64,000 bases of DNA, from contig NZ_BSTS01000021.1 in NCBI RefSeq assembly GCF_030269665.1, positions 1 to 64,000 on the forward strand, in the 5' to 3' direction. Origin of the DNA: Actinomycetospora sp. NBRC 106375 (GTDB taxonomy: Bacteria > Actinomycetota > Actinomycetes > Mycobacteriales > Pseudonocardiaceae). Below are positions 1 through 64,000 of this stretch, piece by piece. Under the pieces are notes generated by a model. That model was given only the letters and a program-made list of their open reading frames with translations. It did not search any database and was not told the origin of the DNA. Numbering within the stretch: the stretch's first letter is position 1; the number at the start of each line of letters is the position of its first letter. The position numbers were made by a program, and so were the translations under genes.

Positions 1-2
1 AG

Positions 3-116
3 GAGCGAGCGATCGCCGGATACGTCCGCTGGCACAACCGCCACGCCACCCCGAAACGCCGCTTCGCCGCCAACTCCAAGATCCGCAGGCCCGATTACCT
101 ACCCAACGTTGCCTGA
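3..116 (+). CDS. IS630-type transposase, C-terminal end only
   Basis: This is the last 37 residues of a protein whose front lies outside the window. The frame is open from the first bases and stops with TGA at 114-116. The helix ERAIAGYVRWHN followed by a basic tail is typical of the end of IS630/Tc1-mariner DDE transposases, the segment after the final catalytic Glu. The DDE residues themselves are not visible, so the family call rests on the tail alone and activity cannot be judged. Its position at the edge of a remnant-rich stretch fits a role in assembling the island. Confidence 0.55.
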   Translation, partial: ERAIAGYVRWHNRHATPKRRFAANSKIRRPDYLPNVA

Positions 117-219
117 CGCAGCACTAGCGTTCGGCACGGACGTCCTCCTCGATGCGTGGGAAGCCAAGCCCGATCACCGCATCAGGAGGACGTCCCCGCC
201 TCCGCCCGACGCGCCGTAC

Positions 220-345
220 CTGCAGGTCTGGGCCACTTACTACCGGGAGGGGCGGCCCGATCAAGCTCTCGGGGCCCTCCAGCACCGGCCGCCGCGAAGC
301 GGCGTCCACCTCAGCGCCGCAGGCGCCCCGGCCACCCGGCCTTGA
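220..345 (+). pseudogene. Fragment of an integrase-core (IS481/IS3-like) transposase
   Basis: A short open stretch contains YYREGRPDQALG followed by an RPP-type ending. This resembles the conserved YN-x-RPHQALG-x-TP tail of DDE integrase-core transposases (IS3, IS481). Nothing upstream supplies the catalytic DDE core, and the preceding residues read like out-of-frame sequence. I read it as a decayed insertion-sequence end rather than a gene. Chance similarity is possible because the match covers only about 15 residues. Confidence 0.35.
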
Positions 346-519
346 GGAGCTGCCCGAGACGAGGGCGCGCCGAGATCACGCGCGCGGGCGCCGGTGGGCG
401 TGTCGTCTGCCCGGGGTGGGCACAGGACCGGCGCAAGGAACCGCACCGGGCTACCGGCCGCCGAGAGGCATCACCGTCGCGCGCGGCCGAAGCCGCGACT
501 CCAGGGAAGGGAGCCAACG

Positions 520-726
520 ATGGGTGACATCGCCGGCAAGGTCGACAAGGCCTACGAGAACAAGAGCATCGCCGAGCTCGCCCACGCGCCGGTCGACGCG
601 CTGCAAGGGGTCAGCGAGGGCGACGCCCAGCACCTCAAGGACGCGTTCAACATCAAGACTGTCCGCGACCTGGGCACCAACAAGTACTTCCTCTGGGCCC
701 AGTCCATCGCCAAGCTCGCCGAATAG
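520..726 (+). CDS. Small helix-hairpin-helix-like protein, 68 aa
   Basis: The start is the ATG at 520, preceded by a good ribosome-binding site (ggaaggga). The protein is short, acidic and probably all-helical. Its core reads APVDALQGVSEGDAQHLKDA, then NIKTVRDLGTNKYFLWAQSI. That is the pattern of a tandem helix-hairpin-helix-like fold in small bacterial proteins of unknown function, in which an 'A-P-[IV]-x-A-L-x-G[IV]' turn precedes an 'F-x-[IV]-K-T-[IV]-x-D-L' helix. HhH motifs often contact DNA backbone, but nothing here shows a partner. It is followed by a strong hairpin at 760-792 and so looks monocistronic. Function unknown. Confidence 0.65.
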   Translation: MGDIAGKVDKAYENKSIAELAHAPVDALQGVSEGDAQHLKDAFNIKTVRDLGTNKYFLWAQSIAKLAE

Positions 727-759
727 CCCGCGAGCAGTCAGCAAGCAGGTAGCCGGCCC

Positions 760-792
760 GGTCCCCCGCGCGCGACGAGCGGGCGGGGGACC
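760..792. terminator. Hairpin between convergent genes
   Basis: An inverted repeat with 10-bp perfect arms (GGTCCCCCGC) around a 13-base loop sits between the convergent genes ending at 726 (+) and 844 (-). The placement and GC-rich stem suggest a bidirectional terminator. There is no U-tract, which is usual in this base composition. Confidence 0.6.
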
Positions 793-843
793 TGCCAGCC
801 GCAGTCGGGCCGCCGGTCAGCCGCCGGTCGGCCGAGGCCCGGG

Positions 844-1170
844 TCAGTCGACCGGGAACCCCTTCTTCAGGTTCGGGTTCTCGCGGCCGGCCGGGGCCGG
901 TCCCGGGAAGTACGGCGCCGGATCCCGGTCGCCCTCGGACACCCGGTCCGCCACCCGTGTGGCGGCCTCCCAGATACGGGGCGCGGCCGGCTTCTCTCGC
1001 CATCCAGCGGCGATCTCGACGAGCAGCTCCGAGACCGCGGCCGCCGAGGCCTCGTCGAGACCGGCGTAGCCGCCCGGTCCGCGGACCCGCACGGTCTCGG
1101 CCGCAGACCGCATCTGACCGGCCTGCGCCTCCCGTGCGGCCTGGCGATGTAGGTCACGGCGACTGCGCAT
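844..1170 (-). CDS. Hypothetical protein, 108 aa (has a paralogue at 10.7-11.1 kb)
   Basis: The ATG at 1170 is preceded by AAGGAGAG at ideal spacing, which decides the start. The protein begins with a strongly basic region (MRSRRDLHRQ), then a helical AREAQAGQMRSAAETVRVRG, a helical middle with an ASAAAVSELL segment, and a proline-rich end (PGPAPAGRENPN). A second version of the same protein lies on the opposite strand at 10.73-11.06 kb with roughly three quarters of residues shared. The basic N-terminus could bind nucleic acid, but no domain is recognised. It probably belongs to a family of actinobacterial small proteins of unknown function. Confidence 0.6.
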   Translation of the reverse strand: MRSRRDLHRQAAREAQAGQMRSAAETVRVRGPGGYAGLDEASAAAVSELLVEIAAGWREKPAAPRIWEAATRVADRVSEGDRDPAPYFPGPAPAGRENPNLKKGFPVD

Positions 1171-1505
1171 CGCTCTCCTTGGAAACAGACATGCCGGCCT
1201 GCCGTGCGGGAAGCACGGCGAAAGGGACACTCTCGCACCGCTGGACCAGCCCGCCCGGCAGCCGACGGCTGTCACGGACACCTGCCGGCGCGCGCTGGTG
1301 GTCGAGGGTCGCCACCTTCCCGGCCGCCGCACCATCCTGCCCGCCAGACGTGACGGTCCTGGGGGTTATCGGATCGAGCCGGCCGACTGGCGCCTCGCGT
1401 CACGGTGACGACCGCTTGGCCCGGGACCTCCAGCAGCGAGAAGGTTCCGTGGAGCCACGCCGCGCAGCACAGGTGCTGTCGGAGCCGTGGGGCACGATCG
1501 TCGCC
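1171..1505. other. Divergent intergenic region, nothing firm
   Basis: This 335-base gap lies between divergently oriented genes and should hold promoters for both. I see no convincing -35/-10 pair, tRNA or repeat. The open frames here are GC-driven. Confidence 0.4.
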
Positions 1506-2237
1506 ATGGCCATCGACACCCAGTGGGCGACCGAGGTGCTGGAGCATTTCCTTGGGCTTGCCGAGCTCTACCGCCCGCCGGACCCGCCCGGGATGACCAT
1601 CATTGGACCAAGCCTCTCGAACCGGGGGACGCAGGCCGACATTACGAGCGAGGCGGCCGTGGTCGAGCAGATCCTCGACCGAACGCTGCCGGGCTGGCGC
1701 CAGAACGTGGAGCACGAGCCCAAGGTCAACCGGTGGTACCAACACCTCGAAGCCAGTCGGCGGGCCCTGGCGGTCATCCGCCGCCAGCCCGAGATTGACG
1801 CCGCGCTCGGTGATGATGCACCGCGACTCTCCGCGAGCAGCCTGCACCCGTGGGTGTGGGACGGTGCGCGGTCGCTTTGGCAGAGCGGGCACTTCCGCGA
1901 GGCCGTCGGCGCGGCGGCGCGCAAGCTCAACGCCGAGACGCAGAACAAGCTCGGCCGTCAGGACATCTCTGAGACCGACCTGTTCAATCAGGCGTTCAAC
2001 ACCGAAGCGCCCAAGCCGGGGACGCCGCGGCTCCGCCTCATGAAGGATGAAGACTCCAAGACCTTCTCGAGCGTGCACCGCGGCGCTCGAGCGCTTGCCG
2101 AGGCCTGCTACGCGGGCATCCGAAACCCGATCAGCCACCTCGAGGGCGAGCTACCCGAGGCGCTGGCCCTCGAGCAGCTCGCCACTTTCTCTGTGCTCGC
2201 ACGCTGGGTCGACGGCGCCGAGGTTCTTACCATCTGA
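1506..2237 (+). CDS. TIGR02391 / Hypoth_Ymh family protein, 243 aa
   Basis: The C-terminal third carries the family signature: a YAGIRNPISHLEGE segment, then EALALEQLATFSVLARWVD. This is the hallmark of the Hypoth_Ymh family (TIGR02391, PF09509). The N-terminal region (residues 1-110) is less conserved and includes an ILDRTLPGWRQ helix; the middle (about 110-160) has a WVWDGARSLWQSGHFREAV stretch resembling a packed helical pair. Members turn up on plasmids, phages and defence islands. The 'RNP-x-x-H' motif recalls HEPN-like/Abi proteins, where R-x4-6-H is an RNase centre, but that link is inference. The ATG at 1506 lacks a strong ribosome-binding site. Surrounding remnants suggest an acquired gene. 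Confidence 0.7.
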   Translation: MAIDTQWATEVLEHFLGLAELYRPPDPPGMTIIGPSLSNRGTQADITSEAAVVEQILDRTLPGWRQNVEHEPKVNRWYQHLEASRRALAVIRRQPEIDAALGDDAPRLSASSLHPWVWDGARSLWQSGHFREAVGAAARKLNAETQNKLGRQDISETDLFNQAFNTEAPKPGTPRLRLMKDEDSKTFSSVHRGARALAEACYAGIRNPISHLEGELPEALALEQLATFSVLARWVDGAEVLTI

Positions 2238-2481
2238 GTAGATCACAGAGCGACGTTGCGTCAACCCGCATACACCGCCTTGCAAAGATGGCCGACCACG
2301 TTCACCAGGCCCTATACCAGCAGCAACGTTCATGCGTCAGGTGTCTCGATGCTCCTCGTCGTCACCGCTGGCTCTCGTTTCGTGTCACGGGGCGTGCCAT
2401 GTAGGACCGCGACCACGGATGTCGACTCCAACGGGCGGCAACGGTAGGGCCCGGCGTCGCGAGCTGTCCGGGAACGCGGGC

Positions 2482-2963
2482 TCAGTGCAGTGCGGCGGTG
2501 AGCCACTTGGTTGTGTCGGCGAGGAGCCCGTCGAGCTTTGTTGAACGCGCAGTGCGCGCCTCCACGGACGAGTTGCACGTCGGTGTCGGGGCGGCCGTCG
2601 AAGACGGTGGTGTCCGCGAGCGGGACGTGGACGTCCTCGTCTCCGTTGATCACCAGCATGGGGCTGTTGGTGTCCTGCGCCAGCAGGTCGTCGATCGCGA
2701 ACGACGCGGCGACCTCGATGACCTGCTCGGTGGTGGGGACGGTCGTGAAGCCGACGGCGTTGCCGAAGATGTCCTGCATGCCGTGGAGCAGTGCGCGCGC
2801 GTGCTCGCTGCTGAAGGCCGGGGAGACCGGGCCGCTGACCACGACGGCGGCGTCGACGATCGCGGTGAGGCCCGCGTGGGCGGAGAGGTACGCCCGAGGG
2901 CTGCCAGACCGCCCGCCGCAGGATAGACCCCGCGCCGCCGAGGGAGAGACCCCAAGGGGCCAT
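2482..2963 (-). pseudogene. Alpha/beta hydrolase, broken by at least two frameshifts
   Basis: Reading the minus strand, pieces of one hydrolase occur in different frames. APWGLSLGG (the nucleophile elbow) is in one frame near 2930-2960. HAGLTAIVDAAVVVSGPVSP through the acid/His region (VINGDED, then GGAHCAFNK) is in a second. The expected ending LDGLLADTTKWLTAALH before a TGA at 2482-2484 is recovered only by removing one base near the TTT at 2537-2539. The family resembles FrsA-like or dienelactone-hydrolase-like esterases. The gene is truncated at its N-terminus as well. It cannot yield an intact enzyme unless the sequence has errors. Confidence 0.7.
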
Positions 2964-3023
2964 GCTCGCCGAGAATCAGGCGATCGCGTCGGGAACACGA
3001 GTCCGACTGTCTAGGGTCGCCCC

Positions 3024-3707
3024 GTGAGCCCGACAGCGACCTTCGTGTTGGCCCTCATCGGCGTCATTCTTGCGACCCTCAGCCTCATCGTAGCGAGTGC
3101 GAGCCTCGGATGGCAGGTACTGAACTTCTTGCTCACAGGGCCCCGTCCAAAGGTGACGATCAAGCTGGGAGTCGCAGGCGCGGACGGCGTGCCTGTCCTC
3201 TACTGGTCTCCCGACAACGGGCAGGGCAAGGAGGACATCGAGGCACTCGGTCTTCCGACCAGGGAGGTCTTTGTCGTGGAGGTGACCAACCGTGGTCGGA
3301 GCGACATCGTCCTGCTGACCATCGGGCTGTCGGACACGAGCTTCCCGTGGAGGACGCGCTACGCGACGGTCGTGAGCACTGGACGGGAGCCCGGGTCGAA
3401 ACTCGAAGGCGGTGCCGTGCGCCGTTGGCATGCCGACGTGTGGCCCCTGCTCAATCAACTCCGCAACGCCCGCCCCAATGCGACCCTCCGCGTTCGGGGA
3501 TGCGTTCGGATCGGCGCAGACAGAGTGGTCGTCTCGAGGGGCCCGCGCGGCCTTTGGAAGGTGCCTCCTGACGCACGCACCATGTTCGACAAGAGGCTGA
3601 TCAAGGAACACAGCGGGAGCGCCACTCTTCGAGGCGTTGTGCGTCCTGGTATCGCAACCGTGGAGTCCGAGCACGAGGTGCCGAACCCGCCGAGCACCGA
3701 TAAGTGA
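3024..3707 (+). CDS. Single-pass membrane protein of unknown function, 227 aa
   Basis: Residues 6-38 form a long hydrophobic helix (FVLALIGVILATLSLIVASA) ending near LNFLLTGPRPKV; the rest (about 40-227) is soluble. The middle looks beta-rich and immunoglobulin-like: VTIKLGV, then REVFVVEVTNRGRSDIVLLT, a pattern often seen in membrane-anchored accessory proteins of mobile islands. The GTG start at 3024 is the only in-frame start upstream of the helix. It stands alone, convergent with the PLD-like gene. No catalytic motif is recognised. A membrane effector or phage/plasmid immunity role is possible but unproven. Confidence 0.6.
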   Translation: MSPTATFVLALIGVILATLSLIVASASLGWQVLNFLLTGPRPKVTIKLGVAGADGVPVLYWSPDNGQGKEDIEALGLPTREVFVVEVTNRGRSDIVLLTIGLSDTSFPWRTRYATVVSTGREPGSKLEGGAVRRWHADVWPLLNQLRNARPNATLRVRGCVRIGADRVVVSRGPRGLWKVPPDARTMFDKRLIKEHSGSATLRGVVRPGIATVESEHEVPNPPSTDK

Positions 3708-4228
3708 ACCAGAGCGCCTCGCGATAGCGAACACTTGTTCGATGGACTCGGTATCGCTGGCGCGGCAACCTGCGTCGCCGTCGAGGATCTCCGTGGTCTC
3801 GCGTGGCCGGGTTCGCGCGGACGCCGACCACGGGCAAGGTCGGCCAGCTCGGCATGAGCTTCGGCGGCTGCGTCGTCGTGGGTGAGGCCCCGTCCCGACC
3901 ACCACTCCCCCGCTACGGAGCTCGTCGCTGTCGGGGGCTCTCCTCAGGTCGGTGCCCTGGTCCAGGTCGGAGCGGCTGGCCGCCAGGGGCCGAGCCTCGT
4001 CCTGCGGCCGGTGCCCACCGGGGGTCCAGGTCGTCGCTGTCGTCGTCGGTGGCCGGGCCACGCCGGTCGCGCGAGCGCCGGCCCTGACCGCTGGTGGCGC
4101 CCGGTGAGCGGGTGGGTTCTCGGTAATGGACGAACAGGTCTTCACAGGACCAGGCATTGCTGAGCGCCCGGCGCATAGGTTGGCGGTTCGATTGGCTCAC
4201 GCGGTCACCTACCGCGAAGGCCTAAGCA
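3708..4228. other. Gap of 520 bases with one copy of a 32-bp repeat
   Basis: No complete gene is seen. The minus strand contains a short frame with WSCEDLFVHYRE at 4120-4155 that recurs at 6247-6278 as WSCEDLFAHY, so this is likely the remnant of a gene end. The rest looks like scrambled high-GC sequence. Confidence 0.4.
4123..4154. repeat. 32-bp direct repeat, left copy
   Basis: The 32 bases beginning GTAATGGACGAACAGGTC match 6247-6278 at 30 of 32 positions. The two copies bracket the HARE-Nudix / PLD-like gene pair in the same orientation. Read on the minus strand both encode WSCEDLF[VA]HY, so they may be duplicated ends of a lost gene rather than a target-site duplication. Confidence 0.7.
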
Positions 4229-5089
4229 CTAGATGAAGTCGCTGTAGTTCCATTCAATAGCGTCGTCCCATTGGCGCTCGAAATAACGTTCGAAGCCCCA
4301 ATAGAATGACTTTGTCTCCTTGCTTGCATCCTTTGAGAAGAATAGCTGTGGTACGGCCATTTCATCTTCGGTGCCATAAACATTGTACGAAAATACACAG
4401 ACGCGTTCGTTGATGAACATCAAGCGGAATAGCGTTGCGTTGTCGTAGAAGCGGACTTCGATGTCGAACTTGCGCTTCAACTTTAGGTCTGCAATTACTT
4501 GTAAACTTCCTTTCACGGCATCCGCGAATTGCTCCTCAGGCTTGTTGGCTCGCTGAGCAGCAGTTCGGAGATTGGCTGAATCGGGTCGACTCAACAGGAG
4601 ACGTACCGTATTGCCGCTTGCGGTGCATGCCGCAACGGTCTGCGCGAACGTATCAGCGTTGCTGGTTAGTTTGCTCGCGCCTGTACCTAGAAACGATAGT
4701 CCACTGGTACACGAACGCAATGCCTTCTTTGGGTGCAGTCCAGTCCTCATCTTTAGGTCTACTCCACCCACACCGACCCACCAGAACTTCAAGTAAGGCC
4801 ACGCTAGGCCGCCCGAGGTGACGAGAACCCCGGCGACAAGCAATACAATTCCGAGCCAGGGCGATTCGTTCCATCTCACGATTAGACTCGCGCTGATGGC
4901 GGACGCCAGGCCGAACACAACGAAGCCGAGCAGCTGAATGATCTTCGACCGACGCCGGCGGAGATTCTGGGTCCTACGCCTGCTTGTCCACAGGGCTCCA
5001 ATTAGGAAGCCAATTAGGTTGCTGGCGAGGTTGACTATCAGCGGAATGGCAATGTCGCCGGCGACACTGACACCCTGTTGGGCGGACAA
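4229..5089 (-). CDS. Membrane-anchored phospholipase-D-like protein, 286 aa
   Basis: Three hydrophobic segments occupy the N-terminal 100 residues (about 13-35, 49-68 and 76-97). The cytosolic C-terminal part (about 130-286) has the layout of a degenerate PLD-like domain, as in DUF5919-type proteins: a TFAQTVAACTASGNTVRLLL strand-helix-strand, a basic DLKLKRKFDIEVRFY strand, NATLFRLMFINERVCVFSY, and a final FYWGFERYFERQW helix. No HKD catalytic motif is visible, so it may sense or bind lipid or nucleotide rather than cleave. It lies 1 base after the HARE-Nudix gene and is surely co-transcribed. Its composition is AT-richer than the chromosome. In conflict systems such membrane proteins are usually killing effectors; that role is inference. 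A decayed homologue occurs at 10.04-10.43 kb. Confidence 0.65.
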   Translation of the reverse strand: MSAQQGVSVAGDIAIPLIVNLASNLIGFLIGALWTSRRRTQNLRRRRSKIIQLLGFVVFGLASAISASLIVRWNESPWLGIVLLVAGVLVTSGGLAWPYLKFWWVGVGGVDLKMRTGLHPKKALRSCTSGLSFLGTGASKLTSNADTFAQTVAACTASGNTVRLLLSRPDSANLRTAAQRANKPEEQFADAVKGSLQVIADLKLKRKFDIEVRFYDNATLFRLMFINERVCVFSYNVYGTEDEMAVPQLFFSKDASKETKSFYWGFERYFERQWDDAIEWNYSDFI

Positions 5090-5090
5090 G

Positions 5091-6002
5091 TTAGCCGAGA
5101 GCCTCTCGTTCGTGTGTGTAGATGAGCTCCGACCAATTCTCGAAGTCCTCTATGCGAGCGTCGATCTCACCTAGCGTCTCGAACTTGCTGTTCAGGAAGT
5201 TGCCGCGCTCCGCCACCGTGTATTCGGCACCACGCAGCTGGGCTTTATAGACAATCGCAAGGTGTTGGCGGCTAACTTCCCGTCGGTCGTCATAGATGAG
5301 ACCCAGATACTGGCAGGCAGGGACGTAACTGAGCGCCACCTCTTCTACTAGTTCGCGAGCAAGCGCAACGTATCCATCCCTAGGGTCGAAGGGATCGATC
5401 AGGCTTGATGCCGCCTCCGCCAGAGAGCCCGTTCGCGAAAGGTCTTCTGGCGTCACGTGACCGCCGAAGTTAAGCGAATACTGGCCCTTCAGCCGCTTCT
5501 CCGGTAGCCGACCACTACGCTGGAAAGTGAGGTAACGCCCTTCGAATTCGAGGACGAAGCTTGAGACAAGTTGGACTACCTCAGTGTCCCTCTCAGCATC
5601 CTCACGAAGAAGAGGCCTGCAATGTGACAACAGCTCGGAACCCGTCACTAAGGGCTCATGATTGAAGCCTGGCTGCTTGATGATGCTGTCGATCAATCCG
5701 ATGTCGAAGACAACCGCGTCTTCCTCCAACGGCGACTTCGAGAATCTCTCGGCGTGGAACTCGACTAGGACGTCGTCCCACTTCCGAAGAGCGAAGACGT
5801 TAGGCGCCGTCCGCATGAAGGCGGAGTCGTCCCTTCTTGCAAGAATATCGTCACTCAGACGTGCCTTCATGGTGTTCTCAGGGGTCTTGCCCTCGCTGAG
5901 GAGGTCCCCCTCGTCTACCGCGATACGAGCTAACTCTCTAGGGTGCATTGGGCGACCATGACGCTCTAAGACTTGCTCGGCCGCCCTGAGAAAGGTGGAC
6001 AT
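5091..6002 (-). CDS. HARE-HTH plus Nudix-domain protein, 303 aa
   Basis: Residues 1-75 are a HARE-HTH (HB1/ASXL-type winged helix): FLRAAEQVLERHGRPMHPRE, then MKARLSDDI and the APNVFALR wing. This fold is found in RNA polymerase delta and in restriction and conflict proteins. Residues 145-300 look like a Nudix hydrolase: strand LEFEGRYLTFQR, then SLNFGGHV (G180, G181) and the box remnant ARELVEEV (R216, E217, E220, E221). Spacing between the GG and the RE-EE is longer than the classic box. I chose ATG at 6002; GTGs at 6014 and 6023 are alternatives, and GGGGGAGG lies 11 bases before the ATG. It probably senses a nucleotide or modified DNA state and controls the PLD-like partner downstream. 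Confidence 0.7.
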   Translation of the reverse strand: MSTFLRAAEQVLERHGRPMHPRELARIAVDEGDLLSEGKTPENTMKARLSDDILARRDDSAFMRTAPNVFALRKWDDVLVEFHAERFSKSPLEEDAVVFDIGLIDSIIKQPGFNHEPLVTGSELLSHCRPLLREDAERDTEVVQLVSSFVLEFEGRYLTFQRSGRLPEKRLKGQYSLNFGGHVTPEDLSRTGSLAEAASSLIDPFDPRDGYVALARELVEEVALSYVPACQYLGLIYDDRREVSRQHLAIVYKAQLRGAEYTVAERGNFLNSKFETLGEIDARIEDFENWSELIYTHEREALG

Positions 6003-6048
6003 CGAGGAAACCACCTCCCCCACGGGCTAGCCTTACAGTCGCCTAATT

Positions 6049-6085
6049 GGGTAAACCTACCCTATAGGCACCTACGGCCTGTCAA
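6049..6085 (-). promoter_or_regulatory. Promoter and palindrome upstream of the HARE-Nudix gene
   Basis: On the minus strand a perfect -35 hexamer TTGACA (6085-6080) is followed by TATAGG/TAGGGT-like -10 sequence at short spacing (13-15 bases). It overlaps the palindrome GGGTAAACCTACCC (6049-6062, 5-bp arms). The palindrome over the start-point side suggests a repressor site, perhaps autoregulation through the HARE-HTH. Confidence 0.45.
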
Positions 6086-6168
6086 GCAGGCTCGCCGACT
6101 ACCGCGACCCCAATCTGTAGCTGGTAGTGGCCCCTCGCTCGCTGACCCTTCGTGACAGGTCTCGGGTA

Positions 6169-6190
6169 CGCGGAGGAGGACTCCTCCGCG
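6169..6190. other. Perfect 10-bp inverted repeat
   Basis: Arms CGCGGAGGAG and CTCCTCCGCG are separated by 2 bases. It lies between the divergent HARE-Nudix gene and the rep remnant. It could be a hairpin, a protein site or an insertion scar; no promoter context settles it. Confidence 0.5.
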
Positions 6191-6246
6191 CCTGGCGATC
6201 GAGGCTGGCCCGATGACTAGATGGGCTCCTCCGGGTGGTGAGGTGC

Positions 6247-6278
6247 GTAATGGGCGAACAGGTCTTCACAAGACCAGG
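6247..6278. repeat. 32-bp direct repeat, right copy
   Basis: This copy matches 4123-4154 with two mismatches and the same orientation. It lies just outside the promoter of the HARE-Nudix gene, so the pair brackets the whole two-gene module. Confidence 0.7.
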
Positions 6279-6363
6279 TGCCGCCGGGGTGCCAACGAGC
6301 GACTGTCTCCGGGTGAGCGGGTGGCGCAGGCCCAGCACCGACGCGAGACACGGGGGCGCGCCG

Positions 6364-7569
6364 ATCACAGCTGCGCAAGGTCACCAGCCTCCGCCGGAAC
6401 TGCGGTGTGCCGCTGGACCGCGAGTGCGGGGTGACGCTCGCGGTCACCGAGAACACCGACGACACGAGGGCCGCCGGCTACTCGGGGTTGGCGCCGGGCG
6501 GGTCGGTATGGCGCTGCCCGCAGTGCGCCGCGAAGGTCGCCACACGACGGGCCGATGAGCTGTCGAAGGTGATGCGTGCGGTCGACGAGGCCGGCGGCTC
6601 GGCGTTCCTGCTGACCTTGACGATGCGCCGCGACCGTGGCGACCGGCTCGGGCTCACGAAGGACGAGCGGGCGCAGCTGCGCCAGCTCAATGAGACCGCG
6701 CCGGCTACGAGGCGGCGAACGCGAACCGGTGGGACTTCGACGAGCACCAGGCCGAAGCCGATGCGATCGAGGAGAACACCCTGCGTCAGCGCAAGAGCTG
6801 CTGGGACGGTCTTGTCCGACGCCTGCTCGGGTCACCTCCGGTGGCGCGTGGAAGGCAGACTGAGAGCTGCTCGGGTGGGCGCCGGTCGTGGAGGTCGCCG
6901 ACGGCGACCACGGGTGGCACGTCCACATCATGCTCTGCTGTGCTTCGGCGATCCGGTCTCCGCCGAACTCGTCGCCGCTAGCGTGGGCGCGCGCAGGTTC
7001 TCCCGGTGGCGGTCCGCGTTGGAGCGCAAAGGGTTCGACGCCTCCGACGACCACGGGTGGGACCTGCGCCGCGTGCAGCTCGGGGACGGCGATCTGGCCG
7101 AGTACTTCACCAAGATCGCCCACGAGGTCACCGGCTCCCACCGCAAAGAGGGCCGGCGCGCCGGGGGCCGGACCCCGATGCAGCTGCTCGCCGACGCCGT
7201 CGACACGTACGAAAAGGCGGCGCTCGCGCGCTGCTGGGAGTGGGAACAGGCCTCCGAGCGCCGACGACAGCTCACCTGGTCCACCGGAGCCCAGGACCTA
7301 CGCAGGCCGGCTGAGCTGGCGGCCGAGGCCAGCGACGAGGACGTTGCCGCGAGGAGTTTGGCACGGATACCCGCGACGCAAGACCAGTCGACGACTGGAT
7401 ATGGCTCACGAACGCGGGCTACCCGGCACTGCTTCTATCCGTCGCAGAGGCTGGCGGCGCAGGCGCGGCCCTTGCGTGGCTCGCGACGAAGCGAGCAGTC
7501 TCGGGTCGACAAGCGCGGTGCCGCTGCATCTCGGAGTGTCCCGACGGGCTGTCGAACGTTGATCGATAG
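6364..7569 (+). pseudogene. Plasmid replication initiator (rep), decayed
   Basis: Fragments of an actinobacterial rolling-circle Rep lie in order but in three frames. First come LRKVTSLRRNCGVPLDRECG and GGSVWRCPQCAAKVATRRAD (Cys-pair motif) with LLTLTMRRDRGDRL. Then VTSGGAWKAD. Then WAPVVEVADGDHGWHVHIM, the HxH metal-binding motif. Then FGDPVSAELV through LAEYFTKIAHEVTG and RRQLTWST. Finally a tail DDWIWLTNAGYPALLLSVAE ending at TAG 7567-7569. At least four frameshifts separate these blocks. It marks a former autonomously replicating or AICE-type element. Its end overlaps the promoter of the EACC1/caspase pair, so that pair was inserted against, or grew out of, this remnant. Confidence 0.8.
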
Positions 7570-7587
7570 GATGCTCCCTGTTATGTA
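7559..7587 (+). promoter_or_regulatory. Promoter for the EACC1-caspase operon
   Basis: TTGATC (7559-7564) and TATGTA (7582-7587) are separated by exactly 17 bases, a good match to a sigma-70-type promoter. Predicted transcription would start near 7594, giving a leader of about 16 bases containing AGGAGA before the ATG at 7610. Confidence 0.6.
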
Positions 7588-7609
7588 ACGGGGCCTTGCG
7601 AGGAGACCG

Positions 7610-8008
7610 ATGGTGTCGACGACGATCGTCGTTCACGTTGAAGTTGTTGAGAACGATAAGCCGTTTCGCACTGTGGACCCACAGGACTTTCTTCAAGACG
7701 CACTCTTAAGCAAGATTGGGGACGTACGACGAGCTACTCGACGTCTTCCGCAGTCGCCTGGAGCGAAATCAGCGACCTACGACGTTGTCGCAACAGTCGC
7801 GGTCACACTCTCCACGGTAGGAGTTCCCGCGTTCGTCCGACTAGTACGAAACTATCTTGATCGACAGAAGGCGCGCCATATCAAGCTAACAGTAGATGGC
7901 AATACGATCGAGATTGATGCGTCAAGTAGACGGCAGCAGGACGCTGCTCTGCGAGCATGGATCGAAGCCAATCGAGCCGTTGAGAATGATTCGACAGAGA
8001 CTCAATGA
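7610..8008 (+). CDS. EACC1-like effector-associated protein, 132 aa
   Basis: The length, a central hydrophobic helix (about 57-79, YDVVATVAVTLSTVGVPAF) and the C-terminal strand set HIKLTVDGNTIEIDASS with a closing amphipathic helix match the effector-associated constant component EACC1. That family was described in actinobacterial conflict systems by Kaur, Burroughs, Iyer and Aravind. In those systems EACC1 is encoded next to a protease or other effector and is thought to connect it to a trigger. Here its TGA overlaps the ATG of the caspase gene (ATGA), so the two are translationally coupled. The ATG at 7610 follows AGGAGA. Base composition is AT-richer than the backbone. Family recognition is by eye. 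Confidence 0.65.
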   Translation: MVSTTIVVHVEVVENDKPFRTVDPQDFLQDALLSKIGDVRRATRRLPQSPGAKSATYDVVATVAVTLSTVGVPAFVRLVRNYLDRQKARHIKLTVDGNTIEIDASSRRQQDAALRAWIEANRAVENDSTETQ

Positions 8009-9792
8009 GCAATCGTCGCAAGGCCCTGCTTATCGCTTGCGACACCTTCGACGACGATGAGCTAGAGGATCTCCACTCCCCGGTGTCGGATGCCGAGCGC
8101 CTCAAAGCCGTTCTAGGAAGAGAGGATCTAGGGGATTTTGATGTACACCTCCTCTCGAATCCCCACCTGAGCGATCTTCACGAGTCGATTTACGACTTCT
8201 TCAATAGAGCGAGCCGAACTGATGTACTCCTCCTTTTTCTCTCCGGGCATGGCCTCCGGGATCACAGAGGTAGGTTCTACTTCGGTGTGCCCACTACCAA
8301 GCCCGGCGCCTTGCCTCCGACGGCTCTCCCTGGCAGTTTCCTCAAGGACCAACTAGAGGACACACTTTGCCAGCAGGTTGTTGTCATTCTAGATTGCTGC
8401 TACGCGGGTGCGTTCGCGAAGGATCTAGACGGCAAGTCCGCTTCAGACCTCTCGGCGGTGGCTGTCGAGGAGTTCGAGGGCCACTGTAGAGCAATCCTGA
8501 GCGCCTCTAGTGCGGTTCAGATCGCTCTGGAGGGGCTAGACGACGAGAGTGGCGAAGTCGTCTCAGTCTTCAGCGCAGCGCTCGCCGGAGGGATTGAGTC
8601 GGGAGACGCGGACCTTAACGGAGATGGTCTTGTCGGGGTCGAGGAGCTCTTCTCGTACACAAAGAGCGAGATCAAGCATCGGCGGGCCCCTCAAACTCCT
8701 GAGATCAGGGTTTCTGGTATCGACGCGAATCTGACGATATCGAAGGTTCCGTCGACGACTGGCGACATCACCAGGGACGAGTCGGTGCGTCACGCAATGA
8801 CGAGCAAGCACCACGAGCTCCAACGCGCCGGCCTTATGGTCGTTCGACGACACTTGGCTGCTGGGGCTCAGATCGACTACCAGGCTGCGCAAATCCTAGT
8901 CTCTCCCATGGTCTCTAGCGAGAGCCGGGAACTCCGCAGGGAAGCGCATCGGACCTTGCAAGGCTTTCATGTCGCTCAGGCGGTGACCGTAGATCGAGTA
9001 CCTCGCGAATTCCACGTGAAATCTCTCCGGGTAGACACCCAGAAGCTGAGGGCGGCATTGAATCGTGCCGAGGCGTTCGCCTCAGTTGACTATAAGCCAG
9101 ATACCTTGGTGGTCAACGAAGTCCGCATCTTCTCTGGCTCCGGCCGCGGTGTCGTTGCGAGCGGTACGGACGGATTTCGAATGAGCCTTGAATTTGTCCC
9201 CGCACCTGGCGGCTCCTTCGTATTCGACGAGATTTTGCCCCGTGGAACGGCCGACATGATACATACGTCTTCGCCATACACGGTCATCTACAAGTATCGC
9301 GGAGTTCTCTTCTTGCTCGGAGAATCTGACCGTCACGGGGTATCCGTCCCTACCCTGAAGCACAGATTTCCTCGTCTTGCAAGGATTGTCGTTGGCCGAT
9401 CGCGCCAGAATCCGGGATTTGAAGTAGAGGCCGCCGCTATCCGCGTCGCGCTTGAGCAGCTCGAGGCTCAGCGTAGTCCCGGGGATCGCAGCCTGGCTTC
9501 GACTGTACTCGCCAAGATCGACGGCGCGACCCTCAATTTGGAGATGGATAGGGGTCCAGTCTCAATAGCAATACCGGTCCTGTCTACATCAGAGGATGTC
9601 GAAGACGTCTACCTGAACATGAATTACTTGCACGATGTCGTCACGTGGTTCCCGAGTGACGGTCGCTTATGGTTTGAAGTCGTCGGCTCCGCACGCCCAC
9701 TTGCGGTAAGAGATCGAGCGCTCTCAGGGCGTCGGGCAATATTGATGACTATGCAGCCGCCGGAAACGACCCTCACAAAGTTCAGATTCTGA
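8005..9792 (+). CDS. Caspase-like protease fused to a sliding-clamp (DnaN)-like region, 595 aa
   Basis: Residues 1-225 are a caspase/metacaspase (peptidase C14) domain: KALLIACDTF start, catalytic His82 in FLSGHGLRD, catalytic Cys132 in ILDCCYAGAF, and an EF-hand-like calcium loop DADLNGDGLVGVEEL at 201-215. Residues 255-325 are helical. Residues 337-465 resemble DnaN domain 2: DTQKLRAALNRAEAF, then VVASGTDGFRMSLEF, ILPRGTADMI, and LKHRFPRLARIV, equivalent to the clamp 'RLLxxEFPxYR' turn. Residues 470-587 resemble domain 3: FEVEAAAIRVALEQL, ATLNLEM, VYLNMNYLHDVV, RLWFEVV, AILMTMQP. Clamp domain 1 is missing. I infer a protease unleashed or positioned by replisome components. Coupled to EACC1 upstream. 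Confidence 0.75.
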   Translation: MSNRRKALLIACDTFDDDELEDLHSPVSDAERLKAVLGREDLGDFDVHLLSNPHLSDLHESIYDFFNRASRTDVLLLFLSGHGLRDHRGRFYFGVPTTKPGALPPTALPGSFLKDQLEDTLCQQVVVILDCCYAGAFAKDLDGKSASDLSAVAVEEFEGHCRAILSASSAVQIALEGLDDESGEVVSVFSAALAGGIESGDADLNGDGLVGVEELFSYTKSEIKHRRAPQTPEIRVSGIDANLTISKVPSTTGDITRDESVRHAMTSKHHELQRAGLMVVRRHLAAGAQIDYQAAQILVSPMVSSESRELRREAHRTLQGFHVAQAVTVDRVPREFHVKSLRVDTQKLRAALNRAEAFASVDYKPDTLVVNEVRIFSGSGRGVVASGTDGFRMSLEFVPAPGGSFVFDEILPRGTADMIHTSSPYTVIYKYRGVLFLLGESDRHGVSVPTLKHRFPRLARIVVGRSRQNPGFEVEAAAIRVALEQLEAQRSPGDRSLASTVLAKIDGATLNLEMDRGPVSIAIPVLSTSEDVEDVYLNMNYLHDVVTWFPSDGRLWFEVVGSARPLAVRDRALSGRRAILMTMQPPETTLTKFRF

Positions 9793-10043
9793 CGAGTGGT
9801 CACGGACTCGATCGTCGAGGCCGACACTTGCCCTCGACCTGGCTTCGCAAGCCTGAGCCCTCGAGGATCGGTCGAAGGCGGCCTCATCGCCAAGAGTCGC
9901 CGGAGACGGTCGACTATCACCATTAGGGACTTGGCGCCATGCGCGGCTTGCGATGATCTCGTCAGAGAGGCCAATTCACGTCGGCACCAATCCAACTCGA
10001 CATCAGCCGGAAGCCTCGTCAGAAGAAGCCGTAGGCGATGCAC
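9793..10043. other. Gap after the caspase gene
   Basis: These 250 bases show no gene, hairpin or repeat that I can support. The composition is intermediate between the caspase gene and the chromosome. Confidence 0.35.
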
Positions 10044-10425
10044 CTCCGATATAATCTATGAGGTTCCACTGCACTGCAGTTTCCCACTGCCGTTCGAAGC
10101 ACTCTTGGAACGCCCAGCAGAAGGACTTCGTCTCGTTGCTGGAGTCTTTCGAAAGGAAAGGCTGAGGCGCATCTATTCCATTGTCATCAACATGAACATT
10201 TGTACGAGAAGACGCAAACGTGCTCGTTGATGAAACATCAACCTGAACAGCGTCGCGTCGCCGTAGAACTGAACCTCGATATCGAGCTCTCGGCTCAATT
10301 TCAGATCGACGATCACCTCAAGATTGCCCTCCACAGCCTCCGTTAACTTGATCTCCGGTTATCCGCTCGACGGGCGGCGTTCTTCAAATTGTCGGAGTCT
10401 GAGCTGGCTCAGGAGTAACCGTCCC
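10044..10425 (-). pseudogene. Decayed copy of the PLD-like membrane protein (C-terminal half)
   Basis: The minus strand reads, in pieces, EIKLTEAVEGNLEVIVDLKL, LDIEVQFYGDATLFRLMF, then after a frameshift HVCVFSY, then after another shift SKDSSNETKSFCWAFQECFE and RQWETAVQWN. These align segment by segment with residues about 165-283 of the intact protein at 4229-5089. The membrane-spanning N-terminus is absent and the match stops abruptly near 10425. It cannot be expressed as a full protein. It is a diverged homologue rather than a recent duplicate (many substitutions), so a PLD-like partner once lay here, next to the caspase operon. Confidence 0.8.
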
Positions 10426-10729
10426 ACTTCAAGCTCCAGCGCCCGCCCCGGCCCGACCGATGCCTCGCCGGCAGTGGCCAGCATCGGAGCCACCCGCGCG
10501 AGACCCGAACGCGGGGAGCTTCGCGGGCGGGACACCGCACCGGGTCTACACGACGACGCCCGAACGGGTCCGGCCGCAAAGTGCGGCTCACGCTGTCGGG
10601 TCCGGCGGCTACAACGGGCACGGCGTCCACAGCCCGCAGCCGGCGCCGGCCAGCACCTGGTGTGCCAACCTGGTCGTGCCGCGCTCCCCCGCGGCAGATC
10701 CCTGGCGTCTGTCCGAAGAGAGAACGGCG
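10426..10729. other. Gap of about 300 bases, high GC
   Basis: The sequence turns sharply GC-rich after the PLD remnant. I see no gene or RNA. The junction at about 10425 looks like a recombination boundary. Confidence 0.35.
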
Positions 10730-11055
10730 ATGGCCACCACCGGGACCTGCGTCGGCGAGCGGAGCGCGAAGCCCAGGCCGCCGAGATGCGCCGGGCAGCC
10801 GAGAAGGTCCGCGTGCGCGGCCCCGGCGGTTTCGCCGGCCTCGACCGGGCGTCCGCCGCCGCCGTGTCCGAGCTGCTCGAAGAGCTCGCCTCGGGGTGGC
10901 GCGACAAGCCCACCGCTCCGCGGGTCTGGGAAGCCGCGACCCGCGTCGCCGACAAAGTGCTCGGACCCGAGTTCGACCCCGCACCTCAGTTCCCCAGACC
11001 GGCCCCGGTAGGGCACGAGAACCCGAACATCCGGCGAGGTCTCCTCGACGGCTGA
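10730..11055 (+). pseudogene. Paralogue of the 844-1170 protein with a start out of frame
   Basis: From 10741 the frame encodes RDLRRRAEREAQAAEM, then VRVRGPGGFAGLDRASAAAV and an ending PVGHENPNIRRGLLDG, matching the 108-aa protein at 844-1170 end to end. The ATG in the equivalent position (10730) is one base out of frame, because the segment between it and the conserved RDL is 11 bases instead of 12. No ATG, GTG or TTG lies in frame just upstream. Either a one-base deletion killed the gene, a rare start is used, or the sequence has an error. It is convergent in sense to the first copy across the defence region. Confidence 0.6.
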
Positions 11056-11143
11056 CCCGAGCGCGACGACTCGCCCGCCCCTGGAGGGTGAGTCACGCGC
11101 GGCGCAACCGTCCACTGTCGGACGGTCGACCTAGCGTCAGGTC

Positions 11144-11334
11144 GTGACCGACACCGACGCACCTCCGACGACTCCGGCAGCGGCGACAGTGCTCGACCGA
11201 CTTCTGGCGGCCGGGCTCTCGGAGGACCGGGCTCGGAACGGATCGCCGGCGGTGGCACGCGGGTGGACGGTCAACCGGTCACCGACCCCGCCCATCCGGC
11301 CGCGTTTCCCGCCAAGGTCACCCTCCACCCCTGA
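11144..11334 (+). pseudogene. Small S4-like protein with a frameshift
   Basis: The GTG at 11144 opens a frame with AATVLDRLLAAGLSEDRARN. A second frame then continues GGTRVDGQPVTDPAHPAAFP and KVTLHP to a TGA at 11332-11334. Joined, these give about 62 residues with an 'LL-AAGLSE-x-R ... G-x-x-R-V-DG-x-x-V-x-DP' pattern like small S4-domain-type RNA-binding proteins. A one-base change around 11240-11250 separates the halves. It is adjacent to the next hypothetical gene and may once have formed a unit with it. Confidence 0.5.
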
Positions 11335-11375
11335 CTCGTGCCGAGCGGTGCCCGAAGCGTGACTTCCAGCTGTCG

Positions 11376-11822
11376 GTGCCAGGTGTCACCGTCGTGGGCG
11401 TGGACGTGACCGACGCGGATGTTGCGGCGATCCCGGTACGCAACGTCCGCGTGCCACGAAGCGAGTTCGTGGCCGTGTGGCGGGCTGCTTCGGAGCGAGA
11501 CGTCCACGATTTCGCGCACGACGGCGGGGGCTGGTACGCGGCCGGCGTGGCTGCCACATGCCGCTGGCTCGCGACAGCGCCGTCCAGGCTGAGCAACGGC
11601 CTCACCGACCCGACGGCTTCCCCTGCTTCGCGTCGGACGGCGCTGGCTTACGAGGAGTTGATCGAGGCGGAGTTCCTGGCCGCCGAGCGGCTCGAGGAGC
11701 GGCGGCCCGACCTGGCGCGGTCCCGCCCCGGTTGGTGTGACGGGGTGCGGGCCACCTTGCAGTGGGCGTGGCGTCGGCAGGGTCCTCCGCCACTCGAGGT
11801 CGACCTGCTGGCCGACAGCTGA
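11376..11822 (+). CDS. Hypothetical protein next to the relaxase gene, 148 aa
   Basis: A GTG at 11376 opens a frame ending 10 bases before the end of the convergent relaxase gene. The sequence has a short N-terminal domain, then RSEFVAVWRAASERDVHDFA, GWYAAGVAATCRWLA, EELIEAEFLAAERLE, and a WCDGVRATLQWAWR helix. The Trp-rich helical pattern recurs in proteins encoded beside TraA on actinobacterial plasmids and conjugative elements, as I recall; no function is known. There is no signal peptide or membrane helix. Confidence 0.55.
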   Translation: MPGVTVVGVDVTDADVAAIPVRNVRVPRSEFVAVWRAASERDVHDFAHDGGGWYAAGVAATCRWLATAPSRLSNGLTDPTASPASRRTALAYEELIEAEFLAAERLEERRPDLARSRPGWCDGVRATLQWAWRRQGPPPLEVDLLADS

Positions 11823-11831
11823 CCGCAGCGG

Positions 11832-14800
11832 TTATGCGTCGACCTCGTCGAGGTCATCGACCTCGCCTGGGTTCGAATCGCCCACCGGCTCGCTCGAGTC
11901 GTCGGAGCTTTCCACTGCCTGGTCGCGGGCTTGCCATTGCGCGAGTTGCGCCTCGCGATGTTCGGATTCAGCTCTCGCGTCGCCGTCTTCGCGCGCACGC
12001 ATCTCCGCGAGGGCGCGGTTGGCCTTCTCGACCGCGGCCGAGGTCTCGTCGGCGGTGGGTACGCGCACGTGGTCTTCGGCGACAGGGCTCGGCTCTGACG
12101 TGGCCACCTCGCGAATGTCGGGTTCCGACGGCTCGATATCCGTTGGCTCGTCAGATGCGGGATCGACCCGGCCGGTCTTGTCGTCGTGCTCCTCGGCGTC
12201 GGGTCCGAGCTCGTGGAGATCCTCTGGTCGGCTGGTGACGTCGTCCTCGGTGACGTCGCGATGGGCCTCGTCTTCCGAGATGGCGGCTCGGTGCGCGGCG
12301 AGCCACTCCGCGGCGGTGGTGCGTTGCTCGGGCTCGGCGTCGTCGACGTGGCGAGCGGCGAGCTCGGCCTTGGCGCGCTCCGCAGCGGACCGGGTGCCCG
12401 CGGTGTGGGCCAGCCACCGCGAGCGTGCCTCGTCGAGCGCGTCGAGCTCGGTAGCTCGCGCACTGAGGGTCGTGGCGAGCGTCGAGGTCTGGTCGGCTTC
12501 GGCGCTGAGCCTGTGTCGTTCGTCCGGGTCGGTGGCGGCGTCGGCTTCGGCGCGGCGGAGCTGGGCGTCCTGGTCGGCGCGCGTCGCGGCTTGGTGGGTG
12601 CCGGCGAGCTCGTTGGCGACGTAGCGGGGCGCCCATGCGGATTCGCGTTCGTGGGCGCGTACGCGGACGCGGAGCTGACCGTCCGACATTTCGAGTTCTT
12701 CGCGGTCGATCTCGGGACGTCCGAGCGCGCGCCAGGCGGCTCGGTAGGAGGCGTAGGCCTCGACCTTGCCTGGTCCGGGCGCGGCGCCGAGGGCGTCCTC
12801 GGCGTCGTCGTAGCCGCTGAGCTCGCGCCACGCAGCGACCGTGCTCGCGCGGTCCTGCCATTGATCGCGTTCGGCGAGAGACTCGGGTACCGGTCCGAGG
12901 GCGTCGGTCAGCCACGTCGGCGAAGTGGATGCGAGCTCTTCGCCGAGCTCGGCGCTGCGTCGGTCCGCCGCATCGGCAAGGGCGGTGAGGTACTGGTCCC
13001 AGTCGGCCCGCCCGGTGCTCGGGGTCCAGTCGGCCCAGCTGCGGCCGTCGGGATCGAAGGTGTGGGCGTCGCGGATGCGGCCGTGGACGACGTTGGTGAG
13101 GTTGCGGGCCCCGTCGAGCGGCCGATCGGTGACCGCTTCGCGCAGGACGTTCTCGGGGTCGCGACCTGCGATCTCAGCGCGGCGCAGGATGCGCGTCAGT
13201 GAGACGGCGCCGTCCTCAGCGGCGAGTCGGGCGCGGTCGTGGCCGGTGATAGTGCCCTCGGCGACGAGCTGGTCGAGCCAGCGTCCGGTGCGCTCGGTGG
13301 CGGCCAGGTGCGCGGCATCGCTGAAGAGCTCCCCGGCCGTGCGAGTGCTGCCCGACTCCGTCGCGGACTCGGTCGCGGTCGTGAGTGCGGAAACGGAAGC
13401 GCCGCCGTCGTCGCGGGTGACGATCCCGGCCATCACGGCGACCGGGTCGCGGTGCAGGGAGTGGTCTACGTGCGAGCCGTCGGCGGGGTCGACCGGCCCG
13501 TTGATGGTCGCCACGTGGGCGGTGTTGGCCTCGCGGCCGCGGGTGAGCCCGACGTAGCTCGCGGCTCGGCTGGTGCTGGGGCCGGCGACGAAGTGGCTGG
13601 TGTCGACGGTGAGGCCTTGGGTCGCGTGGACAGTGCCGGCGTAGGCGAGCGTTACGTCGGCGTCGACGTACTCGCGGGGCAGCACCATCGGGTCACCGAG
13701 CACTTCGCTGCCCTCGTTGTCGCGGCCGTGGACGGGGGCGACGGTCAGCGAGCCGTCGTCGCCGATACCGGTGACGCGGTAGGTCTCCCGGTTGATCGGG
13801 CCCCGTCGGTTGACGTGGTCGCCTGTGTCGGTCGTGGTGCGGTGTCCGGCAAGCTCCCAGCCGTTGCGGCGGGCGGCGACGAGGTCCCCGACGCCGGCGT
13901 CGTTGCCGTCCCGTCCGAGCACCACCCCGTGCTCCTCGACGCGTCCGAGGCGCACCAGTTCAGCGCGCAGCGCGCCGGCAAGGCGATCAGCCTGGTCGTT
14001 GGTGTCGACCACGAGCACCGAGCGGCGCCCGGCCAGGGTGTCAGCGAGCCAGGCGCGGCTGGCGGACGCCTCGGCGTCGTCGAGGGTGCCGGCGTCGATC
14101 AGGCGCCCGTGGCGTTGGTAGTCGCGCAGCACGCTCTCATCGCCGTCGCGCAGGCGCAGTGACGCCGGCCCTTCCCAACCTTCTCGGAAGCGGCGGGTCT
14201 CGGTGAGCTCGTAGCGGGCTCCGGCGTGGGCCAGCAGGTCCATCGCCCCGCCGGCTCCGACGGCGGCGAGCTGGCGGTGGTCGCCGACCAGCAGGAGCTT
14301 GGCGTCGGCGGCCTCGACGTGCTCGCAGATTGCAGCCAGGGCCGTCGTGTCGGTCATCGCGGACTCGTCGACCACGACAAGGTCGCCCGCTCGCAGCCGC
14401 CACGCCGAGGCGTCGTCGACCTTCGCACCCTGGGCGAGCCGGTCCTGTGTGTCGAGCCAGCGCTTGACGTTGCGGGCGTCAAGTCCCTCGTCGGCGAGGA
14501 CTCCGGCAGCGATCTGGCTGGTGGCGAGCCCGAAGACCCGCCCAGCAGCGGCGCCGCGGAGCTCGGGATCGGACCATGCTCTGGCGAGGGTGCCGACGAC
14601 GAAACTCTTCCCGGTGCCCGCGGGGCCGACAAGGGTCTCGATCCGCGCGCCGGAGGTGAGCACCCCGCGGACAGCGGCGACCTGGTCCACGCCGAGCTCG
14701 CGGCCGGATTCCCGAAGCTGACCGAGGAACCGGTCCGCGACAGCGGACGGGGTCGCGGCGGCGTCTCCGCGACGGGCGGCAGCGGTCATCGCGCGTTCGG

Positions 14801-16301
14801 TGTGGACGTGGTCGGGGGTGGCATAGAGCTTCGCGCCCGGGGCGTCGTAGGCCGGCCGGCCATTGGCCAGGCGCAGCTCGTCGGGCAGGGCGTCGTCGCC
14901 AGGACGGGCCGCGTCCAACGGGGTGGAGAGCGCGAGGCCCTCGTCGGTGAGCCAATCCAGCAGGCCCGCGACGTCCTCTCCGCTGGTCAGGCCGAGCGTG
15001 TCGGGCAGAGCGTCGTTCACCGCACGGGTCAGGTCGGCGCGGGTCCAGGCGGCCTTGCGGGTCTGCACATCGGCCAGGGCGGTCTCCAGGACCTCGCGCG
15101 GGGACCACTGTCCTGCAGCCGGCGGGTCCTGCTCGCGGGCACCGAGGACGGCCTCGGCGACGCCGCGCAGTCCGCCGGCGACCTCGTTCCGGAGCTGGGC
15201 GTCGATGCGGTCGAGGAACTGGGTGCGGGTCTCGCCCTCGTGCGACTTGGCGCGGCGGGTGGCCAGGGTGGCTTGGCGGGAGAGCCGGTCGCGTTCCAGG
15301 CCGTTGGCCTCGCGGCCGTGGTGGGCCTCGAACTCCGCGATCAGCTGCTCGGCCTTCTCCGACAGCGCACGTCGGCGCGACGAGAGCAGGTCAGTCACCG
15401 TGTCGTCGATGCCGATGACCTCGCGCGCTTTCCCGTCGGGACGCATGGCCAGCTTCAGGCCGAGCGCGTGAGCGAGGTGCTCCTCGGTGGTGCGCTCCCC
15501 CACCGCGGCCGCCGCCGGGCGGAACTTGTGGATCGCACGCGAGTCCAGGGTGCGCCACTCGTCGTCGGTGTCGCCCGGGGCTCGGTTGAGGATCGGGTTG
15601 TGGACGTGGAGCTGCGGGTCGTGGTCGCGGGAGTCGTGCTGGAAGAACGACGCCACGACCCAGCCGTGCGCGTCGACCCACCGCCCGGCGGCGCCGCCGT
15701 GATGTCCGACTCGGGCGTAGCCGGCCTTGTCCTGTAGGTAGGACAGGGCGGCGTTGTTGCCCGCCCAGATGGCGTCCTCGACCGCCTGGCGGTACTCGCC
15801 CCACGCCGCTGCCGTGTCCTCGTCGCCGGCGTCCCGGGCTGTGACCTCCTCGGCCTCGAACGCTGTATGCAGCACAGTGACGCTCTTCTGAATGCTGAAC
15901 GTGGCGTCCAGGAAGTCGACGTTGTGGCGAGCCTGCTTGCCTGCCTCGACCTGGAGTTCAGCGCGTCGTTCAGCCGAGGCGTCGGGCTCGTGTTCAAGCG
16001 CTGAGGCGTACAACTCGTCCTCGGTCGCGTAGCGGCGCCCGGTGTGACCGAGGGTCGGGACCTCGTCCCATCGCTGCGGGTCGGCGAAGCCCTCGTGGCG
16101 GGGGTCGAGGAACCGCTCGTAGATCCCGCGCATGTCCTGGGCGTCGACGAGCCCGCTCAGACCGAGCTTCTCCGCGCCGGCGCCCCACCAGCGACCCGGC
16201 GGCTCGCCGTCGGTGACCGCACCGGTGTAGTAGGACTCGCGGCCCATCGCGACCTCGTTGAGCAGATAGTCCGGCGAGTATCCGGAGGCGACGCTCAGCA
16301 T
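11832..16301 (-). CDS. traA: MobF-type conjugative relaxase-helicase (TraA/TrwC-like), 1489 aa
   Basis: This would nick the transfer origin and unwind the strand that is moved. The N-terminal relaxase domain has the paired tyrosines Tyr24-Tyr25 (RESYYTG) and the metal site FQHDSRDHDPQLHVH with H222, H232 and H234. A helicase domain follows: Walker A GPAGTGKSF at 559-567, Walker B with VVDESAMTD, and later motifs VLVVDTNDQADRL and YAGTVHATQGLT, as in TraI/RecD-type enzymes. The C-terminal about 400 residues are charged, helical and probably coiled coil. The start ATG overlaps the stop of the small gene at 16295-16594. It is the last gene of the transfer operon. Domains are intact and the length is within the family range. 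Confidence 0.9.
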   Translation of the reverse strand: MLSVASGYSPDYLLNEVAMGRESYYTGAVTDGEPPGRWWGAGAEKLGLSGLVDAQDMRGIYERFLDPRHEGFADPQRWDEVPTLGHTGRRYATEDELYASALEHEPDASAERRAELQVEAGKQARHNVDFLDATFSIQKSVTVLHTAFEAEEVTARDAGDEDTAAAWGEYRQAVEDAIWAGNNAALSYLQDKAGYARVGHHGGAAGRWVDAHGWVVASFFQHDSRDHDPQLHVHNPILNRAPGDTDDEWRTLDSRAIHKFRPAAAAVGERTTEEHLAHALGLKLAMRPDGKAREVIGIDDTVTDLLSSRRRALSEKAEQLIAEFEAHHGREANGLERDRLSRQATLATRRAKSHEGETRTQFLDRIDAQLRNEVAGGLRGVAEAVLGAREQDPPAAGQWSPREVLETALADVQTRKAAWTRADLTRAVNDALPDTLGLTSGEDVAGLLDWLTDEGLALSTPLDAARPGDDALPDELRLANGRPAYDAPGAKLYATPDHVHTERAMTAAARRGDAAATPSAVADRFLGQLRESGRELGVDQVAAVRGVLTSGARIETLVGPAGTGKSFVVGTLARAWSDPELRGAAAGRVFGLATSQIAAGVLADEGLDARNVKRWLDTQDRLAQGAKVDDASAWRLRAGDLVVVDESAMTDTTALAAICEHVEAADAKLLLVGDHRQLAAVGAGGAMDLLAHAGARYELTETRRFREGWEGPASLRLRDGDESVLRDYQRHGRLIDAGTLDDAEASASRAWLADTLAGRRSVLVVDTNDQADRLAGALRAELVRLGRVEEHGVVLGRDGNDAGVGDLVAARRNGWELAGHRTTTDTGDHVNRRGPINRETYRVTGIGDDGSLTVAPVHGRDNEGSEVLGDPMVLPREYVDADVTLAYAGTVHATQGLTVDTSHFVAGPSTSRAASYVGLTRGREANTAHVATINGPVDPADGSHVDHSLHRDPVAVMAGIVTRDDGGASVSALTTATESATESGSTRTAGELFSDAAHLAATERTGRWLDQLVAEGTITGHDRARLAAEDGAVSLTRILRRAEIAGRDPENVLREAVTDRPLDGARNLTNVVHGRIRDAHTFDPDGRSWADWTPSTGRADWDQYLTALADAADRRSAELGEELASTSPTWLTDALGPVPESLAERDQWQDRASTVAAWRELSGYDDAEDALGAAPGPGKVEAYASYRAAWRALGRPEIDREELEMSDGQLRVRVRAHERESAWAPRYVANELAGTHQAATRADQDAQLRRAEADAATDPDERHRLSAEADQTSTLATTLSARATELDALDEARSRWLAHTAGTRSAAERAKAELAARHVDDAEPEQRTTAAEWLAAHRAAISEDEAHRDVTEDDVTSRPEDLHELGPDAEEHDDKTGRVDPASDEPTDIEPSEPDIREVATSEPSPVAEDHVRVPTADETSAAVEKANRALAEMRAREDGDARAESEHREAQLAQWQARDQAVESSDDSSEPVGDSNPGEVDDLDEVDA

Positions 16302-16594
16302 CCGGACGACCTCGCGAAGATCGACCGCGGCAACGCCGCGAGGGCGTCGATCGATTGCTGCTCTTCCGGCCGGCCGCAGGCCGGCCCGGACCCTCGGATC
16401 GTGATGCCTAGGTGTGCGTCTCTTGATCTTTCCCTTGATCTTTTCGTCTTGGTGTCTTGTTGGTCGTGTCTTGTCGTCTGTTCGGCGTAGTGATCGGTGT
16501 CGGGAAGTGGTCCTGGTTCTGTCGTTGGTTCTTGGCTCTTGTTCTTGCTCTGGTTGTTGCTCGTGGTCGTGGTGATCGGTGGCTGGGTGGTCAT
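16295..16594 (-). CDS. Small basic protein coupled to the relaxase gene, 99 aa
   Basis: The ATG at 16594 overlaps the TGA of the DUF2637 gene (ATGA). Its own TGA overlaps the relaxase ATG by 7 bases, so it fits exactly between two genes of the operon; this coupling is the main support. The N-terminal half is Thr/Gln/Lys-rich and low-complexity, with lower GC. The middle KTKRSRERSRDAHLGITIRG is basic, and the tail PACGRPEEQQSIDALAALP is more ordinary. A DNA-binding accessory role at the transfer origin would fit the position but is a guess. It could also be a translated spacer with no function. Confidence 0.55.
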   Translation of the reverse strand: MTTQPPITTTTSNNQSKNKSQEPTTEPGPLPDTDHYAEQTTRHDQQDTKTKRSRERSRDAHLGITIRGSGPACGRPEEQQSIDALAALPRSIFARSSGC

Positions 16595-17403
16595 GGGTGG
16601 GCCTCGTCGGTCGTGTCGGTGGGGTCGGTTTCGGCGGTGTTGATCAGCCGGAGGGGCAGCGGCCGGTCGCGCAGCGCCTTGAGCGCGGCCGCCGCGGTGC
16701 CGCGAGAGACCTCGGCGGCAGTCTCGAGCTCGGTGACCGTCGGCCAAGCCCCGTGGCGCTGGGCATGGCGGGCGGCGGCGGTCTCGGCGCGGTCGCGGGC
16801 CGGTGAGGCCACCGGCCGCGGCGGCGGACCACCCGCCGCGTCGTCCCCATCGCCTTCGGGATGGTCGGGGCCTCCGGGCGCGCCGGGGCCGAGCTGAACA
16901 GCGCCCGCGAGGGTGTTCGGCTGAACGTCGGGGGCGTTGAACGACCCGGGCTGAACGCTGCCGGGCTGAACGGTGACCCGATGAACGTCGCGGGGGGGCT
17001 GGTCGACGGCGAGGAGGTAGAGCAGGTGGGCGACCACGGCGGCGGCGACCGCGGGCCAGGCGCCGACCCCGAACCGCAGCGCGGGGGCGACCTCGACGGT
17101 GGGCCCGCCGGCGAGGTAGGTGGCCTGCCCGAGTCCGGACAGCCCGGCCGCGGTGACCACCACGGTCCAGGCGTAGCCGGCGGCGCTGCCGCGCAGCCGG
17201 GCGGTGGCGCCGTAGGCAACCAGCGCGAGCCCGTCAGTGATCAGCGGGTAGAGCCACGCGATCCCGCCCGGCACCCGCGCCGCGACCGCGACCTCGAACA
17301 ACCCGTGCGCGGTGGCGACCGCGGCACCCAGGGCGACCGCTAGGCCCGGTAGCCACAGCACGGCGGCGCGCCCACCGGGGCGGGCAGCTCGGTTCTCGAC
17401 CAT
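16591..17403 (-). CDS. DUF2637 membrane protein, 270 aa
   Basis: Residues 14-130 hold four hydrophobic helices (LGAAVATAHGLFEVAVAA, WLYPLITDGLALVAYGAT and two more). They have the layout of DUF2637 proteins, common in actinobacterial plasmids and integrative elements and often called Spd-like or transfer-associated. A proline-rich linker follows. The last about 60 residues look like a winged helix-turn-helix: ARHAQRHGAWPTVTELETAA, then SRGTAAAALKALRD. The stop overlaps the start of the next small gene. It probably links the membrane to DNA during spread of the element; no enzyme motif is present. Confidence 0.75.
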   Translation of the reverse strand: MVENRAARPGGRAAVLWLPGLAVALGAAVATAHGLFEVAVAARVPGGIAWLYPLITDGLALVAYGATARLRGSAAGYAWTVVVTAAGLSGLGQATYLAGGPTVEVAPALRFGVGAWPAVAAAVVAHLLYLLAVDQPPRDVHRVTVQPGSVQPGSFNAPDVQPNTLAGAVQLGPGAPGGPDHPEGDGDDAAGGPPPRPVASPARDRAETAAARHAQRHGAWPTVTELETAAEVSRGTAAAALKALRDRPLPLRLINTAETDPTDTTDEAHP

Positions 17404-17409
17404 CGAGCA

Positions 17410-17817
17410 TCACTCCGCGCCTGCGTCAGCGGCGGCGTGGGTGCTGTCCTCGCCGACGCTCTCCTCGCCGGCGCGGTCCTGGGCGTGCCAGCGAGCGAGC
17501 TGCTCGCGTCGGTCGTGGTCACCGTCGGCTGACGCGTCGCGGGCGTCAGCCGAGCTGCGGTGTGCGGCGCGGCCGGTGGAGGGCCGTCGTGCCGGGTCGC
17601 GTACTGGGTCGCGTGCTGCCCGTCGGTCGAGGTCGGCGACCGCCCGGCGCAGATCGTCCAGCGAGCCGCAGAAGCAGTGGAACTGGCCCGGGGCGATCGC
17701 GTTCCAGTGCGCGAAATAGATCTGGCTGAGCCGGTCGAACTCGGCGCGTTCCGCGGCCTCCCGGGCCCGCTCCTGAGCACGGGTCTCAGCCTCAGTTCCG
17801 GCGCGATCTGGGGTCAT
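17410..17817 (-). CDS. Hypothetical protein of the transfer operon, 135 aa
   Basis: Its start overlaps the DUF4913 gene stop by 4 bases, and it ends 6 bases before the DUF2637 gene. An Ala/Glu/Arg-rich helix (AQERAREAAERAEFDRLSQI) leads into YFAHWNAIAPGQFHCFCGS, with two Cys and nearby Asp residues, then LDDLRRAVADLDRR. The tail RREQLARWHAQDRA resembles the RAQLARWHDEDH motif in the operon protein at 18551-19417 and a similar EAQLAQWQARDQ in the relaxase tail, suggesting a shared interaction motif. No known domain is recognised. Confidence 0.6.
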   Translation of the reverse strand: MTPDRAGTEAETRAQERAREAAERAEFDRLSQIYFAHWNAIAPGQFHCFCGSLDDLRRAVADLDRRAARDPVRDPARRPSTGRAAHRSSADARDASADGDHDRREQLARWHAQDRAGEESVGEDSTHAAADAGAE

Positions 17818-18563
17818 CGCGACCAGCCCTTCCGATCGCCGTTCACCGCGGCGCTGATGCCCGAGCCGTCACGGCCCGCGGCGTTTCGGGAGCTCTCGGG
17901 GTTCTCCGACGCTGGTTCGGGTGGGGGCTGGTCGCGGGCATCGGCCCACCACCGGGCGATCGCGGGTGCGGCGTCGACCCCGGGCACGGGGATGGCGCCG
18001 GTGGGTGTGGTGTTCCAGCCGGGGCGGGTCTGGTGACGTTCGCGGGAGCAGGACCCGACGGTGGTCTTGAGCCGGCGCACCACGCCGGGGCGTTGGCGGT
18101 CGTGCCAGTCCCCGGCGAGCTGCACCGAGGCGCCGCGGTCGTCGTAGGCGGCGCGCCAGGCGTGGGAGAGCCACAGCAGTTCCTCGATCACCTCGGGGTG
18201 CCAGAGCCAGCACTCGGGCAGCACCGCCGCGCCGTCGGGGTAGCGCAGGAACACCGTGTGCAGCCACCGGCACAGCTCCTCGAGCAGACCCGTCAGCGCT
18301 TCGCCGTCGCCCGGGGCGGTCAGCCACGACGGCGCCACCATCGGACCTGGCCGGGCCGGGGTGGCGGCGAGGGCGTCGGCGAGCTGAGCGACGGTGCGCG
18401 CCAGGTCGTCGACCCGGGTCGGGGTCCCGACCAGCACCTCGAGGCCACGGCGCAGCCCGTCGACCTCACGCGCCAGCCCGGCCAGGGCCTCTACTCGAGC
18501 GAACTCGCCCCCACCGTCGCCGGCCGTGGGCGGGCCGGGCGGTCGGCGGGTCACCGACCCCAC
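17814..18563 (-). CDS. DUF4913 protein, 249 aa
   Basis: The core, residues about 95-200, matches DUF4913: LLEELCRWLHTVFLRYPDGA, CWLWHPEVIEELLWLSHAWR, then DWHDRQRPGVVRRLKTTVGS and a conserved Cys-Ser-Arg-Glu-Arg-His. Members occur almost only in actinobacterial conjugative elements, next to TraA/TraD genes. The N-terminal 80 residues are variable and carry a helical VDGLRRGLEVLVGTPTRVDD stretch. It overlaps the next gene by 4 bases and the upstream gene by 13, so it is deep inside the operon. Molecular role unknown; the W/H-rich core hints at nucleic acid or protein binding. Confidence 0.75.
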   Translation of the reverse strand: MGSVTRRPPGPPTAGDGGGEFARVEALAGLAREVDGLRRGLEVLVGTPTRVDDLARTVAQLADALAATPARPGPMVAPSWLTAPGDGEALTGLLEELCRWLHTVFLRYPDGAAVLPECWLWHPEVIEELLWLSHAWRAAYDDRGASVQLAGDWHDRQRPGVVRRLKTTVGSCSRERHQTRPGWNTTPTGAIPVPGVDAAPAIARWWADARDQPPPEPASENPESSRNAAGRDGSGISAAVNGDRKGWSR

Positions 18564-19417
18564 CCCGCTGTCCCGAGACCGTCCCCGCCGTCATCGGTCT
18601 CCGGGAGGGAGTCGAGATCGGCGCGGGTGTCGGTGGCGCGGTGATCCTCGTCGTGCCAGCGGGCCAGCTGAGCGCGCCGCTGCTCATCCTCGTCGGGCAC
18701 GCTCCCCGCCGCCTGCGCGGCTCGTGAGGTGCGCAGGTTCTCGATGCGTTGGCGCAGCCGTTCGGGGTCGTCGGGGGCTTCGAGGTACCCGCTGTCGTGC
18801 GCTCGGCTCGGGTCGCAGGTTCCGGCGGCCCAGGCTCCGGTGGAGGGCCACCACCGTCCCTGGGTGTTGAGGAACGGGCCATCGCGATCCTCGGCGGGGT
18901 GATCGTGGGCGAGGTCGCCGCTGGTGGCGCCGCCGTCTCGTCCGTCGAAGGCGGACCCGGCTGTCGGGTCATCGCGAACGATCTGATCCTCGTGCTGCCA
19001 GTTCGTGACGGCGAGGGTGTCCGGCGCGCCGTGCCCGTCACGGGGGAGGTCATCGAGCGCGTCGTGTGCCGGTGGCGGCGCGAGACCCTCGAGACCGAGC
19101 AGCCGTTGGTACTCGGCCCAGGCGTAGGGGTCGTGATCGTGGGCGCGGTCGGAGAGCACCGCGCGCTCGGCGGCGTCCTCGAGCGCGTCCTCGCCCGCAG
19201 TCGGCGGCCGCGGCGTCCATCCAGTGATCGGTGCCGCGTGCTCGGCGAGCCACGTGGTGCGGGCGGTCGCTTCGGCATCGGAGGCCGGTTCGCGCCAGTC
19301 CGGGTCGCCGTACTCGGCGGCCGGGTTGTAGGCCCTGGACAGGTCAGGCCGGTTGTCGAGGTAGGCCTCATGTTGGGCGGCGGTCCAGCCCGCGGGGCCC
19401 TGCCGTGGGTGGCTCAT
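18551..19417 (-). CDS. Hypothetical protein of the transfer operon, 288 aa
   Basis: I chose ATG 19417 because it overlaps the TraD stop (ATGA), giving translational coupling. An in-frame start 9 bases earlier is less likely. The protein is hydrophilic, acidic and rich in Asp, Glu and Pro, with no membrane helix. It contains scattered Trp residues (PAGWTAAQHEAYLDNRPDLS, WAEYQRLLGLEGL). The end, RRAQLARWHDEDHRA, shares the QLARWH-x-x-D motif with two other operon proteins. It is probably an accessory protein that binds the transfer machinery. No family is recognised. Confidence 0.6.
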   Translation of the reverse strand: MSHPRQGPAGWTAAQHEAYLDNRPDLSRAYNPAAEYGDPDWREPASDAEATARTTWLAEHAAPITGWTPRPPTAGEDALEDAAERAVLSDRAHDHDPYAWAEYQRLLGLEGLAPPPAHDALDDLPRDGHGAPDTLAVTNWQHEDQIVRDDPTAGSAFDGRDGGATSGDLAHDHPAEDRDGPFLNTQGRWWPSTGAWAAGTCDPSRAHDSGYLEAPDDPERLRQRIENLRTSRAAQAAGSVPDEDEQRRAQLARWHDEDHRATDTRADLDSLPETDDGGDGLGTAGWGR

Positions 19418-21339
19418 TGCAGCCACCTCTCGTCACCGCGATGGTTGGGGTCGTGGTCGCCGAGGACGGGCGGTGCGGCCGGCTCGACGTCGATCACCAG
19501 CGGCGGGCGGGCGTCCGAAGGCCTACGGGGCGCTGGCACCGTCGTCCTGCTGCTGCGCGAACGGGCCGCGCGCCGCCACAGGTCCGCGCTGCGAGCCCGC
19601 CATGTGCGGTGCCGCGGGGTCGCGACCCGTCGTAGCCCGGCGGTCAGGCCGACCTCGAGCCAGGCGCGGGCGCGTAGCCCACGGCCCCGCAGACCCGCGG
19701 CCGGCTGCTCGCGGAGGGCGCGGACATCGGGGCGGGTCCAGGCCATCCGGGCCCGCCCGATCACCGGGGCGATCCCGCGCCGATACACGACGACCTTCCC
19801 GGCCGGCAGGTTCGCCAGCTGCGCCGGCGCCAGCACCGGCACCTTGCGCACCGTGCGGCTGGCGACGCGCCCGTGCAGGTCGGTGGTGGTGATGCGCTCG
19901 TCGCGCTCGCCCGCGAGGGTGGACCAGAACTGCAGGTCGTCGCGGTCGCGGGTGCCGCCGAACAGCATCACCGAGCCGGTGTTGTTCAGGATGGTGGCGG
20001 TCTTGTGCTCCCCGTAGCGGGCCAGCAGCTGGGCGCGGGACTGGAACGGGGCGATGATGGTGACCCCGCGCCCGCCCATGTCCGCGGTCCAGTTCTCCAG
20101 CGGCACCGGGCTGATCAGCGCCGCCTCGTCCAGCGCGAGCAGCAACGGCGGGTCCAGCCGGCCGGCGGGCTTTGCGGTGGCGAGCCGTCGGGCCTCGCGG
20201 GCGATGTGCCCGGTCAGCGCACAGACCAGTGGTCCGGTGTCGGCCTCCTCGGCACCGAGCAGAAACACCGTCGCCCGCGACTCGAGCAGCGCCTCGACGT
20301 CGAAGGGCTGGTCGGTGGGGGCGGCGGCGGCCGCGGCGTCGGGATGGTTGAGCCACCCCAGCGCCGGCATGATCGAGTTGGTGATCGAGGTGCGGGTGCG
20401 GTCGTTGGTGGTGACGAACTGCTCGGCCGCCTTGTCGAACGTCTCCACCGCAGAGCGCCGGAGCAGGGCGGGGACTTCGCGGGCGGCGCGGTCGTTGTCG
20501 GCGACCCAGCCGAGCACGTCGCGCATCGACCCACCCCCGAGCGCCGCCGCATGCAACAGGGCGGCGAGGACCCGGCGAGCCTGGGCGTCCCACCGCTCCG
20601 CATCCCCATGACTGGCCCGGGAGGTGGCGGCGACCATGTCGGTGGCCCGCTCCACCGCGGTCACCGGATTGGCACACCCGGTCAGCGGGTCGAAGCCGAT
20701 CGTGGAGCGGATACCGCCCAGCCCGACCGGGTTGAACACGAACACCGGCCCACGGGACTTCTGCCGGATCGGGGCGCACAGCTCCAGCAGGTCGGTGCGC
20801 GTCGAGGTCACCACCGCGGCGCCGGGGGCGTCGAGGACGCGGCCGGCGAGCCAGCCGGTCTTGCCCGTGCGCGGGCCGCCGAACACGAGGGTGACGTCCT
20901 CGATCGAGGACCAGACTCGCTGCGCCCCGACCCGGCACAGCTCCACCCCCACCGCCGAGGTCGGGGTCGCCCAGCCGTCCCGGCGGGTCAGCGACCCCAG
21001 CGACGGGCGCACCGTCGCGGCCCGACGGCGCGTCGCCACCGTGCCGGCTTGGCGGGCCACGTCGAGGGTGGAGGCCACCCCGGCGCGGCGGCGTGACCGG
21101 GCTGACCAGCGGGTGATCGTGGCCCGTGATCGCGACCAGCGGTGCCACACCACCACCGCCAGCACGACGGCGATGGCGAGCAGCGCGGGCCAGGACAGGG
21201 CCTTCAGCAGCGTGGTGGCCGGCAGCCCGGCCAGCGCCCCACAGCACACGGCGTGGCGGACCGCGCCGCGCAGCACCAGCACCACCGCCGCTGCGAGCAG
21301 CCCGACCAGGATCAGGAACGTAGCGATCACCGCGACCAC
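19414..21339 (-). CDS. Type IV coupling protein (TraD/TraG-like ATPase), 641 aa
   Basis: This ATPase would bring the relaxase-bound DNA to the transfer channel. Two hydrophobic helices at residues 2-25 and 40-65 anchor it. Walker A is GGPRTGKTGWLAG, followed by VVTSTRTDLLELC. Walker B is LLALDEAALISP, then GVTIIAPFQSRAQLLARYGE, the TraM-recognition (TraG/VirD4) region, and LFGGTRDRDDLQFWSTLAGE. Length and order fit actinobacterial TraD/TraG proteins. The C-terminal 100 residues are basic and variable. Its presence with a MobF relaxase implies single-strand conjugation rather than the TraB/FtsK double-strand mode of Streptomyces AICEs. Confidence 0.88.
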   Translation of the reverse strand: MVAVIATFLILVGLLAAAVVLVLRGAVRHAVCCGALAGLPATTLLKALSWPALLAIAVVLAVVVWHRWSRSRATITRWSARSRRRAGVASTLDVARQAGTVATRRRAATVRPSLGSLTRRDGWATPTSAVGVELCRVGAQRVWSSIEDVTLVFGGPRTGKTGWLAGRVLDAPGAAVVTSTRTDLLELCAPIRQKSRGPVFVFNPVGLGGIRSTIGFDPLTGCANPVTAVERATDMVAATSRASHGDAERWDAQARRVLAALLHAAALGGGSMRDVLGWVADNDRAAREVPALLRRSAVETFDKAAEQFVTTNDRTRTSITNSIMPALGWLNHPDAAAAAAPTDQPFDVEALLESRATVFLLGAEEADTGPLVCALTGHIAREARRLATAKPAGRLDPPLLLALDEAALISPVPLENWTADMGGRGVTIIAPFQSRAQLLARYGEHKTATILNNTGSVMLFGGTRDRDDLQFWSTLAGERDERITTTDLHGRVASRTVRKVPVLAPAQLANLPAGKVVVYRRGIAPVIGRARMAWTRPDVRALREQPAAGLRGRGLRARAWLEVGLTAGLRRVATPRHRTWRARSADLWRRAARSRSSRTTVPAPRRPSDARPPLVIDVEPAAPPVLGDHDPNHRGDERWLQ

Positions 21340-21725
21340 CCACCCTCACCGGACCGCAGACCCTGAGAGCCCTCGGGGCCGGGCTGGTTGGTGGTGTCGG
21401 TGAGCCAATAGCCACCCGCCGGGTGAGCGAGCTCGAAGCGGGCACCGTCCCCGATGATGCGTCGCGCCCAGCGTTGGGCGTCGTCGTCGGTCATCGGCTC
21501 ATCGGTCCGCCCCCGCACCACCCCGTCGATGAGCAGCGCCCAGGTGATCGGGCCGCCGCACGGCGCGTCCCCGAGCTCCAGCCCCAACGCGGTCTTCGCG
21601 ACGTCGGCGCGGACCAGCTCGATCCCCAGCAGCAGCGGCAGCGTCGCGTGCACCCGCTCCCCCAACCTCGACACCCCGCTCGAGGTCCCGTGGGTCGTAG
21701 CGGTGGTCGTTCTGCGGCTACGCAT
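21327..21725 (-). CDS. Hypothetical protein, 132 aa
   Basis: The ATG at 21725 is chosen because GAGGAGGGAGGAC lies just upstream; longer frames have no such site. The protein has a basic N-terminus (MRSRRTTTATT), then LGERVHATLPLLLGIELVRADV, then ALLIDGVVRGRTDEPMTDDDAQRW and GARFELAHPAGGYWLTDT. It looks like a small alpha/beta fold. It overlaps the upstream gene by 8 bases and TraD by 13. Unknown function, restricted to the operon context. Confidence 0.6.
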   Translation of the reverse strand: MRSRRTTTATTHGTSSGVSRLGERVHATLPLLLGIELVRADVAKTALGLELGDAPCGGPITWALLIDGVVRGRTDEPMTDDDAQRWARRIIGDGARFELAHPAGGYWLTDTTNQPGPEGSQGLRSGEGGWSR

Positions 21726-22266
21726 CAGGTCCTCCCTCCTCGTCATCGCGCGCTTGTCGCTGCCAGGCCTCGAGCGCCGCGAGACGGCGGGCGCAGTCGT
21801 GTTCATGGCCGGCTTCGCGGTCGTCGGGGTGCGAGGCGAACGGGCCGCGATCCCGCACCCGAGCCCGGCAGGTGGTGCACGTCCACACCGCCGAAGCCAG
21901 CCCGGTGCCAGCTCTCGGGGGTGGTGGTCGGTGCTCGACCAGCCACTCCCACGCCGCCTCGCCGCGCGCCTCTCCGCCGGCGTCGGCCGGGAGCTCGAGG
22001 GCGTGGCCGACGGCGTCCCAGCTGTGTCCGGCGCCGCGGGCTCGCAGCGCGCAGTCGCGCAACGCGCCGTGCGCGACCTCGGCCACGAGCCGCCCTGCCC
22101 GCACCCCGGCCAGCGGGTCGGTCAGCACCGGACGCGACACCCCGTGGAAGCCCTCGATCGGCTCCCGGTACTCGGTCGTGTCGAACGCGGTGACCGCGAC
22201 CCGCCGGACGTGCTCGCGGGTCGACCACGCCGCCTGCTCGCGGCGGGACACCTCCAGCCCGCTCAC
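21718..22266 (-). CDS. Hypothetical zinc-ribbon-like protein, 182 aa
   Basis: The first 110 residues are helical, with GFHGVSRPVLTDPLAGVRAG and AGHSWDAVGHALELPADAGG; the latter resembles a helix-turn-helix-like 'SW-x-x-[IV]G' segment. The end holds VWTCTTCRARVRDRGPF, then H and EAGHEHDCARRL, which gives Cys-x2-Cys plus His/Cys ligands for a zinc site. The ATG start overlaps the WhiB-like gene stop by 4 bases. A regulatory or DNA-binding role is likely given the motifs, but no named family fits. Confidence 0.6.
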   Translation of the reverse strand: MSGLEVSRREQAAWSTREHVRRVAVTAFDTTEYREPIEGFHGVSRPVLTDPLAGVRAGRLVAEVAHGALRDCALRARGAGHSWDAVGHALELPADAGGEARGEAAWEWLVEHRPPPPRAGTGLASAVWTCTTCRARVRDRGPFASHPDDREAGHEHDCARRLAALEAWQRQARDDEEGGPDA

Positions 22267-22742
22267 CGCGGCCCACCTCCCGCAGCATCAGTCGTCTGCG
22301 TCGGCGAATGCTCGAGCTGCGTGGTCTGTGCGGTGGGGTTGCGGGCCGCCCACCGGGCGATGGTTCGAGGGCTTACTCCGTACTCGGCCGCCACCTCCGG
22401 CTGCGAGCAGCCAGCCTCGAGCAGCACCAGCCACCGCGGCTTCCGCGCACCCGCGTGATCGCCGGACCGTCCGCCGGGATGTTCGTGCTGTGCCCGGGCT
22501 CGTCGACGCTCCTGCTCGGTCATCCCGCCCGCGATCCCGTGCGGCATCCGCTCGAGCGCCTCGGCCAGGCAGCGCTCACGCACCGGGCAGCGCCGGCACA
22601 CCGCCTTCGCCGCCTCGACCTGCCGGCGCACCAACGGCTCATCCAGCGCGCCGTCGCGAAGTTCGTCGGTGGCTTCCGGGAAGAACAGCTCCGGGTCCAC
22701 GCCCCGGCACGCGGCCAGAGCCTGCCAATTCTTGTCAGTCAT
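22263..22742 (-). CDS. WhiB-family iron-sulphur regulator with extra HTH, 159 aa
   Basis: WhiB proteins bind a 4Fe-4S cluster and partner with sigma factors. The four ligands are Cys12, Cys49, Cys52 and Cys58 (ACRG, then VCRRCPVRERC), and the turn is GIAGG at 69-73, followed by an RRRARAQ basic helix. Unusually, residues 100-130 add a helix-turn-helix (SQPEVAAEYGVSPRTIARWA). The start at 22742 overlaps the ssb stop by 8 bases and places the first ligand at the normal distance. Mobile elements of actinobacteria often carry such WhiB genes, likely to control transfer genes in this operon. Confidence 0.85.
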   Translation of the reverse strand: MTDKNWQALAACRGVDPELFFPEATDELRDGALDEPLVRRQVEAAKAVCRRCPVRERCLAEALERMPHGIAGGMTEQERRRARAQHEHPGGRSGDHAGARKPRWLVLLEAGCSQPEVAAEYGVSPRTIARWAARNPTAQTTQLEHSPTQTTDAAGGGPR

Positions 22743-23172
22743 GGCCGCCCACCAACTCGTTCCCCGGGTCCGGCACGCTCTCCGCATCCGCGTGGTGATC
22801 CGCAGCGGCGACTGTGGTGCGGTGGGGGCGCGCGGTGGCGTAGCGCAGCGACACCCCCACCTCGTCGACCTCGAGCTCGATCACCTGCCGGCGAGCGCCG
22901 TCGGCGGTCTCGAACGAGCGCTGCCGCAGCCGCCCGCACACCACCACCCGGTCGCCCTTGGACAGCGACTCGGAGGCGTGCTCGGCGAGCGGGCCCCACG
23001 CCACACAGCGCAGGAACAGCGCCTCCCCGTCGACCCACGACCCCGCCTGGCGGTCGAAGCGCCGCGGCGTCGACGCCACCGTGAACCCCGCCCGCGCCGC
23101 CCCGCTGGGCAGATACCGCAGCTCCGGAGCCTCGGTCAGATTCCCGACGATGGTCAGCGTCGTCTCGTTCAT
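22735..23172 (-). CDS. ssb: Single-stranded DNA-binding protein, 145 aa
   Basis: It begins MNETTLTIVGNLTEAPELRY, the usual SSB N-terminus, continues with the OB-fold (GFTVASTPRRFD, LFLRCVAWGPLAEH, KGDRVVVCGRLRQRSFE) and lacks the acidic C-terminal tip of chromosomal SSBs. The ATG at 23172 has GAAGGAGAT at ideal spacing, so the longer upstream frame is dismissed. It probably protects transferred single strands during conjugation. It is the first gene of the tightly overlapping transfer operon. Confidence 0.88.
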   Translation of the reverse strand: MNETTLTIVGNLTEAPELRYLPSGAARAGFTVASTPRRFDRQAGSWVDGEALFLRCVAWGPLAEHASESLSKGDRVVVCGRLRQRSFETADGARRQVIELEVDEVGVSLRYATARPHRTTVAAADHHADAESVPDPGNELVGGHD

Positions 23173-23476
23173 CTCGATCTCCTTCGGAAGTTGCCCAGCC
23201 GCGACAGCCGCAGCTGGGTGTTGGTGGGTCCCGCCGGACTGGCGGGTGGAGGCGTCCTGGCTGCCTCCACCCCGCGTGCGGGCGCCGCCGGCCGTCGAGG
23301 TCTCCGGGGTCAAGGGCCGGACGCAGTCCGGCCGCGCAGCGGCGCCACCGGCGCCCTTGAGGCCGGAGGAACGGCCGGCTCACGCTCGGCGGGACACACC
23401 AGGCCTGCGTCGCCCCCGGCGACTCCGTTCCAGTCCCTCGGCCCTGCGGCCTTGAGCGCCCGCGCTCGGGCGGCCT
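23173..23476. other. Upstream region of the transfer operon
   Basis: This 304-base gap contains several GC-rich inverted segments but no gene. It should include the operon promoter and perhaps the transfer origin; I could not identify either with confidence. Confidence 0.4.
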
Positions 23477-23707
23477 CTAACCGTCCGCAGGCGCTCCTGC
23501 GCCGCCCTCCAGGGCAGGTGTCGTGGCCTGGTCCACCGCCGACATCAACCCGCCGATCGCCGCCGGCAAGCCTTGGCCGACCGGGGTGCCGATGAACAGC
23601 ACCAAAGCCACCAGCGAGAACACCACAGCACCCGCCGCCGACCGGGTCTTAGCGCAGATGAATGCGCCCAGGATCGCGAATAAGATCAAGAGTCCGACGC
23701 TCGACAT
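23477..23707 (-). CDS. Small two-helix membrane peptide, 76 aa
   Basis: Helix 1 is VGLLILFAILGAFICAKT and helix 2 is AAGAVVFSLVALVLFIGTPV. The tail is short and soluble (GGLMSAVDQATTPALEGGA). The ATG at 23707 shares a base with the TGA of the excisionase gene (TGATG), so the two are coupled. Peptides of this type are frequent beside xis in actinobacterial integrative elements; a transfer or surface-exclusion role is possible. No motif beyond the helices. Confidence 0.6.
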   Translation of the reverse strand: MSSVGLLILFAILGAFICAKTRSAAGAVVFSLVALVLFIGTPVGQGLPAAIGGLMSAVDQATTPALEGGAGAPADG

Positions 23708-23910
23708 CAGGAAGCGCCCCCTTCGACGGCTCCTGACACAAGTGCGTCGATGACTGGACCGGGGATCAGCCATCGACCCCGGATTCGAACCGCGCGGAGC
23801 TCGCCGGAGCTGATCGCCCGGTAGACGGTCATCCGCGACATCTTGAGCATCTGCGCGACCTCGGCGACGTCGTAGAACGTCGGTGCCCTCTCGCTGCTTC
23901 TGATCGACAA
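23707..23910 (-). CDS. xis: Excisionase-type MerR-like HTH, 67 aa
   Basis: The pattern TFYDVAEVAQMLKMSRMTVY, then RAISSGELRAVRIRGRWLIP is the classic winged HTH of excisionases and HTH_17 proteins. Length and isolated domain fit a recombination directionality factor working with the integrase at 25988-27361. It is separated from the integrase by the HTH/methyltransferase cargo, an unusual arrangement since xis and int are normally adjacent. Confidence 0.8.
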   Translation of the reverse strand: MSIRSSERAPTFYDVAEVAQMLKMSRMTVYRAISSGELRAVRIRGRWLIPGPVIDALVSGAVEGGAS

Positions 23911-24035
23911 CGCTGACTCCTCGCTGCGGACGCTGGCCCGACATGGCGGCGTCTGTGCATCGAGAGTCAGGGAGGGAGTCGATGCCAGTCATCGATCCTT
24001 GCTGGCGGCCAGTGGTGGACGGTGAGGCTTAAGGG

Positions 24036-24053
24036 ACTTGCTTGCGCGCAAGT
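24036..24053. promoter_or_regulatory. Inverted repeat, likely operator
   Basis: ACTTGC and GCAAGT form perfect 6-bp arms around TTGCGC; the inner TTGCGCGCAA is itself palindromic. It lies between the divergent xis and the HTH gene, about 70 bases from the latter's ATG, and fits a dimeric repressor site. Confidence 0.5.
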
Positions 24054-24105
24054 GTCGTCATTCGCCGCAAGCGGCGTGCTACGGTTGCTCATAGGATCTT
24101 CCAGA

Positions 24106-24119
24106 TTTGCAGGTGCAAA
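24106..24119 (+). promoter_or_regulatory. Palindrome over the ribosome-binding site of the HTH gene
   Basis: TTTGCAGGTGCAAA (6-bp arms, 2-base centre) ends 2 bases before the ATG at 24122 and contains the only Shine-Dalgarno-like bases (AGGTG). A protein bound here, or a hairpin in the RNA, would block translation. Its GCA/TGC arms echo the GCAAGT arms of the upstream repeat. Confidence 0.5.
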
Positions 24120-24121
24120 CT

Positions 24122-25204
24122 ATGGCGATCTCGCCCCGCTCGCTCGCCCGGATAGCGGAGTCCTCTGGATTCGGCATGGCGGACGTCGCTTTCCTAGCCG
24201 GCCTAGACGAGAGCACGGTCTGTCGGCTGTGGGACGACCCAGACTGGCTTGACAGGATCAAGGGCCGGACGCTTCAAGCCCTTGTCGCGGCGTTACCTGG
24301 GGTCGGTGAGTACGTGCTTGGTTACTCACTCGCCGACCGTCGGAGCCGACTCGCAGACAGGCTCAGCTCGAAAGGCGTGGAAGTCGACACGGCAACGTTC
24401 GGGAGACTAGCGAGCGAAAGGCGGGTCCCGGAGCAATACCTTAGCAATGCCCTAGAGACCGCAGCATGCGTCCTTGACGGGGACGCCAAGCGGGCGGCCG
24501 CTCATCTTGCCAGATTCTGGGGACGCGACCAGGACTACGCGATGGGTGCTGTTTTCGGGTCCACTGCTATCGGCGCCTTACTGGTCGACTCTAGCCCTCT
24601 GCACGACGCCGCCCTGGGAATGGCGGACGAGCTCGGCGAGCGTCCCAATTCGTTCCACGCCATCCTTGCGCAGGCGAACCTTCTCCACCACCTATCCCTG
24701 AGTACTGGGGAGACGCCGCGAGCGCTGTCGCCCGACCTAAATCGCAATACCGCACTCGCCTTCCGTAGCTCGACCATGGGTCGACTCATTTCGACGAACG
24801 ACCCCGAGATAGCGTTCGCCTACTCACGCAAGGTGGACAAATCACCGGTGCTCAAGATGGTGGAGGAGTGGGCGTTTCCCACCTACTGCCACGACGTGAA
24901 GCCGTCGCAAGACTTCTCCCTCCCCCGGTCATTGCTGATGAGACAGACCGCACCTGAAATAATCCGGGAGATCGAGACCTACAACGATGCGTACCTCCTA
25001 TATCTCGCCCTCACCGCCTTACCGACGCTCCTTGCCCGTGACGGCACCTTCGGCTTGAGGCGAGACGAGCTCGGCGCGCGCCTAGCTGCGAGAAGGGAAC
25101 GCGTGGTGCTCCCGGAGACGGGTGGAGCCTGCGACGCTATCCTCTCCGAGCTAGGCAAGGACGATCGGGATCTCGGAGGCACCAATATTGAGTACGCCTG
25201 GTAG
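24122..25204 (+). CDS. HTH-containing protein of unknown function, 360 aa
   Basis: Residues 1-45 look like a helix-turn-helix (ARIAESSGFGMADVAFLAGL, then DESTVCRLWDD). The remaining 300 residues are mainly helical and include RVPEQYLSNALETAACVLDG and LLRHLSLS-like repeats, with a long region of about 230-300 that I cannot assign. ATG 24122 is preferred over TTG 24107 and GTG 24113, which lie inside the palindrome. Its end overlaps the methyltransferase gene by 17 bases, so they form a pair. AT-richer composition marks it as cargo between xis and int. It might be a regulator or the partner half of a modification/defence cassette. Confidence 0.55.
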   Translation: MAISPRSLARIAESSGFGMADVAFLAGLDESTVCRLWDDPDWLDRIKGRTLQALVAALPGVGEYVLGYSLADRRSRLADRLSSKGVEVDTATFGRLASERRVPEQYLSNALETAACVLDGDAKRAAAHLARFWGRDQDYAMGAVFGSTAIGALLVDSSPLHDAALGMADELGERPNSFHAILAQANLLHHLSLSTGETPRALSPDLNRNTALAFRSSTMGRLISTNDPEIAFAYSRKVDKSPVLKMVEEWAFPTYCHDVKPSQDFSLPRSLLMRQTAPEIIREIETYNDAYLLYLALTALPTLLARDGTFGLRRDELGARLAARRERVVLPETGGACDAILSELGKDDRDLGGTNIEYAW

Positions 25205-25940
25205 CTCCACGGATACCTACGCTGCCAACGCCGACTTCTGGATAAAGATCATCCGCGAGCAGCTCGACAGATACCGGACCGAGCTGACCGATGGAAGCGT
25301 CCTCGAAGCGGTGGGTGAATGCTCCGGCGCCCGAGTGTTGGACGGCGGCTGCGGCGAAGGCTATATGTCCCGGCTGCTCGCGGAGCGCGGAGCCTCGGTG
25401 GTAGGCGTCGACACATCAGAGACGCTAATTGCATCTGCACGAGATCACTCCGACGCCCGCAAACTTCAGATCGAGTATAAGGTCGCAAACCTAGAGGACC
25501 TTCCAGACTCTGACGCGACATTCGACATCGCGGTGTGCAACCACGTTCTCAGCGACGTGGCCGACCCGGCGTCGGCGTTACTCGAGTTGGGTCGGGTGCT
25601 ACGTCCAGGCGGTCGGCTGGTCGCCCTGATGCTTCACCCATGCTTCTACACCGCCCACGCTGAGCGTGACGCTTCCGGCAGCATCCCGATTACCACGTAT
25701 TTCTCGCAGCGACGCGTAGATCAGCCCTTCGTTGTCGCGGGCCTAGAGTCACCAGCTGACGTTCACATGAACTTCCGCCCGCTTGAATTCTACTCGCAAG
25801 CGATTCTTGACGCTGGATTTCTGATCACCGGCCTGTCGGAACCACATCCGCCGGCGGAGTGGCTCAAAGAAGATACGTGGTGGAAGAAGAACTTCGTGAA
25901 ACCGCTCTTCCTGCTCATATCGGCGAAGCTTCGATCTTGA
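25188..25940 (+). CDS. Class I SAM-dependent methyltransferase, 250 aa
   Basis: Motif I is VLDGGCGEGYMSRLLAERG, motif II VVGVDTSETL, motif IV FDIAVCNHVLSDVADP and post-motif LRPGGRLVALML, which is a complete Rossmann methyltransferase of the UbiE/Methyltransf_11 kind. The TTG at 25188 is preceded by GGAGG 8 bases away, a strong argument for this unusual start, and it overlaps the upstream HTH gene. The substrate is unknown; small molecule or tRNA are more likely than DNA given the family. Its C-terminal region (PPAEWLKEDTWWKKNF) is typical of enzymes acting on small metabolites. Confidence 0.75.
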   Translation: MSTPGSSTDTYAANADFWIKIIREQLDRYRTELTDGSVLEAVGECSGARVLDGGCGEGYMSRLLAERGASVVGVDTSETLIASARDHSDARKLQIEYKVANLEDLPDSDATFDIAVCNHVLSDVADPASALLELGRVLRPGGRLVALMLHPCFYTAHAERDASGSIPITTYFSQRRVDQPFVVAGLESPADVHMNFRPLEFYSQAILDAGFLITGLSEPHPPAEWLKEDTWWKKNFVKPLFLLISAKLRS

Positions 25941-25987
25941 ACGTCTAATCGTCAAGACTAGAGCTGGGCACGCTTACATAAGGCTCG

Positions 25988-27361
25988 CTAATCGGCGTGC
26001 AGCGTCGCAGGGCGCTCTATCGGCGTTCGACGATTCGGTGGTCGGACCCGCCGATCAGCGAGCGCGGTAGCCGCTCGCTGATCGGCCTCGTTGACGAATG
26101 CCGTGTAGATGCGCAGCGTTGTCGACCCTCCACCGCTATGGCCGAGCCGCCCAGCGACGGTGCGGACGTCGACGCCAGCTGCGATGAGTTCGGTAGCGGA
26201 GTAGTGACGCAAACTGTGGAGCCGAGTAGAGATGCCGAGGCGCGCCGCGAGGCGGAGGTATCGCTGTGTGACGCTGTCCGGCTTGGTGGGCACCGAGCCA
26301 TCGGGCGAAGGCGAGAAGACGTAACTGTCGGGCGCGATCGAGACGCCAAGCTCCGTCGCACGCTGTTCGCAGCGCGCTCGGTGCTCCTTGAGTACCTCAA
26401 TGATCTCGAGGTCGAGCGTGACCCGCCGGTCCTGGTGAGTCTTAGTGTCCTTCTCCCACACACGACCACCAATCTGACCGGTGCTTCGCTTAAATATGGC
26501 CACGCCCGCATGGTCGAGGTCGAGCCGCGACCAGCGAAGGCCGCAAACCTCCCCGCGGCGGGAGCCGGTCGTCATCATGAGCCACACGAGCGTGCCCCAG
26601 TCGGGATCGGCGTCCCATGCTTCGTTGAGGAGTAGCGCAGCCTCGGCGGGCGTCGGCGGGTCTGGATTCGACCGCGGAGTCGCCGGTGGCTCGGTCTGAT
26701 CGACAGGGCTGACCGCAATCCATCCCCATCGCACGGCTCGACCGAATGCGCCGCTGAGGATTGCATGGACGACGCGAACGCTTCCGGCGGAAAGGGGGCG
26801 GCAGATATGCGTCCTACATGCTCTCGCGCACCACCGGCACTCGGCCTCGGGATCGCCCTGGGCGACCTTCGCGCATCTGCGGCGAGCGGTGTGCTCGTCG
26901 CACGCGTGCTCTTGGTGGGTGCGATGCTGGACGAAGACCCGTCCGTTGCAGTGGTCACGGCACCGGCGCAGCTGTGCGTAGAGGCGCTCGATGTTCTCGG
27001 CACTGACAGCTCCGACCGGCCGCCCTCCGAGCCCCGGCCGGATGTGTTTCTCGATCTTACCGACGTAACCAGCTCGGGTCTTGCGGTCGATCTCGACGAC
27101 CTCGAGATAGCGGTCGATGAGCATGTTGACCGTTGCACCAGTCCGAGGGCTGCGCCGTTCGTCAACTTGATTCAGCAGACGCGTGCGAACCTTCTCGGCC
27201 TCCCGCTCGGTCTCCCGCCGGGTCGCGCGGGCCGACACCGTCGCGCGAAGCCACATCTTCTCGCCGGTGAGTTCATCGATCCCGGCGTAGACCTTCACCC
27301 GCGCCGACCCGCTGGGCAGCCATCCGATCGAGCCACGCTGCCGGGTCTTCGCGGGAGTCAC
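25988..27361 (-). CDS. int: Tyrosine integrase, 457 aa
   Basis: The catalytic set is complete: Arg269 (TTGSRRGEVCGLRW), His382 and Arg385 (LHSLRHYSATEL), His408 (RLGH) and Tyr419 (RIYTAF). The N-terminal SAM-like core-binding domain spans about 72-215 and contains a Cys/His-rich insert (RRCRDHCNGR, CDEHTARRRC, CRWCARACRTHIC) seen in some actinobacterial integrases. It sits 95 bases from the 3' end of the tRNA-Thr gene, pointing away from it, the usual layout for tRNA-integrating elements. It should catalyse integration, and with the xis product excision. Confidence 0.9.
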   Translation of the reverse strand: MTPAKTRQRGSIGWLPSGSARVKVYAGIDELTGEKMWLRATVSARATRRETEREAEKVRTRLLNQVDERRSPRTGATVNMLIDRYLEVVEIDRKTRAGYVGKIEKHIRPGLGGRPVGAVSAENIERLYAQLRRCRDHCNGRVFVQHRTHQEHACDEHTARRRCAKVAQGDPEAECRWCARACRTHICRPLSAGSVRVVHAILSGAFGRAVRWGWIAVSPVDQTEPPATPRSNPDPPTPAEAALLLNEAWDADPDWGTLVWLMMTTGSRRGEVCGLRWSRLDLDHAGVAIFKRSTGQIGGRVWEKDTKTHQDRRVTLDLEIIEVLKEHRARCEQRATELGVSIAPDSYVFSPSPDGSVPTKPDSVTQRYLRLAARLGISTRLHSLRHYSATELIAAGVDVRTVAGRLGHSGGGSTTLRIYTAFVNEADQRAATALADRRVRPPNRRTPIERPATLHAD

Positions 27362-27417
27362 GAGACCACCATAGGCGGGTCAGAGGCCACGAAGGAGGCC
27401 ACGAACTGGACACAAGT

Positions 27418-27446
27418 AGGGCCCTGTCGCGCTGCGACAGGGCCCT
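27418..27446. terminator. Strong hairpin after tRNA-Thr
   Basis: 13-bp perfect arms (AGGGCCCTGTCGC) around GCT lie 10 bases past the tRNA 3' end and before the integrase start. It most likely ends the tRNA transcript. Being on the element side, it may have been brought with the element or lie within the attachment core. Confidence 0.75.
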
Positions 27447-27455
27447 GACCTGCGG

Positions 27456-27495
27456 AGCCGCCTGTCGGAATCGAACCGACGACCTACGCATTACG
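27456..27495. other. Probable attachment site in the 3' half of tRNA-Thr
   Basis: Tyrosine integrases beside a tRNA gene usually use its 3' half, including the T arm and acceptor stem, as the core of att. The integrase lies directly beyond the tRNA 3' end, so the junction should be here. I did not find the second copy of this sequence in the window, so the core length is a guess. Confidence 0.4.
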
Positions 27496-27529
27496 AGTGC
27501 GTTGCTCTGGCCGACTGAGCTAAGGCGGC
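27456..27529 (-). tRNA. tRNA-Thr (anticodon CGT)
   Basis: On the minus strand the 74 bases fold as a cloverleaf. The acceptor GCCGCCT pairs with AGGCGGC. The D arm contains AGCTCAGTCGG. The anticodon stem ACGCA/TGCGT encloses loop CTCGTAA with anticodon CGT. The T arm contains GGTTCGATTCC. CCA is not encoded. It reads ACG codons. The gene is intact although an element has integrated at its 3' end. Confidence 0.93.
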
Positions 27530-27593
27530 AGTGTGGCCAGTGTAGGCCAGCCCCGCCCGGCGCCGACTCGCGGGTGGCCCCACGAGCCCGGCG

Positions 27594-28424
27594 CTACTCG
27601 CAGGCGACGCCGTCGCCGTCGCGGTCCAGGGCGCTGCGGTAGCCGGCCTGTCCGGCGTGGAGCGGAGCGGCGCCGGCCGCGCGGGCGGCGGCGCAGTTCT
27701 TGTAGTACCCCGAGCCGCCACCAGAAGAGGACGAGGACCCGGAGGACGAGGACGAGGAGGCCGACGGAGATCCAGCAGCCGGGCGGGGGGTCGCGCGGTG
27801 GGAGCTGCTCGACGAGGAGGAGGACGACGAGGACGGCTCGTCCCGCACGGGGGCGGGGTCGTCGCAGACGCGCCCGTTGGTGTCCATCCCGCTCAGGAGC
27901 GCCACGTACGTCGGCGCGGCGTCGTTGCGGCCGGCGTAGACCGCCGTGTGGTCCGCGGTCACCATCGCCTCACCGAAGTCCCCCGTGCCGGTGGTGACGT
28001 AGCGCAGCTCGCGGCCGTAGCGGTCGAGGTCGACACCGGGCTCGGAGCGGAGCGAGACCGACGAGCCGAGGAGCAGGGACCGGGCCTCCGACGTCGCCCG
28101 CGCGCCGGCGGCCGAGCCCGCCTCGCACGAGTCGATCCCGAGGACCCGCACCGTGCGTCCGCCGCTGATCTCGAAGGTGTCGCCGTCGACGACGTGGGTC
28201 ACCGTCACGCCCTCGGAGGTCGCGGGCGCCGAGACCGGGGAGACGGGTGCGTCGGTGACCGGCGCGGCAGCCGGCGCGGTCGCCGCCGCCGGGAACGGAG
28301 CCGGCGTCGGCGCCGGGGACGCCGCGCGCTGCACCGGGTCGCAGCCGCTGAGCAACGCCACCACGGCACACACCCCGACGACGACTAGTGCCCGGCGCGA
28401 GGACCAGGTCCCGACCCGACGCAT
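27594..28424 (-). CDS. Secreted nuclease-like lipoprotein with Excalibur domain, 276 aa
   Basis: The ATG at 28424 starts a signal with a basic head and lipobox VALLSGC, so it should be a lipoprotein. Residues about 70-170 resemble a thermonuclease/SNase fold (VTVTHVVDGDTFEISGGRTV, VLGIDSCE, DLDRYGRELRYV). After a Ser-rich linker comes a C-terminal Excalibur calcium-binding domain (YYKNCAAARAAGAAPLHAGQ, then LDRDGDGVACE). SNase catalytic residues Asp (VDGDT) and Arg (DRYGRELR) appear kept, although the usual Arg-x-x-x-Gly-Ile-Asp-x-Pro-Glu has Ser/Cys in place of Pro. The Ser runs (SSSSSSSSSSS) are slippage-prone. Probably degrades extracellular nucleic acid. Confidence 0.75.
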   Translation of the reverse strand: MRRVGTWSSRRALVVVGVCAVVALLSGCDPVQRAASPAPTPAPFPAAATAPAAAPVTDAPVSPVSAPATSEGVTVTHVVDGDTFEISGGRTVRVLGIDSCEAGSAAGARATSEARSLLLGSSVSLRSEPGVDLDRYGRELRYVTTGTGDFGEAMVTADHTAVYAGRNDAAPTYVALLSGMDTNGRVCDDPAPVRDEPSSSSSSSSSSSHRATPRPAAGSPSASSSSSSGSSSSSGGGSGYYKNCAAARAAGAAPLHAGQAGYRSALDRDGDGVACE

Positions 28425-28511
28425 CCCCACGAACTCCTCCACCCCGACGTTGGCCTGTTCAGCCGTGATGTCGCTGGGGCGTTCGGCCGTGTTGCCACTC
28501 GATCGGGTGGG

Positions 28512-28922
28512 TCAGGCGAGTAGCAGGACACCGAGCAGCAGGAGCGCGAGGACCTTGACCACTTCCAGCGCGATGTAGACCAGGTGCAGCCGCGAGCGCG
28601 GGCCGCTCCCGCCCGCGAGGACGCGGTCGGAGCGGCGGTTGAGGCGCGGCCGGACGACGGCGAGCTGGACGATCAGCAGGACGGCGAGGACCGCGATCAG
28701 CACGCCGGCCGCCACCGGCACGCCGCCGAGGAGGGCGCCGGCGGCCACGGCGACGAGCAGGACCACCTCGGCCACGTTCAGCGCCCGGAACACCAGCCGC
28801 CCGATCCCGAGGCCGATCACCGTCGTCACGCCGGGAGCCCGGAACTTCAGGGGCGCCTCCAGGAACGAGATCGCCGCCACCATGCCGAGCCGGTTGAAGG
28901 TCGCCGCCGTCGCCACCGCCAC
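28512..28922 (-). CDS. Four-helix integral membrane protein, 136 aa
   Basis: The frame encodes four membrane helices: RLGMVAAISFLEAPLKFRAP (the first, with a conserved-looking FLEAPLKF), VVLLVAVAAGALLGGVPVAA, VLIAVLAVLLIVQLAVV and VYIALEVVKVLALLLLGVLL. It resembles small actinobacterial membrane proteins of unknown function. The start is unclear: GTG at 28922, GTG at 28916 or ATG at 28883, none with a ribosome-binding site. It is divergent from the thioredoxin gene. No transport or enzyme motif. Confidence 0.6.
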   Translation of the reverse strand: MAVATAATFNRLGMVAAISFLEAPLKFRAPGVTTVIGLGIGRLVFRALNVAEVVLLVAVAAGALLGGVPVAAGVLIAVLAVLLIVQLAVVRPRLNRRSDRVLAGGSGPRSRLHLVYIALEVVKVLALLLLGVLLLA

Positions 28923-28976
28923 GACCGCCGGTATACGCCGCGCTCGGGGAACATCGGCGCCGGTCGGAGGGTTGCG

Positions 28977-29408
28977 GTGATCGTGAGCGTGATCGGCGCG
29001 GTGGTGCTCGTGGTGGTGCTGGCCGTCGCGACCGTCATCGGGTTCGTGCTGCGGCGCCGGAACGGCACGATCCGGTCGGCAGCCACGGAGGAGCGGCACG
29101 GTTGGGACCTCGCCGGCACGGCGCCCGGCCCCGACGACCGCGTCCTGCTGCTCCAGCTCTCGTCGCCGATCTGTACGCCCTGCGAGCGCACCCGCGAGCA
29201 GCTGGGCGCCCTGGCCGCCGAGCACGCAGGGGTCCGCCACGTCGACGTCGACATCGCCGAGCGGCCGGAGGTCGCCCGCGCCCTGTCGGTGATGCGCACC
29301 CCGACCACGGTCGCCTTCGACCGCACCGGCACCGAGCTGCTGCGGGTCGGCGGCGTCCCGCGGCGGGACGAGCTGATCGCCGCCCTACCCCTCGAGGAGA
29401 CCGCGTGA
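28977..29408 (+). CDS. Membrane-anchored thioredoxin-like protein, 143 aa
   Basis: An N-terminal helix (SVIGAVVLVVVLAVATVIGF) anchors a thioredoxin fold. The active site is SPICTPCERTR (CTPC), and the cis-Pro loop is MRTPTTVAFD, followed by GTELLRVGGVPRRDELIAAL. Start GTG 28977 has GGAGG 6 bases upstream. Its TGA overlaps the GTG of the DUF4395 gene, so the two are coupled. TlpA-like/thioredoxin-DUF4395 pairs are common in actinobacteria. The product probably reduces or relays disulphides at the outer face of the membrane. Orientation is not certain. Confidence 0.8.
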   Translation: MIVSVIGAVVLVVVLAVATVIGFVLRRRNGTIRSAATEERHGWDLAGTAPGPDDRVLLLQLSSPICTPCERTREQLGALAAEHAGVRHVDVDIAERPEVARALSVMRTPTTVAFDRTGTELLRVGGVPRRDELIAALPLEETA

Positions 29409-29824
29409 CCGAGCAGCTCGATCCGCGCGGCGTGCGCTTCGCCGCCGCGGTGACCACCGTCGTGCTCGCGGCGATCCTGCTGACCGGCAGCGGCGTGCTC
29501 GCGGTGCTACAAGCGGTGGTGTTCGCGATCCCGGTCGCCGCCGGCATGCGGTTCTCGCCGTACGGCGCGCTCTACCGGATGCTGCTCGCGCCGCGCCTGG
29601 GCCCGCCGAGCGAGCGGGAGGACGCGACGCCGGTGCGCTTCTCGCAGGCCGTCGGCCTGGTGTTCACCGCCGTCGCCGCCGTCGGCTACCTGTCCGGTGT
29701 GATCGCGCTCGGCATCGTCGCGACGGCCTGCGCGCTCGTGGCGGCCTTCCTCAACGCGGCCTTCGGTTTCTGCCTGGGCTGCGAGATGTACGGGCTGATC
29801 GCGCGAGTGCGCACCGCCCGCTGA
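29405..29824 (+). CDS. DUF4395 membrane protein, 139 aa
   Basis: Four helices and two conserved signatures: DPRGVRFAAAVTTVVLA at the start and FLNAAFGFCLGCEMYGLIAR at the end, with Cys-Leu-Gly-Cys. These define DUF4395. The paired cysteines facing the membrane, plus coupling to the thioredoxin gene (GTGA overlap), suggest a DsbD/CcdA-like electron path. That function is inference. The loop RFSPYGALYRMLLAPRLGPP is also conserved in the family. Confidence 0.85.
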   Translation: MTEQLDPRGVRFAAAVTTVVLAAILLTGSGVLAVLQAVVFAIPVAAGMRFSPYGALYRMLLAPRLGPPSEREDATPVRFSQAVGLVFTAVAAVGYLSGVIALGIVATACALVAAFLNAAFGFCLGCEMYGLIARVRTAR

Positions 29825-29825
29825 C

Positions 29826-30572
29826 CTACGACGGCGGGCAGAGCGGCGGCGGGACCTCCTCGAGCACGATCCCGAACACGTCCCGGTAGACGTCGCGCTG
29901 CTCGGCGGCGGTCAGGGTGCGCTCGGTGCGGGTCCCGTCGTCGGCGGTCTCGATGAGCTTCGGGCCCGAGATGGTCACGCGGCCGGTCGGCGTCAGCATC
30001 GAGCACGTCACCTCACGCGTGAACGGCGAGGTCGGCGACGTGCGGTGCCACCAGGCCATCGGGACGAAGTCACGCAGCGACCGCGTGCGCGGGTCGAGGC
30101 GGTACTGGGCCCTGTCGCCCCACCACACGTCGAGCTCCCCGTCCGGGGCGTCGCGGACGGTGAAGACGCCGGACCGGTCGGGCTGGTCGGCACGGGAGTC
30201 CAGGTCGATCGGCCCGACGGCGAAGCGCCCGAAGCCGACGTCGACGAGAGTGTGGCCGTCGACGACCAGCGCCATGTGGTCGCCGGGGAAGGAGAGCCCG
30301 TCCGGGGTGGCGACGCGCGCCGAGCACCGCGCGACCTCGTGGCCGAGCTCGCCGAGCAGCCAGGCGAACGCCCCGTTGAGCTCATAGCAGAACCCGCCGC
30401 GGCGCCGGTCGACGACCTTCCCGACCAGCGCCTCGTCCTCCAGCGGCACCGCGTCGCGCTCGTGGATCGAGACGTTCTCGAACGGGACGGTCTCCAGGTG
30501 GCGGCGCATGAGCACGTCGAGCGGATCGTCGCCCGCCGCACCGATCCGCATCAGGTAGTTCGTCGCGTCCAC
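29826..30572 (-). CDS. nat: Arylamine N-acetyltransferase, 248 aa
   Basis: Transfers an acetyl group from acetyl-CoA to arylamines or hydrazines such as isoniazid. The triad is Cys62 (RRGGFCYELNGAF), His99 (PGDHMALVV) and Asp111 (TLVDVGFG). The N-terminal segment PFENVSIHERDAVPL is the family fingerprint. GTG 30572 is chosen (VDATNYLMRIG); GTG 30585-30587 adds five residues. It lies 1 base beyond the DUF4395 stop, convergent, and is divergent from the amidase gene with a 20-base gap. Confidence 0.87.
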   Translation of the reverse strand: MDATNYLMRIGAAGDDPLDVLMRRHLETVPFENVSIHERDAVPLEDEALVGKVVDRRRGGFCYELNGAFAWLLGELGHEVARCSARVATPDGLSFPGDHMALVVDGHTLVDVGFGRFAVGPIDLDSRADQPDRSGVFTVRDAPDGELDVWWGDRAQYRLDPRTRSLRDFVPMAWWHRTSPTSPFTREVTCSMLTPTGRVTISGPKLIETADDGTRTERTLTAAEQRDVYRDVFGIVLEEVPPPLCPPS

Positions 30573-30592
30573 GCGCCCGGTATACACGGGTC

Positions 30593-31381
30593 ATGCGTGT
30601 CGCCCTCGCCCAAATCCTCGCGACCGACGATCCGGCCGAGAACCTCGAGCTGGTCCGCGACCACGCCGCGCTCGCCGCCCAGCAGGGCGCGACGGTCGTG
30701 GTGTTCCCCGAGGCGACCATGTGCCGCTTCGGGGTGTCGCTCAAGCCCGTCGCCGAACCCGTGGACGGGCCGTGGGCGGGCGAGATCCGGCGCATCGCCG
30801 AGCAGCACGGCGTGCTCGTCGTCGCCGGGATGTTCACCCCGACCGACGACGGCCGGGTGACCAACACGCTGCTCGTCACGGGCCGGGGCGTCGACACCGC
30901 CTACGACAAGATCCATCTCTACGACGCGTTCGGCTTCGCGGAGTCCGACACGGTCGCGCCGGGGGCGAAGCCGCTGACGGTCACCGTCGACGGGACGACG
31001 CTGGGGCTCGCGACCTGCTACGACATCCGCTTTCCCGAGCTGTTCCGCGCCCTCGCCGACCAGGGCGCGACCGTCACGCTGCTGCCGGCGAGCTGGGGCG
31101 CGGGCCCGGGCAAGGTCGAGCAGTGGCAGCTGCTCGTGCGCGCCCGGGCCCTGGACGCGACGACGTTCGTGCTCGCCGCCGACCAGGCGGACCCGGCGAG
31201 CCGCGGCATCGACGCCGGCAAGGCCCCCCGCGGTGTGGGGCACAGCCTCGCCGCGTCGCCGTTCGGCGTGACGCTCGACGAGCTCGGCGCGGAGCCGGGG
31301 CTGCTCGTCGTCGATGTCGACCCCGAGCAGATCCCCGACGTCCGCGCCGCTCTCCCCGTCCTCGCGAACCGCCGGCTCTGA
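30593..31381 (+). CDS. Carbon-nitrogen hydrolase (nitrilase superfamily), 262 aa
   Basis: The Glu-Lys-Cys triad is complete: Glu40 (VVFPEATM), Lys106 (AYDKIHLYDAFGF) and Cys142 (TCYDIRFPELF). The KIHLYDAFGFAES sequence and the length place it in the Nit1/Nit2-type branch (omega-amidase or deaminated glutathione amidase), close to mycobacterial members. It would hydrolyse small amides in the cytoplasm. The short divergent gap to nat implies overlapping promoters. Confidence 0.85.
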   Translation: MRVALAQILATDDPAENLELVRDHAALAAQQGATVVVFPEATMCRFGVSLKPVAEPVDGPWAGEIRRIAEQHGVLVVAGMFTPTDDGRVTNTLLVTGRGVDTAYDKIHLYDAFGFAESDTVAPGAKPLTVTVDGTTLGLATCYDIRFPELFRALADQGATVTLLPASWGAGPGKVEQWQLLVRARALDATTFVLAADQADPASRGIDAGKAPRGVGHSLAASPFGVTLDELGAEPGLLVVDVDPEQIPDVRAALPVLANRRL

Positions 31382-31393
31382 GGCGGCCTCCGG

Positions 31394-31888
31394 CTACGCG
31401 GCGGCCTGCTCCGGGCGGCTCATCCAGCGCACGCGGTTCTGGTAGGGCGCGAGGCGGTTGATGAGGTCGCGCCGCGCCCCCGCGGCCGCCGGAGCGGTGA
31501 AGGCACGGTCACGGGTGAGACGCGCGCGCACGCCGCCGGGATCGAGGACGATCACCTTCGCGGCGGCACGCACCGCGGCGTCGAGGCCCTGGGCGCCGCC
31601 GTGGGTGGCCTCGGCACCCATCCGGTCGGCGAGGACCTGCGCGGCCGCGAGGCCGGTCGCATCGGGTCGGGCAGCCACGACGAGGACGGGAGCCTCGTCG
31701 GAGCTCTGGCGGGGCGCGGGGACGGTGGTGTCGGGGGCAACGGGCCGCGTGGGCGAGCTCATCGTGCAGTGCTCCAGATCGGTCGCCGCGTGCCGGCGGC
31801 GACGTGAGGGTGTGACGTCTCTGAAGACGCCTGTGAGATGCGTGAGTTGTCCGTCGTCGAGGGTGACGCGCACCTCCCCGTACCTCAC
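31394..31888 (-). CDS. Hypothetical protein coupled to an alpha/beta hydrolase gene, 164 aa
   Basis: The GTG at 31888 overlaps the hydrolase TGA (GTGA), which favours this start over the internal ATG at 31762. The N-terminus VRYGEVRVTLDDGQLTHLTG looks like a beta-hairpin. The C-terminal part contains APVLVVAARPDATGLAAAQV and KVIVLDPGGVRARLTRDRAF, which could be an alpha/beta nucleotide-binding-like unit. No family is recognised. If translation begins at the ATG the product is 122 residues. Confidence 0.55.
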   Translation of the reverse strand: MRYGEVRVTLDDGQLTHLTGVFRDVTPSRRRRHAATDLEHCTMSSPTRPVAPDTTVPAPRQSSDEAPVLVVAARPDATGLAAAQVLADRMGAEATHGGAQGLDAAVRAAAKVIVLDPGGVRARLTRDRAFTAPAAAGARRDLINRLAPYQNRVRWMSRPEQAAA

Positions 31889-32715
31889 GGCAGCACCTCC
31901 TCGAGCACGGCGAGGAACGCCTCCTGGGCGTCCTCGGTGAGGAAGTGGCCGGCGCCCGCGACGAGGTGGCGGCGGGCACCCGGGATCGCGTCGCCGAGGG
32001 TCGCCGCCGCGGCGGGCGCGATCCAGGTGTCCTCGGCGCCCCAGACGACGTCGGTCGGCACGGCGATCGCGCCGAGACGGGCCACGACGTCGCGGGTGTC
32101 GTCCTCGCTGAAGCCGGCGACCTGGTCGAGGTAGCGCTGCTGGCCGTCGGGGCCGGCGTAGCGGTCGAGATAGGCCCGTTCCGCCTCGTCGGACAACGCG
32201 CCGGCGACGGTCGTGCGCACGTGCGCGGTGATCATCGCGGTGAAGAGGTGCGACGGCATCTCCCGGTACGTCGGGAGGTGCGCCTGCACGTGCTGGGTGG
32301 CGCCGGTCAGCCACGGCGAGAGCACCGCGGCGTCGGCGAGGACGAGCGCGCTCGCGGGCGCACCGTGGACGAGGTGCGCGCGCAGCGTCGTCGCCGCGCC
32401 GATGTCGTGGCCGACGAGCACGGGCGCGTCGAGACCCCAGTGCTCGACCAGCGCCGCGAGCGTCCGGGCGTGGCCGTCGACCGACGGACGATCACCGGTC
32501 GAGTCCCCGTAGGTCGGCAGATCCCACAGGTGGACCGGGCGTTCCCGGGCGAGCGCCGGCGCGACGTGGCGCCAGAGATACGACCAGGACGGCGTGCCGT
32601 GGGTGAGGACGACGGGGGCGCCGGGGCGGTCGGCGCCGAGCACGTCGACGGCGATCGTCCCGGTCGGCAGGGCCACCCGGTCACGCAGCGCCCAGGTCGC
32701 GAGATCGGTGGTCAC
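31885..32715 (-). CDS. Alpha/beta hydrolase, haloalkane dehalogenase/epoxide hydrolase type, 276 aa
   Basis: Features in order: oxyanion region LTHGTPSWSYLWRHVAPAL, nucleophile elbow VGHDIGAATTL with Asp as nucleophile, acid VVWGAEDTWI, and base AGAGHFLTED. Asp as nucleophile means dehalogenase or epoxide hydrolase chemistry rather than ester hydrolysis. The cap domain (about 130-210) is helical. The short upstream space to the divergent CGNR gene suggests shared control. The substrate is unknown. Confidence 0.8.
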   Translation of the reverse strand: MTTDLATWALRDRVALPTGTIAVDVLGADRPGAPVVLTHGTPSWSYLWRHVAPALARERPVHLWDLPTYGDSTGDRPSVDGHARTLAALVEHWGLDAPVLVGHDIGAATTLRAHLVHGAPASALVLADAAVLSPWLTGATQHVQAHLPTYREMPSHLFTAMITAHVRTTVAGALSDEAERAYLDRYAGPDGQQRYLDQVAGFSEDDTRDVVARLGAIAVPTDVVWGAEDTWIAPAAAATLGDAIPGARRHLVAGAGHFLTEDAQEAFLAVLEEVLP

Positions 32716-32777
32716 GGTGCACCTCCACAGGGTTGTACTCTTGCTTCGAGCCTTACCGTAGGAGAGGTGCGTAAGGG

Positions 32778-33338
32778 TTGCAAGCTATATTTGACGATTA
32801 CGTGGCGGGTGCCGGGCTCGCCACCGAGCTCGTGAACACCGGGCCCGGCGTGTGGCACGGCGACGACCAGCTCCCCGACGTCGCCGCGCTGAGGGCGTTC
32901 CTCGACGAGCACGGGGTCGCCGCGGCGCCGACGACGGGCGACCTGACGGCGGTGCGCGATCTGCGCTCTCGCCTGCGCGCGGTGCTCGACCTCCGGGACG
33001 CCGCCTCCCTGGCGGACGGCGCCGCGGACCTCGTGGCCCCCGGGCTCGGCACGGTCGGCCTCGTGCCGGACGAGCGCGGGCGGCCACAGTGGTCGGCACG
33101 GCCACGTCCCGACGCCGGCCTCGCCGACCGGCTCGCCCTGCTCGCCGGCGTCGGCGTGCTCGGCGCGCTGCGCACGCTGGGCCCGGAGCGGTTCCGCGAC
33201 TGCGCGTCGGACACGTGCTCGGGCGTCTTCATCGACACCAGCCGGCCCGGCCGGCGGCGCTACTGCATGCCCGACCTCTGCGGCAACCGCGCCAACGTCG
33301 CCGCCTACCGCGCGCGGCAGAAGGCGGGTGGAAACTGA
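32778..33338 (+). CDS. CGNR zinc-finger regulator (ABATE domain), 186 aa
   Basis: The C-terminal finger is FRDCASDTCSGVFIDTS, then RRRYCMPDLCGNRANVAAY, the CGNR signature with four Cys. Residues 1-130 are the ABATE-type stress sensor domain (LATELVNTGPG at the start, LRSRLRAVLDLRD in the middle). Start TTG 32778 is supported by GGAGAGG upstream; GTG at 32802 is an alternative. Likely controls the divergent hydrolase operon, as is common for this family. Confidence 0.8.
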   Translation: MQAIFDDYVAGAGLATELVNTGPGVWHGDDQLPDVAALRAFLDEHGVAAAPTTGDLTAVRDLRSRLRAVLDLRDAASLADGAADLVAPGLGTVGLVPDERGRPQWSARPRPDAGLADRLALLAGVGVLGALRTLGPERFRDCASDTCSGVFIDTSRPGRRRYCMPDLCGNRANVAAYRARQKAGGN

Positions 33339-33360
33339 CAATTCGTGTCAGTTCCGCAGG

Positions 33361-33843
33361 TCAGCGCAGCGTTCCCGACAGGTCCGCCGCCGCGAGGACG
33401 GCCACGAGCACCGGGACGACGCCCGTGGGCGGGACGCGGTAGCGCCGCCCGTCCTGCTCCACGACGCGCGCGGCGGTCAGCGTGCGCAGGTGGTGGTAGA
33501 GCTGGCCGCTGGAAGAGAGCTCGGCGGCCTCGACGAGCTCGTGCGTGCCCGCCGGCCCCGCGAGCAGGCGACGCACCAGGGCGAGGCGGACGGGGTGCCC
33601 GAGCGCCGCGAGGACCTCGCTGACCGGGCCGGCCGGCAGGTCGAGGGTCGCGGCCGCGTCGTAGCCGATCGTCCACGTGATCGGGCCGGCGTCCTCCTGC
33701 AGACGGACCGCACCGTGGTACCCGACCTCACCCCCGTCGCCGGCCGGCTCGTCCGCGGCGGGACGGTGCCCGGAGCGTCCCTCGAGCGCGGCGACGCGCG
33801 CCTCGAGGGCCTCGAGGCGCCCCGCGTCGTCGGCGTCCGGCAT
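33361..33843 (-). CDS. ArsR-type winged-helix regulator, 160 aa
   Basis: Core PVSEVLAALGHPVRLALVRR, then GTHELVEAAELSSSGQLYHH and LRTLTAARVVEQDGRRYRV are those of an ArsR/HTH_20 regulator. The first 35 residues hold a heptad-like helix (RLEALEARVAALEGR) that may assist dimerisation. No Cys metal site is seen, so it probably senses something other than metal. It ends just past the CGNR gene, convergent, and is followed upstream by the lipoprotein-type hydrolase on the same strand with a 12-base gap. Confidence 0.75.
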   Translation of the reverse strand: MPDADDAGRLEALEARVAALEGRSGHRPAADEPAGDGGEVGYHGAVRLQEDAGPITWTIGYDAAATLDLPAGPVSEVLAALGHPVRLALVRRLLAGPAGTHELVEAAELSSSGQLYHHLRTLTAARVVEQDGRRYRVPPTGVVPVLVAVLAAADLSGTLR

Positions 33844-33855
33844 CTCGCGATCGTC

Positions 33856-35007
33856 TCAGGCCGAACAGAGGACCCGGGAGCGCTCGACGGGGTCCTCCAC
33901 CGCCCCGGCGAGGAAGCGGAGCTGGGCGAGGCCGACCTCGGTGAGGTCGGCAGTGGGGCGGAAGCCCCGACCGAGGAGCACACCGATGCCGAGCGTGCCG
34001 TCGGGGCGGCGCACGCTGAGCGCCATCGTGCCGATCCCGGGGAACGAGCCGCCCTTGAACGCGCGGACCTGCCCGTCCGGTCGCGGTCCCGCGTACTCCA
34101 GCTCGGCGCGGGCGACGTCGGCGCCGGCCCCGAACGAGCCGCCGATGAGGGCGCGCCACAGCCCGGCGACCTGCGCGGGCGACCCCGTCGAGGTCCTCCG
34201 GGCCCACCGCTCGCTCTCGAGGAGGTAGGCCTCGGTGTCGGCGGCCTGGGTGACGAGCCGGCGGCGGGAGTCCTCGCGGAACGCCGGGTCGGACGCGAAG
34301 CGCCGCGCCAGGGCCAGCTCCGCCGCGCTGCGCTCGGCGCGCGGCGCGGTCGACGGCGGCGCCTCGCGCGGCCGGACGAGGGCGAGCTGCGCACCGAGCT
34401 CCGAGGGCAGGTCGAGGTCGTACCACCCGCCAGCCGCGGCGGCATCGACGAGCGCCTGGTCGCCGAGGCGCTCGCGCAACCAGTCGGCGGCGGCGTTGTC
34501 GCTGACCTGCACCATCGAGGCCACCATCTGCTGGACCGTGACCGTGCGGTCCGGATCGACCGCCCCCGCGACGCCGCGGCGCAGGATCCCGAGGGCGTCG
34601 AGCGCCATCGCGTGCGCACCGGCGTCGGCGGCGAGGTACCAGTTCTCCCAGTCCCCGACGCGGACCGCCTCGTCCGGGTTCAGGCGACCCTCGGCGACGG
34701 CCCGCCCGTACGCCGCGACGTGGACGATCTTCGCCGCCGACGCCAGCGGCATCTGCCGGTCCGCCGCGTGCGAGACGACGGCGCCGCGACCGTCGTCGAC
34801 CACCAGGCCCACGTCGTCGGGCTCCGCCGCGAGCAGCCCCAGCCACCCGCCGGCGCTCGTGGGGTCGGCCGCGGGCGCCCGGGAGCAGTCGGCGGGCCGC
34901 GGCGGGTTCGCCGGGACCGACGCCGCGGGGACCGTGGTGCCGGGGTCCTCGCCCGAGGTGCCGGACGAGCACGCCGCGGGCAGCACCAGCGCGGCGGCGA
35001 GCACCAT
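33856..35007 (-). CDS. Beta-lactamase-like serine hydrolase lipoprotein, 383 aa
   Basis: A lipobox (VLPAACSSG) follows a hydrophobic start, so it is likely a lipoprotein. Serine-enzyme motifs are SAAK (ASAAKIVHV, Ser-x-x-Lys), SDNAAAD (SDN) and KGG (FKGGSFPGIG), as in class A beta-lactamases and DD-peptidases. The central region has a helical insertion. I chose ATG 35007; GTG 35013 and ATG 35070 are possible, the last with a poorly spaced ribosome-binding site. Function could be peptidase, esterase or a silent penicillin-binding-like protein; no Glu166 equivalent was checked. Confidence 0.65.
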   Translation of the reverse strand: MVLAAALVLPAACSSGTSGEDPGTTVPAASVPANPPRPADCSRAPAADPTSAGGWLGLLAAEPDDVGLVVDDGRGAVVSHAADRQMPLASAAKIVHVAAYGRAVAEGRLNPDEAVRVGDWENWYLAADAGAHAMALDALGILRRGVAGAVDPDRTVTVQQMVASMVQVSDNAAADWLRERLGDQALVDAAAAGGWYDLDLPSELGAQLALVRPREAPPSTAPRAERSAAELALARRFASDPAFREDSRRRLVTQAADTEAYLLESERWARRTSTGSPAQVAGLWRALIGGSFGAGADVARAELEYAGPRPDGQVRAFKGGSFPGIGTMALSVRRPDGTLGIGVLLGRGFRPTADLTEVGLAQLRFLAGAVEDPVERSRVLCSA

Positions 35008-35095
35008 CGCCACGATTCCGTTATTCCGAAATTCCGGCACAACGGAGAAGCTAGCACACTCGGCCGCCATCTCTCCCGGGCGACAGGATGGCCGC

Positions 35096-35644
35096 GTGGG
35101 TCTCTTCGATGCGGTCGCGGCCACCCCGGCGGAGGTCCGCGAACCGCGGCGCGGCGACGACCTCGTGGCGCCGGCCGCCGTCGTCATGGACCGGGCGTTC
35201 ACGGTGCCCGGGGAGCCCGCGGCCGTGTGGCCGTGGATCGTCCAGCTCGGCAAGCGCCGCGCGGGCTGGTACCTCCCGGCCCGTGTCGAGCGGCTCGTCC
35301 CGCGAGCGCGCCGGGCCGCCCGCCGGATCGAGGACCGCTGGCAGCACCTCGCGCCGGGCGACGTCATCCCGGACTACGGCGGGCGCGACGAGACGTTCGT
35401 CGTCGACGAGATCGAGCCGCCGCACGTCCTGGTCCACCGCTCGCGGCGGGGCCGCACGGAGGTCTCGTGGTCGATCACCCTGCGCGCGATACCGGACGGC
35501 ACGCGCGTGCTGCTCCGCCTGCGGCTCGGGCCGGTGAAGCACGTCCGGCTCGCCGAGACCGTCGGTGACGCCTTCGACGCGCTGACGATCGCCGGGATGG
35601 CCGCCGGACTGCGGGAGCGGCTCAGCCCGCCCGCAGCGCCGTGA
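35096..35644 (+). CDS. SRPBCC-fold protein, 182 aa
   Basis: GTG 35096 opens a frame with the START/SRPBCC pattern: MDRAFTVPGEPAAVWPWIVQ, GWYLPARVERLV, then ETFVVDEIEPPHVLVHRS and EVSWSITLRAIPDGTRVLLR. The hydrophobic pocket proteins of this fold bind or transport lipids and aromatic compounds. Its end overlaps the convergent holB gene by 23 bases. No enzyme residues are obvious. Confidence 0.75.
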   Translation: MGLFDAVAATPAEVREPRRGDDLVAPAAVVMDRAFTVPGEPAAVWPWIVQLGKRRAGWYLPARVERLVPRARRAARRIEDRWQHLAPGDVIPDYGGRDETFVVDEIEPPHVLVHRSRRGRTEVSWSITLRAIPDGTRVLLRLRLGPVKHVRLAETVGDAFDALTIAGMAAGLRERLSPPAAP

Positions 35645-36827
35645 CGAGTGCGTCGATCGCGATCTCGGGCTTCACGTTCGCGGCGAGGGCGTCGCGGCAG
35701 GCGAGGATCGCCTCCAGGCGGCGCAGGGACGCCTCCGGCGTGCTGTCGCGGGCGGCGTGGCCGACCTCGGTGGCGCGGTCCGGGTGGGTCGAGGTGACCG
35801 ACGCGCCGATGCCGCGGGCGAGGACGTCGCGGTAGTAGCCCGCGAGGTCGACGAGCGCGCGGTCGAGGGCGTCGCGCTTGGTGCGGGTGAGGCGGGAGCG
35901 CTGGCGCTTCTCCAGGTCCTTCTCCGCGGCCCGGGCCGAGCGCTGGGCCTGCGCGGTGCCCTTGCCCGTGCCGCCGGCGCCGAGGGACACCGCGAGCTCC
36001 TCGCGCTCGGCCTCGTCGCGCGAGGCGGCGAGCGCGGCGGCCTCCGACTCGGCCGCGCCCACCATCGCGTCGGACGCGGCGAACGCGTCCGCGGCCGAGC
36101 GCAGCGCGCGGGGCAGGGCGAGGACGGCGTCGCGCTCCTCCCGCGCCTCCGGCACGCGGGCCAGCCGGCGGGCCCGGCCGATGTGGCCCCCGCAGACCGA
36201 CGCCGCCCACGTCGCGTCCTCCGGGGAGATGCCGTCGCGCTCGACCAGCACCGCGGCGATCGCCTCGGGGGCCGGCGTCCGCAGGCGCACGGCACGACAG
36301 CGGGACCGGATCGTCACCGAGATGTCGTCGGGGTGCTCCGACGGGCAGCAGAGCAGGAAGACCGTGCGCTCGGCGGGCTCCTCCACGGACTTGAGCAGCG
36401 CGTTCGATGCCTGCTCGGTGAGCCGGTCGGCGTCCTCGACGATGACGATCTGCCAGCGCGCCGTCGTGGGGCGGCGAGCGGCGACGTCGATGGTGCCGCG
36501 CACCTCCTTGACGCTGATCGACAGACCCTCGGGGACGATCTCGCGCACGTCGGCGTGGGTGCCGGCCATGACCGTGTGACAGGCGGGGCAGTCGCCGCAG
36601 CCCTGGTGGGGGCACTGGAGCGCCGCCGCGAACGCCCGCGCGGCCACCGAGCGCCCCGATCCGGGCGGGCCGGTGAAGAGCCAGGAGTGGGTCATCCCCG
36701 CGGCCGGGCCGGAGGCGTCGGGATCCTCGAGCTCGTCGGAGAACCGCACCCGCGTGGCGCGCTCGGCGGCGGCCTGCAGCTCCGCCACCGCCGCGGGCTG
36801 GCCGACGACCTGGGACCACACGCTCAC
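35622..36827 (-). CDS. holB: DNA polymerase III delta' subunit, 401 aa
   Basis: Part of the clamp loader that places DnaN on DNA. The P-loop is FTGPPGSGRSVAARAF with Arg in place of the Lys, as I recall in other actinobacterial delta' proteins. A zinc module CPHQGCGDCPACHTV follows, then VIVEDADRLTEQASNALLK and TIRSRCRAVRL (the SRC motif). The GTG at 36827 overlaps the AraC-type gene stop. The position mirrors Rv3644c, near topA and tmk-like genes. Confidence 0.92.
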   Translation of the reverse strand: MSVWSQVVGQPAAVAELQAAAERATRVRFSDELEDPDASGPAAGMTHSWLFTGPPGSGRSVAARAFAAALQCPHQGCGDCPACHTVMAGTHADVREIVPEGLSISVKEVRGTIDVAARRPTTARWQIVIVEDADRLTEQASNALLKSVEEPAERTVFLLCCPSEHPDDISVTIRSRCRAVRLRTPAPEAIAAVLVERDGISPEDATWAASVCGGHIGRARRLARVPEAREERDAVLALPRALRSAADAFAASDAMVGAAESEAAALAASRDEAEREELAVSLGAGGTGKGTAQAQRSARAAEKDLEKRQRSRLTRTKRDALDRALVDLAGYYRDVLARGIGASVTSTHPDRATEVGHAARDSTPEASLRRLEAILACRDALAANVKPEIAIDALVTALRAG

Positions 36828-37810
36828 GCCGTCGATGATGCCGCACCGGTCCGACGGCTCCCGAACGTGCGCCGGTACTCCTGCGGGGTGGCCCCGACCT
36901 CCCGCAGGAACGGACGCCGCAGCCCGGCGGCGGTGCTGAACCCGCAGCGCGCCGCCACCGTCTCCACGGGCAGGTCGGTGGCCTCGAGCAGCTCCTGCGC
37001 GCGTCGCACGCGCTCGCGGGCGAGCCAGCGGCCCGGTGTCGCCCCGGTGGCGTCGTGGAACCACCGGGCGAACGTGCGCGGGCTGGTCCCGGCGACCCGC
37101 GCCCACTCGTCGACCCCGATCGGACGGTCGAGGTGGTCGCGCGCCCAGTCGAGGCTCACGGCGAACGACGAGGGCGGGAGCGTCGGCGCAGCGGTGGGCA
37201 CGAACTGGGCCTGCCCGCCCTCGCGGTGCGGCGGCACGACGCTGTGGCGGGCGACGATCCCGGCGACGCGGCTGCCGTGGTCGCGGCGCACGAGGTGCAG
37301 GCACAGGTCGAGGCCGGCGGCCGAGCCCGCCGAGGTCAGGACGTCGCCGTCGTCGACGTAGAGGACGGTGCGCTGCACGTCGACGAGCGGGTGGCGGCGG
37401 GCGAGCTCGTCGACCGCGCTCCAGTGCGTGATCGCGGGCCGACCGTCGAGGAGCCCGGCCGCGGCGAGGACGAACGCGCCGGTGCAGACCGACGCGATCC
37501 GCGCGCCGCGCGCGTGGGCGGCGCGCAGGGCCGCGAGGAGGTCCTCCGGGAACGCGACCCGCCCGTCCCGCGGCGGGGCCACGACGATCGTCTCGGCGTC
37601 CGCGAGCGCCTCCGGGCCGTCCCCCGGGTCGACGACGGCCCACCGGTCGAGCCGCAGCGGCCCCGGTTCGCCGGCCACCAGCCGGACGTCGTACCAGTCC
37701 TCGCGCGGGACCCCGGTGGTCGCGGACCGGTCGGAGGCCAGCACCTCGAGCACCGTGGACAGCTCGAACATCGGGGTGCCGTCCGTGACGGGGACGGCCA
37801 CGGTGTGCAT
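36824..37810 (-). CDS. GlxA/FtrA-type AraC regulator with DJ-1 domain, 328 aa
   Basis: Residues 1-185 are DJ-1/PfpI-like, with ARIASVCTGAFVLAAAGLLD (Cys at the elbow) and DGRPAITHWSAVDELARRHP. Residues 220-310 are AraC HTH: WARDHLDRPIGVDEWARVAG, SPRTFARWFHDATG and FSTAAGLRRPFLREVG. It probably senses a small metabolite. The stop overlaps holB's start, an odd coupling of a regulator with a replication gene that may mean holB is also read from this promoter. Confidence 0.82.
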   Translation of the reverse strand: MHTVAVPVTDGTPMFELSTVLEVLASDRSATTGVPREDWYDVRLVAGEPGPLRLDRWAVVDPGDGPEALADAETIVVAPPRDGRVAFPEDLLAALRAAHARGARIASVCTGAFVLAAAGLLDGRPAITHWSAVDELARRHPLVDVQRTVLYVDDGDVLTSAGSAAGLDLCLHLVRRDHGSRVAGIVARHSVVPPHREGGQAQFVPTAAPTLPPSSFAVSLDWARDHLDRPIGVDEWARVAGTSPRTFARWFHDATGATPGRWLARERVRRAQELLEATDLPVETVAARCGFSTAAGLRRPFLREVGATPQEYRRTFGSRRTGAASSTA

Positions 37811-37881
37811 GGCAGGAATGTATCTGATGACGACGTTCCTGCCACTGGTTCTGACACCCCTCCCCGGCCAGGGTCGACGTC

Positions 37882-38073
37882 ATGGAGATGCGGCGGATCG
37901 GGCGGGCGCTGGCGCGGGCCTGGGCGCGGTACGTGGACGCCTGGGAGCTCGTGGGTCGCCAGCAGCGCGGGGAGTGGGAGGACGAGGGCCCGCTGCGCTG
38001 GCGGCGGGTCCTCGGCGAGGGCTGGGAGCTGCACGGCAGCGTGCTGCCCGACGAGCCGCCGGTGCGGCGCTAG
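37882..38073 (+). CDS. Hypothetical small basic protein, 63 aa
   Basis: ATG 37882, short and Trp/Arg-rich (RRIGRALARAWARYVDAWEL, then LGEGWELHGSVLP). Its stop overlaps the convergent TetR gene stop. The Trp pattern and tight placement suggest a real gene, but a codon-biased spurious frame cannot be ruled out. Confidence 0.5.
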   Translation: MEMRRIGRALARAWARYVDAWELVGRQQRGEWEDEGPLRWRRVLGEGWELHGSVLPDEPPVRR

Positions 38074-38678
38074 TCGCCGCGCAGCACGCCGTCGAGCAGC
38101 CCGAGCAGCACCTCGCGCACGTCACGGCGGGCCGCCTCACGGTCCGGGGCCTCGGCGATGACCATGGCCCCCTCGTCGAGCGCCCCGATGAGCACGTGGG
38201 CGAGCGGCCGCAGCGGCTGCTCGCGCAACTGGCCCGCCTCGACGGCGGCCGCCAGCAGCTGCTCGGTGAGCCCCAGGGTGTAGCGCTGGGTCAGCTCCCG
38301 GAAGCGCGCCCAGCCGAGCACGCTCGGGCCGTCGAGCAGGACGATCTGGCGCACCTCGGGGTCGACGCACACGGTCAACCAGCTGTCGAGGGCCGCGCGC
38401 AGGACCTCCGCGGGCGTCCGGGCCCCGGCGGCGACCACGGCCGCGGCGAGCTCGTCCACCACGCGCTGCTCGACGTCCTCGAGCACCGCGACGAAGAGCG
38501 CCGCCTTGTCGGCGTACTGGTGGTACATCGCGCCGCGGGTCACGCCGGCCTCGCGGGCGATCTCCGGGGTGCCGACGTCGCCGTACCCGTGCTCGCCCCA
38601 CAGCCGCCGCGCGGCCGCCTTGAGCGCGTCGCGGGTCGCGGCGGAGCGCTCCTCCTGCGTGCGCCTCTTCACTTCCAT
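38070..38678 (-). CDS. TetR-family repressor, 202 aa
   Basis: N-terminal HTH: RDALKAAARRLWGEHGYGDV, then TPEIAREAGVTRGAMYHQYA. The C-terminal helical domain includes VVDELAAAVVAAGARTPAEV and QIVLLDGPSVLGWARFREL. ATG 38678 is the first in frame. It is divergent from an alpha/beta hydrolase gene with two direct repeats between them and probably represses that gene. Confidence 0.85.
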   Translation of the reverse strand: MEVKRRTQEERSAATRDALKAAARRLWGEHGYGDVGTPEIAREAGVTRGAMYHQYADKAALFVAVLEDVEQRVVDELAAAVVAAGARTPAEVLRAALDSWLTVCVDPEVRQIVLLDGPSVLGWARFRELTQRYTLGLTEQLLAAAVEAGQLREQPLRPLAHVLIGALDEGAMVIAEAPDREAARRDVREVLLGLLDGVLRGD

Positions 38679-38682
38679 ACAT

Positions 38683-38717
38683 CCTGCCGGTAAGTTACGA
38701 ACAGCCTGCACGTAAGT
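38683..38717. promoter_or_regulatory. Two direct repeats, likely TetR operator
   Basis: CCTGCCGGTAAGT (38683-38695) and CCTGCACGTAAGT (38705-38717) match at 11 of 13 positions and are 22 bases apart, two helical turns. They lie between the divergent TetR and hydrolase starts. Confidence 0.5.
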
Positions 38718-38738
38718 ATGCGATCCCGGGAGGCCCCG

Positions 38739-39575
38739 ATGCCCACCGTCGAGCTCGACCACACGACGATCCACTACGAGGTCGCCGGCGCCGACACCGG
38801 CCGCCCGGTGGTGTTCGTCCACGGCTACGCCATGGGCGGCTCCCTCTGGGCGGACGTGAGCGCACGGCTGGCCGCGCGGGGCCTGCGCTGCCTCGCGCCC
38901 ACCTGGCCGCTCGGCGCCCACCCCACCCCCTTGCGGCCCGGCGCCGATCCCACGCTGCCCGGGGTCGCCGCGACCATCGGGGACTTCCTCGCCGCCCTCG
39001 ACCTCACCGACGTCGTGCTCGTCGGCAACGACACCGGCGGACTCGTCACGCAGCTCCTCGCCGTCGGCCACGGCGACCGGCTCGGCGCCCTCGTGCTGAC
39101 CAGCTGCGACGCCTTCGAGCACTTCCCGCCCCCGATCCTGCGGCCGTTCATCCTCGCCTCCCGCAGCACGGTGACGTGGCGCGCCGCGGTGAAGCCGCTG
39201 GCGCTGCGGGCCGTCCGGCGGCGGGCGTACGGCGACCTCGCCCACCGCGACGTCGAGCCGTTCGCGGCGGCGTGGGTCCGTCCCGCGCTCGACGACCCAC
39301 GCGTCGCCGAGGACCTGCGCCGCCTGACGGCCTCGCTCGACCGCCAGGTGTCGCTGGACGTCGCCGCGCGGCTCGGCGAGATCACGGTGCCGACCCTGGT
39401 CGCGTGGTCGGCCGACGACGCCTTCTTCCCCCTGGCCGACGCCCACCGGCTCGTCGACGCGATCCCCCGGGCCGAGCTGACGGTCCTCGACGGCGCCCGG
39501 ACGTTCTCGATGCTCGACCGGCCCGACGCGCTCGCCGACGCGATCGCGGGGCTCGCGGTGGCACCGGCGCGTTAG
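38739..39575 (+). CDS. Alpha/beta hydrolase, 278 aa
   Basis: Motifs: VFVHGYAMGGSLWADVSARL (oxyanion), nucleophile elbow VGNDTGGLVTQLL with Asp, acid AWSADDAFFP. The expected base position reads DGARTFSMLD, where the usual His is not visible (Ala-Arg in GARTF). ATG 38739 has GGGAGG upstream and is preferred over 38718. It is divergent from a TetR gene, so probably inducible. The missing His and Asp nucleophile leave activity uncertain; epoxide hydrolase-like is the closest class. Confidence 0.75.
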   Translation: MPTVELDHTTIHYEVAGADTGRPVVFVHGYAMGGSLWADVSARLAARGLRCLAPTWPLGAHPTPLRPGADPTLPGVAATIGDFLAALDLTDVVLVGNDTGGLVTQLLAVGHGDRLGALVLTSCDAFEHFPPPILRPFILASRSTVTWRAAVKPLALRAVRRRAYGDLAHRDVEPFAAAWVRPALDDPRVAEDLRRLTASLDRQVSLDVAARLGEITVPTLVAWSADDAFFPLADAHRLVDAIPRAELTVLDGARTFSMLDRPDALADAIAGLAVAPAR

Positions 39576-41503
39576 CCGGTCCGCGCCTCCTCGGGCGCCG
39601 GCAGCGCGCGGGCGACGAGTGGGGCGAGCAGCTCGCGGACCCGCGCGGCGACCTCGTCGGGGTCGCCGTCGGCGTCGACGCGCACGTAGCGCCCGGGGTC
39701 GGCGGCGGCCATCTCGGTGAGCGTGCGCTGGACCTGCCAGGTGTCGACCACCCCGCCCGTCACCGGTGCGGCGTCGTGGGCCGGGTCGCGGTCGAGCAGG
39801 ACGGTGACGTCCGGGCGCAGCGAGCCCGTGGCCCACGCCCCGAGGCGCTGCAGGTCGGCGGCGTCGAGCTCGTCGCCGACGCGGGCGAGCGGCGAGTCGA
39901 GGCACCCCTCGAGCACGACGACCTTCCCGTCGCGCAGCGCCGGCAGCACCTCGTGGGCGAGGACGTCGGCGCGCACCGCGGCGGCCACGAGCGCCTTCGC
40001 CCGCTGCCCCGCGACGCCGCTCGCCCCGACCGCGGCCGAGACCCGCGCGGCGTCGCCGGCGCTGCGCCCGGCGAGGACGACGTCGGCCCCCTGCCCGCGC
40101 AGCCAGCCCACGAGGCGCTCGCCCTGCTCGTCGGTGTCGGTGCGCGACGCGCCCTCGACGGCGACCAGGAGGCCGGGCTCGCCGTGGCGGCTGCGGCGCA
40201 GCGCCCGCCGGACGTCGGCCATGATCGTCCGTTCGCGCCGGTCGTCCATCTGCCGGTAGGCGAGCACACCGACCGCAGCCGCCACGATGCCGGCGCCGAA
40301 GAGCACGAAGCGCGTGCCGTCGACCTGGGCACGCTCGCCGAGGAGCGTCAGCGTGCGCGACTGCACGAGCCCGACGAGCAGTGGCACCACCGACATCGAC
40401 GCGAGCAGGTCGACCCGCACGATCGACTGCACGAACGCGACGACCCGGCCGCGCACGGCGTCCTCGACCTGCGCGCCGATGATCGTCAGGCCGGTGAGCA
40501 GGGCCGTGCCGGCGAAGAACCCGACCATGACGACCATGACGAGCGCGACGTAGAGGTGCCAGGCGACGGCCACCGCGAGCAGGGAGAGCCCGGCGCCGAC
40601 GATCGCGACACCGAACAGGCGGTTGTGCGGCATCCGGCGCGCGACGCGGGGCACCGTCGCCATCCCGAGCGCGAGGCCGGTGAACAGGGCGATGAACAGC
40701 ACCGAGTAGGCCGCGTCGCCACCGCCGAGGCTGGTCGCGTAGAGCCGGGCGCTGGCGATCACCGCCCCGCCGGCGGCGAAGGCGCCGATGATCCCGACGA
40801 CGAGGCCGCGCACCAGCGGCGTCGTGGACACGAACTGCGCGCCGTCGCGCAGCATCGCGAGCAGGCCCGGGGCCGCGGCCCGCCGCTCGGCGCTCCGGCC
40901 GGAGATCTCGGGGATGCGGAACGCGACCGTGAGCGCGGTGAGCAGTGCGGCGAGCCCGTTGACCACGAGCGCGAGGTAGACCGTCGTCGTGGGACTGGGG
41001 TGCCAGCCCGCGATGTTGCCGGCCTTCGAGATCAGCGCGAACGCCCCCGCGGCGCTGATCACCGCGACGCCGTAGGTCATCACGAGCGAGAGCTGGTTGG
41101 CAGTCTCGACCTGGTCGGAGCGCTTGAGCAGGTTGGGGACCGAGGAGTCCTTGGCCGGGATCCACACGAGCGCGCACAGCTCGATGAGGAACGTCGCCGC
41201 GAACAGCCACCACAGCGACCCGACCAGCGGGATCGACAGGAAGAGCAGGGCCTTGCCCACGTCGCAGGTGACCATCACCGTGCGCCGGTCGAACTTGTCG
41301 GCCAGCACGCCGCCGAGCGGGGCCATGAACAGCGCCGGCAGCAGCTTGGTGGCGACGACGCCGCCGAGCGCGAAGCTCTGGGCCTGGTAGCCGCTGGTCA
41401 GCTGGGTGGCGAGCGCGGTCAGCGCCAGGAGCGAGAGCCAGTCACCGAAGCTCGCGACGGCCGTGACGGCCCACAGCCGCCGGAACGGCCGGATCGCGAG
41501 CAC
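39572..41503 (-). CDS. MFS transporter fused to a degenerate thymidylate-kinase domain, 643 aa
   Basis: Residues 1-415 form a major-facilitator transporter with about 12 helices (FRRLWAVTAVASFGDWLSLL, then FKFDRR-type loop as DKFDRRTVMVT). Residues 440-640 occupy the place of a dTMP kinase in actinobacterial fusions, but the P-loop is EGASRTDTDEQ instead of EG(G/I)DG-x-GKST and the DR[YF] motif is replaced by LEGCLDSPLA. Thus nucleotide phosphorylation is unlikely. GTG 41503 is the only start; upstream an in-frame TGA precedes it. The neighbour order (holB, this fusion, topA) matches Streptomyces. Another thymidylate kinase must exist elsewhere. Confidence 0.75.
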   Translation of the reverse strand: MLAIRPFRRLWAVTAVASFGDWLSLLALTALATQLTSGYQAQSFALGGVVATKLLPALFMAPLGGVLADKFDRRTVMVTCDVGKALLFLSIPLVGSLWWLFAATFLIELCALVWIPAKDSSVPNLLKRSDQVETANQLSLVMTYGVAVISAAGAFALISKAGNIAGWHPSPTTTVYLALVVNGLAALLTALTVAFRIPEISGRSAERRAAAPGLLAMLRDGAQFVSTTPLVRGLVVGIIGAFAAGGAVIASARLYATSLGGGDAAYSVLFIALFTGLALGMATVPRVARRMPHNRLFGVAIVGAGLSLLAVAVAWHLYVALVMVVMVGFFAGTALLTGLTIIGAQVEDAVRGRVVAFVQSIVRVDLLASMSVVPLLVGLVQSRTLTLLGERAQVDGTRFVLFGAGIVAAAVGVLAYRQMDDRRERTIMADVRRALRRSRHGEPGLLVAVEGASRTDTDEQGERLVGWLRGQGADVVLAGRSAGDAARVSAAVGASGVAGQRAKALVAAAVRADVLAHEVLPALRDGKVVVLEGCLDSPLARVGDELDAADLQRLGAWATGSLRPDVTVLLDRDPAHDAAPVTGGVVDTWQVQRTLTEMAAADPGRYVRVDADGDPDEVAARVRELLAPLVARALPAPEEARTG

Positions 41504-41651
41504 GCTGCGGATCCGGTGCGTCGCGGACGGCGCCTCGGCGCCCGCTCCGCTGGACTGCGCGTCGATCCCGGCCCTCCCCTCGCCTCACCCCCGCCGCGAG
41601 CAGGGTATCGGGGGCAGCGAGCAGGTCGGCGACGGATCACGCCGCGGGGTG

Positions 41652-42140
41652 TCAGCAGGTGCCACCGTGGTCCATCTCCTGGATCTCGGCGGCCACCTGA
41701 CAGGCGGACGCACCGTCCGAGACGACGGCGAGTCGCTGGAGGAGCGCGCGCAGCACGTCCCGCTCGGCGGGCTCGAGCGGCGCGAGCAGGTCCTCCTCGG
41801 CGTCGCGCAGACGCCGCTCGAGGTCGCAGAGCCGCGCCCCGCCGGTGTCGGTGAGCAGGACCTGCCGGGCGCGACGGTCGGCCGGATCGGGACGTCGCTC
41901 GACCAGCCCGGCCTTCTCGAGCTCGTCGAGGAGGTAGGTCATCACGGTGCGGTCGACGCCGAGCGTGCGCGCCAGCGCGAGCTGCGTGCGCGGCGGTCCC
42001 TCGGCCAGCCCGGCCAGGACCTGGTAGCCGCGCGGGCCGCCCGGGAGGCCCGACACGACGTCCTGCGCGGTCCGCAGGTGGGCGCGCGCCACCCGGCCCA
42101 GGGCCCAGCCCAGGTCGGCCTCGACGCGCGGCGTGGTCAT
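41652..42140 (-). CDS. MarR-family regulator, 162 aa
   Basis: Winged HTH with YQVLAGLAEGPPRTQLALAR, TLGVDRTVMTYLLDELEKAG and RRPDPADRRARQVLLTDTG, the MarR wing. ATG 42140 is preferred to GTG 42146. It is divergent from an azoreductase-like gene. Repeats at 42169-42199 probably bind it. No Cys sensor is obvious, apart from ASACQVAAEI. Confidence 0.85.
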   Translation of the reverse strand: MTTPRVEADLGWALGRVARAHLRTAQDVVSGLPGGPRGYQVLAGLAEGPPRTQLALARTLGVDRTVMTYLLDELEKAGLVERRPDPADRRARQVLLTDTGGARLCDLERRLRDAEEDLLAPLEPAERDVLRALLQRLAVVSDGASACQVAAEIQEMDHGGTC

Positions 42141-42168
42141 GCCCACAGACTAGCGGTCCGCGAGCACT

Positions 42169-42199
42169 TCTGTTGACAAGAACGTCTGTTGAGCAGAAC
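42169..42199. promoter_or_regulatory. Tandem 15-bp repeats between MarR and azoreductase genes
   Basis: TCTGTTGACAAGAAC (42169-42183) and TCTGTTGAGCAGAAC (42185-42199) differ at two positions and start 16 bases apart. The first contains a TTGACA -35-like hexamer. A MarR dimer binding here would block both genes. Confidence 0.6.
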
Positions 42200-42242
42200 A
42201 TCTTGGGAGCAGCGCTTACCGCTCCCGCTTCCGGAGGACCTC

Positions 42243-42908
42243 GTGACCCTGTTCCGTCTCGACAGCAGCATCCGCACGGAGGGCTCGGTGAGCCGCGAGG
42301 TCGCCGACACCCTCGAGCGCGCCTACCTCGAGGCGCACCCGTCCGACACCGTCGTCCGCCGCGACCTGGCGACCGACCCCGTGCCCGCCGACGCCTGGCC
42401 GACCGCCGCGCTCGCCGGGTTCACGCCCGAGGACCAGCGCTCGCCCGAGCAGCGGGCGGCGGTCGGTCTCGCGGCCCGGCTGGCCGACGAGGTCGTCGAG
42501 GCCGACGCGGTGGTCGTCGCGACCCCGCTCTACAACTTCGGCGTCGCGCAGCAGCTCAAGATGTGGATCGACCTCATGATCACCGACCCGCGCTTCGCGC
42601 CGGGGACGTCGCCGCTGGCCGGCAAGCCCGTGACGCTGGTGATCGCCCGCGGCGGCGGGTACGGCGAGGGCACGCCCCGCGCCGGGTGGGACCACGCCAC
42701 CGGCTGGATCGTGCGGATCCTCGCCGACGTGTGGGGCGGCGACGTGACGCTCGTGGAGGCCGAGCTGACCCTGGCCGACACCGTGCCGGCGATGGCCGAA
42801 CTGCGGCCGCTGGCCGGCGAGATCCGCGCCCGGGCCCACCAGCTGGCGGGATCGGCGGGCGCGGACATGGCCCGCGCGGTGGTGGAGTCGCTGACGTCGG
42901 TGGCCTGA
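42243..42908 (+). CDS. azoR: FMN-dependent NADH-azoreductase-like flavoprotein, 221 aa
   Basis: Flavodoxin-like quinone/azo reductase: FRLDSSIRTEGSVSREVADT (phosphate loop), DAVVVATPLYNFGVAQQLKM (FMN contacts), LVIARGGGYGEGTP. GTG 42243 has GGAGG 7 bases upstream. It is divergent from a MarR regulator, typical for an electrophile- or quinone-induced reductase. It ends before a perfect bidirectional hairpin. Confidence 0.87.
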   Translation: MTLFRLDSSIRTEGSVSREVADTLERAYLEAHPSDTVVRRDLATDPVPADAWPTAALAGFTPEDQRSPEQRAAVGLAARLADEVVEADAVVVATPLYNFGVAQQLKMWIDLMITDPRFAPGTSPLAGKPVTLVIARGGGYGEGTPRAGWDHATGWIVRILADVWGGDVTLVEAELTLADTVPAMAELRPLAGEIRARAHQLAGSAGADMARAVVESLTSVA

Positions 42909-42921
42909 GCCCCAGCCAGAT

Positions 42922-42954
42922 CGAGGAGCCGTGTCCTCAGGACACGGCTCCTCG
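42922..42954. terminator. Bidirectional terminator between azoR and topA
   Basis: 15-bp perfect arms (CGAGGAGCCGTGTCC) around TCA between two convergent stops. Very stable hairpin. Confidence 0.85.
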
Positions 42955-42960
42955 TCGCGT

Positions 42961-45948
42961 CTAGCTGGTGGGCGTCCCGCGGCCGCCCTTCGAGCCGGTG
43001 CCGCTCTTGGCGGTGGTCTTCTTGGCCGTGCTCGTCTTCGCGGCCGTCGTCTTGGCCGGCGCCTTCTTCGCTCCGGCCTTCGTCGGCTTGGTGCCGTCCT
43101 TCGCGCGCTTCTCGGCCAGCAGCTCGGCCGCCCGCTCGTCGGTGAGGCCCTCGACCGCGTCGCCCTTGCGCAGCGAGGCGTTCACGCCCGCGCCGTCGGT
43201 GACGTACGGGCCGAAGCGCCCGTCCTTGACGACCATCGGGTTGCCCGACGCCGGGTCGGTGCCGAGCTCCTTGAGCGGCGGCTTCGCCGCGGCCCGCCCG
43301 CGCTGCTTGGGCTGGGCGTAGAGCTTCTGGGCCTCCTCGAGGGTCACCGTGAACAGCTTCTCCTCGCTGTCCAGCGACCGGGAGTCCTTGCCCTTCTTCA
43401 GGTAGGGCCCGTAGCGCCCGTTCTGCGCGGTGATCTCCTCGCCCGACTCGGGGTCGGTGCCGACCACCCGCGGCAGGCTCAGCAGCTTCAGCGCGTCGTC
43501 GAGGGTGATCTCGGCGAGCGTCATCGACGCGAACAGCGAGCCGGTGCGCGGCTTGGACTTGTCGCCCTCGGGCAGGACCTCGGTGACGTAGGGCCCGTAG
43601 CGGCCCTCCCTGGCGAGGATCTCGTGCCCCGACGCCGGGTCGGTGCCCAGCGAGCGCCCCTCCTGCGGGGTCGCGAAGAGCTCCTCGGCGTGCGCGAGGT
43701 CGAGCTCGTCGGGCGGGAGGTCCTCGGGCAGGTTCGCCCGCTGCGACTTCTCCTCGCCGTCCTCGGTGACGACCCGCTCGAGGTAGGGCCCGTAGCGCCC
43801 GACGCGCACGACGACGTCGCGGCCCTGGTCGTCGGCGAACATCCGCAGCGAGTTGACCTCGCGGGCGTCGATGCCCTCGAGCTTGTCGCCGACGAGCTTC
43901 TTCAGCCCGCCGAGGTTCGACATCGACGCCTCGACGCCGTCGCCGTGCGCGGCGCCGTTCGAGCCGTTCGAGCCGTTCGCGCCGGTCGATCCGTTGGCGC
44001 CGAAGTAGAAGTGCGACAGCCACGTCTCACGCTGCGCGTTGCCCGCGGCGATCGCGTCGAGCTCGTCCTCGAGCGCGGCGGTGAAGTCGTAGTCGACGAG
44101 GCGCCCGAAGTGCTGCTCCATCAGCCCGACCACCGCGAAGGCGATCCAGCTCGGGACCAGCGCGCTGCCCTTCTTCCAGACGTAGCCGCGTTCCTGGATC
44201 GTGTTGATGATCGACGCGTAGGTGGACGGGCGGCCGATGCCGCGCTCCTCCAGCGTCTTCACCAGGCTGGCCTCGGTGTAGCGCGCGGGCGGGTTGGTGC
44301 TGTGCCCCTCGGGGGTCAGCTCGTCCGCGGCGCACGCGTCGCCCTCGGCGAGGCGCGGCAGGCGGCGCTCGGCGTCGTCGGCCTCGCCGCCGGCCTCCTC
44401 GTCGACGGTCTCGACGTAGGCGCGCAGGAAGCCCGGGAACGTGATGGTGCGCCCGGACGCGGAGAAGGTGCACTCCTCGCCGGTGGCCGCCGTGCCCGTG
44501 ATCCGCACGCTCATCGTCGTGCCGCGCGCGTCGCGCATCTGGCTCGCGATCGTGCGCTGCCAGATCAGCTCGTAGACGCGGAACTCGTCACCGGAGAGCT
44601 CGTTCGCGACCTGGCCGGGGGTCCGGAACGTCTCCCCCGCCGGGCGGATCGCCTCGTGGGCCTCCTGCGCGTTCTTGACCTTGCGCGTGTACTGGCGCGG
44701 CTTCTCCGCGACGTTCTCGTCGCCGTAGAGGTCGCGGGCCTGGTTGCGCGCGGCGTTGATCGCGGTCTCCGACAGCGTCGTGGAGTCCGTGCGCATGTAG
44801 GTGATGTAGCCGTTCTCGTACAGGCGCTGCGCGGTGCGCATCGTCCGCTCGGCCGAGAACCGCAGCTTGCGGCCGCCCTCCTGCTGGAGGGTGGAGGTCA
44901 TGAACGGCGCGTAGGGCTTGCGCGTGTACGGCTTCTCCTCGACCGAGGAGACCGTGTAGTCGCGGTCGGCGAGGGCCTCGGCCAGGCGCCGGGCGTCGCC
45001 CTCGTCGAGGCGCCGGACGTCCTGGGTCTTGAGCTGACCGAGCGAGTCGAAGTCGCGGCCGGTGGCCACGCGGGCGCCGTCGACGGCCGTCAGGGACGCC
45101 TTGAAGCTGCGCGGGGCCTGATCGTCCTTGGACTCCGTGGCACGCAGCTGCGCGTCGATGCCCCAGTAACCCGCGGACACGAACGCCATCCGCTCGCGCT
45201 CGCGCTCGACGATCACGCGGGTCGCCACCGACTGCACCCGGCCCGCCGAGAGCTTCGGCATGACCTTCTTCCACAGCACGGGGCTGACCTCGTAGCCGTA
45301 GAGCCGGTCGAGGATGCGCCGGGTCTCCTGCGCGTCGACGAGGTCCTTGTCGAGCTCGCGGGGGTTCGCGGCGGCGGCCTGGATGGCCGACTCGGTGATC
45401 TCGTGGAACACCATGCGGCGGACCGGGACCTTCGGCTTGAGGGTCTCGAGCAGGTGCCAGGCGATGGCCTCGCCCTCGCGGTCGCCGTCCGTCGCGAGGT
45501 AGAGCTCGTCGACCTCCTTGAGGGCGTCCTTGAGCTCGGTGACCGTCGACTTCTTGTCCGGCGTGACGATGTAGAGCGGCTCGAAGTCGTTGTCGACGTC
45601 GACGCCCAGGCGGGCCCAGGACTCGCCCTTGTACTTGGCAGGGACGTCGGCGGCGCCGCGCGGGAGGTCGCGGATGTGGCCGCGGCTGGACTCGACGATG
45701 TAGCGCGAGCCCAGGTAGTCGGCGATCTTGCGGGCCTTCGCCGGCGACTCGACGATCACGAGCCGGCGGCCGCCGTCACCGGCCGGGGTGGCGCCGCCGT
45801 TGCCGGTCTTCTTGCCGCCACCGGACGACTTGGCTCCGGACTTCGCGCGCGTGCCGGACCGCCCCGCGGACCCGTTCTCGGTGGGGGTCGCGGTGTCGGT
45901 GGTCGCGCTGCGTGCCGTCGTCGAGCCCTTCGTCGATGCCACGGGCAT
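42961..45948 (-). CDS. topA: DNA topoisomerase I, 995 aa
   Basis: Relaxes negative supercoils. TOPRIM domain: LVIVESPAKARKIADYLG and ATDGDREGEAIAWHL. The active-site Tyr is in GYITYMRTDSTTLSE. Repeated C-terminal modules (FGPYV/RYGPYL units, e.g. VGRYGPYLERVVTEDG) replace the zinc fingers of E. coli. The Lys/Ala-rich tail (KKAPAKTTAAKTSTAKKTTA) is actinobacterial. ATG 45948 is chosen; GTG 45942 is possible. Length agrees with homologues. Confidence 0.95.
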   Translation of the reverse strand: MPVASTKGSTTARSATTDTATPTENGSAGRSGTRAKSGAKSSGGGKKTGNGGATPAGDGGRRLVIVESPAKARKIADYLGSRYIVESSRGHIRDLPRGAADVPAKYKGESWARLGVDVDNDFEPLYIVTPDKKSTVTELKDALKEVDELYLATDGDREGEAIAWHLLETLKPKVPVRRMVFHEITESAIQAAAANPRELDKDLVDAQETRRILDRLYGYEVSPVLWKKVMPKLSAGRVQSVATRVIVERERERMAFVSAGYWGIDAQLRATESKDDQAPRSFKASLTAVDGARVATGRDFDSLGQLKTQDVRRLDEGDARRLAEALADRDYTVSSVEEKPYTRKPYAPFMTSTLQQEGGRKLRFSAERTMRTAQRLYENGYITYMRTDSTTLSETAINAARNQARDLYGDENVAEKPRQYTRKVKNAQEAHEAIRPAGETFRTPGQVANELSGDEFRVYELIWQRTIASQMRDARGTTMSVRITGTAATGEECTFSASGRTITFPGFLRAYVETVDEEAGGEADDAERRLPRLAEGDACAADELTPEGHSTNPPARYTEASLVKTLEERGIGRPSTYASIINTIQERGYVWKKGSALVPSWIAFAVVGLMEQHFGRLVDYDFTAALEDELDAIAAGNAQRETWLSHFYFGANGSTGANGSNGSNGAAHGDGVEASMSNLGGLKKLVGDKLEGIDAREVNSLRMFADDQGRDVVVRVGRYGPYLERVVTEDGEEKSQRANLPEDLPPDELDLAHAEELFATPQEGRSLGTDPASGHEILAREGRYGPYVTEVLPEGDKSKPRTGSLFASMTLAEITLDDALKLLSLPRVVGTDPESGEEITAQNGRYGPYLKKGKDSRSLDSEEKLFTVTLEEAQKLYAQPKQRGRAAAKPPLKELGTDPASGNPMVVKDGRFGPYVTDGAGVNASLRKGDAVEGLTDERAAELLAEKRAKDGTKPTKAGAKKAPAKTTAAKTSTAKKTTAKSGTGSKGGRGTPTS

Positions 45949-46163
45949 GCCTCGTCTCGTCGTACAGGTGGCGGGTCGCCACTGGCGCCAGTGTGCCTCA
46001 CGGTGGTCGTCGCGCCAGGCGCGACCGGTCGTTTCCCCGCGGCACACGGGTGGGGACCACGCTTCTCGAACCCCCGTCGGCGCCGCGTGGGAGGCCCGAT
46101 CGGTGCTGGACATCGGGCCGTTCGGGCGCCTCCCGGCACGGTAGCGACGGGGTGTCGGCGGGC

Positions 46164-47066
46164 TCACACCGGCCAGACGCCGTCGGCCGGCCGCTCGGGC
46201 GGACGCCCGACCAGCTCACCCAGTCGGCCCTGCCGCCGCGCCCCGACGATACGCAGCGCCGGTGTGCGGCCGTGCCGGACGAGCCGCGCGCCGAGCCCCA
46301 GATGGCGACTCGCTGTGAGCAAGCGGTCGTCGAGCGTGCGCGCCTCGGGGTCGAGGCCGAGCGTGTAGCCCCGCCCCGCGTGCGCTCCCGCGGCGAGCAC
46401 CCAGAGCCGCAACCGTGGTCCGTCCAGCTCGAACCCCGACGGCACCGTCTTCATTCCGGCCCCGCCCGTCCACGCCCGCGCCAGGTCCGCGAGATCGGTG
46501 CGGAAGGCCGTGCTGACCCGGTGCCGCCCGTCCTCGGCGCGCCCCACCTCCGCCGGCACCCCCCGCGCCCGCAGCGCGCAACACACGGCCTCCGCCCGCC
46601 ACCGGCTGACCGGGTCCTCGGGGTGGGATGTGCACACGGCTGTGCGAGCAATGCGGCTTTCCTGGCGTCCCACGCCAGGATCGCCACACGCTCGCTCGCG
46701 CGACACGCCGTCCTGACGGTGCGCGCCGAGCCGGGCCGCGATCTCGTCGGGGTCGAGGTCGAGGAACGCGAGCTCCTCGGGATCGAGCGCGGGCGCGTCG
46801 TCGACCGGGGTCTCGTCCATCTCGGGGCCCTCGAGGTCCGCGACGCCGTCGTCCGCGCCGTCGACGCCGTCGCCCTCCGACCCCTCCTCCGGCTCCTGCT
46901 CCGGCTCGTCCTCCGGCTCGGGCGGCGGCGGGCCCAGCACGATCGTCAGACGCGCCGCGCGGCCGCGGCCGAACAGTTCCGCGCGCCCGGGCCCGCAGAG
47001 CAGGCCCTCGAGGTCGCCCAGGCCGCGCGGACGGGCGTCCGCCGACCAGAACGACAGCTGCCCCAC
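46164..47066 (-). CDS. Conserved protein upstream of topA (Rv3647c-like), 300 aa
   Basis: GTG 47066 gives a start VGQLSFWSADARPRGLGDLE. An acidic Glu/Asp-rich segment (residues 45-105) follows, then VSRWRAEAVCCALRARGVPA, VSTAFRTDLADLARAWTGG and AGRGYTLGLDPEARTLDDRL. The same arrangement next to topA occurs in mycobacteria (Rv3647c). Its role is unknown. It could take part in replication or supercoiling because of the conserved linkage. The acidic region varies among species. Confidence 0.65.
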   Translation of the reverse strand: MGQLSFWSADARPRGLGDLEGLLCGPGRAELFGRGRAARLTIVLGPPPPEPEDEPEQEPEEGSEGDGVDGADDGVADLEGPEMDETPVDDAPALDPEELAFLDLDPDEIAARLGAHRQDGVSRERACGDPGVGRQESRIARTAVCTSHPEDPVSRWRAEAVCCALRARGVPAEVGRAEDGRHRVSTAFRTDLADLARAWTGGAGMKTVPSGFELDGPRLRLWVLAAGAHAGRGYTLGLDPEARTLDDRLLTASRHLGLGARLVRHGRTPALRIVGARRQGRLGELVGRPPERPADGVWPV

Positions 47067-47119
47067 ACCCGCGGAGCCTAGAACATGCGTTCGAACAGAC
47101 GAGGGACCCGACACGGGTC

Positions 47120-47974
47120 TCAGACGGTCTGCAGGCCCACCACGCGCAGGAGGTCGAGCAGCTCGGCGTCGCGCGACCCGGGCACCGCGGAGTACACGAC
47201 GAGGCGCTGATCGTCGCCGGGGACCTCGAGCGAGTCGCAGTCGAGGGTGAGACGCCCGATCCCGGGGACCTCGAAGGTCTTGCGGTCGACGCGGCGGTCC
47301 TCCACGGGCCGCTGCGCCCACAGCTCGGCGAAGATCGGGCTGGTCCGGTTCAGCTCGTCGACCATCGCCCGCAGCACCGCGTCGTCGGGGTAGCGGCCCA
47401 GCGCGGCCCGCGCCCGCGCGACGGCCGCGCGATCGAGACCCTCGCGGCTGCCGTCCTCCTCGACGACGAGCGCGTGGCCCTCGCGCCCGCGGGGCCCGAG
47501 GCGCATCCACAGGAGGTTGCGCTGGTCCCGCGGGAGGGCCGAGAGGTCGCCGAACAACGCGTCCAGCAGCGGGTTCCAGGCCAGCAGCGTGCTGCGGGCG
47601 TCGACCAGCATCGCCGGCAGGTCGTGCATGCGGTCGAGCAGGCGCAGCACGCTCGGGCGCACGAGGTCGACGACCTGTCCGGACCCCGGCGCCTCGACGC
47701 CGGCGAGGTCGAAGAGGTGGCGGGTCTCGGGGGTCGAGAGGCGCAGGGCGCGGGCGAGCGCGCCGAGCACCGACGAGGACGGGTGCGGCCCGCGGCCCTG
47801 CTCGAGGCGCACGACGTAGTCGACCGACACCCCGGCCAGCGCCGCGACCTCCTCGCGCCGCAACCCCGGCGTGCGCCGGCGCGGCCCGGCGGGCAGGCCG
47901 GCGTCGGCGGGGGTCACGCGCTCGCGCCACTGCCGCAGCGCGGCCGCCAGCTCGGCGCTGTCACCGCGGCTCAT
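47120..47974 (-). CDS. XRE-family regulator with MmyB-like ligand domain, 284 aa
   Basis: HTH at residues 8-75: ALRQWRERVTPADAGLPAGP, LRREEVAALAGVSVDYVVRL, EQGRGPHPSSSVLGALARAL. The rest (about 105-280) is the PAS-like MmyB domain with LLDRMHDLPAMLVDARSTLL and AWNPLLDALFGDLSALP. It is divergent from an SDR gene 100 bases away, which is the normal target of this family. Confidence 0.85.
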   Translation of the reverse strand: MSRGDSAELAAALRQWRERVTPADAGLPAGPRRRTPGLRREEVAALAGVSVDYVVRLEQGRGPHPSSSVLGALARALRLSTPETRHLFDLAGVEAPGSGQVVDLVRPSVLRLLDRMHDLPAMLVDARSTLLAWNPLLDALFGDLSALPRDQRNLLWMRLGPRGREGHALVVEEDGSREGLDRAAVARARAALGRYPDDAVLRAMVDELNRTSPIFAELWAQRPVEDRRVDRKTFEVPGIGRLTLDCDSLEVPGDDQRLVVYSAVPGSRDAELLDLLRVVGLQTV

Positions 47975-48074
47975 GGCTCCAGGATGCCCCGCTCCCGCTC
48001 GCCCAGCCTGGTACCGCGGGTCCCCGGGTGCGAGGTCCCTGGCCGACGATCACCGCCCGGCGCATCGTGGGTCC

Positions 48075-48773
48075 ATGAGCACAGCACTGATCACCGGAGC
48101 CTCCCGCGGGCTGGGGCTCGAGGCCGCCCGCCGGCTGGCGGAGCAGGGCTGGACGGTCCTCGCCGGCGCCCGCGAGCCCGCCCCGCTCGCCGCGGAACTC
48201 GCCGACTCCGGCCTCGACATCCGCCCGCTCACCCTCGACGTCACCGATGGCGCGTCGGTCGCCGCGGCGGCCAAGGAGGTGCAGGACGCCGTCGGGGCGA
48301 TCGACGTCCTCGTGAACAACGCCGGCATCGCCGGGGCCGAGCGGGAGATCGCTCCGGCCGACACGACGGCCGAGGACCTGCGCGCCGTCTTCGAGACGAA
48401 CGTGTTCGGGGTCGTGCGCGTCACCCACGCGTTCCTGCCGCTGCTGCAGCGGGGCGAGCACCCGCGGCTGGTGATGGTGTCGTCGAGCCTCGGCTCGCTG
48501 ACCGACATGCACGCCGGGCGGTGGGAGCGCTACCCCCACCTCGCCTACCCGTCGTCGAAGGCGGCGCTGAACATGATCTCGGTGCTGTACGCGAAGACGC
48601 TCGCCGACGTCGTCGTCACCGTCGTGAACCCGGGATGGACCGCGACGAACCTCAACGCCTTCGCGGGCTCCCAGACCCTCACCGAGGGCACCGACGCCAT
48701 CGTCGCGGCCGTCAACGACACCGAGGGCGGCACGGGGCGCTTCCTCGACCGCAACGGCGAGCTCCCGTGGTGA
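48075..48773 (+). CDS. Short-chain dehydrogenase, 232 aa
   Basis: NAD(P) motif ITGASRGLGLEAAR, NNAG at VLVNNAGIAG and the catalytic Tyr-x3-Lys in LAYPSSKAALNM with Ser upstream (VMVSSSLGSL). ATG 48075 is well placed. Divergent MmyB-type regulator likely controls it. The substrate is unknown. Confidence 0.87.
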   Translation: MSTALITGASRGLGLEAARRLAEQGWTVLAGAREPAPLAAELADSGLDIRPLTLDVTDGASVAAAAKEVQDAVGAIDVLVNNAGIAGAEREIAPADTTAEDLRAVFETNVFGVVRVTHAFLPLLQRGEHPRLVMVSSSLGSLTDMHAGRWERYPHLAYPSSKAALNMISVLYAKTLADVVVTVVNPGWTATNLNAFAGSQTLTEGTDAIVAAVNDTEGGTGRFLDRNGELPW

Positions 48774-48789
48774 GCCACCCCTGAGACGC

Positions 48790-48827
48790 GCGAAGGGCCC
48801 CTCCGGTCGATCGGAAGGGCCCTTCGC
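48790..48827. terminator. Hairpin between SDR gene and hppA
   Basis: Arms GCGAAGGGCCC and GGGCCCTTCGC (11 bp) enclose a 16-base loop that itself has CCG/CGG pairing. Convergent stops flank it. Confidence 0.8.
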
Positions 48828-48842
48828 CGTCGTACGTGCCCG

Positions 48843-51161
48843 TCAGGCCTGGGCGGCCGCCGGGGCGTCCTGGTTGGAGTCTGCGATCGCGGTCGAGCGG
48901 CGCTTCGACACGTAGATCGCGACGATGATGCCGATCAGCGCGACCACGGCGATGACGATGCGGACCGCCGGGTTGGCGTCCACACCGACCGACAGGGCCA
49001 CAACGGCCGGGGCGATCAGCACCGAGACCAGGTTCATGACCTTGATCAGCGGGTTGATCGACGGGCCGGCGGTGTCCTTGAACGGGTCACCGACGGTGTC
49101 GCCGATGATCGTCGCCTCGTGGGCGTCGGAGCCCTTGCCGCCGTGGTTGCCGTCCTCGACGAGCTTCTTGGCGTTGTCCCAGGCGCCGCCCGAGTTGGCC
49201 AGGAAGATCGCCATCAGGGTGCCGGCGGCGATGGCGCCGGCGAGGTAGCCCGCGAGGGGCCCGACACCGAGACCGAAGCCGACCGTGATCGGGGCGAGGA
49301 TCGCCAGCAGGCCCGGCGTCGCGAGCTCGCGCAGCGCGTCGCGGGTGCAGAGGTCGACGACCTTGCCGTACTCCGGCCGCCCGACACCGTCGCCGCCGCG
49401 GTACTCCATGATCCCGGGGATCGAGGCGAACTGGCGCCGCACCTCGAACACCACCGCGCCGGCTGCGCGGGACACGGCGTTGACCGCGAGGCCCGCGAAC
49501 AGGAAGACGACCGCCGCACCGATGACCACGCCGACCAGCAGGTTCGGGGCGGTCACGTTGTAGATGTCGCCGATCGTCTGGCCCGCCTCGCGGTAGGCCA
49601 GGGTGATCGCGTCGTTGTACGAGCCGAACAGCGCCGTGGCGGCGAGGACGGCCGTGGCGATCGCGATGCCCTTGGTGATCGCCTTCGTGGTGTTCCCGAC
49701 GGCGTCGAGCTCGGTGAGGATGTCCGCGCCGGCGCCCTCGACGTCGCCGGACATCTCGGCGATGCCCTGCGCGTTGTCCGAGACCGGGCCGAAGGTGTCC
49801 ATGGCCACGATGACGCCGACCGTGGTCAGCAGGCCGGTGCCGGCGAGGGCCACGGCGAACAGCGCGACGAACACGGAGCCGGACAGCAGGAACGCGCCGT
49901 AGACGGCCGCGCCGATGACGATCGCGGTGTAGACGGCGGACTCGAAGCCGACCGAGATGCCGGCGAGGATGACCGTCGCGGCACCGGTGAGCGAGCTGGT
50001 GCCGACGTCCTTGACGGGCTTGTCCTCGGTGCCGGTGTAGTAGCCGGTCAGCGACAGGATGACGATCGCGAGGACGATGCCGATGATCACGGCGACGAAC
50101 GCGATGATCTGCGGGTTGCCGGCGGCGGCGAGGTCGCCGATGCGCGCGGCGTCGACGCCGGGCAGCTCGGCGAAGCTCGACGGCAGGTAGGTGAACGCCG
50201 CGATCGAGCACAGGATGATCGAGATGACCGCGGACACGTAGAAGCTGCGGTTGATGGCCCGCAGCGCGTTCTCGCCCTCGCGGGTCCGCGTGATGAACAC
50301 GCCGACGATCGCGGTGAGGACACCGATCGCCGGGATGATCAGCGGGTAGGTCAGACCGAGGGTGCCGAACGCCACCGAGCCCAGGATCAGCGCGGCGACC
50401 AGGGTCACGGCGTAGGACTCGAACAGGTCCGCGGCCATTCCGGCGCAGTCACCGACGTTGTCGCCCACGTTGTCCGCGATGGTCGCGGCGTTGCGGGGGT
50501 CGTCCTCGGGGATGTTCTGCTCGACCTTGCCGACGAGGTCGGCGCCGACGTCCGCGGCCTTGGTGAAGATGCCACCGCCGACACGCATGAACATGGCGAG
50601 CAGGGCGGCGCCGAGGCCGAAGCCCTCGAGGACGCGCGGGGCCTCCTCGACGAAGATCAGCACGACGATCGCGGCACCGAAGAGGCCGAGGCCGACGGTG
50701 GCCATGCCGACCACGCCGCCGGTGCGGAACGCGATCCTCGCGCCCTTGTCGCGCCCGCCCGGCTCGTTGGCCGCCGCGGCGACGCGGATGTTCGCCTTCG
50801 TCGCGAGGTTCATCCCCAGCGCGCCGATGGCCATCGAGAACAGCGCGCCCACCACGAAGGCCACCGAGCGGCCGATGAGCTCGCCCGTGCTCGACGCGGG
50901 CAGGGCGAACAGCACCAGGAAGACCACGACGATGAACGGCGCGAGCGTCTTGAACTGGCGGGTGAGGAACGCGTTCGCGCCCTCCTGCACCGCGCGGCCG
51001 ATGTCACGCATGCCCTGCGTGCCCTCGTCGGCGGCGAGCACCTGCTTGCGCAGCACGAAGCCGATGGCGAGCGCGATGACGGCCACGACTGCCACCACGA
51101 CCACCACGATGTTGTCGCCGGCGGAGAACGAGATCCCCGCGGCGAGGACGGACGCTTGCAT
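48843..51161 (-). CDS. hppA: Membrane H+-translocating pyrophosphatase, 772 aa
   Basis: Uses pyrophosphate hydrolysis to pump protons. About 16 helices. Catalytic loops DVGADLVGKVEQNIPEDDPR, then ADNVGDNVGDCAGMAADLFE, and the C-terminal HEATIIGDTVGDPFKDTAGP. GNTTKAITKG carries Lys where K+-dependent enzymes have Ala, so this is the K+-independent class. ATG 51161 has GGGAGG 4 bases upstream. The short tail SDQNAPAAA-type end is unremarkable. Confidence 0.95.
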   Translation of the reverse strand: MQASVLAAGISFSAGDNIVVVVVAVVAVIALAIGFVLRKQVLAADEGTQGMRDIGRAVQEGANAFLTRQFKTLAPFIVVVFLVLFALPASSTGELIGRSVAFVVGALFSMAIGALGMNLATKANIRVAAAANEPGGRDKGARIAFRTGGVVGMATVGLGLFGAAIVVLIFVEEAPRVLEGFGLGAALLAMFMRVGGGIFTKAADVGADLVGKVEQNIPEDDPRNAATIADNVGDNVGDCAGMAADLFESYAVTLVAALILGSVAFGTLGLTYPLIIPAIGVLTAIVGVFITRTREGENALRAINRSFYVSAVISIILCSIAAFTYLPSSFAELPGVDAARIGDLAAAGNPQIIAFVAVIIGIVLAIVILSLTGYYTGTEDKPVKDVGTSSLTGAATVILAGISVGFESAVYTAIVIGAAVYGAFLLSGSVFVALFAVALAGTGLLTTVGVIVAMDTFGPVSDNAQGIAEMSGDVEGAGADILTELDAVGNTTKAITKGIAIATAVLAATALFGSYNDAITLAYREAGQTIGDIYNVTAPNLLVGVVIGAAVVFLFAGLAVNAVSRAAGAVVFEVRRQFASIPGIMEYRGGDGVGRPEYGKVVDLCTRDALRELATPGLLAILAPITVGFGLGVGPLAGYLAGAIAAGTLMAIFLANSGGAWDNAKKLVEDGNHGGKGSDAHEATIIGDTVGDPFKDTAGPSINPLIKVMNLVSVLIAPAVVALSVGVDANPAVRIVIAVVALIGIIVAIYVSKRRSTAIADSNQDAPAAAQA

Positions 51162-51369
51162 CCAGCCTCCCGGTTGGCACATCTGCTCGACGCGCCCGGC
51201 CCGGCCTCGCGGCGACCTCGGCGCGTGATGAATCAGCCACCGCCCCGACACGCCGGGTGGTGGACAGGTGCCGCAGTGTAGGAGGTGGGAGTCACCCGGT
51301 CGCACGGCAGTTCCCCCGAGCGCTGTGAGGTGTACGTCTTTCTCGAACGAGAGTGCTAGGGGAGGGCCT

Positions 51370-53754
51370 GTGTCAGGGTCGGCGCGCGTGGGGGCCGAAC
51401 GCGATCTACGGTCGCGCGAGGAGGCGCTCGAGACCGTCCTCGAGGGCCGGACGCGGGGCGCTGTCCTGCTGCGGCGGGTGCTCGCGGGCACGCCCGACGG
51501 CGAGAGTCCCCTGACCCACGCCGAGATCGTCCCCGCGCGGGAGGGCACCACCGAGGGCTGGCCGGACTGGGTGCCCGAGACGGTGCGCGCCCCGTTCCTC
51601 GCCCGCGGCATCGACCGCCCGTGGAGCCACCAGGCCGCGGCCGCAGACCGCGCGGCGGCCGGCGAGCACGTCGTCGTCTCCACCGGCACCGCGTCCGGGA
51701 AGTCGCTGGCCTACCAGCTGCCGGTGCTCACCGAGCTGCACACCGACCCGCGTGCGACCGCCCTGTACCTCTCGCCGACCAAGGCGCTGGGCGCCGACCA
51801 GCTCCGGACCGTGCTCGACCTCGGCGTCGACGGGGTGCGCGCGGCGTCCTACGACGGGGACACCCCGATCCCCGAGCGCGACTGGGTCCGCCAGCACGCC
51901 AACTGGGTGTTCACCAACCCGGACATGCTCCACCGCGGCGTCCTGCCCCGGCACGGGCGCTGGACGACGTTCCTGCGCCGGTTGCGCTACGTCGTGGTCG
52001 ACGAGTGCCACACCTACCGCGGCCTGTTCGGCTCCCACGTCGCGCTGCTGCTGCGACGCCTGCGCCGGGTGTGCGCGCGCTACGGGGCGCACCCGACGTT
52101 CGTCCTCGCGTCCGCCACGGTGTCCGAGCCCGCGGCCTCCGCGTCGGTGCTGACCGGGCTCGACGTGTCCGAGGTCACCGACGACGGCTCGCCGCGCGGC
52201 GCCCGGGCCGTCGCCCTGTGGGAGCCGCCGCTGCTGGAGGAGGTCACCGGGGAGAACGGTGCCCCGGTGCGGCGCTCGGCGGGCGCGGAGACCTCCCGGA
52301 TGCTCGCCGACCTGGTGCTCGAGGGCGCGCGGTCGCTCGCCTTCGTCCGGTCGCGGCGCGGGGCGGAGCTCACCGCGCTGGGCGCGCGCCGGGTGCTCTC
52401 GGAGATCGACGCCGAGCTGGCGACGCAGGTCGCGGCCTATCGCGCCGGCTACCTGCCCGAGGAGCGCCGCGAGCTGGAGCAGGCCCTGCTGTCGGGGTCG
52501 CTGCGCGGCGTGGCGACGACGAACGCGCTCGAGCTCGGGGTGGACATCGTCGGGCTGGACGCCGTCGTCGTGGCCGGCTTCCCGGGCACGCGGGCGTCGT
52601 TCTGGCAGCAGGCCGGGCGCGCCGGGCGGTCGGGTGACGACGCGCTGGTGGTGCTCGTCGCCCGGGACGACCCGCTGGACACCTATCTCGTGCACCACCC
52701 CGAGGCGATGCTCGGCGCGCCCCTCGAACGCTGCGTGCTCGACCCCACGAACCCGTACGTCCTGGCGCCGCACCTGGCGTGCGCGGCGTCGGAGATCCCG
52801 TTGACCCGGGAGGACATCGCCGCGCTCGGGGGCGACGCCGCGCTGTCGGTGGTCGACGACCTCGTGGCCGAGGGACTGCTGCGGCGCCGCCGGGGCGGGT
52901 GGTTCTGGTCGCACCCGACCGATCGCCCGCACGCCGGCGTCGACATCCGCGGCAGCGGCGGCGAGCAGGTGGTGCTCGTGGAGTCGGAGACCGGGCGGAT
53001 GCTCGGCACCGTCGACCCCGGCGCGGCCCCGGCGACCGTCCACCCCGGCGCCGTCCACCTGCACCAGGGCGAGAGCTACGTCGTCGACACCCTCGACCTC
53101 GACGAGGGCCTGGCCCACGTGCACGCCGAGGACCCCGAGTGGACCACCCAGGCGCGCACGGTGATCGACATCTCGGTCGAGGAGACGGAGCGGTGCGCGG
53201 CGTACGGCGACCTGCAGGTCTGCCTGGGGTCGGTGGAGGTCACCGAGCAGGTGGTCGGCTACCTGCGGAAACTCCCCTCGGGGCGGGTGCTCGACTCGAC
53301 GCCGCTCGACATGCCCGCGCGGAGCCTGCAGACCCGCGCGATCTGGTACACGCTCACGGAGCCGGCCCTGCTGGCGGCGGGGCTGGCGCCGGCGCGGTGG
53401 CCGGGCGCCCTGCACGCGGCCGAGCACGCGGCGATCGGGCTGCTCCCGCTCGTCGCGACCTGCGACCGGTGGGACATCGGCGGCGTCTCGACGGCCCTCC
53501 ACCCGGACACCGGGCACCCGACGGTGTTCGTGCACGACGGCCACCCCGGCGGCGCGGGGTTCGCCGACCGGGCCCACGAGGCCCTGCGGGAGTGGCTCAC
53601 CGCGACCCGCGCGGCCATCGCCGACTGCGAGTGCCCGTCGGGCTGCCCGTCGTGTGTCCAATCGCCGAAGTGCGGCAACGGCAACGACCCGCTCGACAAG
53701 GCCGGCGCGATCCTCGTGCTCGACGCCGTGCTGGGGCGGTTGGCCGAGGGTTGA
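51370..53754 (+). CDS. DEAD/DEAH helicase of the MrfA/YprA type with DUF1998, 794 aa
   Basis: Motif I VSTGTASGKSLAYQL, motif II VVVDECHTYRG, motif VI QQAGRAGRSGD. After a second RecA lobe there is a winged-helix/linker region and a C-terminal zinc site CECPSGCPSCVQSPKCGNG of DUF1998. The family removes mitomycin lesions in Bacillus (MrfA) and the mycobacterial counterpart is Rv3649. GTG 51370 with GGGAGGGCC upstream is the start. The stop lies within a 12-bp tandem repeat. Confidence 0.9.
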   Translation: MSGSARVGAERDLRSREEALETVLEGRTRGAVLLRRVLAGTPDGESPLTHAEIVPAREGTTEGWPDWVPETVRAPFLARGIDRPWSHQAAAADRAAAGEHVVVSTGTASGKSLAYQLPVLTELHTDPRATALYLSPTKALGADQLRTVLDLGVDGVRAASYDGDTPIPERDWVRQHANWVFTNPDMLHRGVLPRHGRWTTFLRRLRYVVVDECHTYRGLFGSHVALLLRRLRRVCARYGAHPTFVLASATVSEPAASASVLTGLDVSEVTDDGSPRGARAVALWEPPLLEEVTGENGAPVRRSAGAETSRMLADLVLEGARSLAFVRSRRGAELTALGARRVLSEIDAELATQVAAYRAGYLPEERRELEQALLSGSLRGVATTNALELGVDIVGLDAVVVAGFPGTRASFWQQAGRAGRSGDDALVVLVARDDPLDTYLVHHPEAMLGAPLERCVLDPTNPYVLAPHLACAASEIPLTREDIAALGGDAALSVVDDLVAEGLLRRRRGGWFWSHPTDRPHAGVDIRGSGGEQVVLVESETGRMLGTVDPGAAPATVHPGAVHLHQGESYVVDTLDLDEGLAHVHAEDPEWTTQARTVIDISVEETERCAAYGDLQVCLGSVEVTEQVVGYLRKLPSGRVLDSTPLDMPARSLQTRAIWYTLTEPALLAAGLAPARWPGALHAAEHAAIGLLPLVATCDRWDIGGVSTALHPDTGHPTVFVHDGHPGGAGFADRAHEALREWLTATRAAIADCECPSGCPSCVQSPKCGNGNDPLDKAGAILVLDAVLGRLAEG

Positions 53755-53798
53755 GCGGAGGGTTGAGCGGAGGGTTGAGCGGAGGGCTGAGCGGAGGT
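53751..53798. repeat. 12-bp tandem repeat, four units
   Basis: TTGAGCGGAGGG occurs at 53751, 53763 and 53775, and a near-copy at 53787. The TGA in the first unit is the helicase stop. The run shows replication slippage potential. Confidence 0.85.
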
Positions 53799-53824
53799 CG
53801 ACGGGCGCTGCGGCACCTCGGGGT

Positions 53825-53879
53825 GGGAGCGAGGGCGTCCTTCGCTGCGTCCCACGCAGTCAGGGCGTCCCTCGCTCCC
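53825..53879. terminator. Large nested hairpin
   Basis: An outer stem of 11 bp (GGGAGCGAGGG with CCCTCGCTCCC) encloses an inner CTGCGT/ACGCAG hairpin around CCC. It likely ends helicase transcription. Confidence 0.6.
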
Positions 53880-53908
53880 GGTGGGCGCGGCGGTCACGAG
53901 CGCGCAAT

Positions 53909-54006
53909 CGAGCGGCGGGGAGTCGGGCTGCGCCGAGCGGCGGGGAGTCGGGCTCCGCCGAGCGGCGGGGAGTCGGGCTCCGCCGAGCGGCGGGGTGGGC
54001 TCCGCC
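53909..54006. repeat. 25-bp tandem repeat, three units plus a partial
   Basis: Units begin CGAGCGGCGGGGAGTCGGGC and start at 53909, 53934, 53959 and (shortened) 53984. They are back to back with no spacers, so this is a minisatellite, not a CRISPR. Confidence 0.9.
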
Positions 54007-54326
54007 GCGGGTCGGGGGTTCGGGGTCCGTCCCGACCCGCGGCGAGGTCTGGAGCGCCGCAGGCCGGGGAGATCGTCGACCCGGCCTGCGGCGCCGTTCG
54101 GGGCGGCGGCGGGCGCGCGAATCGCTCGCGGGCGGCCCACCGCCGCGGGGGCCCTCCCCTGTGTCCCGGACCGACAGCCGGTCGCGACGGGTGCACCGGC
54201 GCGTCGGCTGGGGTGTCCGGGTGGGGCGGCGGGCGCGGCCTCCCGGTCGGGAGGCCTCGCTGGTCCGGCGTCGCCCCGAGGGGACCCGAAGTCTGGAGTT
54301 GTGGGGGTGTCGCGCGAGGCCTGCTG

Positions 54327-54971
54327 CTAGGAGCGGACCCCGGTGGCGACGGTGGCCAGGCGGTAGGTCGATCCGCCACCCGCGACGGCCGGTCGCTGGG
54401 CCACGGCCTCGACCAGGGCATCCTGGACGCGGAACGGGTCGGGCAGGTTCCAGCCGCAGGCCGACGGGCGGACCCGCCAGTGCACCGAGCCCTGCGGGTA
54501 GGTCGACGGCGGCGCGGCGAACCAGCTGCCGCGGCCGTGGAGCACGATGCCGGCCCGCTCGGCGAGGTCGGGGCGCAGCGGCTCGCCCGCGCCGACCGGG
54601 AACAGCCACTCGCCCGTGGGCGTCGCGGCGATCGGGACCGGGACCCCGATCGCGCGCAGCACCGCGGCGGCGCGACGGCCGACGGTGGCGGGGACCTCGA
54701 GGACGTCGAAGGTCAGGCCGGTGGGCAGCAGGATCGAGTACGGGAGGCCCGACCACCACTCGGCGATCTGGCCGCAGTCGGTGGACGCGCGACGGGCCCA
54801 GTCGTCGAGCACCGGGCACGGCCCGTCCTGGGCGGCGTCGGGGCATCCGCTCCACGCCTCGCCCTGCGGGAACGTTCCGGGGACGACCGCCCAGCCGTGG
54901 TCGGCGAGGACCATCGCCTCAGCGCGGAGCTCCGTGCCGTAGACGGCTCGATAGCTGTCCCACCACTGCAT
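54327..54971 (-). CDS. Primase-polymerase N-terminal-like protein, 214 aa
   Basis: ATG 54971 has CCAGGAGGAACC in front. The sequence VLADHGWAVVPGTF, GEAWSGCPDAAQDGPCPVLD and WWSGLPYSILLPTGLTFDVL follows the bifunctional primase-polymerase (Prim-Pol, PF09250) layout, although the DxD metal motif is altered (FDVL in place of DVD). The rest (PTGEWLFPVGAG, GIVLHGRGSWFAAPPSTYPQ) also fits. It is probably a non-catalytic or reduced member, found as a stand-alone protein in actinobacteria. Confidence 0.65.
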   Translation of the reverse strand: MQWWDSYRAVYGTELRAEAMVLADHGWAVVPGTFPQGEAWSGCPDAAQDGPCPVLDDWARRASTDCGQIAEWWSGLPYSILLPTGLTFDVLEVPATVGRRAAAVLRAIGVPVPIAATPTGEWLFPVGAGEPLRPDLAERAGIVLHGRGSWFAAPPSTYPQGSVHWRVRPSACGWNLPDPFRVQDALVEAVAQRPAVAGGGSTYRLATVATGVRS

Positions 54972-55158
54972 CGGTTCCTCCTGGTCCGGGTGTCCGTCCC
55001 GGTGTGCTGTTCCCAGTAACGGCATGCACACGTGGCTTCGCCACCCGTCATCGCCCATCGGCCGTGATCACACGTTGAGCGTGCTCGTCGGCCCCGTTCA
55101 GCGGGCGAGCGCGCGACGAGCAGCCGACCTGCGCCCGTTTGCTCGTCCGGGGCGCCGC

Positions 55159-55668
55159 TCACCCGGGACCGCCCTCCGCTCGTCCCGGGTCGAGCGCCGC
55201 ATGGTCGCCCGCCGTCACCGCCGCGGTGCCGGTCGGGGCGTCACCGCCGGCGACCGGTCCCGCCCGTGCGCGTCCGGTGGCGTCACCGGACACGCTCGGC
55301 ACACATCGGCACGGCGCGGCCGCGACGACGGTCACCGTCCACCCCCGCGCGGTGCAGGCCAGCACCCGGGCACCGTTGCCCGCGGCGACCGTGGCCGCCC
55401 GGGCGCAGGCCACGTCGACGCCCTGGACGACCGCGCGTGCCGCGGCGAGTGCCGCGAGGTCGGCGGCCGCCTCCGCGCGGTGCCGGGCGAGCGTCGCGGC
55501 GCCGAGCTGCAGCCCGAGCCCGAGCAGCAGGACCAGCACGCCCACCGCGGCCGCCGCGAGCACCGTGGCCACCCCGGCGTCGTCGACGGCGCAGGCCGAC
55601 GGGCCGTCGCGTGGTCCGGCCGGGGCGCCGCGACTCAGGGTGGCCCGACCGCTCGCCGCGCCGTTCAC
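55159..55668 (-). CDS. TadE-like protein, Rv3654c type, 169 aa
   Basis: One membrane helix (GVATVLAAAAVGVLVLLLGL) followed by ADLAALAAARAVVQGVDVAC and a Cys-containing tail. This is the helicase/secretion-neighbourhood TadE-like family. GTG 55668 overlaps the upstream TadE stop (GTGA). Last gene of the Tad operon. Confidence 0.75.
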   Translation of the reverse strand: MNGAASGRATLSRGAPAGPRDGPSACAVDDAGVATVLAAAAVGVLVLLLGLGLQLGAATLARHRAEAAADLAALAAARAVVQGVDVACARAATVAAGNGARVLACTARGWTVTVVAAAPCRCVPSVSGDATGRARAGPVAGGDAPTGTAAVTAGDHAALDPGRAEGGPG

Positions 55669-56198
55669 GGCACACCTCCCGAGCCAGCGGGATCCCGTCG
55701 CGACGGATCCGTCGGCGCCGAGGTTGCCGGCGCCGAGGTTGCCGGCCCCGGGTCCGTCGGCGCCGAGGTCGCCGTGCCGGAGGCCGACGCCGGGTCGGTC
55801 CCGGCCTCGGCCTCCGGCGGCGCGCCGGGGAGCGGATCGGGGCCCTCGGCCGGGGCGATCGGCGAGGGCTCGCGGGCGGCCAGCACCTCGGCACCGACCC
55901 GGAGACCGGGGAGCGCCGAGCCCAGCGGTGCCGTGCGGACGCGGGCGACCACGTCCTCGCCGCGCACGTCGACGACGACCTCGGCGCCGTCCGGCACCAG
56001 CCGCGCCGCCGCGCGGCGCGCCTCGTCGGGGTCGCCCCGGGCGGCGAAGCGGGCGGCCTCGACCGCGGCGTCGGTGCACCGCAGCTGCAGCACCACGGCG
56101 CCCATCGCGGCGAGGACCACCGCCAGGACGGCAACCAGCGTGCCGACGGCGAAGGCGGCCTCGACGGTGACCGCGCCCTCGTCACCGCCTCGGCTCAG
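55665..56198 (-). CDS. TadE-like minor pilin, 177 aa
   Basis: GAVTVEAAFAVGTLVAVLAV is the pilin-like N-terminal helix with conserved Glu, then AVEAARFAARGDPDEARRAA. The tail repeats TSAPTDPGPATSAPATSAPT. There is no ATG, GTG or TTG near the expected start; a CTG at 56198 overlapping the pilin stop (CTGA) is the best choice. Start is therefore uncertain. Confidence 0.65.
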   Translation of the reverse strand: MSRGGDEGAVTVEAAFAVGTLVAVLAVVLAAMGAVVLQLRCTDAAVEAARFAARGDPDEARRAAARLVPDGAEVVVDVRGEDVVARVRTAPLGSALPGLRVGAEVLAAREPSPIAPAEGPDPLPGAPPEAEAGTDPASASGTATSAPTDPGPATSAPATSAPTDPSRRDPAGSGGVP

Positions 56199-56404
56199 AA
56201 GGTGCTGGTCAGCGCCCGCTGCACGATCGCGGTGAGCGCCCCGACGATCGAGTCGCCCGTGATCACCGTGTAGAGCAGCGCCCCGAAGGCGGCCGCGGCG
56301 ATCGTCCCGATGGCGTACTCCGCCGTCGACATGCCCGTGTCGTCGTCGCGCAGGTGCGCCAGCCGGTCGCGCAGACCTCGGGTCTCGGGAGTCGGCGTGG
56401 TCAT
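56195..56404 (-). CDS. Flp-type pilin, DUF4244, 69 aa
   Basis: DRLAHLRDDDTGMSTAEYAI then GTIAAAAFGALLYTVITGDS is the Flp/DUF4244 pilin, with cleavage expected before the MSTAEYA segment and the conserved Glu. ATG 56404 has GAGAGGAG in front. It is the major subunit candidate. Confidence 0.85.
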   Translation of the reverse strand: MTTPTPETRGLRDRLAHLRDDDTGMSTAEYAIGTIAAAAFGALLYTVITGDSIVGALTAIVQRALTSTF

Positions 56405-56446
56405 GGGGTTCTCCTCTCGTCCCACGCCCCGGCGGGGCGTGCGGGC

Positions 56447-57217
56447 TCATCGCTGCTCCAGCAGCGGACCGGCGAGCCCGACGACCACCGGCACGATGCC
56501 GAGGGCCAGGAAGGCCGGCAGGAAGCAGAGACCGAGTGGTCCGGTGACGAGCACGCCCGCCCGCTCGGCGCGGGCCTCGACGGCGTCCGCCGCCTCGGCC
56601 CGCAGGTCGACCGCGACGGCCTCGACCACGTCGGCCACCGCGGCACCGCTGCGGGCCGAGCGGCGGGCGGCACGGGCGAGCCGGGCGGTGGTGGGTTCGG
56701 CGAGGGCGGGCTCCCACGCGGTCGCGGGGTCCGCGCCCAGGGCCACGAGGTCGGCGACCCGGGCGAGGGCGGTGCCTGCCGCGTCCGGGAGCACGGGCAC
56801 CACGGCCCGGGCGGCACGGTCCAGCGACAGCCCCGACCGCAGGCACGCCCCGAGCTGGTCCCACGCCCCGGCGAGCGCGAGCGGGTCGGGCACCGGGCGG
56901 GCGCGGCGGGCCCGCCAGCGCGGGAGCCCGAGTGCCACGGCGAGGCCTGCCACGACCAGCAGGCCGGCCACCGCGCCCGCACCGGCGACGACAGCGGCCG
57001 CGCCGGCCACCGCGAGCGCCACCCCCGGGACCAGGCCTTCGCTCGCCGATCGCCGGACGGGAGGCCGCGGCACCGCACGGTGGTGCGCGGTCATCGGCCC
57101 GGGTGCCGTCACGAGCGCGGCGGCGAGGCAGCAGAGCGCGGCGGGCAGCGTGGCAGGCAGCGTGGCAGGCAGCGTGGGGGGCAACGCCGCCGACAACGCC
57201 GCGGGCGCGGCGCTCAC
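56447..57217 (-). CDS. TadC-like inner membrane platform protein, 256 aa
   Basis: T2SSF domain with ARAVVPVLPDAAGTALARVA, RSGAAVADVVEAVAVDLRAE and helices LCFLPAFLALGIVPVVVGLA. The start GTG 57217 overlaps the TadB stop. The N-terminus contains LPATLPATLPA from a DNA repeat. Confidence 0.8.
   Translation of the reverse strand: MSAAPAALSAALPPTLPATLPATLPAALCCLAAALVTAPGPMTAHHRAVPRPPVRRSASEGLVPGVALAVAGAAAVVAGAGAVAGLLVVAGLAVALGLPRWRARRARPVPDPLALAGAWDQLGACLRSGLSLDRAARAVVPVLPDAAGTALARVADLVALGADPATAWEPALAEPTTARLARAARRSARSGAAVADVVEAVAVDLRAEAADAVEARAERAGVLVTGPLGLCFLPAFLALGIVPVVVGLAGPLLEQR
57144..57179. repeat. 12-bp tandem repeat inside the tadC-like gene
   Basis: GGCAGCGTGGCA at 57144, 57156 and a variant at 57168 keep the frame (4 residues per unit, LPAT). 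Copy-number change would alter the N-terminus without a frameshift. Confidence 0.8.
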
Positions 57218-58032
57218 CGGGCGACCCCGGCGACGATCCGCTCGGTCCACGCCAGACCGGCGCAGACGAGCCCGACCCCGATCACCAGCATCGCCTGGCC
57301 CAGGACACCGCCGGTGAGCACGGACCACGGCCGCGCGCCGATGCCCTCTCCGAGGAGCACACCGAGCACCGGCAGACCCGCGAGGACGGCCGCGGTGGCG
57401 CGTGGTCCGGCCAGGCGCGCCCGCAGGCCGCCGGCGAGGCGGGCGCGTGCCCGGAGGTCCGCGGCGACGGCGCCGGCCGGCCCCGCGAGCGCGATGCCGT
57501 GGCGCTCGGCCAGCCCCCACGCCCCCGCGAGACGGTCGAGGTGCTCCGCCACCGCCGGCTCCCGCCCCCGCGCCGCCCGCAGGGCCGCCGGCACGTCGCC
57601 CCCGAGGTGGGCCGTGGCGCCGACGAGGGCCATCACCCGCGCGGCGACCGGGTGGGCGTCGGTGCCGGCTGAGACGGTGGCCGCGGACGGCGGGGTGCCG
57701 GCGCGGACCTCGGCAGCGAAGGACGCCAGGGCCTCGGCGAGACCGGCGGTCGCGGCCGTGCGGTCCCGGTCTGCCGCCGCGGCGCGACGGTGCCGGAGCA
57801 CGGTGGCGGCCAGGACGAGGCCGGCCACGACGCCGCCCGGCCCGGCGACGACGAGCCCGAGCGCGGCGGCCACCGGCAGGAGCACCCGTCGTCGCCCGAG
57901 CGCCGAGAGCCGGAGGAACGGCAGTCGCCTCGGCCGGCAGCGGGTCGGCGCGCCCACCCGGAGCGACGGCACCGACGGGGGCCAGCACACGAGCGCGGCG
58001 GCGAGGACCGTGAGCGCGATCGCGGCGGTCAC
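57214..58032 (-). CDS. TadB-like inner membrane platform protein, 272 aa
   Basis: T2SSF domain: GLAEALASFAAEVRAGTPPS and LERHGI-type loop GLAERHGIALAGPAGAVAAD, helices VLLPVAAALGLVVAGPGGVV and AMLVIGVGLVCAGLAWTERI. GTG 58032 overlaps tadA stop (GTGA). Confidence 0.8.
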   Translation of the reverse strand: MTAAIALTVLAAALVCWPPSVPSLRVGAPTRCRPRRLPFLRLSALGRRRVLLPVAAALGLVVAGPGGVVAGLVLAATVLRHRRAAAADRDRTAATAGLAEALASFAAEVRAGTPPSAATVSAGTDAHPVAARVMALVGATAHLGGDVPAALRAARGREPAVAEHLDRLAGAWGLAERHGIALAGPAGAVAADLRARARLAGGLRARLAGPRATAAVLAGLPVLGVLLGEGIGARPWSVLTGGVLGQAMLVIGVGLVCAGLAWTERIVAGVAR

Positions 58033-59345
58033 GCCGGCTCCCGCTGGAGTGCGGCGACGCCGGCCGACAGCGCCACGGGCGGGAACGCGCGGACCGACGC
58101 GCCCAGCGGCGGGTCGGCGCGGGGAGGCGGTTCCGGCTGGTCCGGCGGCCCGGGCCCGTCGCCCCAGGGCGGCGTCACGCCCCGCTCGCGGAGCATCGCC
58201 CCGAGGTCCGCGCGCCCGACCGCCCATCCGTCGGCCCGCGTCCAGGCCGGCACCACGACGACCTCGCCCGCGCCGTCCTTCCGCCGCAGGATTCCGGCGG
58301 CGTCGAGACGCCGCGACCCGTCCCGGTCGCGACGCACCTGCAGGATCACCTGGACCGCGGCGGCGAGCTGGCTGTGCAGCGCGCCCGGGCCGAGTCCGCC
58401 GAGGGCGGCGAGCGCCTCCAGACGGGCCGGCACCTCGCGGGGCGCGTTCGCGTGGACGGTGCCCGCGCCGCCGTCGTGCCCGGTGTTCAGGGCGGCGAGC
58501 AGCTCGACCACCTCGCCGCCTCGGACCTCACCGACGACCAGCCGGTCGGGGCGCATCCGCAGGGCCTGGCGGACGAGGTCGCGCAGCAGGACCTGCCCGG
58601 CTCCCTCGACGTTCGCCGGGCGCGCGACCAGGCGCACGACGTGCGGGTGCGCAGGAGCCAGCTCCTCGGCGTCCTCGACGCAGAGGATCCGCTCGGCGGG
58701 CGCGACCTCGCCGAGCAGGGCGGCGAGCAGGGTCGTCTTCCCCGAGCCGGTGCCGCCGACGACGAGGAAGGCGAGGCGGGCCGCCACGACCGCCCGCAGT
58801 AGGGCCGCGCCCGCCGCGTCGACCGTGCCGGTGGCCGCCAGCGTCGCGAGGTCGTGGCGGGCGGGGCGCAGCACCCGCAGCGAGACACAGGTGCCGTCGG
58901 CCGCGACCGGCGCGAGCACCGCGTGCAGGCGCACCCTCGAGCCCGGCAGGCGGGCGTCGACGTAGGGGCTCGCGTCGTCGAGCCGGCGACCGGCCGCGCT
59001 CGCGAGCCGCTGCGCGAGGCGACGCACGGCGTCCTCGTCCGGGAAGCTCACGGCGGCGCGTTCGAGCCCCGCGCCGCGATCGACCCACACGGCGTCCGGC
59101 GCGGTGACCAGCACGTCGGAGGTGCCGGGCTCGCGCAGCAGCGGCTCCAGCGGGCCCGCACCGACGAGCTCGCGCTGCAGACCCCGCACGGCGGTCAGCA
59201 CGTCGGCGTCACCGACGACCCCGCGCGCCTCGGCGCGCACCGCGGCCGCCAGCTCCCCGACCCCGGCGTGCCCTCCCGAGCTCACGAGCCGGGTGCGCAC
59301 CCGCTCGACCAGCTCGGTGGGAGCCGCGCCCGGCGCGGTGGTCAT
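58029..59345 (-). CDS. tadA: TadA/CpaF-type secretion ATPase, 438 aa
   Basis: Powers pilus assembly. Walker A VVGGTGSGKTTLLAAL, Asp box DAEELAPAHPHVV, Walker B RLVVGEVRGGEVVELL, His box HDGGAGTVHAN. The N-terminal region GAGPLEPLLREPGTSDVLV is standard. ATG 59345 overlaps the ssd stop (ATGA). Confidence 0.9.
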   Translation of the reverse strand: MTTAPGAAPTELVERVRTRLVSSGGHAGVGELAAAVRAEARGVVGDADVLTAVRGLQRELVGAGPLEPLLREPGTSDVLVTAPDAVWVDRGAGLERAAVSFPDEDAVRRLAQRLASAAGRRLDDASPYVDARLPGSRVRLHAVLAPVAADGTCVSLRVLRPARHDLATLAATGTVDAAGAALLRAVVAARLAFLVVGGTGSGKTTLLAALLGEVAPAERILCVEDAEELAPAHPHVVRLVARPANVEGAGQVLLRDLVRQALRMRPDRLVVGEVRGGEVVELLAALNTGHDGGAGTVHANAPREVPARLEALAALGGLGPGALHSQLAAAVQVILQVRRDRDGSRRLDAAGILRRKDGAGEVVVVPAWTRADGWAVGRADLGAMLRERGVTPPWGDGPGPPDQPEPPPRADPPLGASVRAFPPVALSAGVAALQREPA

Positions 59346-60454
59346 GCCGCCCGTCCCCGGTCGGCGGCGGTGTCGAGCGCGTCGAGCACGGCCGCGGCGG
59401 CGTCCTGGAGCGGTCCGCGGCGCAGGCCGGGGATCTGCCCGCGGTCGAGCAGCACCGCCAGCCCCGGCTCGGCGGCCACCGAGACCACGGTGTCGAGCCC
59501 GAGCGCGTGCTCGACGTCCTCGGCGTCGAGGCCGCCCGGCGCGGGCCCGCGGACGACGACGCGCAGCGAGGCCCCGCGCTCGACCAGCGGTTCGGCCACC
59601 CGCCCGGCGGCGGCCACCGCGCGGACCTCGGCGGGCACCACCATGACCACCAGGTCGGCGACGTCGGCCACGGCGAGCGCGGTGTCGGTGGGGTGGCGGG
59701 GCAGGTCGCAGACCACGATCTCGCCGGCCCGCCGCCCGGCCTCGACGACGGCGACCGCGGCGTCGGGTTCCGGTCCGGCACCGGCGCGGTCGCAGCTCAG
59801 GACCGTGAGCATCCCGTCGGGCGAGGGCAGCGCCTCGTGCAGCGACTCGGCGGCCACACGCCCACCGCCGCCGCCACCGAGGACGAGGCCGCCCCAGCGG
59901 AAGCCCTCCAGGTCCTCCGCGCCGGCGACGAGGTCGAGGCCGCCGCCGAGCGGGTCGCAGTCGACGAGGAGCACGCGGGTCCCGCGGGTGCGGGCCTGGC
60001 ACGCGATCGCGACGGCGAGCACCGAGGCGCCCGCTCCGCCCCGGCCGCCGACCACCGCGACGACCCGCCCGTGGCCGCCGTCTCCCGCCGGCCGGGCGTC
60101 GGCGAGGGCGCGGACGAGCCAGGCCTCGCCGTCGGGCAGCGACACGACGTGCTCCGCGCCGACCGCGACCGCGCGTTCCCACAGCGAGCCCGGCGGCTCG
60201 CCGCGGCAGACCACCACGACCCCGTCGCGCCGACCCAGCCGCAGCGGGCCGATCGCGCGGGCCGCGTCCTCGTCGAGGAGCACCAGCGCCGCCGTGTGCC
60301 ATCGCCGCCGGACGCCCGCGGCGTCGGGCACCCGTTCGAGCTCGGCGTCCGCCGCCGCGGCGAGCCGCACGGTCTCGTCGAGCAGCTCCTCGTCGTCGGT
60401 CATCACCACGACCCGCCGGGCGTCTGCGCCGCCCACCGCCGTCCTCGCCGCCAT
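59342..60454 (-). CDS. ssd: Ssd/CpaE-like MinD-family protein, 370 aa
   Basis: Deviant Walker A GGRGGAGASVLAVAI (Lys missing in the usual place), LLVDCDPLGGGLDLVAGAED and EIVVCDLPRHPTDTAL. Matches septum-site-determining Ssd (Rv3660c) and CpaE. First gene of the Tad operon; may localise the pilus or affect division. An N-terminal receiver-like part covers residues 15-125. Confidence 0.82.
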   Translation of the reverse strand: MAARTAVGGADARRVVVMTDDEELLDETVRLAAAADAELERVPDAAGVRRRWHTAALVLLDEDAARAIGPLRLGRRDGVVVVCRGEPPGSLWERAVAVGAEHVVSLPDGEAWLVRALADARPAGDGGHGRVVAVVGGRGGAGASVLAVAIACQARTRGTRVLLVDCDPLGGGLDLVAGAEDLEGFRWGGLVLGGGGGGRVAAESLHEALPSPDGMLTVLSCDRAGAGPEPDAAVAVVEAGRRAGEIVVCDLPRHPTDTALAVADVADLVVMVVPAEVRAVAAAGRVAEPLVERGASLRVVVRGPAPGGLDAEDVEHALGLDTVVSVAAEPGLAVLLDRGQIPGLRRGPLQDAAAAVLDALDTAADRGRAA

Positions 60455-60655
60455 CGACTACAGCCCCTCCTCGTCCCGGCGCGTGTCGCCGGTGAGGAGC
60501 ACGCTGCCGCGGTCGGGGGTCGCGACGTCAGCGCTCGTCGCGGGCCTGGGGACAACCGCACGGGGTGTGGACGCCGGGCGGCGACGGCGGGGCGGGAGCT
60601 GCGCCGGACGCCGCACCCGTGGCGTCCGGGCGACAGCCCGGCGAGCGAGGGCGCC

Positions 60656-61393
60656 TCAGCCTCCGGCGGCCTCCGCGATGCCGAGCCCCTCGCGCGCGCC
60701 GACCTGCCACGCCTGTGCCGAGTGCGCGAACCAGCGGGCGAGGCCGTCGGGCTCGCCGGTGCCGAACGCCGCCGCGGCCCCGCGGTACTCATCGGCGGCG
60801 CGGTAGTGGCCGACCTCGGGGACGGCGAGGCCGCGGGGATCCAGGCCGGTGCCGACCGCGGTCAGCCGTGCCGCGGCGCGGGCGACCACGCCGGTCGCCG
60901 TCGGGAACGGCGCGAGCGCCAGCAGCTCGCCGTGGACGACCGCGACGAGCACGGGCGCGGGTACGGAGGTGCCGCCGGTGACAAGCCCGGCGAGGGCGTC
61001 GAGGCGCTCTCCGACACCGGGGTCGCGGCGGGGGCGTCCGAGATCGTCGTCGGTCACGCCCGGCAGGTCCGCGGCGGCGAGCACGTGCAGCCGGGCGAGG
61101 GCCTGGCCGGGCGCGGAGCGCCAGGCGGACAGGAGCCCGCCGAGGGCCTCGGCGACGCGGAGGGAACCGGCCAGGACGGGGTCGGTGACGCGGCCCGAGG
61201 CCGGCAGCTCGGCGTCCCCGCCGTCGAGGCTCGCCGAGGCCCGCGCCGCGCGCACGGAGGCCTCGGCGGACGTGGCGGGCCAGCCGCGCCGGTTCGCGCG
61301 ATGGTTGTGCACCCGCGTGAGCGCGTCGCGGACGGCGTCGGCGTCGTCGGCGACGCCGGGCAGGCGGGTCAGGGGCTCCAACGGGTCGGCCAC
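60656..61393 (-). CDS. Fic-like / putative oxidoreductase upstream of ssd, 245 aa
   Basis: Residues 100-175 contain APVLVAVVHGELLALAPFPT then GVVARAAARLTAVGTGLDPR. This resembles the Fic core (HxFxxGNGR) but with changes that would remove activity. In Streptomyces the gene beside the ssd homologue is labelled oxidoreductase without support. Start ATG 61393. Function unknown. Confidence 0.5.
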   Translation of the reverse strand: MADPLEPLTRLPGVADDADAVRDALTRVHNHRANRRGWPATSAEASVRAARASASLDGGDAELPASGRVTDPVLAGSLRVAEALGGLLSAWRSAPGQALARLHVLAAADLPGVTDDDLGRPRRDPGVGERLDALAGLVTGGTSVPAPVLVAVVHGELLALAPFPTATGVVARAAARLTAVGTGLDPRGLAVPEVGHYRAADEYRGAAAAFGTGEPDGLARWFAHSAQAWQVGAREGLGIAEAAGG

Positions 61394-61533
61394 GAGAGGT
61401 CATCGTCCCAGCCCCCGGGCGGAAGGCCCGCCAACGCCTCCGAACGGTCGTACGCAACCGGGCCATAGCTGGACCGATCAGGTCAATCATCCGTGCATGA
61501 ACCATAGTCCGTTCCGGGAAGTGTGACCGGCAC

Positions 61534-61549
61534 GTGATCCGCATCACGA
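61534..61549. promoter_or_regulatory. CRP/GlxR-like site upstream of satP
   Basis: CGTGATCCGCATCACG fits GTGA-N6-TCAC with 6-bp arms. It ends 51 bases before the ATG at 61601. GlxR/CRP sites control acetate genes in related bacteria. Confidence 0.6.
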
Positions 61550-61600
61550 CCGGGTCCGTGCACCTCGGTGCCCGGCCCGCACCCATGGAGAGGAGCGAGC

Positions 61601-62254
61601 ATGTCGAGCAGCACCGAAGTGCGCCGGGAGTCCGAGGAGACACGGGCCGAGGCACGTCCCGCGGAGCGCTCCGGCCCGAGCATCGCGGACCCCGGCCCCC
61701 TCGGGCTCGCGGCGTTCGCGCTCCCGACGTTCGTCCTCAGCCTGTTCAACGCGAAGATCGCCCCGGAGGCGCTGGAGTCGCTCGTCCTGCCGCTGACCCT
61801 GTTCTACGGCGGGCTCGCGCAGTTCCTCGCCGGGATGTGGGAGTTCCGCAAGGGCAACACCTTCGGCGCCACCGCCTTCGGCTCCTACGGGGCCTTCTGG
61901 TTGGCGTTCAGCGCCTACGTGCAGTTCGTCGAGCCCTCGCTCGAGGCCGGCGGCGCGAGCGAGGCGGATGTGAAGACGGCGACCGGCATCTTCCTGCTCG
62001 GCTGGGCCGTGTTCACCCTCTACATGCTCATCGCCTCGCTGCGCACGACCGGTGCGCTCGTCGGCGTCTTCGCCACGTTGTTCCTCACCTTCGCGCTCCT
62101 GGCCGTCGGCGACCTCACCGGCGCATCCGCCATCGCGACCGTCGGCGGTTTCGTCGGCATCCTGAGCGCGCTGATCGCGTGGTACACCTCCGCCGCCGGG
62201 GTCACCAACGACACCTGGGGCCGCACCGTGCTGCCGGTGGGTCCGCGCAGCTGA
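61601..62254 (+). CDS. satP: Acetate/succinate transporter of the GPR1/FUN34/SatP family, 217 aa
   Basis: GPLGLAAFALPTFVLSLFNA (family N-terminal helix) then FYGGLAQFLAGMWEFRKGNT, the second signature, and four more helices. ATG 61601 with AGGAGCGAGC in front. Moves acetate/H+ across the membrane. A CRP/GlxR-like site lies upstream. Confidence 0.88.
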   Translation: MSSSTEVRRESEETRAEARPAERSGPSIADPGPLGLAAFALPTFVLSLFNAKIAPEALESLVLPLTLFYGGLAQFLAGMWEFRKGNTFGATAFGSYGAFWLAFSAYVQFVEPSLEAGGASEADVKTATGIFLLGWAVFTLYMLIASLRTTGALVGVFATLFLTFALLAVGDLTGASAIATVGGFVGILSALIAWYTSAAGVTNDTWGRTVLPVGPRS

Positions 62255-62329
62255 AACGGGCATCCTGGTCGGCGTGCAGCCGACGGTGACGACGTCGCGG
62301 GCGACCTCCTGGTCGCCCGCGACGTCGTC

Positions 62330-62719
62330 GTGCCCGCCGTCGATCTGCACTGGCGCTTCTCCCGGGCCGGCGGCCCCGGCGGGCAGGGCGTCAACACCAC
62401 CGACTCGCGCGTCGAGCTCTCGGTGGACCTGCGCCGGGCCGCGCTGCCCGAGCACGTCCGCGCGCGGCTCCTCGAGCGGCTCGACGGCCGCCTGCACGAC
62501 GGCGTGATCACCGTCGTCGCCGCCGACGACCGCTCCCAACGACGCAACCGCCGCGCCGCGCGGGAGCGTCTGTCCGTGCTGCTCCGCGACGCGCTGGCTC
62601 CGGACCCGCCCGCGCGCCGCGCCACCGGGCCGTCCCGGGGCGCGCGCCGGCGCCGCCTGGAGGCCAAGCGCCGGCAGGGCGCCGTGAAGGCGCTGCGGCG
62701 TCGCCCCGCCGCCGAGTGA
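62330..62719 (+). CDS. arfB: ArfB-like peptidyl-tRNA hydrolase, 129 aa
   Basis: RF-1 domain with GGPGGQGVNTTDSRVEL (GGQ) and basic tail RRRRLEAKRRQGAVKALRR. Rescues stalled ribosomes. Homologous residues (GDLLVARDVV) continue upstream of GTG 62330 without an in-frame start; a GTG at 62274 lies in another frame. A frameshift or rare start is possible. Confidence 0.75.
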   Translation: MPAVDLHWRFSRAGGPGGQGVNTTDSRVELSVDLRRAALPEHVRARLLERLDGRLHDGVITVVAADDRSQRRNRRAARERLSVLLRDALAPDPPARRATGPSRGARRRRLEAKRRQGAVKALRRRPAAE

Positions 62720-62902
62720 CGCCGGCGACGCCCCCGGACGGGGGAACGCCCGGAGTACGTCGACGGGTGACGGGGAAAGCCGGTCGCGATCAGCAGGCGA
62801 CGCGCCGTGCCGCGCGGCGTACCGCCGATGACGTGGCACGATGACCGACCTCACCACCGCTCGCCCAGCCCGACCGAGCGGCCGACCTCGCCAGGAGCGC
62901 CC

Positions 62903-63382
62903 GTGACCCGCCCCGAGCAGCCCGCCAGCGGCTCGTCCACCCCGCCGGTCGTGCCCTCGATCCCCCTCAACGCCGAGCCGGTGCGCCAGGAGGGCGACGC
63001 CTCCGTCGGCTCGCTCGTCAAGGAGGTCACCACCCACGTCTCGACCCTGGTCCGGGCCGAGGTGGAGCTCGCGAAGACCGAGATCACCGCGGAGGTGAAG
63101 AAGGGGGTGCAGGGCAGTGTCTTCTTCGTCGTCGCCGGCGTCGTGGCGCTGTTCAGCCTGTTCTTCTTCTTCATCGCCGTGTCCGAGGCCTTCAACCTCA
63201 TCTGGCCGAGCCAGCAGTGGGCGGGCTACGCGGTGACGTTCGGACTCATGATCCTCTTCGCGGGACTCATGGGGCTGCTCGGTTACCTCAAGGTCCGCAA
63301 GATCAAGGCGCCGGAGCGGACCATCGAGTCCGCCAAGGAGTCGGTGGCGGTCTTCAGCCGCGGCCGCTCCGACGCCGCCTGA
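62903..63382 (+). CDS. Holin-superfamily / DUF1469 membrane protein, 159 aa
   Basis: VGSLVKEVTTHVSTLVRAEV then ELAKTEITAEVKKGVQGSVF and two helices (FFVVAGVVALFSLFFFFIAV; AVTFGLMILFAGLMGLLGYL). This is DUF1469, common upstream of ephE in actinobacteria. GTG 62903 has AGGAG in front. Confidence 0.85.
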   Translation: MTRPEQPASGSSTPPVVPSIPLNAEPVRQEGDASVGSLVKEVTTHVSTLVRAEVELAKTEITAEVKKGVQGSVFFVVAGVVALFSLFFFFIAVSEAFNLIWPSQQWAGYAVTFGLMILFAGLMGLLGYLKVRKIKAPERTIESAKESVAVFSRGRSDAA

Positions 63383-63411
63383 GCCCCCGGCCGAGCACCA
63401 CCCCGGGCGCC

Positions 63412-64000
63412 ATGACCTCCGGGTCGCCCGTCGACATCCCGGGGCCGTGGACCCATCGCACGGTCTCGGCCAACGGCATCCAGCTGCACGTGGCCGAGGC
63501 CGGCCCGGAGTCCGGACCCCTGGTGCTGCTGCTGCACGGCTTCCCCGGGTTCTGGTGGGCCTGGCGCCACCAGCTGCCGGCCCTCGCCGCGGCCGGCTAC
63601 CGCGTGGCCGCCGCCGACCTGCGCGGCTACGGCGACTCGGACCGTCCTCCCCGCGGCTACGACCTCTGGACCCTGGCGGGCGACGCCGCGGGCCTCGTGC
63701 GCTCGCTGGGGGCCCGGGAGGCGGCCGTCGTCGGCGCGGGCTGGGGCGGCGCGGTCGCCTGGACGCTCGCCACGTTGCGTCCCGGCGTGGTGTCGCGCCT
63801 CGGCGTCCTCGCGGCTCCCCATCCGCGCACGGCGCGCGACGCCGTCCGTCGCCGGCCGTGGGGTGCGGCGGTGCGTCTCGCGGCCTCGGTGCAGCCACCC
63901 CGGCTCCCGGAGCGGCGCCTCCGGCGTGACGACGGTGCCTGGGTGGCCGAGCTGCTGCGCACCGGCTCGGGCGCCGGGTGGGTCGACGCGCCCGAGTTCG
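63412..64000 (+). CDS. EphE-like alpha/beta hydrolase (start only)
   Basis: ANGIQLHVAEAG, then LLLHGFPGFWWAWRHQLPAL and ADLRGYGDSDRPPRGYD are epoxide-hydrolase features. The elbow is VVGAGWGGAVAW, whereas the family has GHD-x-GG: the nucleophile Asp is replaced by Gly and the preceding His by Ala. The gene runs off the window at residue 196. Position equals Rv3670 (ephE). The substitution suggests it no longer hydrolyses epoxides. Confidence 0.75.
   Translation, partial: MTSGSPVDIPGPWTHRTVSANGIQLHVAEAGPESGPLVLLLHGFPGFWWAWRHQLPALAAAGYRVAAADLRGYGDSDRPPRGYDLWTLAGDAAGLVRSLGAREAAVVGAGWGGAVAWTLATLRPGVVSRLGVLAAPHPRTARDAVRRRPWGAAVRLAASVQPPRLPERRLRRDDGAWVAELLRTGSGAGWVDAPEF

Follow-up and report, generated by a model that had tools for sequence, protein, structure and literature searches.

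In a caspase encoded beside an EACC1 gene in Actinomycetospora sp. NBRC 106375, the variable C-terminal domain is what is left of a bacterial sliding clamp, namely clamp domains 2 and 3, and a tail made of two thirds of a clamp suggests that this protease docks on proteins of DNA replication. The gene pair lies in a 64,000-nucleotide stretch of DNA, the whole of which was analysed and is called the window here. It is an EACC1-caspase two-gene conflict module in which the variable C-terminal domain is the clamp remnant, and we regard the anatomy of the module, given below in window coordinates, as close to certain.

7610..8008, + strand: EACC1 gene, 132 aa, matching PF19953 (E 7e-6)
7781..7837, + strand: hydrophobic stretch of EACC1, residues 58-76, a probable membrane helix by hydropathy
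8005..9792, + strand: caspase-clamp fusion gene, 595 aa, from the open reading frame list and the sequence
8014..8712, + strand: caspase domain (Peptidase_C14), residues 4-236, matching PF00656 (E 5.9e-16)
8248..8250, + strand: codon of the presumed catalytic His82, in a GHG motif
8398..8400, + strand: codon of the presumed catalytic Cys132, in a DCCYA motif
8605..8628, + strand: EF-hand-like acidic loop DADLNGDG, residues 201-208, from the sequence
8779..8958, + strand: helical linker, residues 259-318, common to the relative P0002 and helical in the AlphaFold2 model
9022..9399, + strand: clamp domain 2-like part, residues 340-465 (inner boundary approximate), from the phrog_947 match beginning at profile position 127 and the E. 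coli DnaN alignment
9166..9183, + strand: pocket motif TDGFRM, aligned to E. coli T172-L177
9400..9762, + strand: clamp domain 3-like part, residues 466-586, from the phrog_947 match running to profile position 366 of 368 and the DnaN alignment, in which VIA aligns to the E. coli clamp up to residue 366
9616..9627, + strand: pocket motif NMNY, aligned to E. coli N320 and Y323
9736..9759, + strand: C-terminal pocket motif AILMTMQP, whose alignment spans E. coli V360-R365

The two genes overlap by the four bases ATGA, which hold the stop codon of the first and the start codon of the second. An earlier, sequence-only reading of this DNA had named the first gene an EACC1 adaptor, and its PF19953 match at 26.4 bits, above the Pfam cut-off of 23.6, bears this out. 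Residues 58-76 form the only such hydrophobic stretch in the protein and its hydropathy maximum (mean Kyte-Doolittle value of 1.74 over 19 residues), and EACC1 is described in the available portion of PMC7159879 as a protein with a single transmembrane helix.

The second protein is presumed, by fold and catalytic dyad, to be a caspase-like protease, and its activity is predicted. The dyad proposed earlier, His82 and Cys132, is present, and each residue is invariant across the 10 aligned caspases. The NCBI model for EACC1-associated caspases, NF047832, scored the protein at 135.8 and 138.7 bits against a cut-off of 140, and PADLOC recognized the locus by its general caspase model alone (E 2.2e-7). 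D203, D207, and G208 of the acidic loop are invariant in alignment A2, and Pfam returned no EF-hand match to the protein itself. Caspases of this kind would be expected to cleave after Arg or Lys. They are common among the sampled relatives, as caspases of the EACC1-associated type were found in 108 of 394 genomes at E 1e-10 and in 71 of the 394 above the curated cut-off, and the C-termini of the others are of unrelated kinds.

When residues 325-595 were scanned alone, they matched phrog_947, a family of phage DNA polymerase processivity factors, at E 1.7e-7 over profile positions 127-366 of 368, an interval that corresponds to the second and third of the three domains of a clamp. The order of domain 2 followed by domain 3, as first read from motifs, is the same in this match and when the tail is aligned with E. 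coli DnaN, and the reported absence of domain 1 stands, as the match begins at profile position 127 and the upstream residues are occupied by the caspase and the helical linker. A full DnaN domain 1 concealed upstream was considered and rejected on the same grounds. The phrog_947 family matched none of nine other caspases scanned, and it did match P0002 and P0014, Micromonospora proteins that a homology search brought up.

A hidden Markov model (HMM) built from domains 2-3 of 53 clamps scored the tail of the window protein at 17.1 bits, compared with 10.3 bits for the best of 232 decoys, which comprised 200 shuffles together with 3 reversed tails and the tails of 29 other caspases (18 of these being locus tails, all from plus-strand matches). 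In a comparison with 75 real caspase tails, P0014 (58.8 bits), P0002 (53.0), the window protein (15.7), and P0003 (10.4) ranked highest, with all others at 2.6 or below. These tails came from 69 caspase open reading frames in 68 loci, picked by a caspase HMM, together with 10 proteins of the P series; 65 of the 67 non-window tails were at least 150 aa long and were used, 23 of these 65 end at a locus edge, and repeats were kept. Chance resemblance to a clamp was rejected on the strength of the phrog_947 E-value, its absence from the nine other caspases, and the ranking among caspase tails. The single sequence of the clamp half gave an hhalign probability of 21.8% over 228 columns, above every decoy, TIGR00663 matched it at E 0.17, and the Pfam clamp families gave no match to residues 325-595. 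Identity to the clamps compared was about 20-23.5%. The full-length AlphaFold2 model (A2) placed residues 323-595 under a pLDDT of 50 almost throughout, and every one of its 50 listed PDB matches was a caspase-fold protein. In a second AlphaFold2 model, from alignment A4, in which the end of domain 2 of the window protein is out of register, the clamp half matched the clamp fold; this match is not independent evidence because A4 contains clamp rows.

The review PMC11139829 lists 18 residues that make up the peptide pocket of the clamp, and these positions were compared with the remainder of the clamp half. Nine are identical to E. coli DnaN (T172, G174, R176, P242, R246, N320, Y323, M362, and M364), and at the positions of L155, H175, L177, V247, V344, and V360 the window protein carries residues that resemble those in other clamps. 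At the Pro363 position, Pro in all eight reference clamps, it has Thr, and at the Arg365 position, where Arg is invariant in the reference clamps, it has Gln; its residues at the R152 and P363 positions are dissimilar to those of all eight. With the pocket defined by that list, similarity to at least one of the eight clamps was found at 16 of 18 pocket positions versus 136 of 211 other positions (p 0.038). Among strongly conserved columns, the residue of the clamp consensus was found at 6 of 13 pocket positions versus 10 of 57 others (p 0.06). P0014, P0002, and four MerR fusions described below lean the same way on this definition, with p-values from 0.0003 to 0.17 (0.17 being the P0002 similarity test). 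There is thus modest evidence that the partner-binding pocket is the best-kept part of the clamp half, which makes binding of clamp-binding motifs plausible, and this conservation could also reflect constraints of the fold.

Both Micromonospora proteins have the layout of the window protein, at 598 aa for P0002 and 597 aa for P0014, and both exceed the Pfam cut-off for clamp domain 3. The window protein and P0002 share 41% identity in the caspase and helical part, reaching residue 318. The clamp halves of P0002 and P0014 are 65% identical to each other and no nearer to that of the window protein than to ordinary clamps; hhalign did not place the window half above decoys in comparisons with the two. 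In a phylogenetic tree the clamp half of the window protein fell beside the MerR fusions with weak support (41; 83 for a wider group) and the Micromonospora halves fell elsewhere, while a single origin of the three caspase-clamp tails was not rejected (AU p 0.35). Since the Micromonospora clamp halves resemble that of the window protein no more than they resemble other clamps, clamps may have been captured independently in the two kinds of fusion.

The caspase-clamp fusion is real and seems rare, with three examples found: the window protein, P0002, and P0014. A search of 5.8 billion proteins with the clamp half, in which scoring covered the 7998 candidates with the most words in common, returned itself alone at E 1e-3, and in 61 related genomes it matched itself and L002 and L003 at E 0.008 over about 50 residues each. 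Two scans of genome contigs gave no relatives, and tblastn of the clamp half against phage sequences yielded a single match, at E 6. With P0014 as query, no further fusion appeared in 394 genomes of the class, 40 of one genus, or 341 of one family, and with the window protein as query, none besides itself appeared in 249 genomes of its own family; some may have been missed because 3 to 5 first-look candidates were scored in most genomes. The matches listed in these searches stop at or before query residue 339, except one in G931, which ends at 392. G931 was examined as a fourth fusion and rejected, its 834-aa open reading frame having no match to the clamp HMM.

Clamp domains without domain 1 also occur in MerR-type regulators, L086-L089, in which clamp domains 2-3 replace the C-terminal part of the regulator. 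L087, L088, and L089 exceed the Pfam cut-offs for the MerR helix-turn-helix and clamp domain 2; in L086 the latter is accompanied by only a weak MerR match. The clamp HMM match in these proteins starts near domain 2, and the Pfam model for clamp domain 1 matches them weakly, on the residues of domain 2; clamp domains are related to one another. These regulators indicate that a clamp without domain 1 occurs as a module outside replication too, and like the window protein they seem to keep the pocket, while their N-terminus is DNA-binding rather than a caspase. We found no discussion of MerR-type regulators with a two-domain clamp among the titles and abstract openings listed by our literature searches. 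Several of the sampled genomes carry a second or third clamp-like gene beside dnaN; G077 and G113, for example, have 3 PF02768 matches each.

Among described systems, the module most resembles System 4 of Kaur et al. 2020 (eLife 9:e52696), which, in the portion of that paper available, has EACC1 upstream and a second gene with an N-terminal caspase and a variable C-terminus; it differs from System 4 as described there in that its C-terminal domain is a two-domain sliding clamp. The main text of neither Kaur et al. 2020 nor PMC8195603 contains "sliding clamp" or "DnaN". That a caspase-clamp fusion had not been described was already suspected when the sequence was first read, and no printed account came to light in the literature covered, from which most subscription papers and preprints are absent. 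The architecture is nonetheless already visible in databases, where P0002 and P0014 are named EACC1-associated caspases and precomputed Pfam annotation lists a clamp domain; discussion of it was not found. No experimental test of an EACC1 system was seen among the papers listed under that name.

With DnaN itself, the window protein has in common domains 2 and 3, the fold as predicted, and the greater part of the pocket, and it differs in lacking domain 1 and in the replacement of E. coli Pro363, Arg365, and Arg152. With domain 1 absent, we infer that a DnaN ring of the usual type cannot be built from the tail, and ring formation and sliding on DNA are unlikely. The earlier proposal that a phage clamp displaces the tail and so releases the protease is, as worded, likewise unlikely, as one half of the ring interface would be missing. 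SocB-type toxins bind the sliding clamp; the window protein would, like them, act through the clamp peptide pocket, with the difference that it resembles the clamp itself.

Instead of acting as a processivity factor, the clamp tail would be a docking module for the clamp-binding motifs of replication proteins such as polymerases, the clamp loader, or phage equivalents, and its most likely use would be as a sensor or tether. Capture of a motif-bearing replication protein, for instance a polymerase of the phage or one of the host that phage takeover has set free, would bring caspase and EACC1 together at the membrane, and the protease so activated would cleave targets, with the effect of halting the cell or the replication fork. 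Judged from its sequence, peptide docking is probably the biochemical job of the tail. That docking serves to sense replication proteins is possible, at somewhat less than an even chance, and we give the docking and sensing explanation as a whole about even chances. The fuller scheme, in which the caspase reads the state of replication by using a pocket-only clamp as bait for polymerases or other replication proteins and triggers membrane-associated death or shutdown through EACC1, is offered tentatively and is on balance doubtful. The sequence evidence holds no tie of the module to phage. In similar EACC2 systems the variable C-terminus has a share in sensing, according to the accessible part of PMC8195603 (2021).

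The clamp tail itself suits either direction, that of a sensor or that of an effector. Signal flow could run from EACC1, which would sense a membrane event, to a caspase that cuts itself between residues 318 and 340 and frees the clamp as a dominant-negative competitor at clamp-binding motifs, so that replication stops. The accessible text of Kaur et al. 2020 proposes this direction for EACC1 systems, with EACC1 as sensor, the C-terminal domain as effector, and autoproteolysis between them. A clamp half that lacks domain 1 yet keeps most pocket positions is what such a competitor would look like, and the stretch from residue 318 to 340 has basic residues in each of the three fusions, which would suit cleavage after Arg or Lys. 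We nevertheless consider this release rather unlikely; against it, the MerR fusions employ a two-domain clamp where no protease would free it.

A distinctly unlikely alternative is that the clamp half acts as an exosite that delivers motif-bearing proteins, namely polymerases of host or phage, to the caspase as substrates. This is compatible with the dyad being present and with the retained pocket, given its modest p-values, but the unrelated C-termini of other such caspases would make the exosite special to this protein. Very unlikely, in our estimate, is that the clamp fold is a mere scaffold or oligomerisation domain that binds no replication protein. Its great divergence, at no more than 23.5% identity to the clamps compared and with no Pfam clamp match, would be expected of such a relic, yet its pocket positions are better kept than the remainder. 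As the tail has a known fold and a known type of ligand, the role of the C-terminus as sensor, released effector, or exosite is directly testable, and if the tail docks replication proteins, bacterial immune proteases would have a previously unseen means of monitoring the replisome.

The module probably lies within an integrated mobilisable element, of which the following features were located:

11832-16301: TrwC-type relaxase, by profile match
19414-21339: coupling protein
22735-23313: SSB
25988-27361: phage-type integrase, adjoining tRNA-Thr
27454-27529: tRNA-Thr, the likely attachment site

The element was traced at 11832-27529, and its left end was not found within the window, which holds no second copy of the tRNA-Thr (any of at least 15 bases) and whose first base is the start of the contig. 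Third-position G+C was 0.50 to 0.67 in the genes at 4229-6023 and 7610-9792, compared with at least 0.80 in most other called genes, which fits recent acquisition. The two low-GC genes at 4229-6023, on the minus strand, possibly form a second accessory module; one encodes a HARE-HTH protein whose C-terminal part matches phrog_8902, and the other a protein without a clear family that has hydrophobic N-terminal stretches. A Hypoth_Ymh protein (PF09509, E 1e-25) is encoded at 957-2237 in the same accessory stretch. The open reading frame at 6407-7588, directly upstream of EACC1, matches phrog_11698, a family of unknown function, in two stretches, and by eye it resembles a decayed replication-initiator gene.
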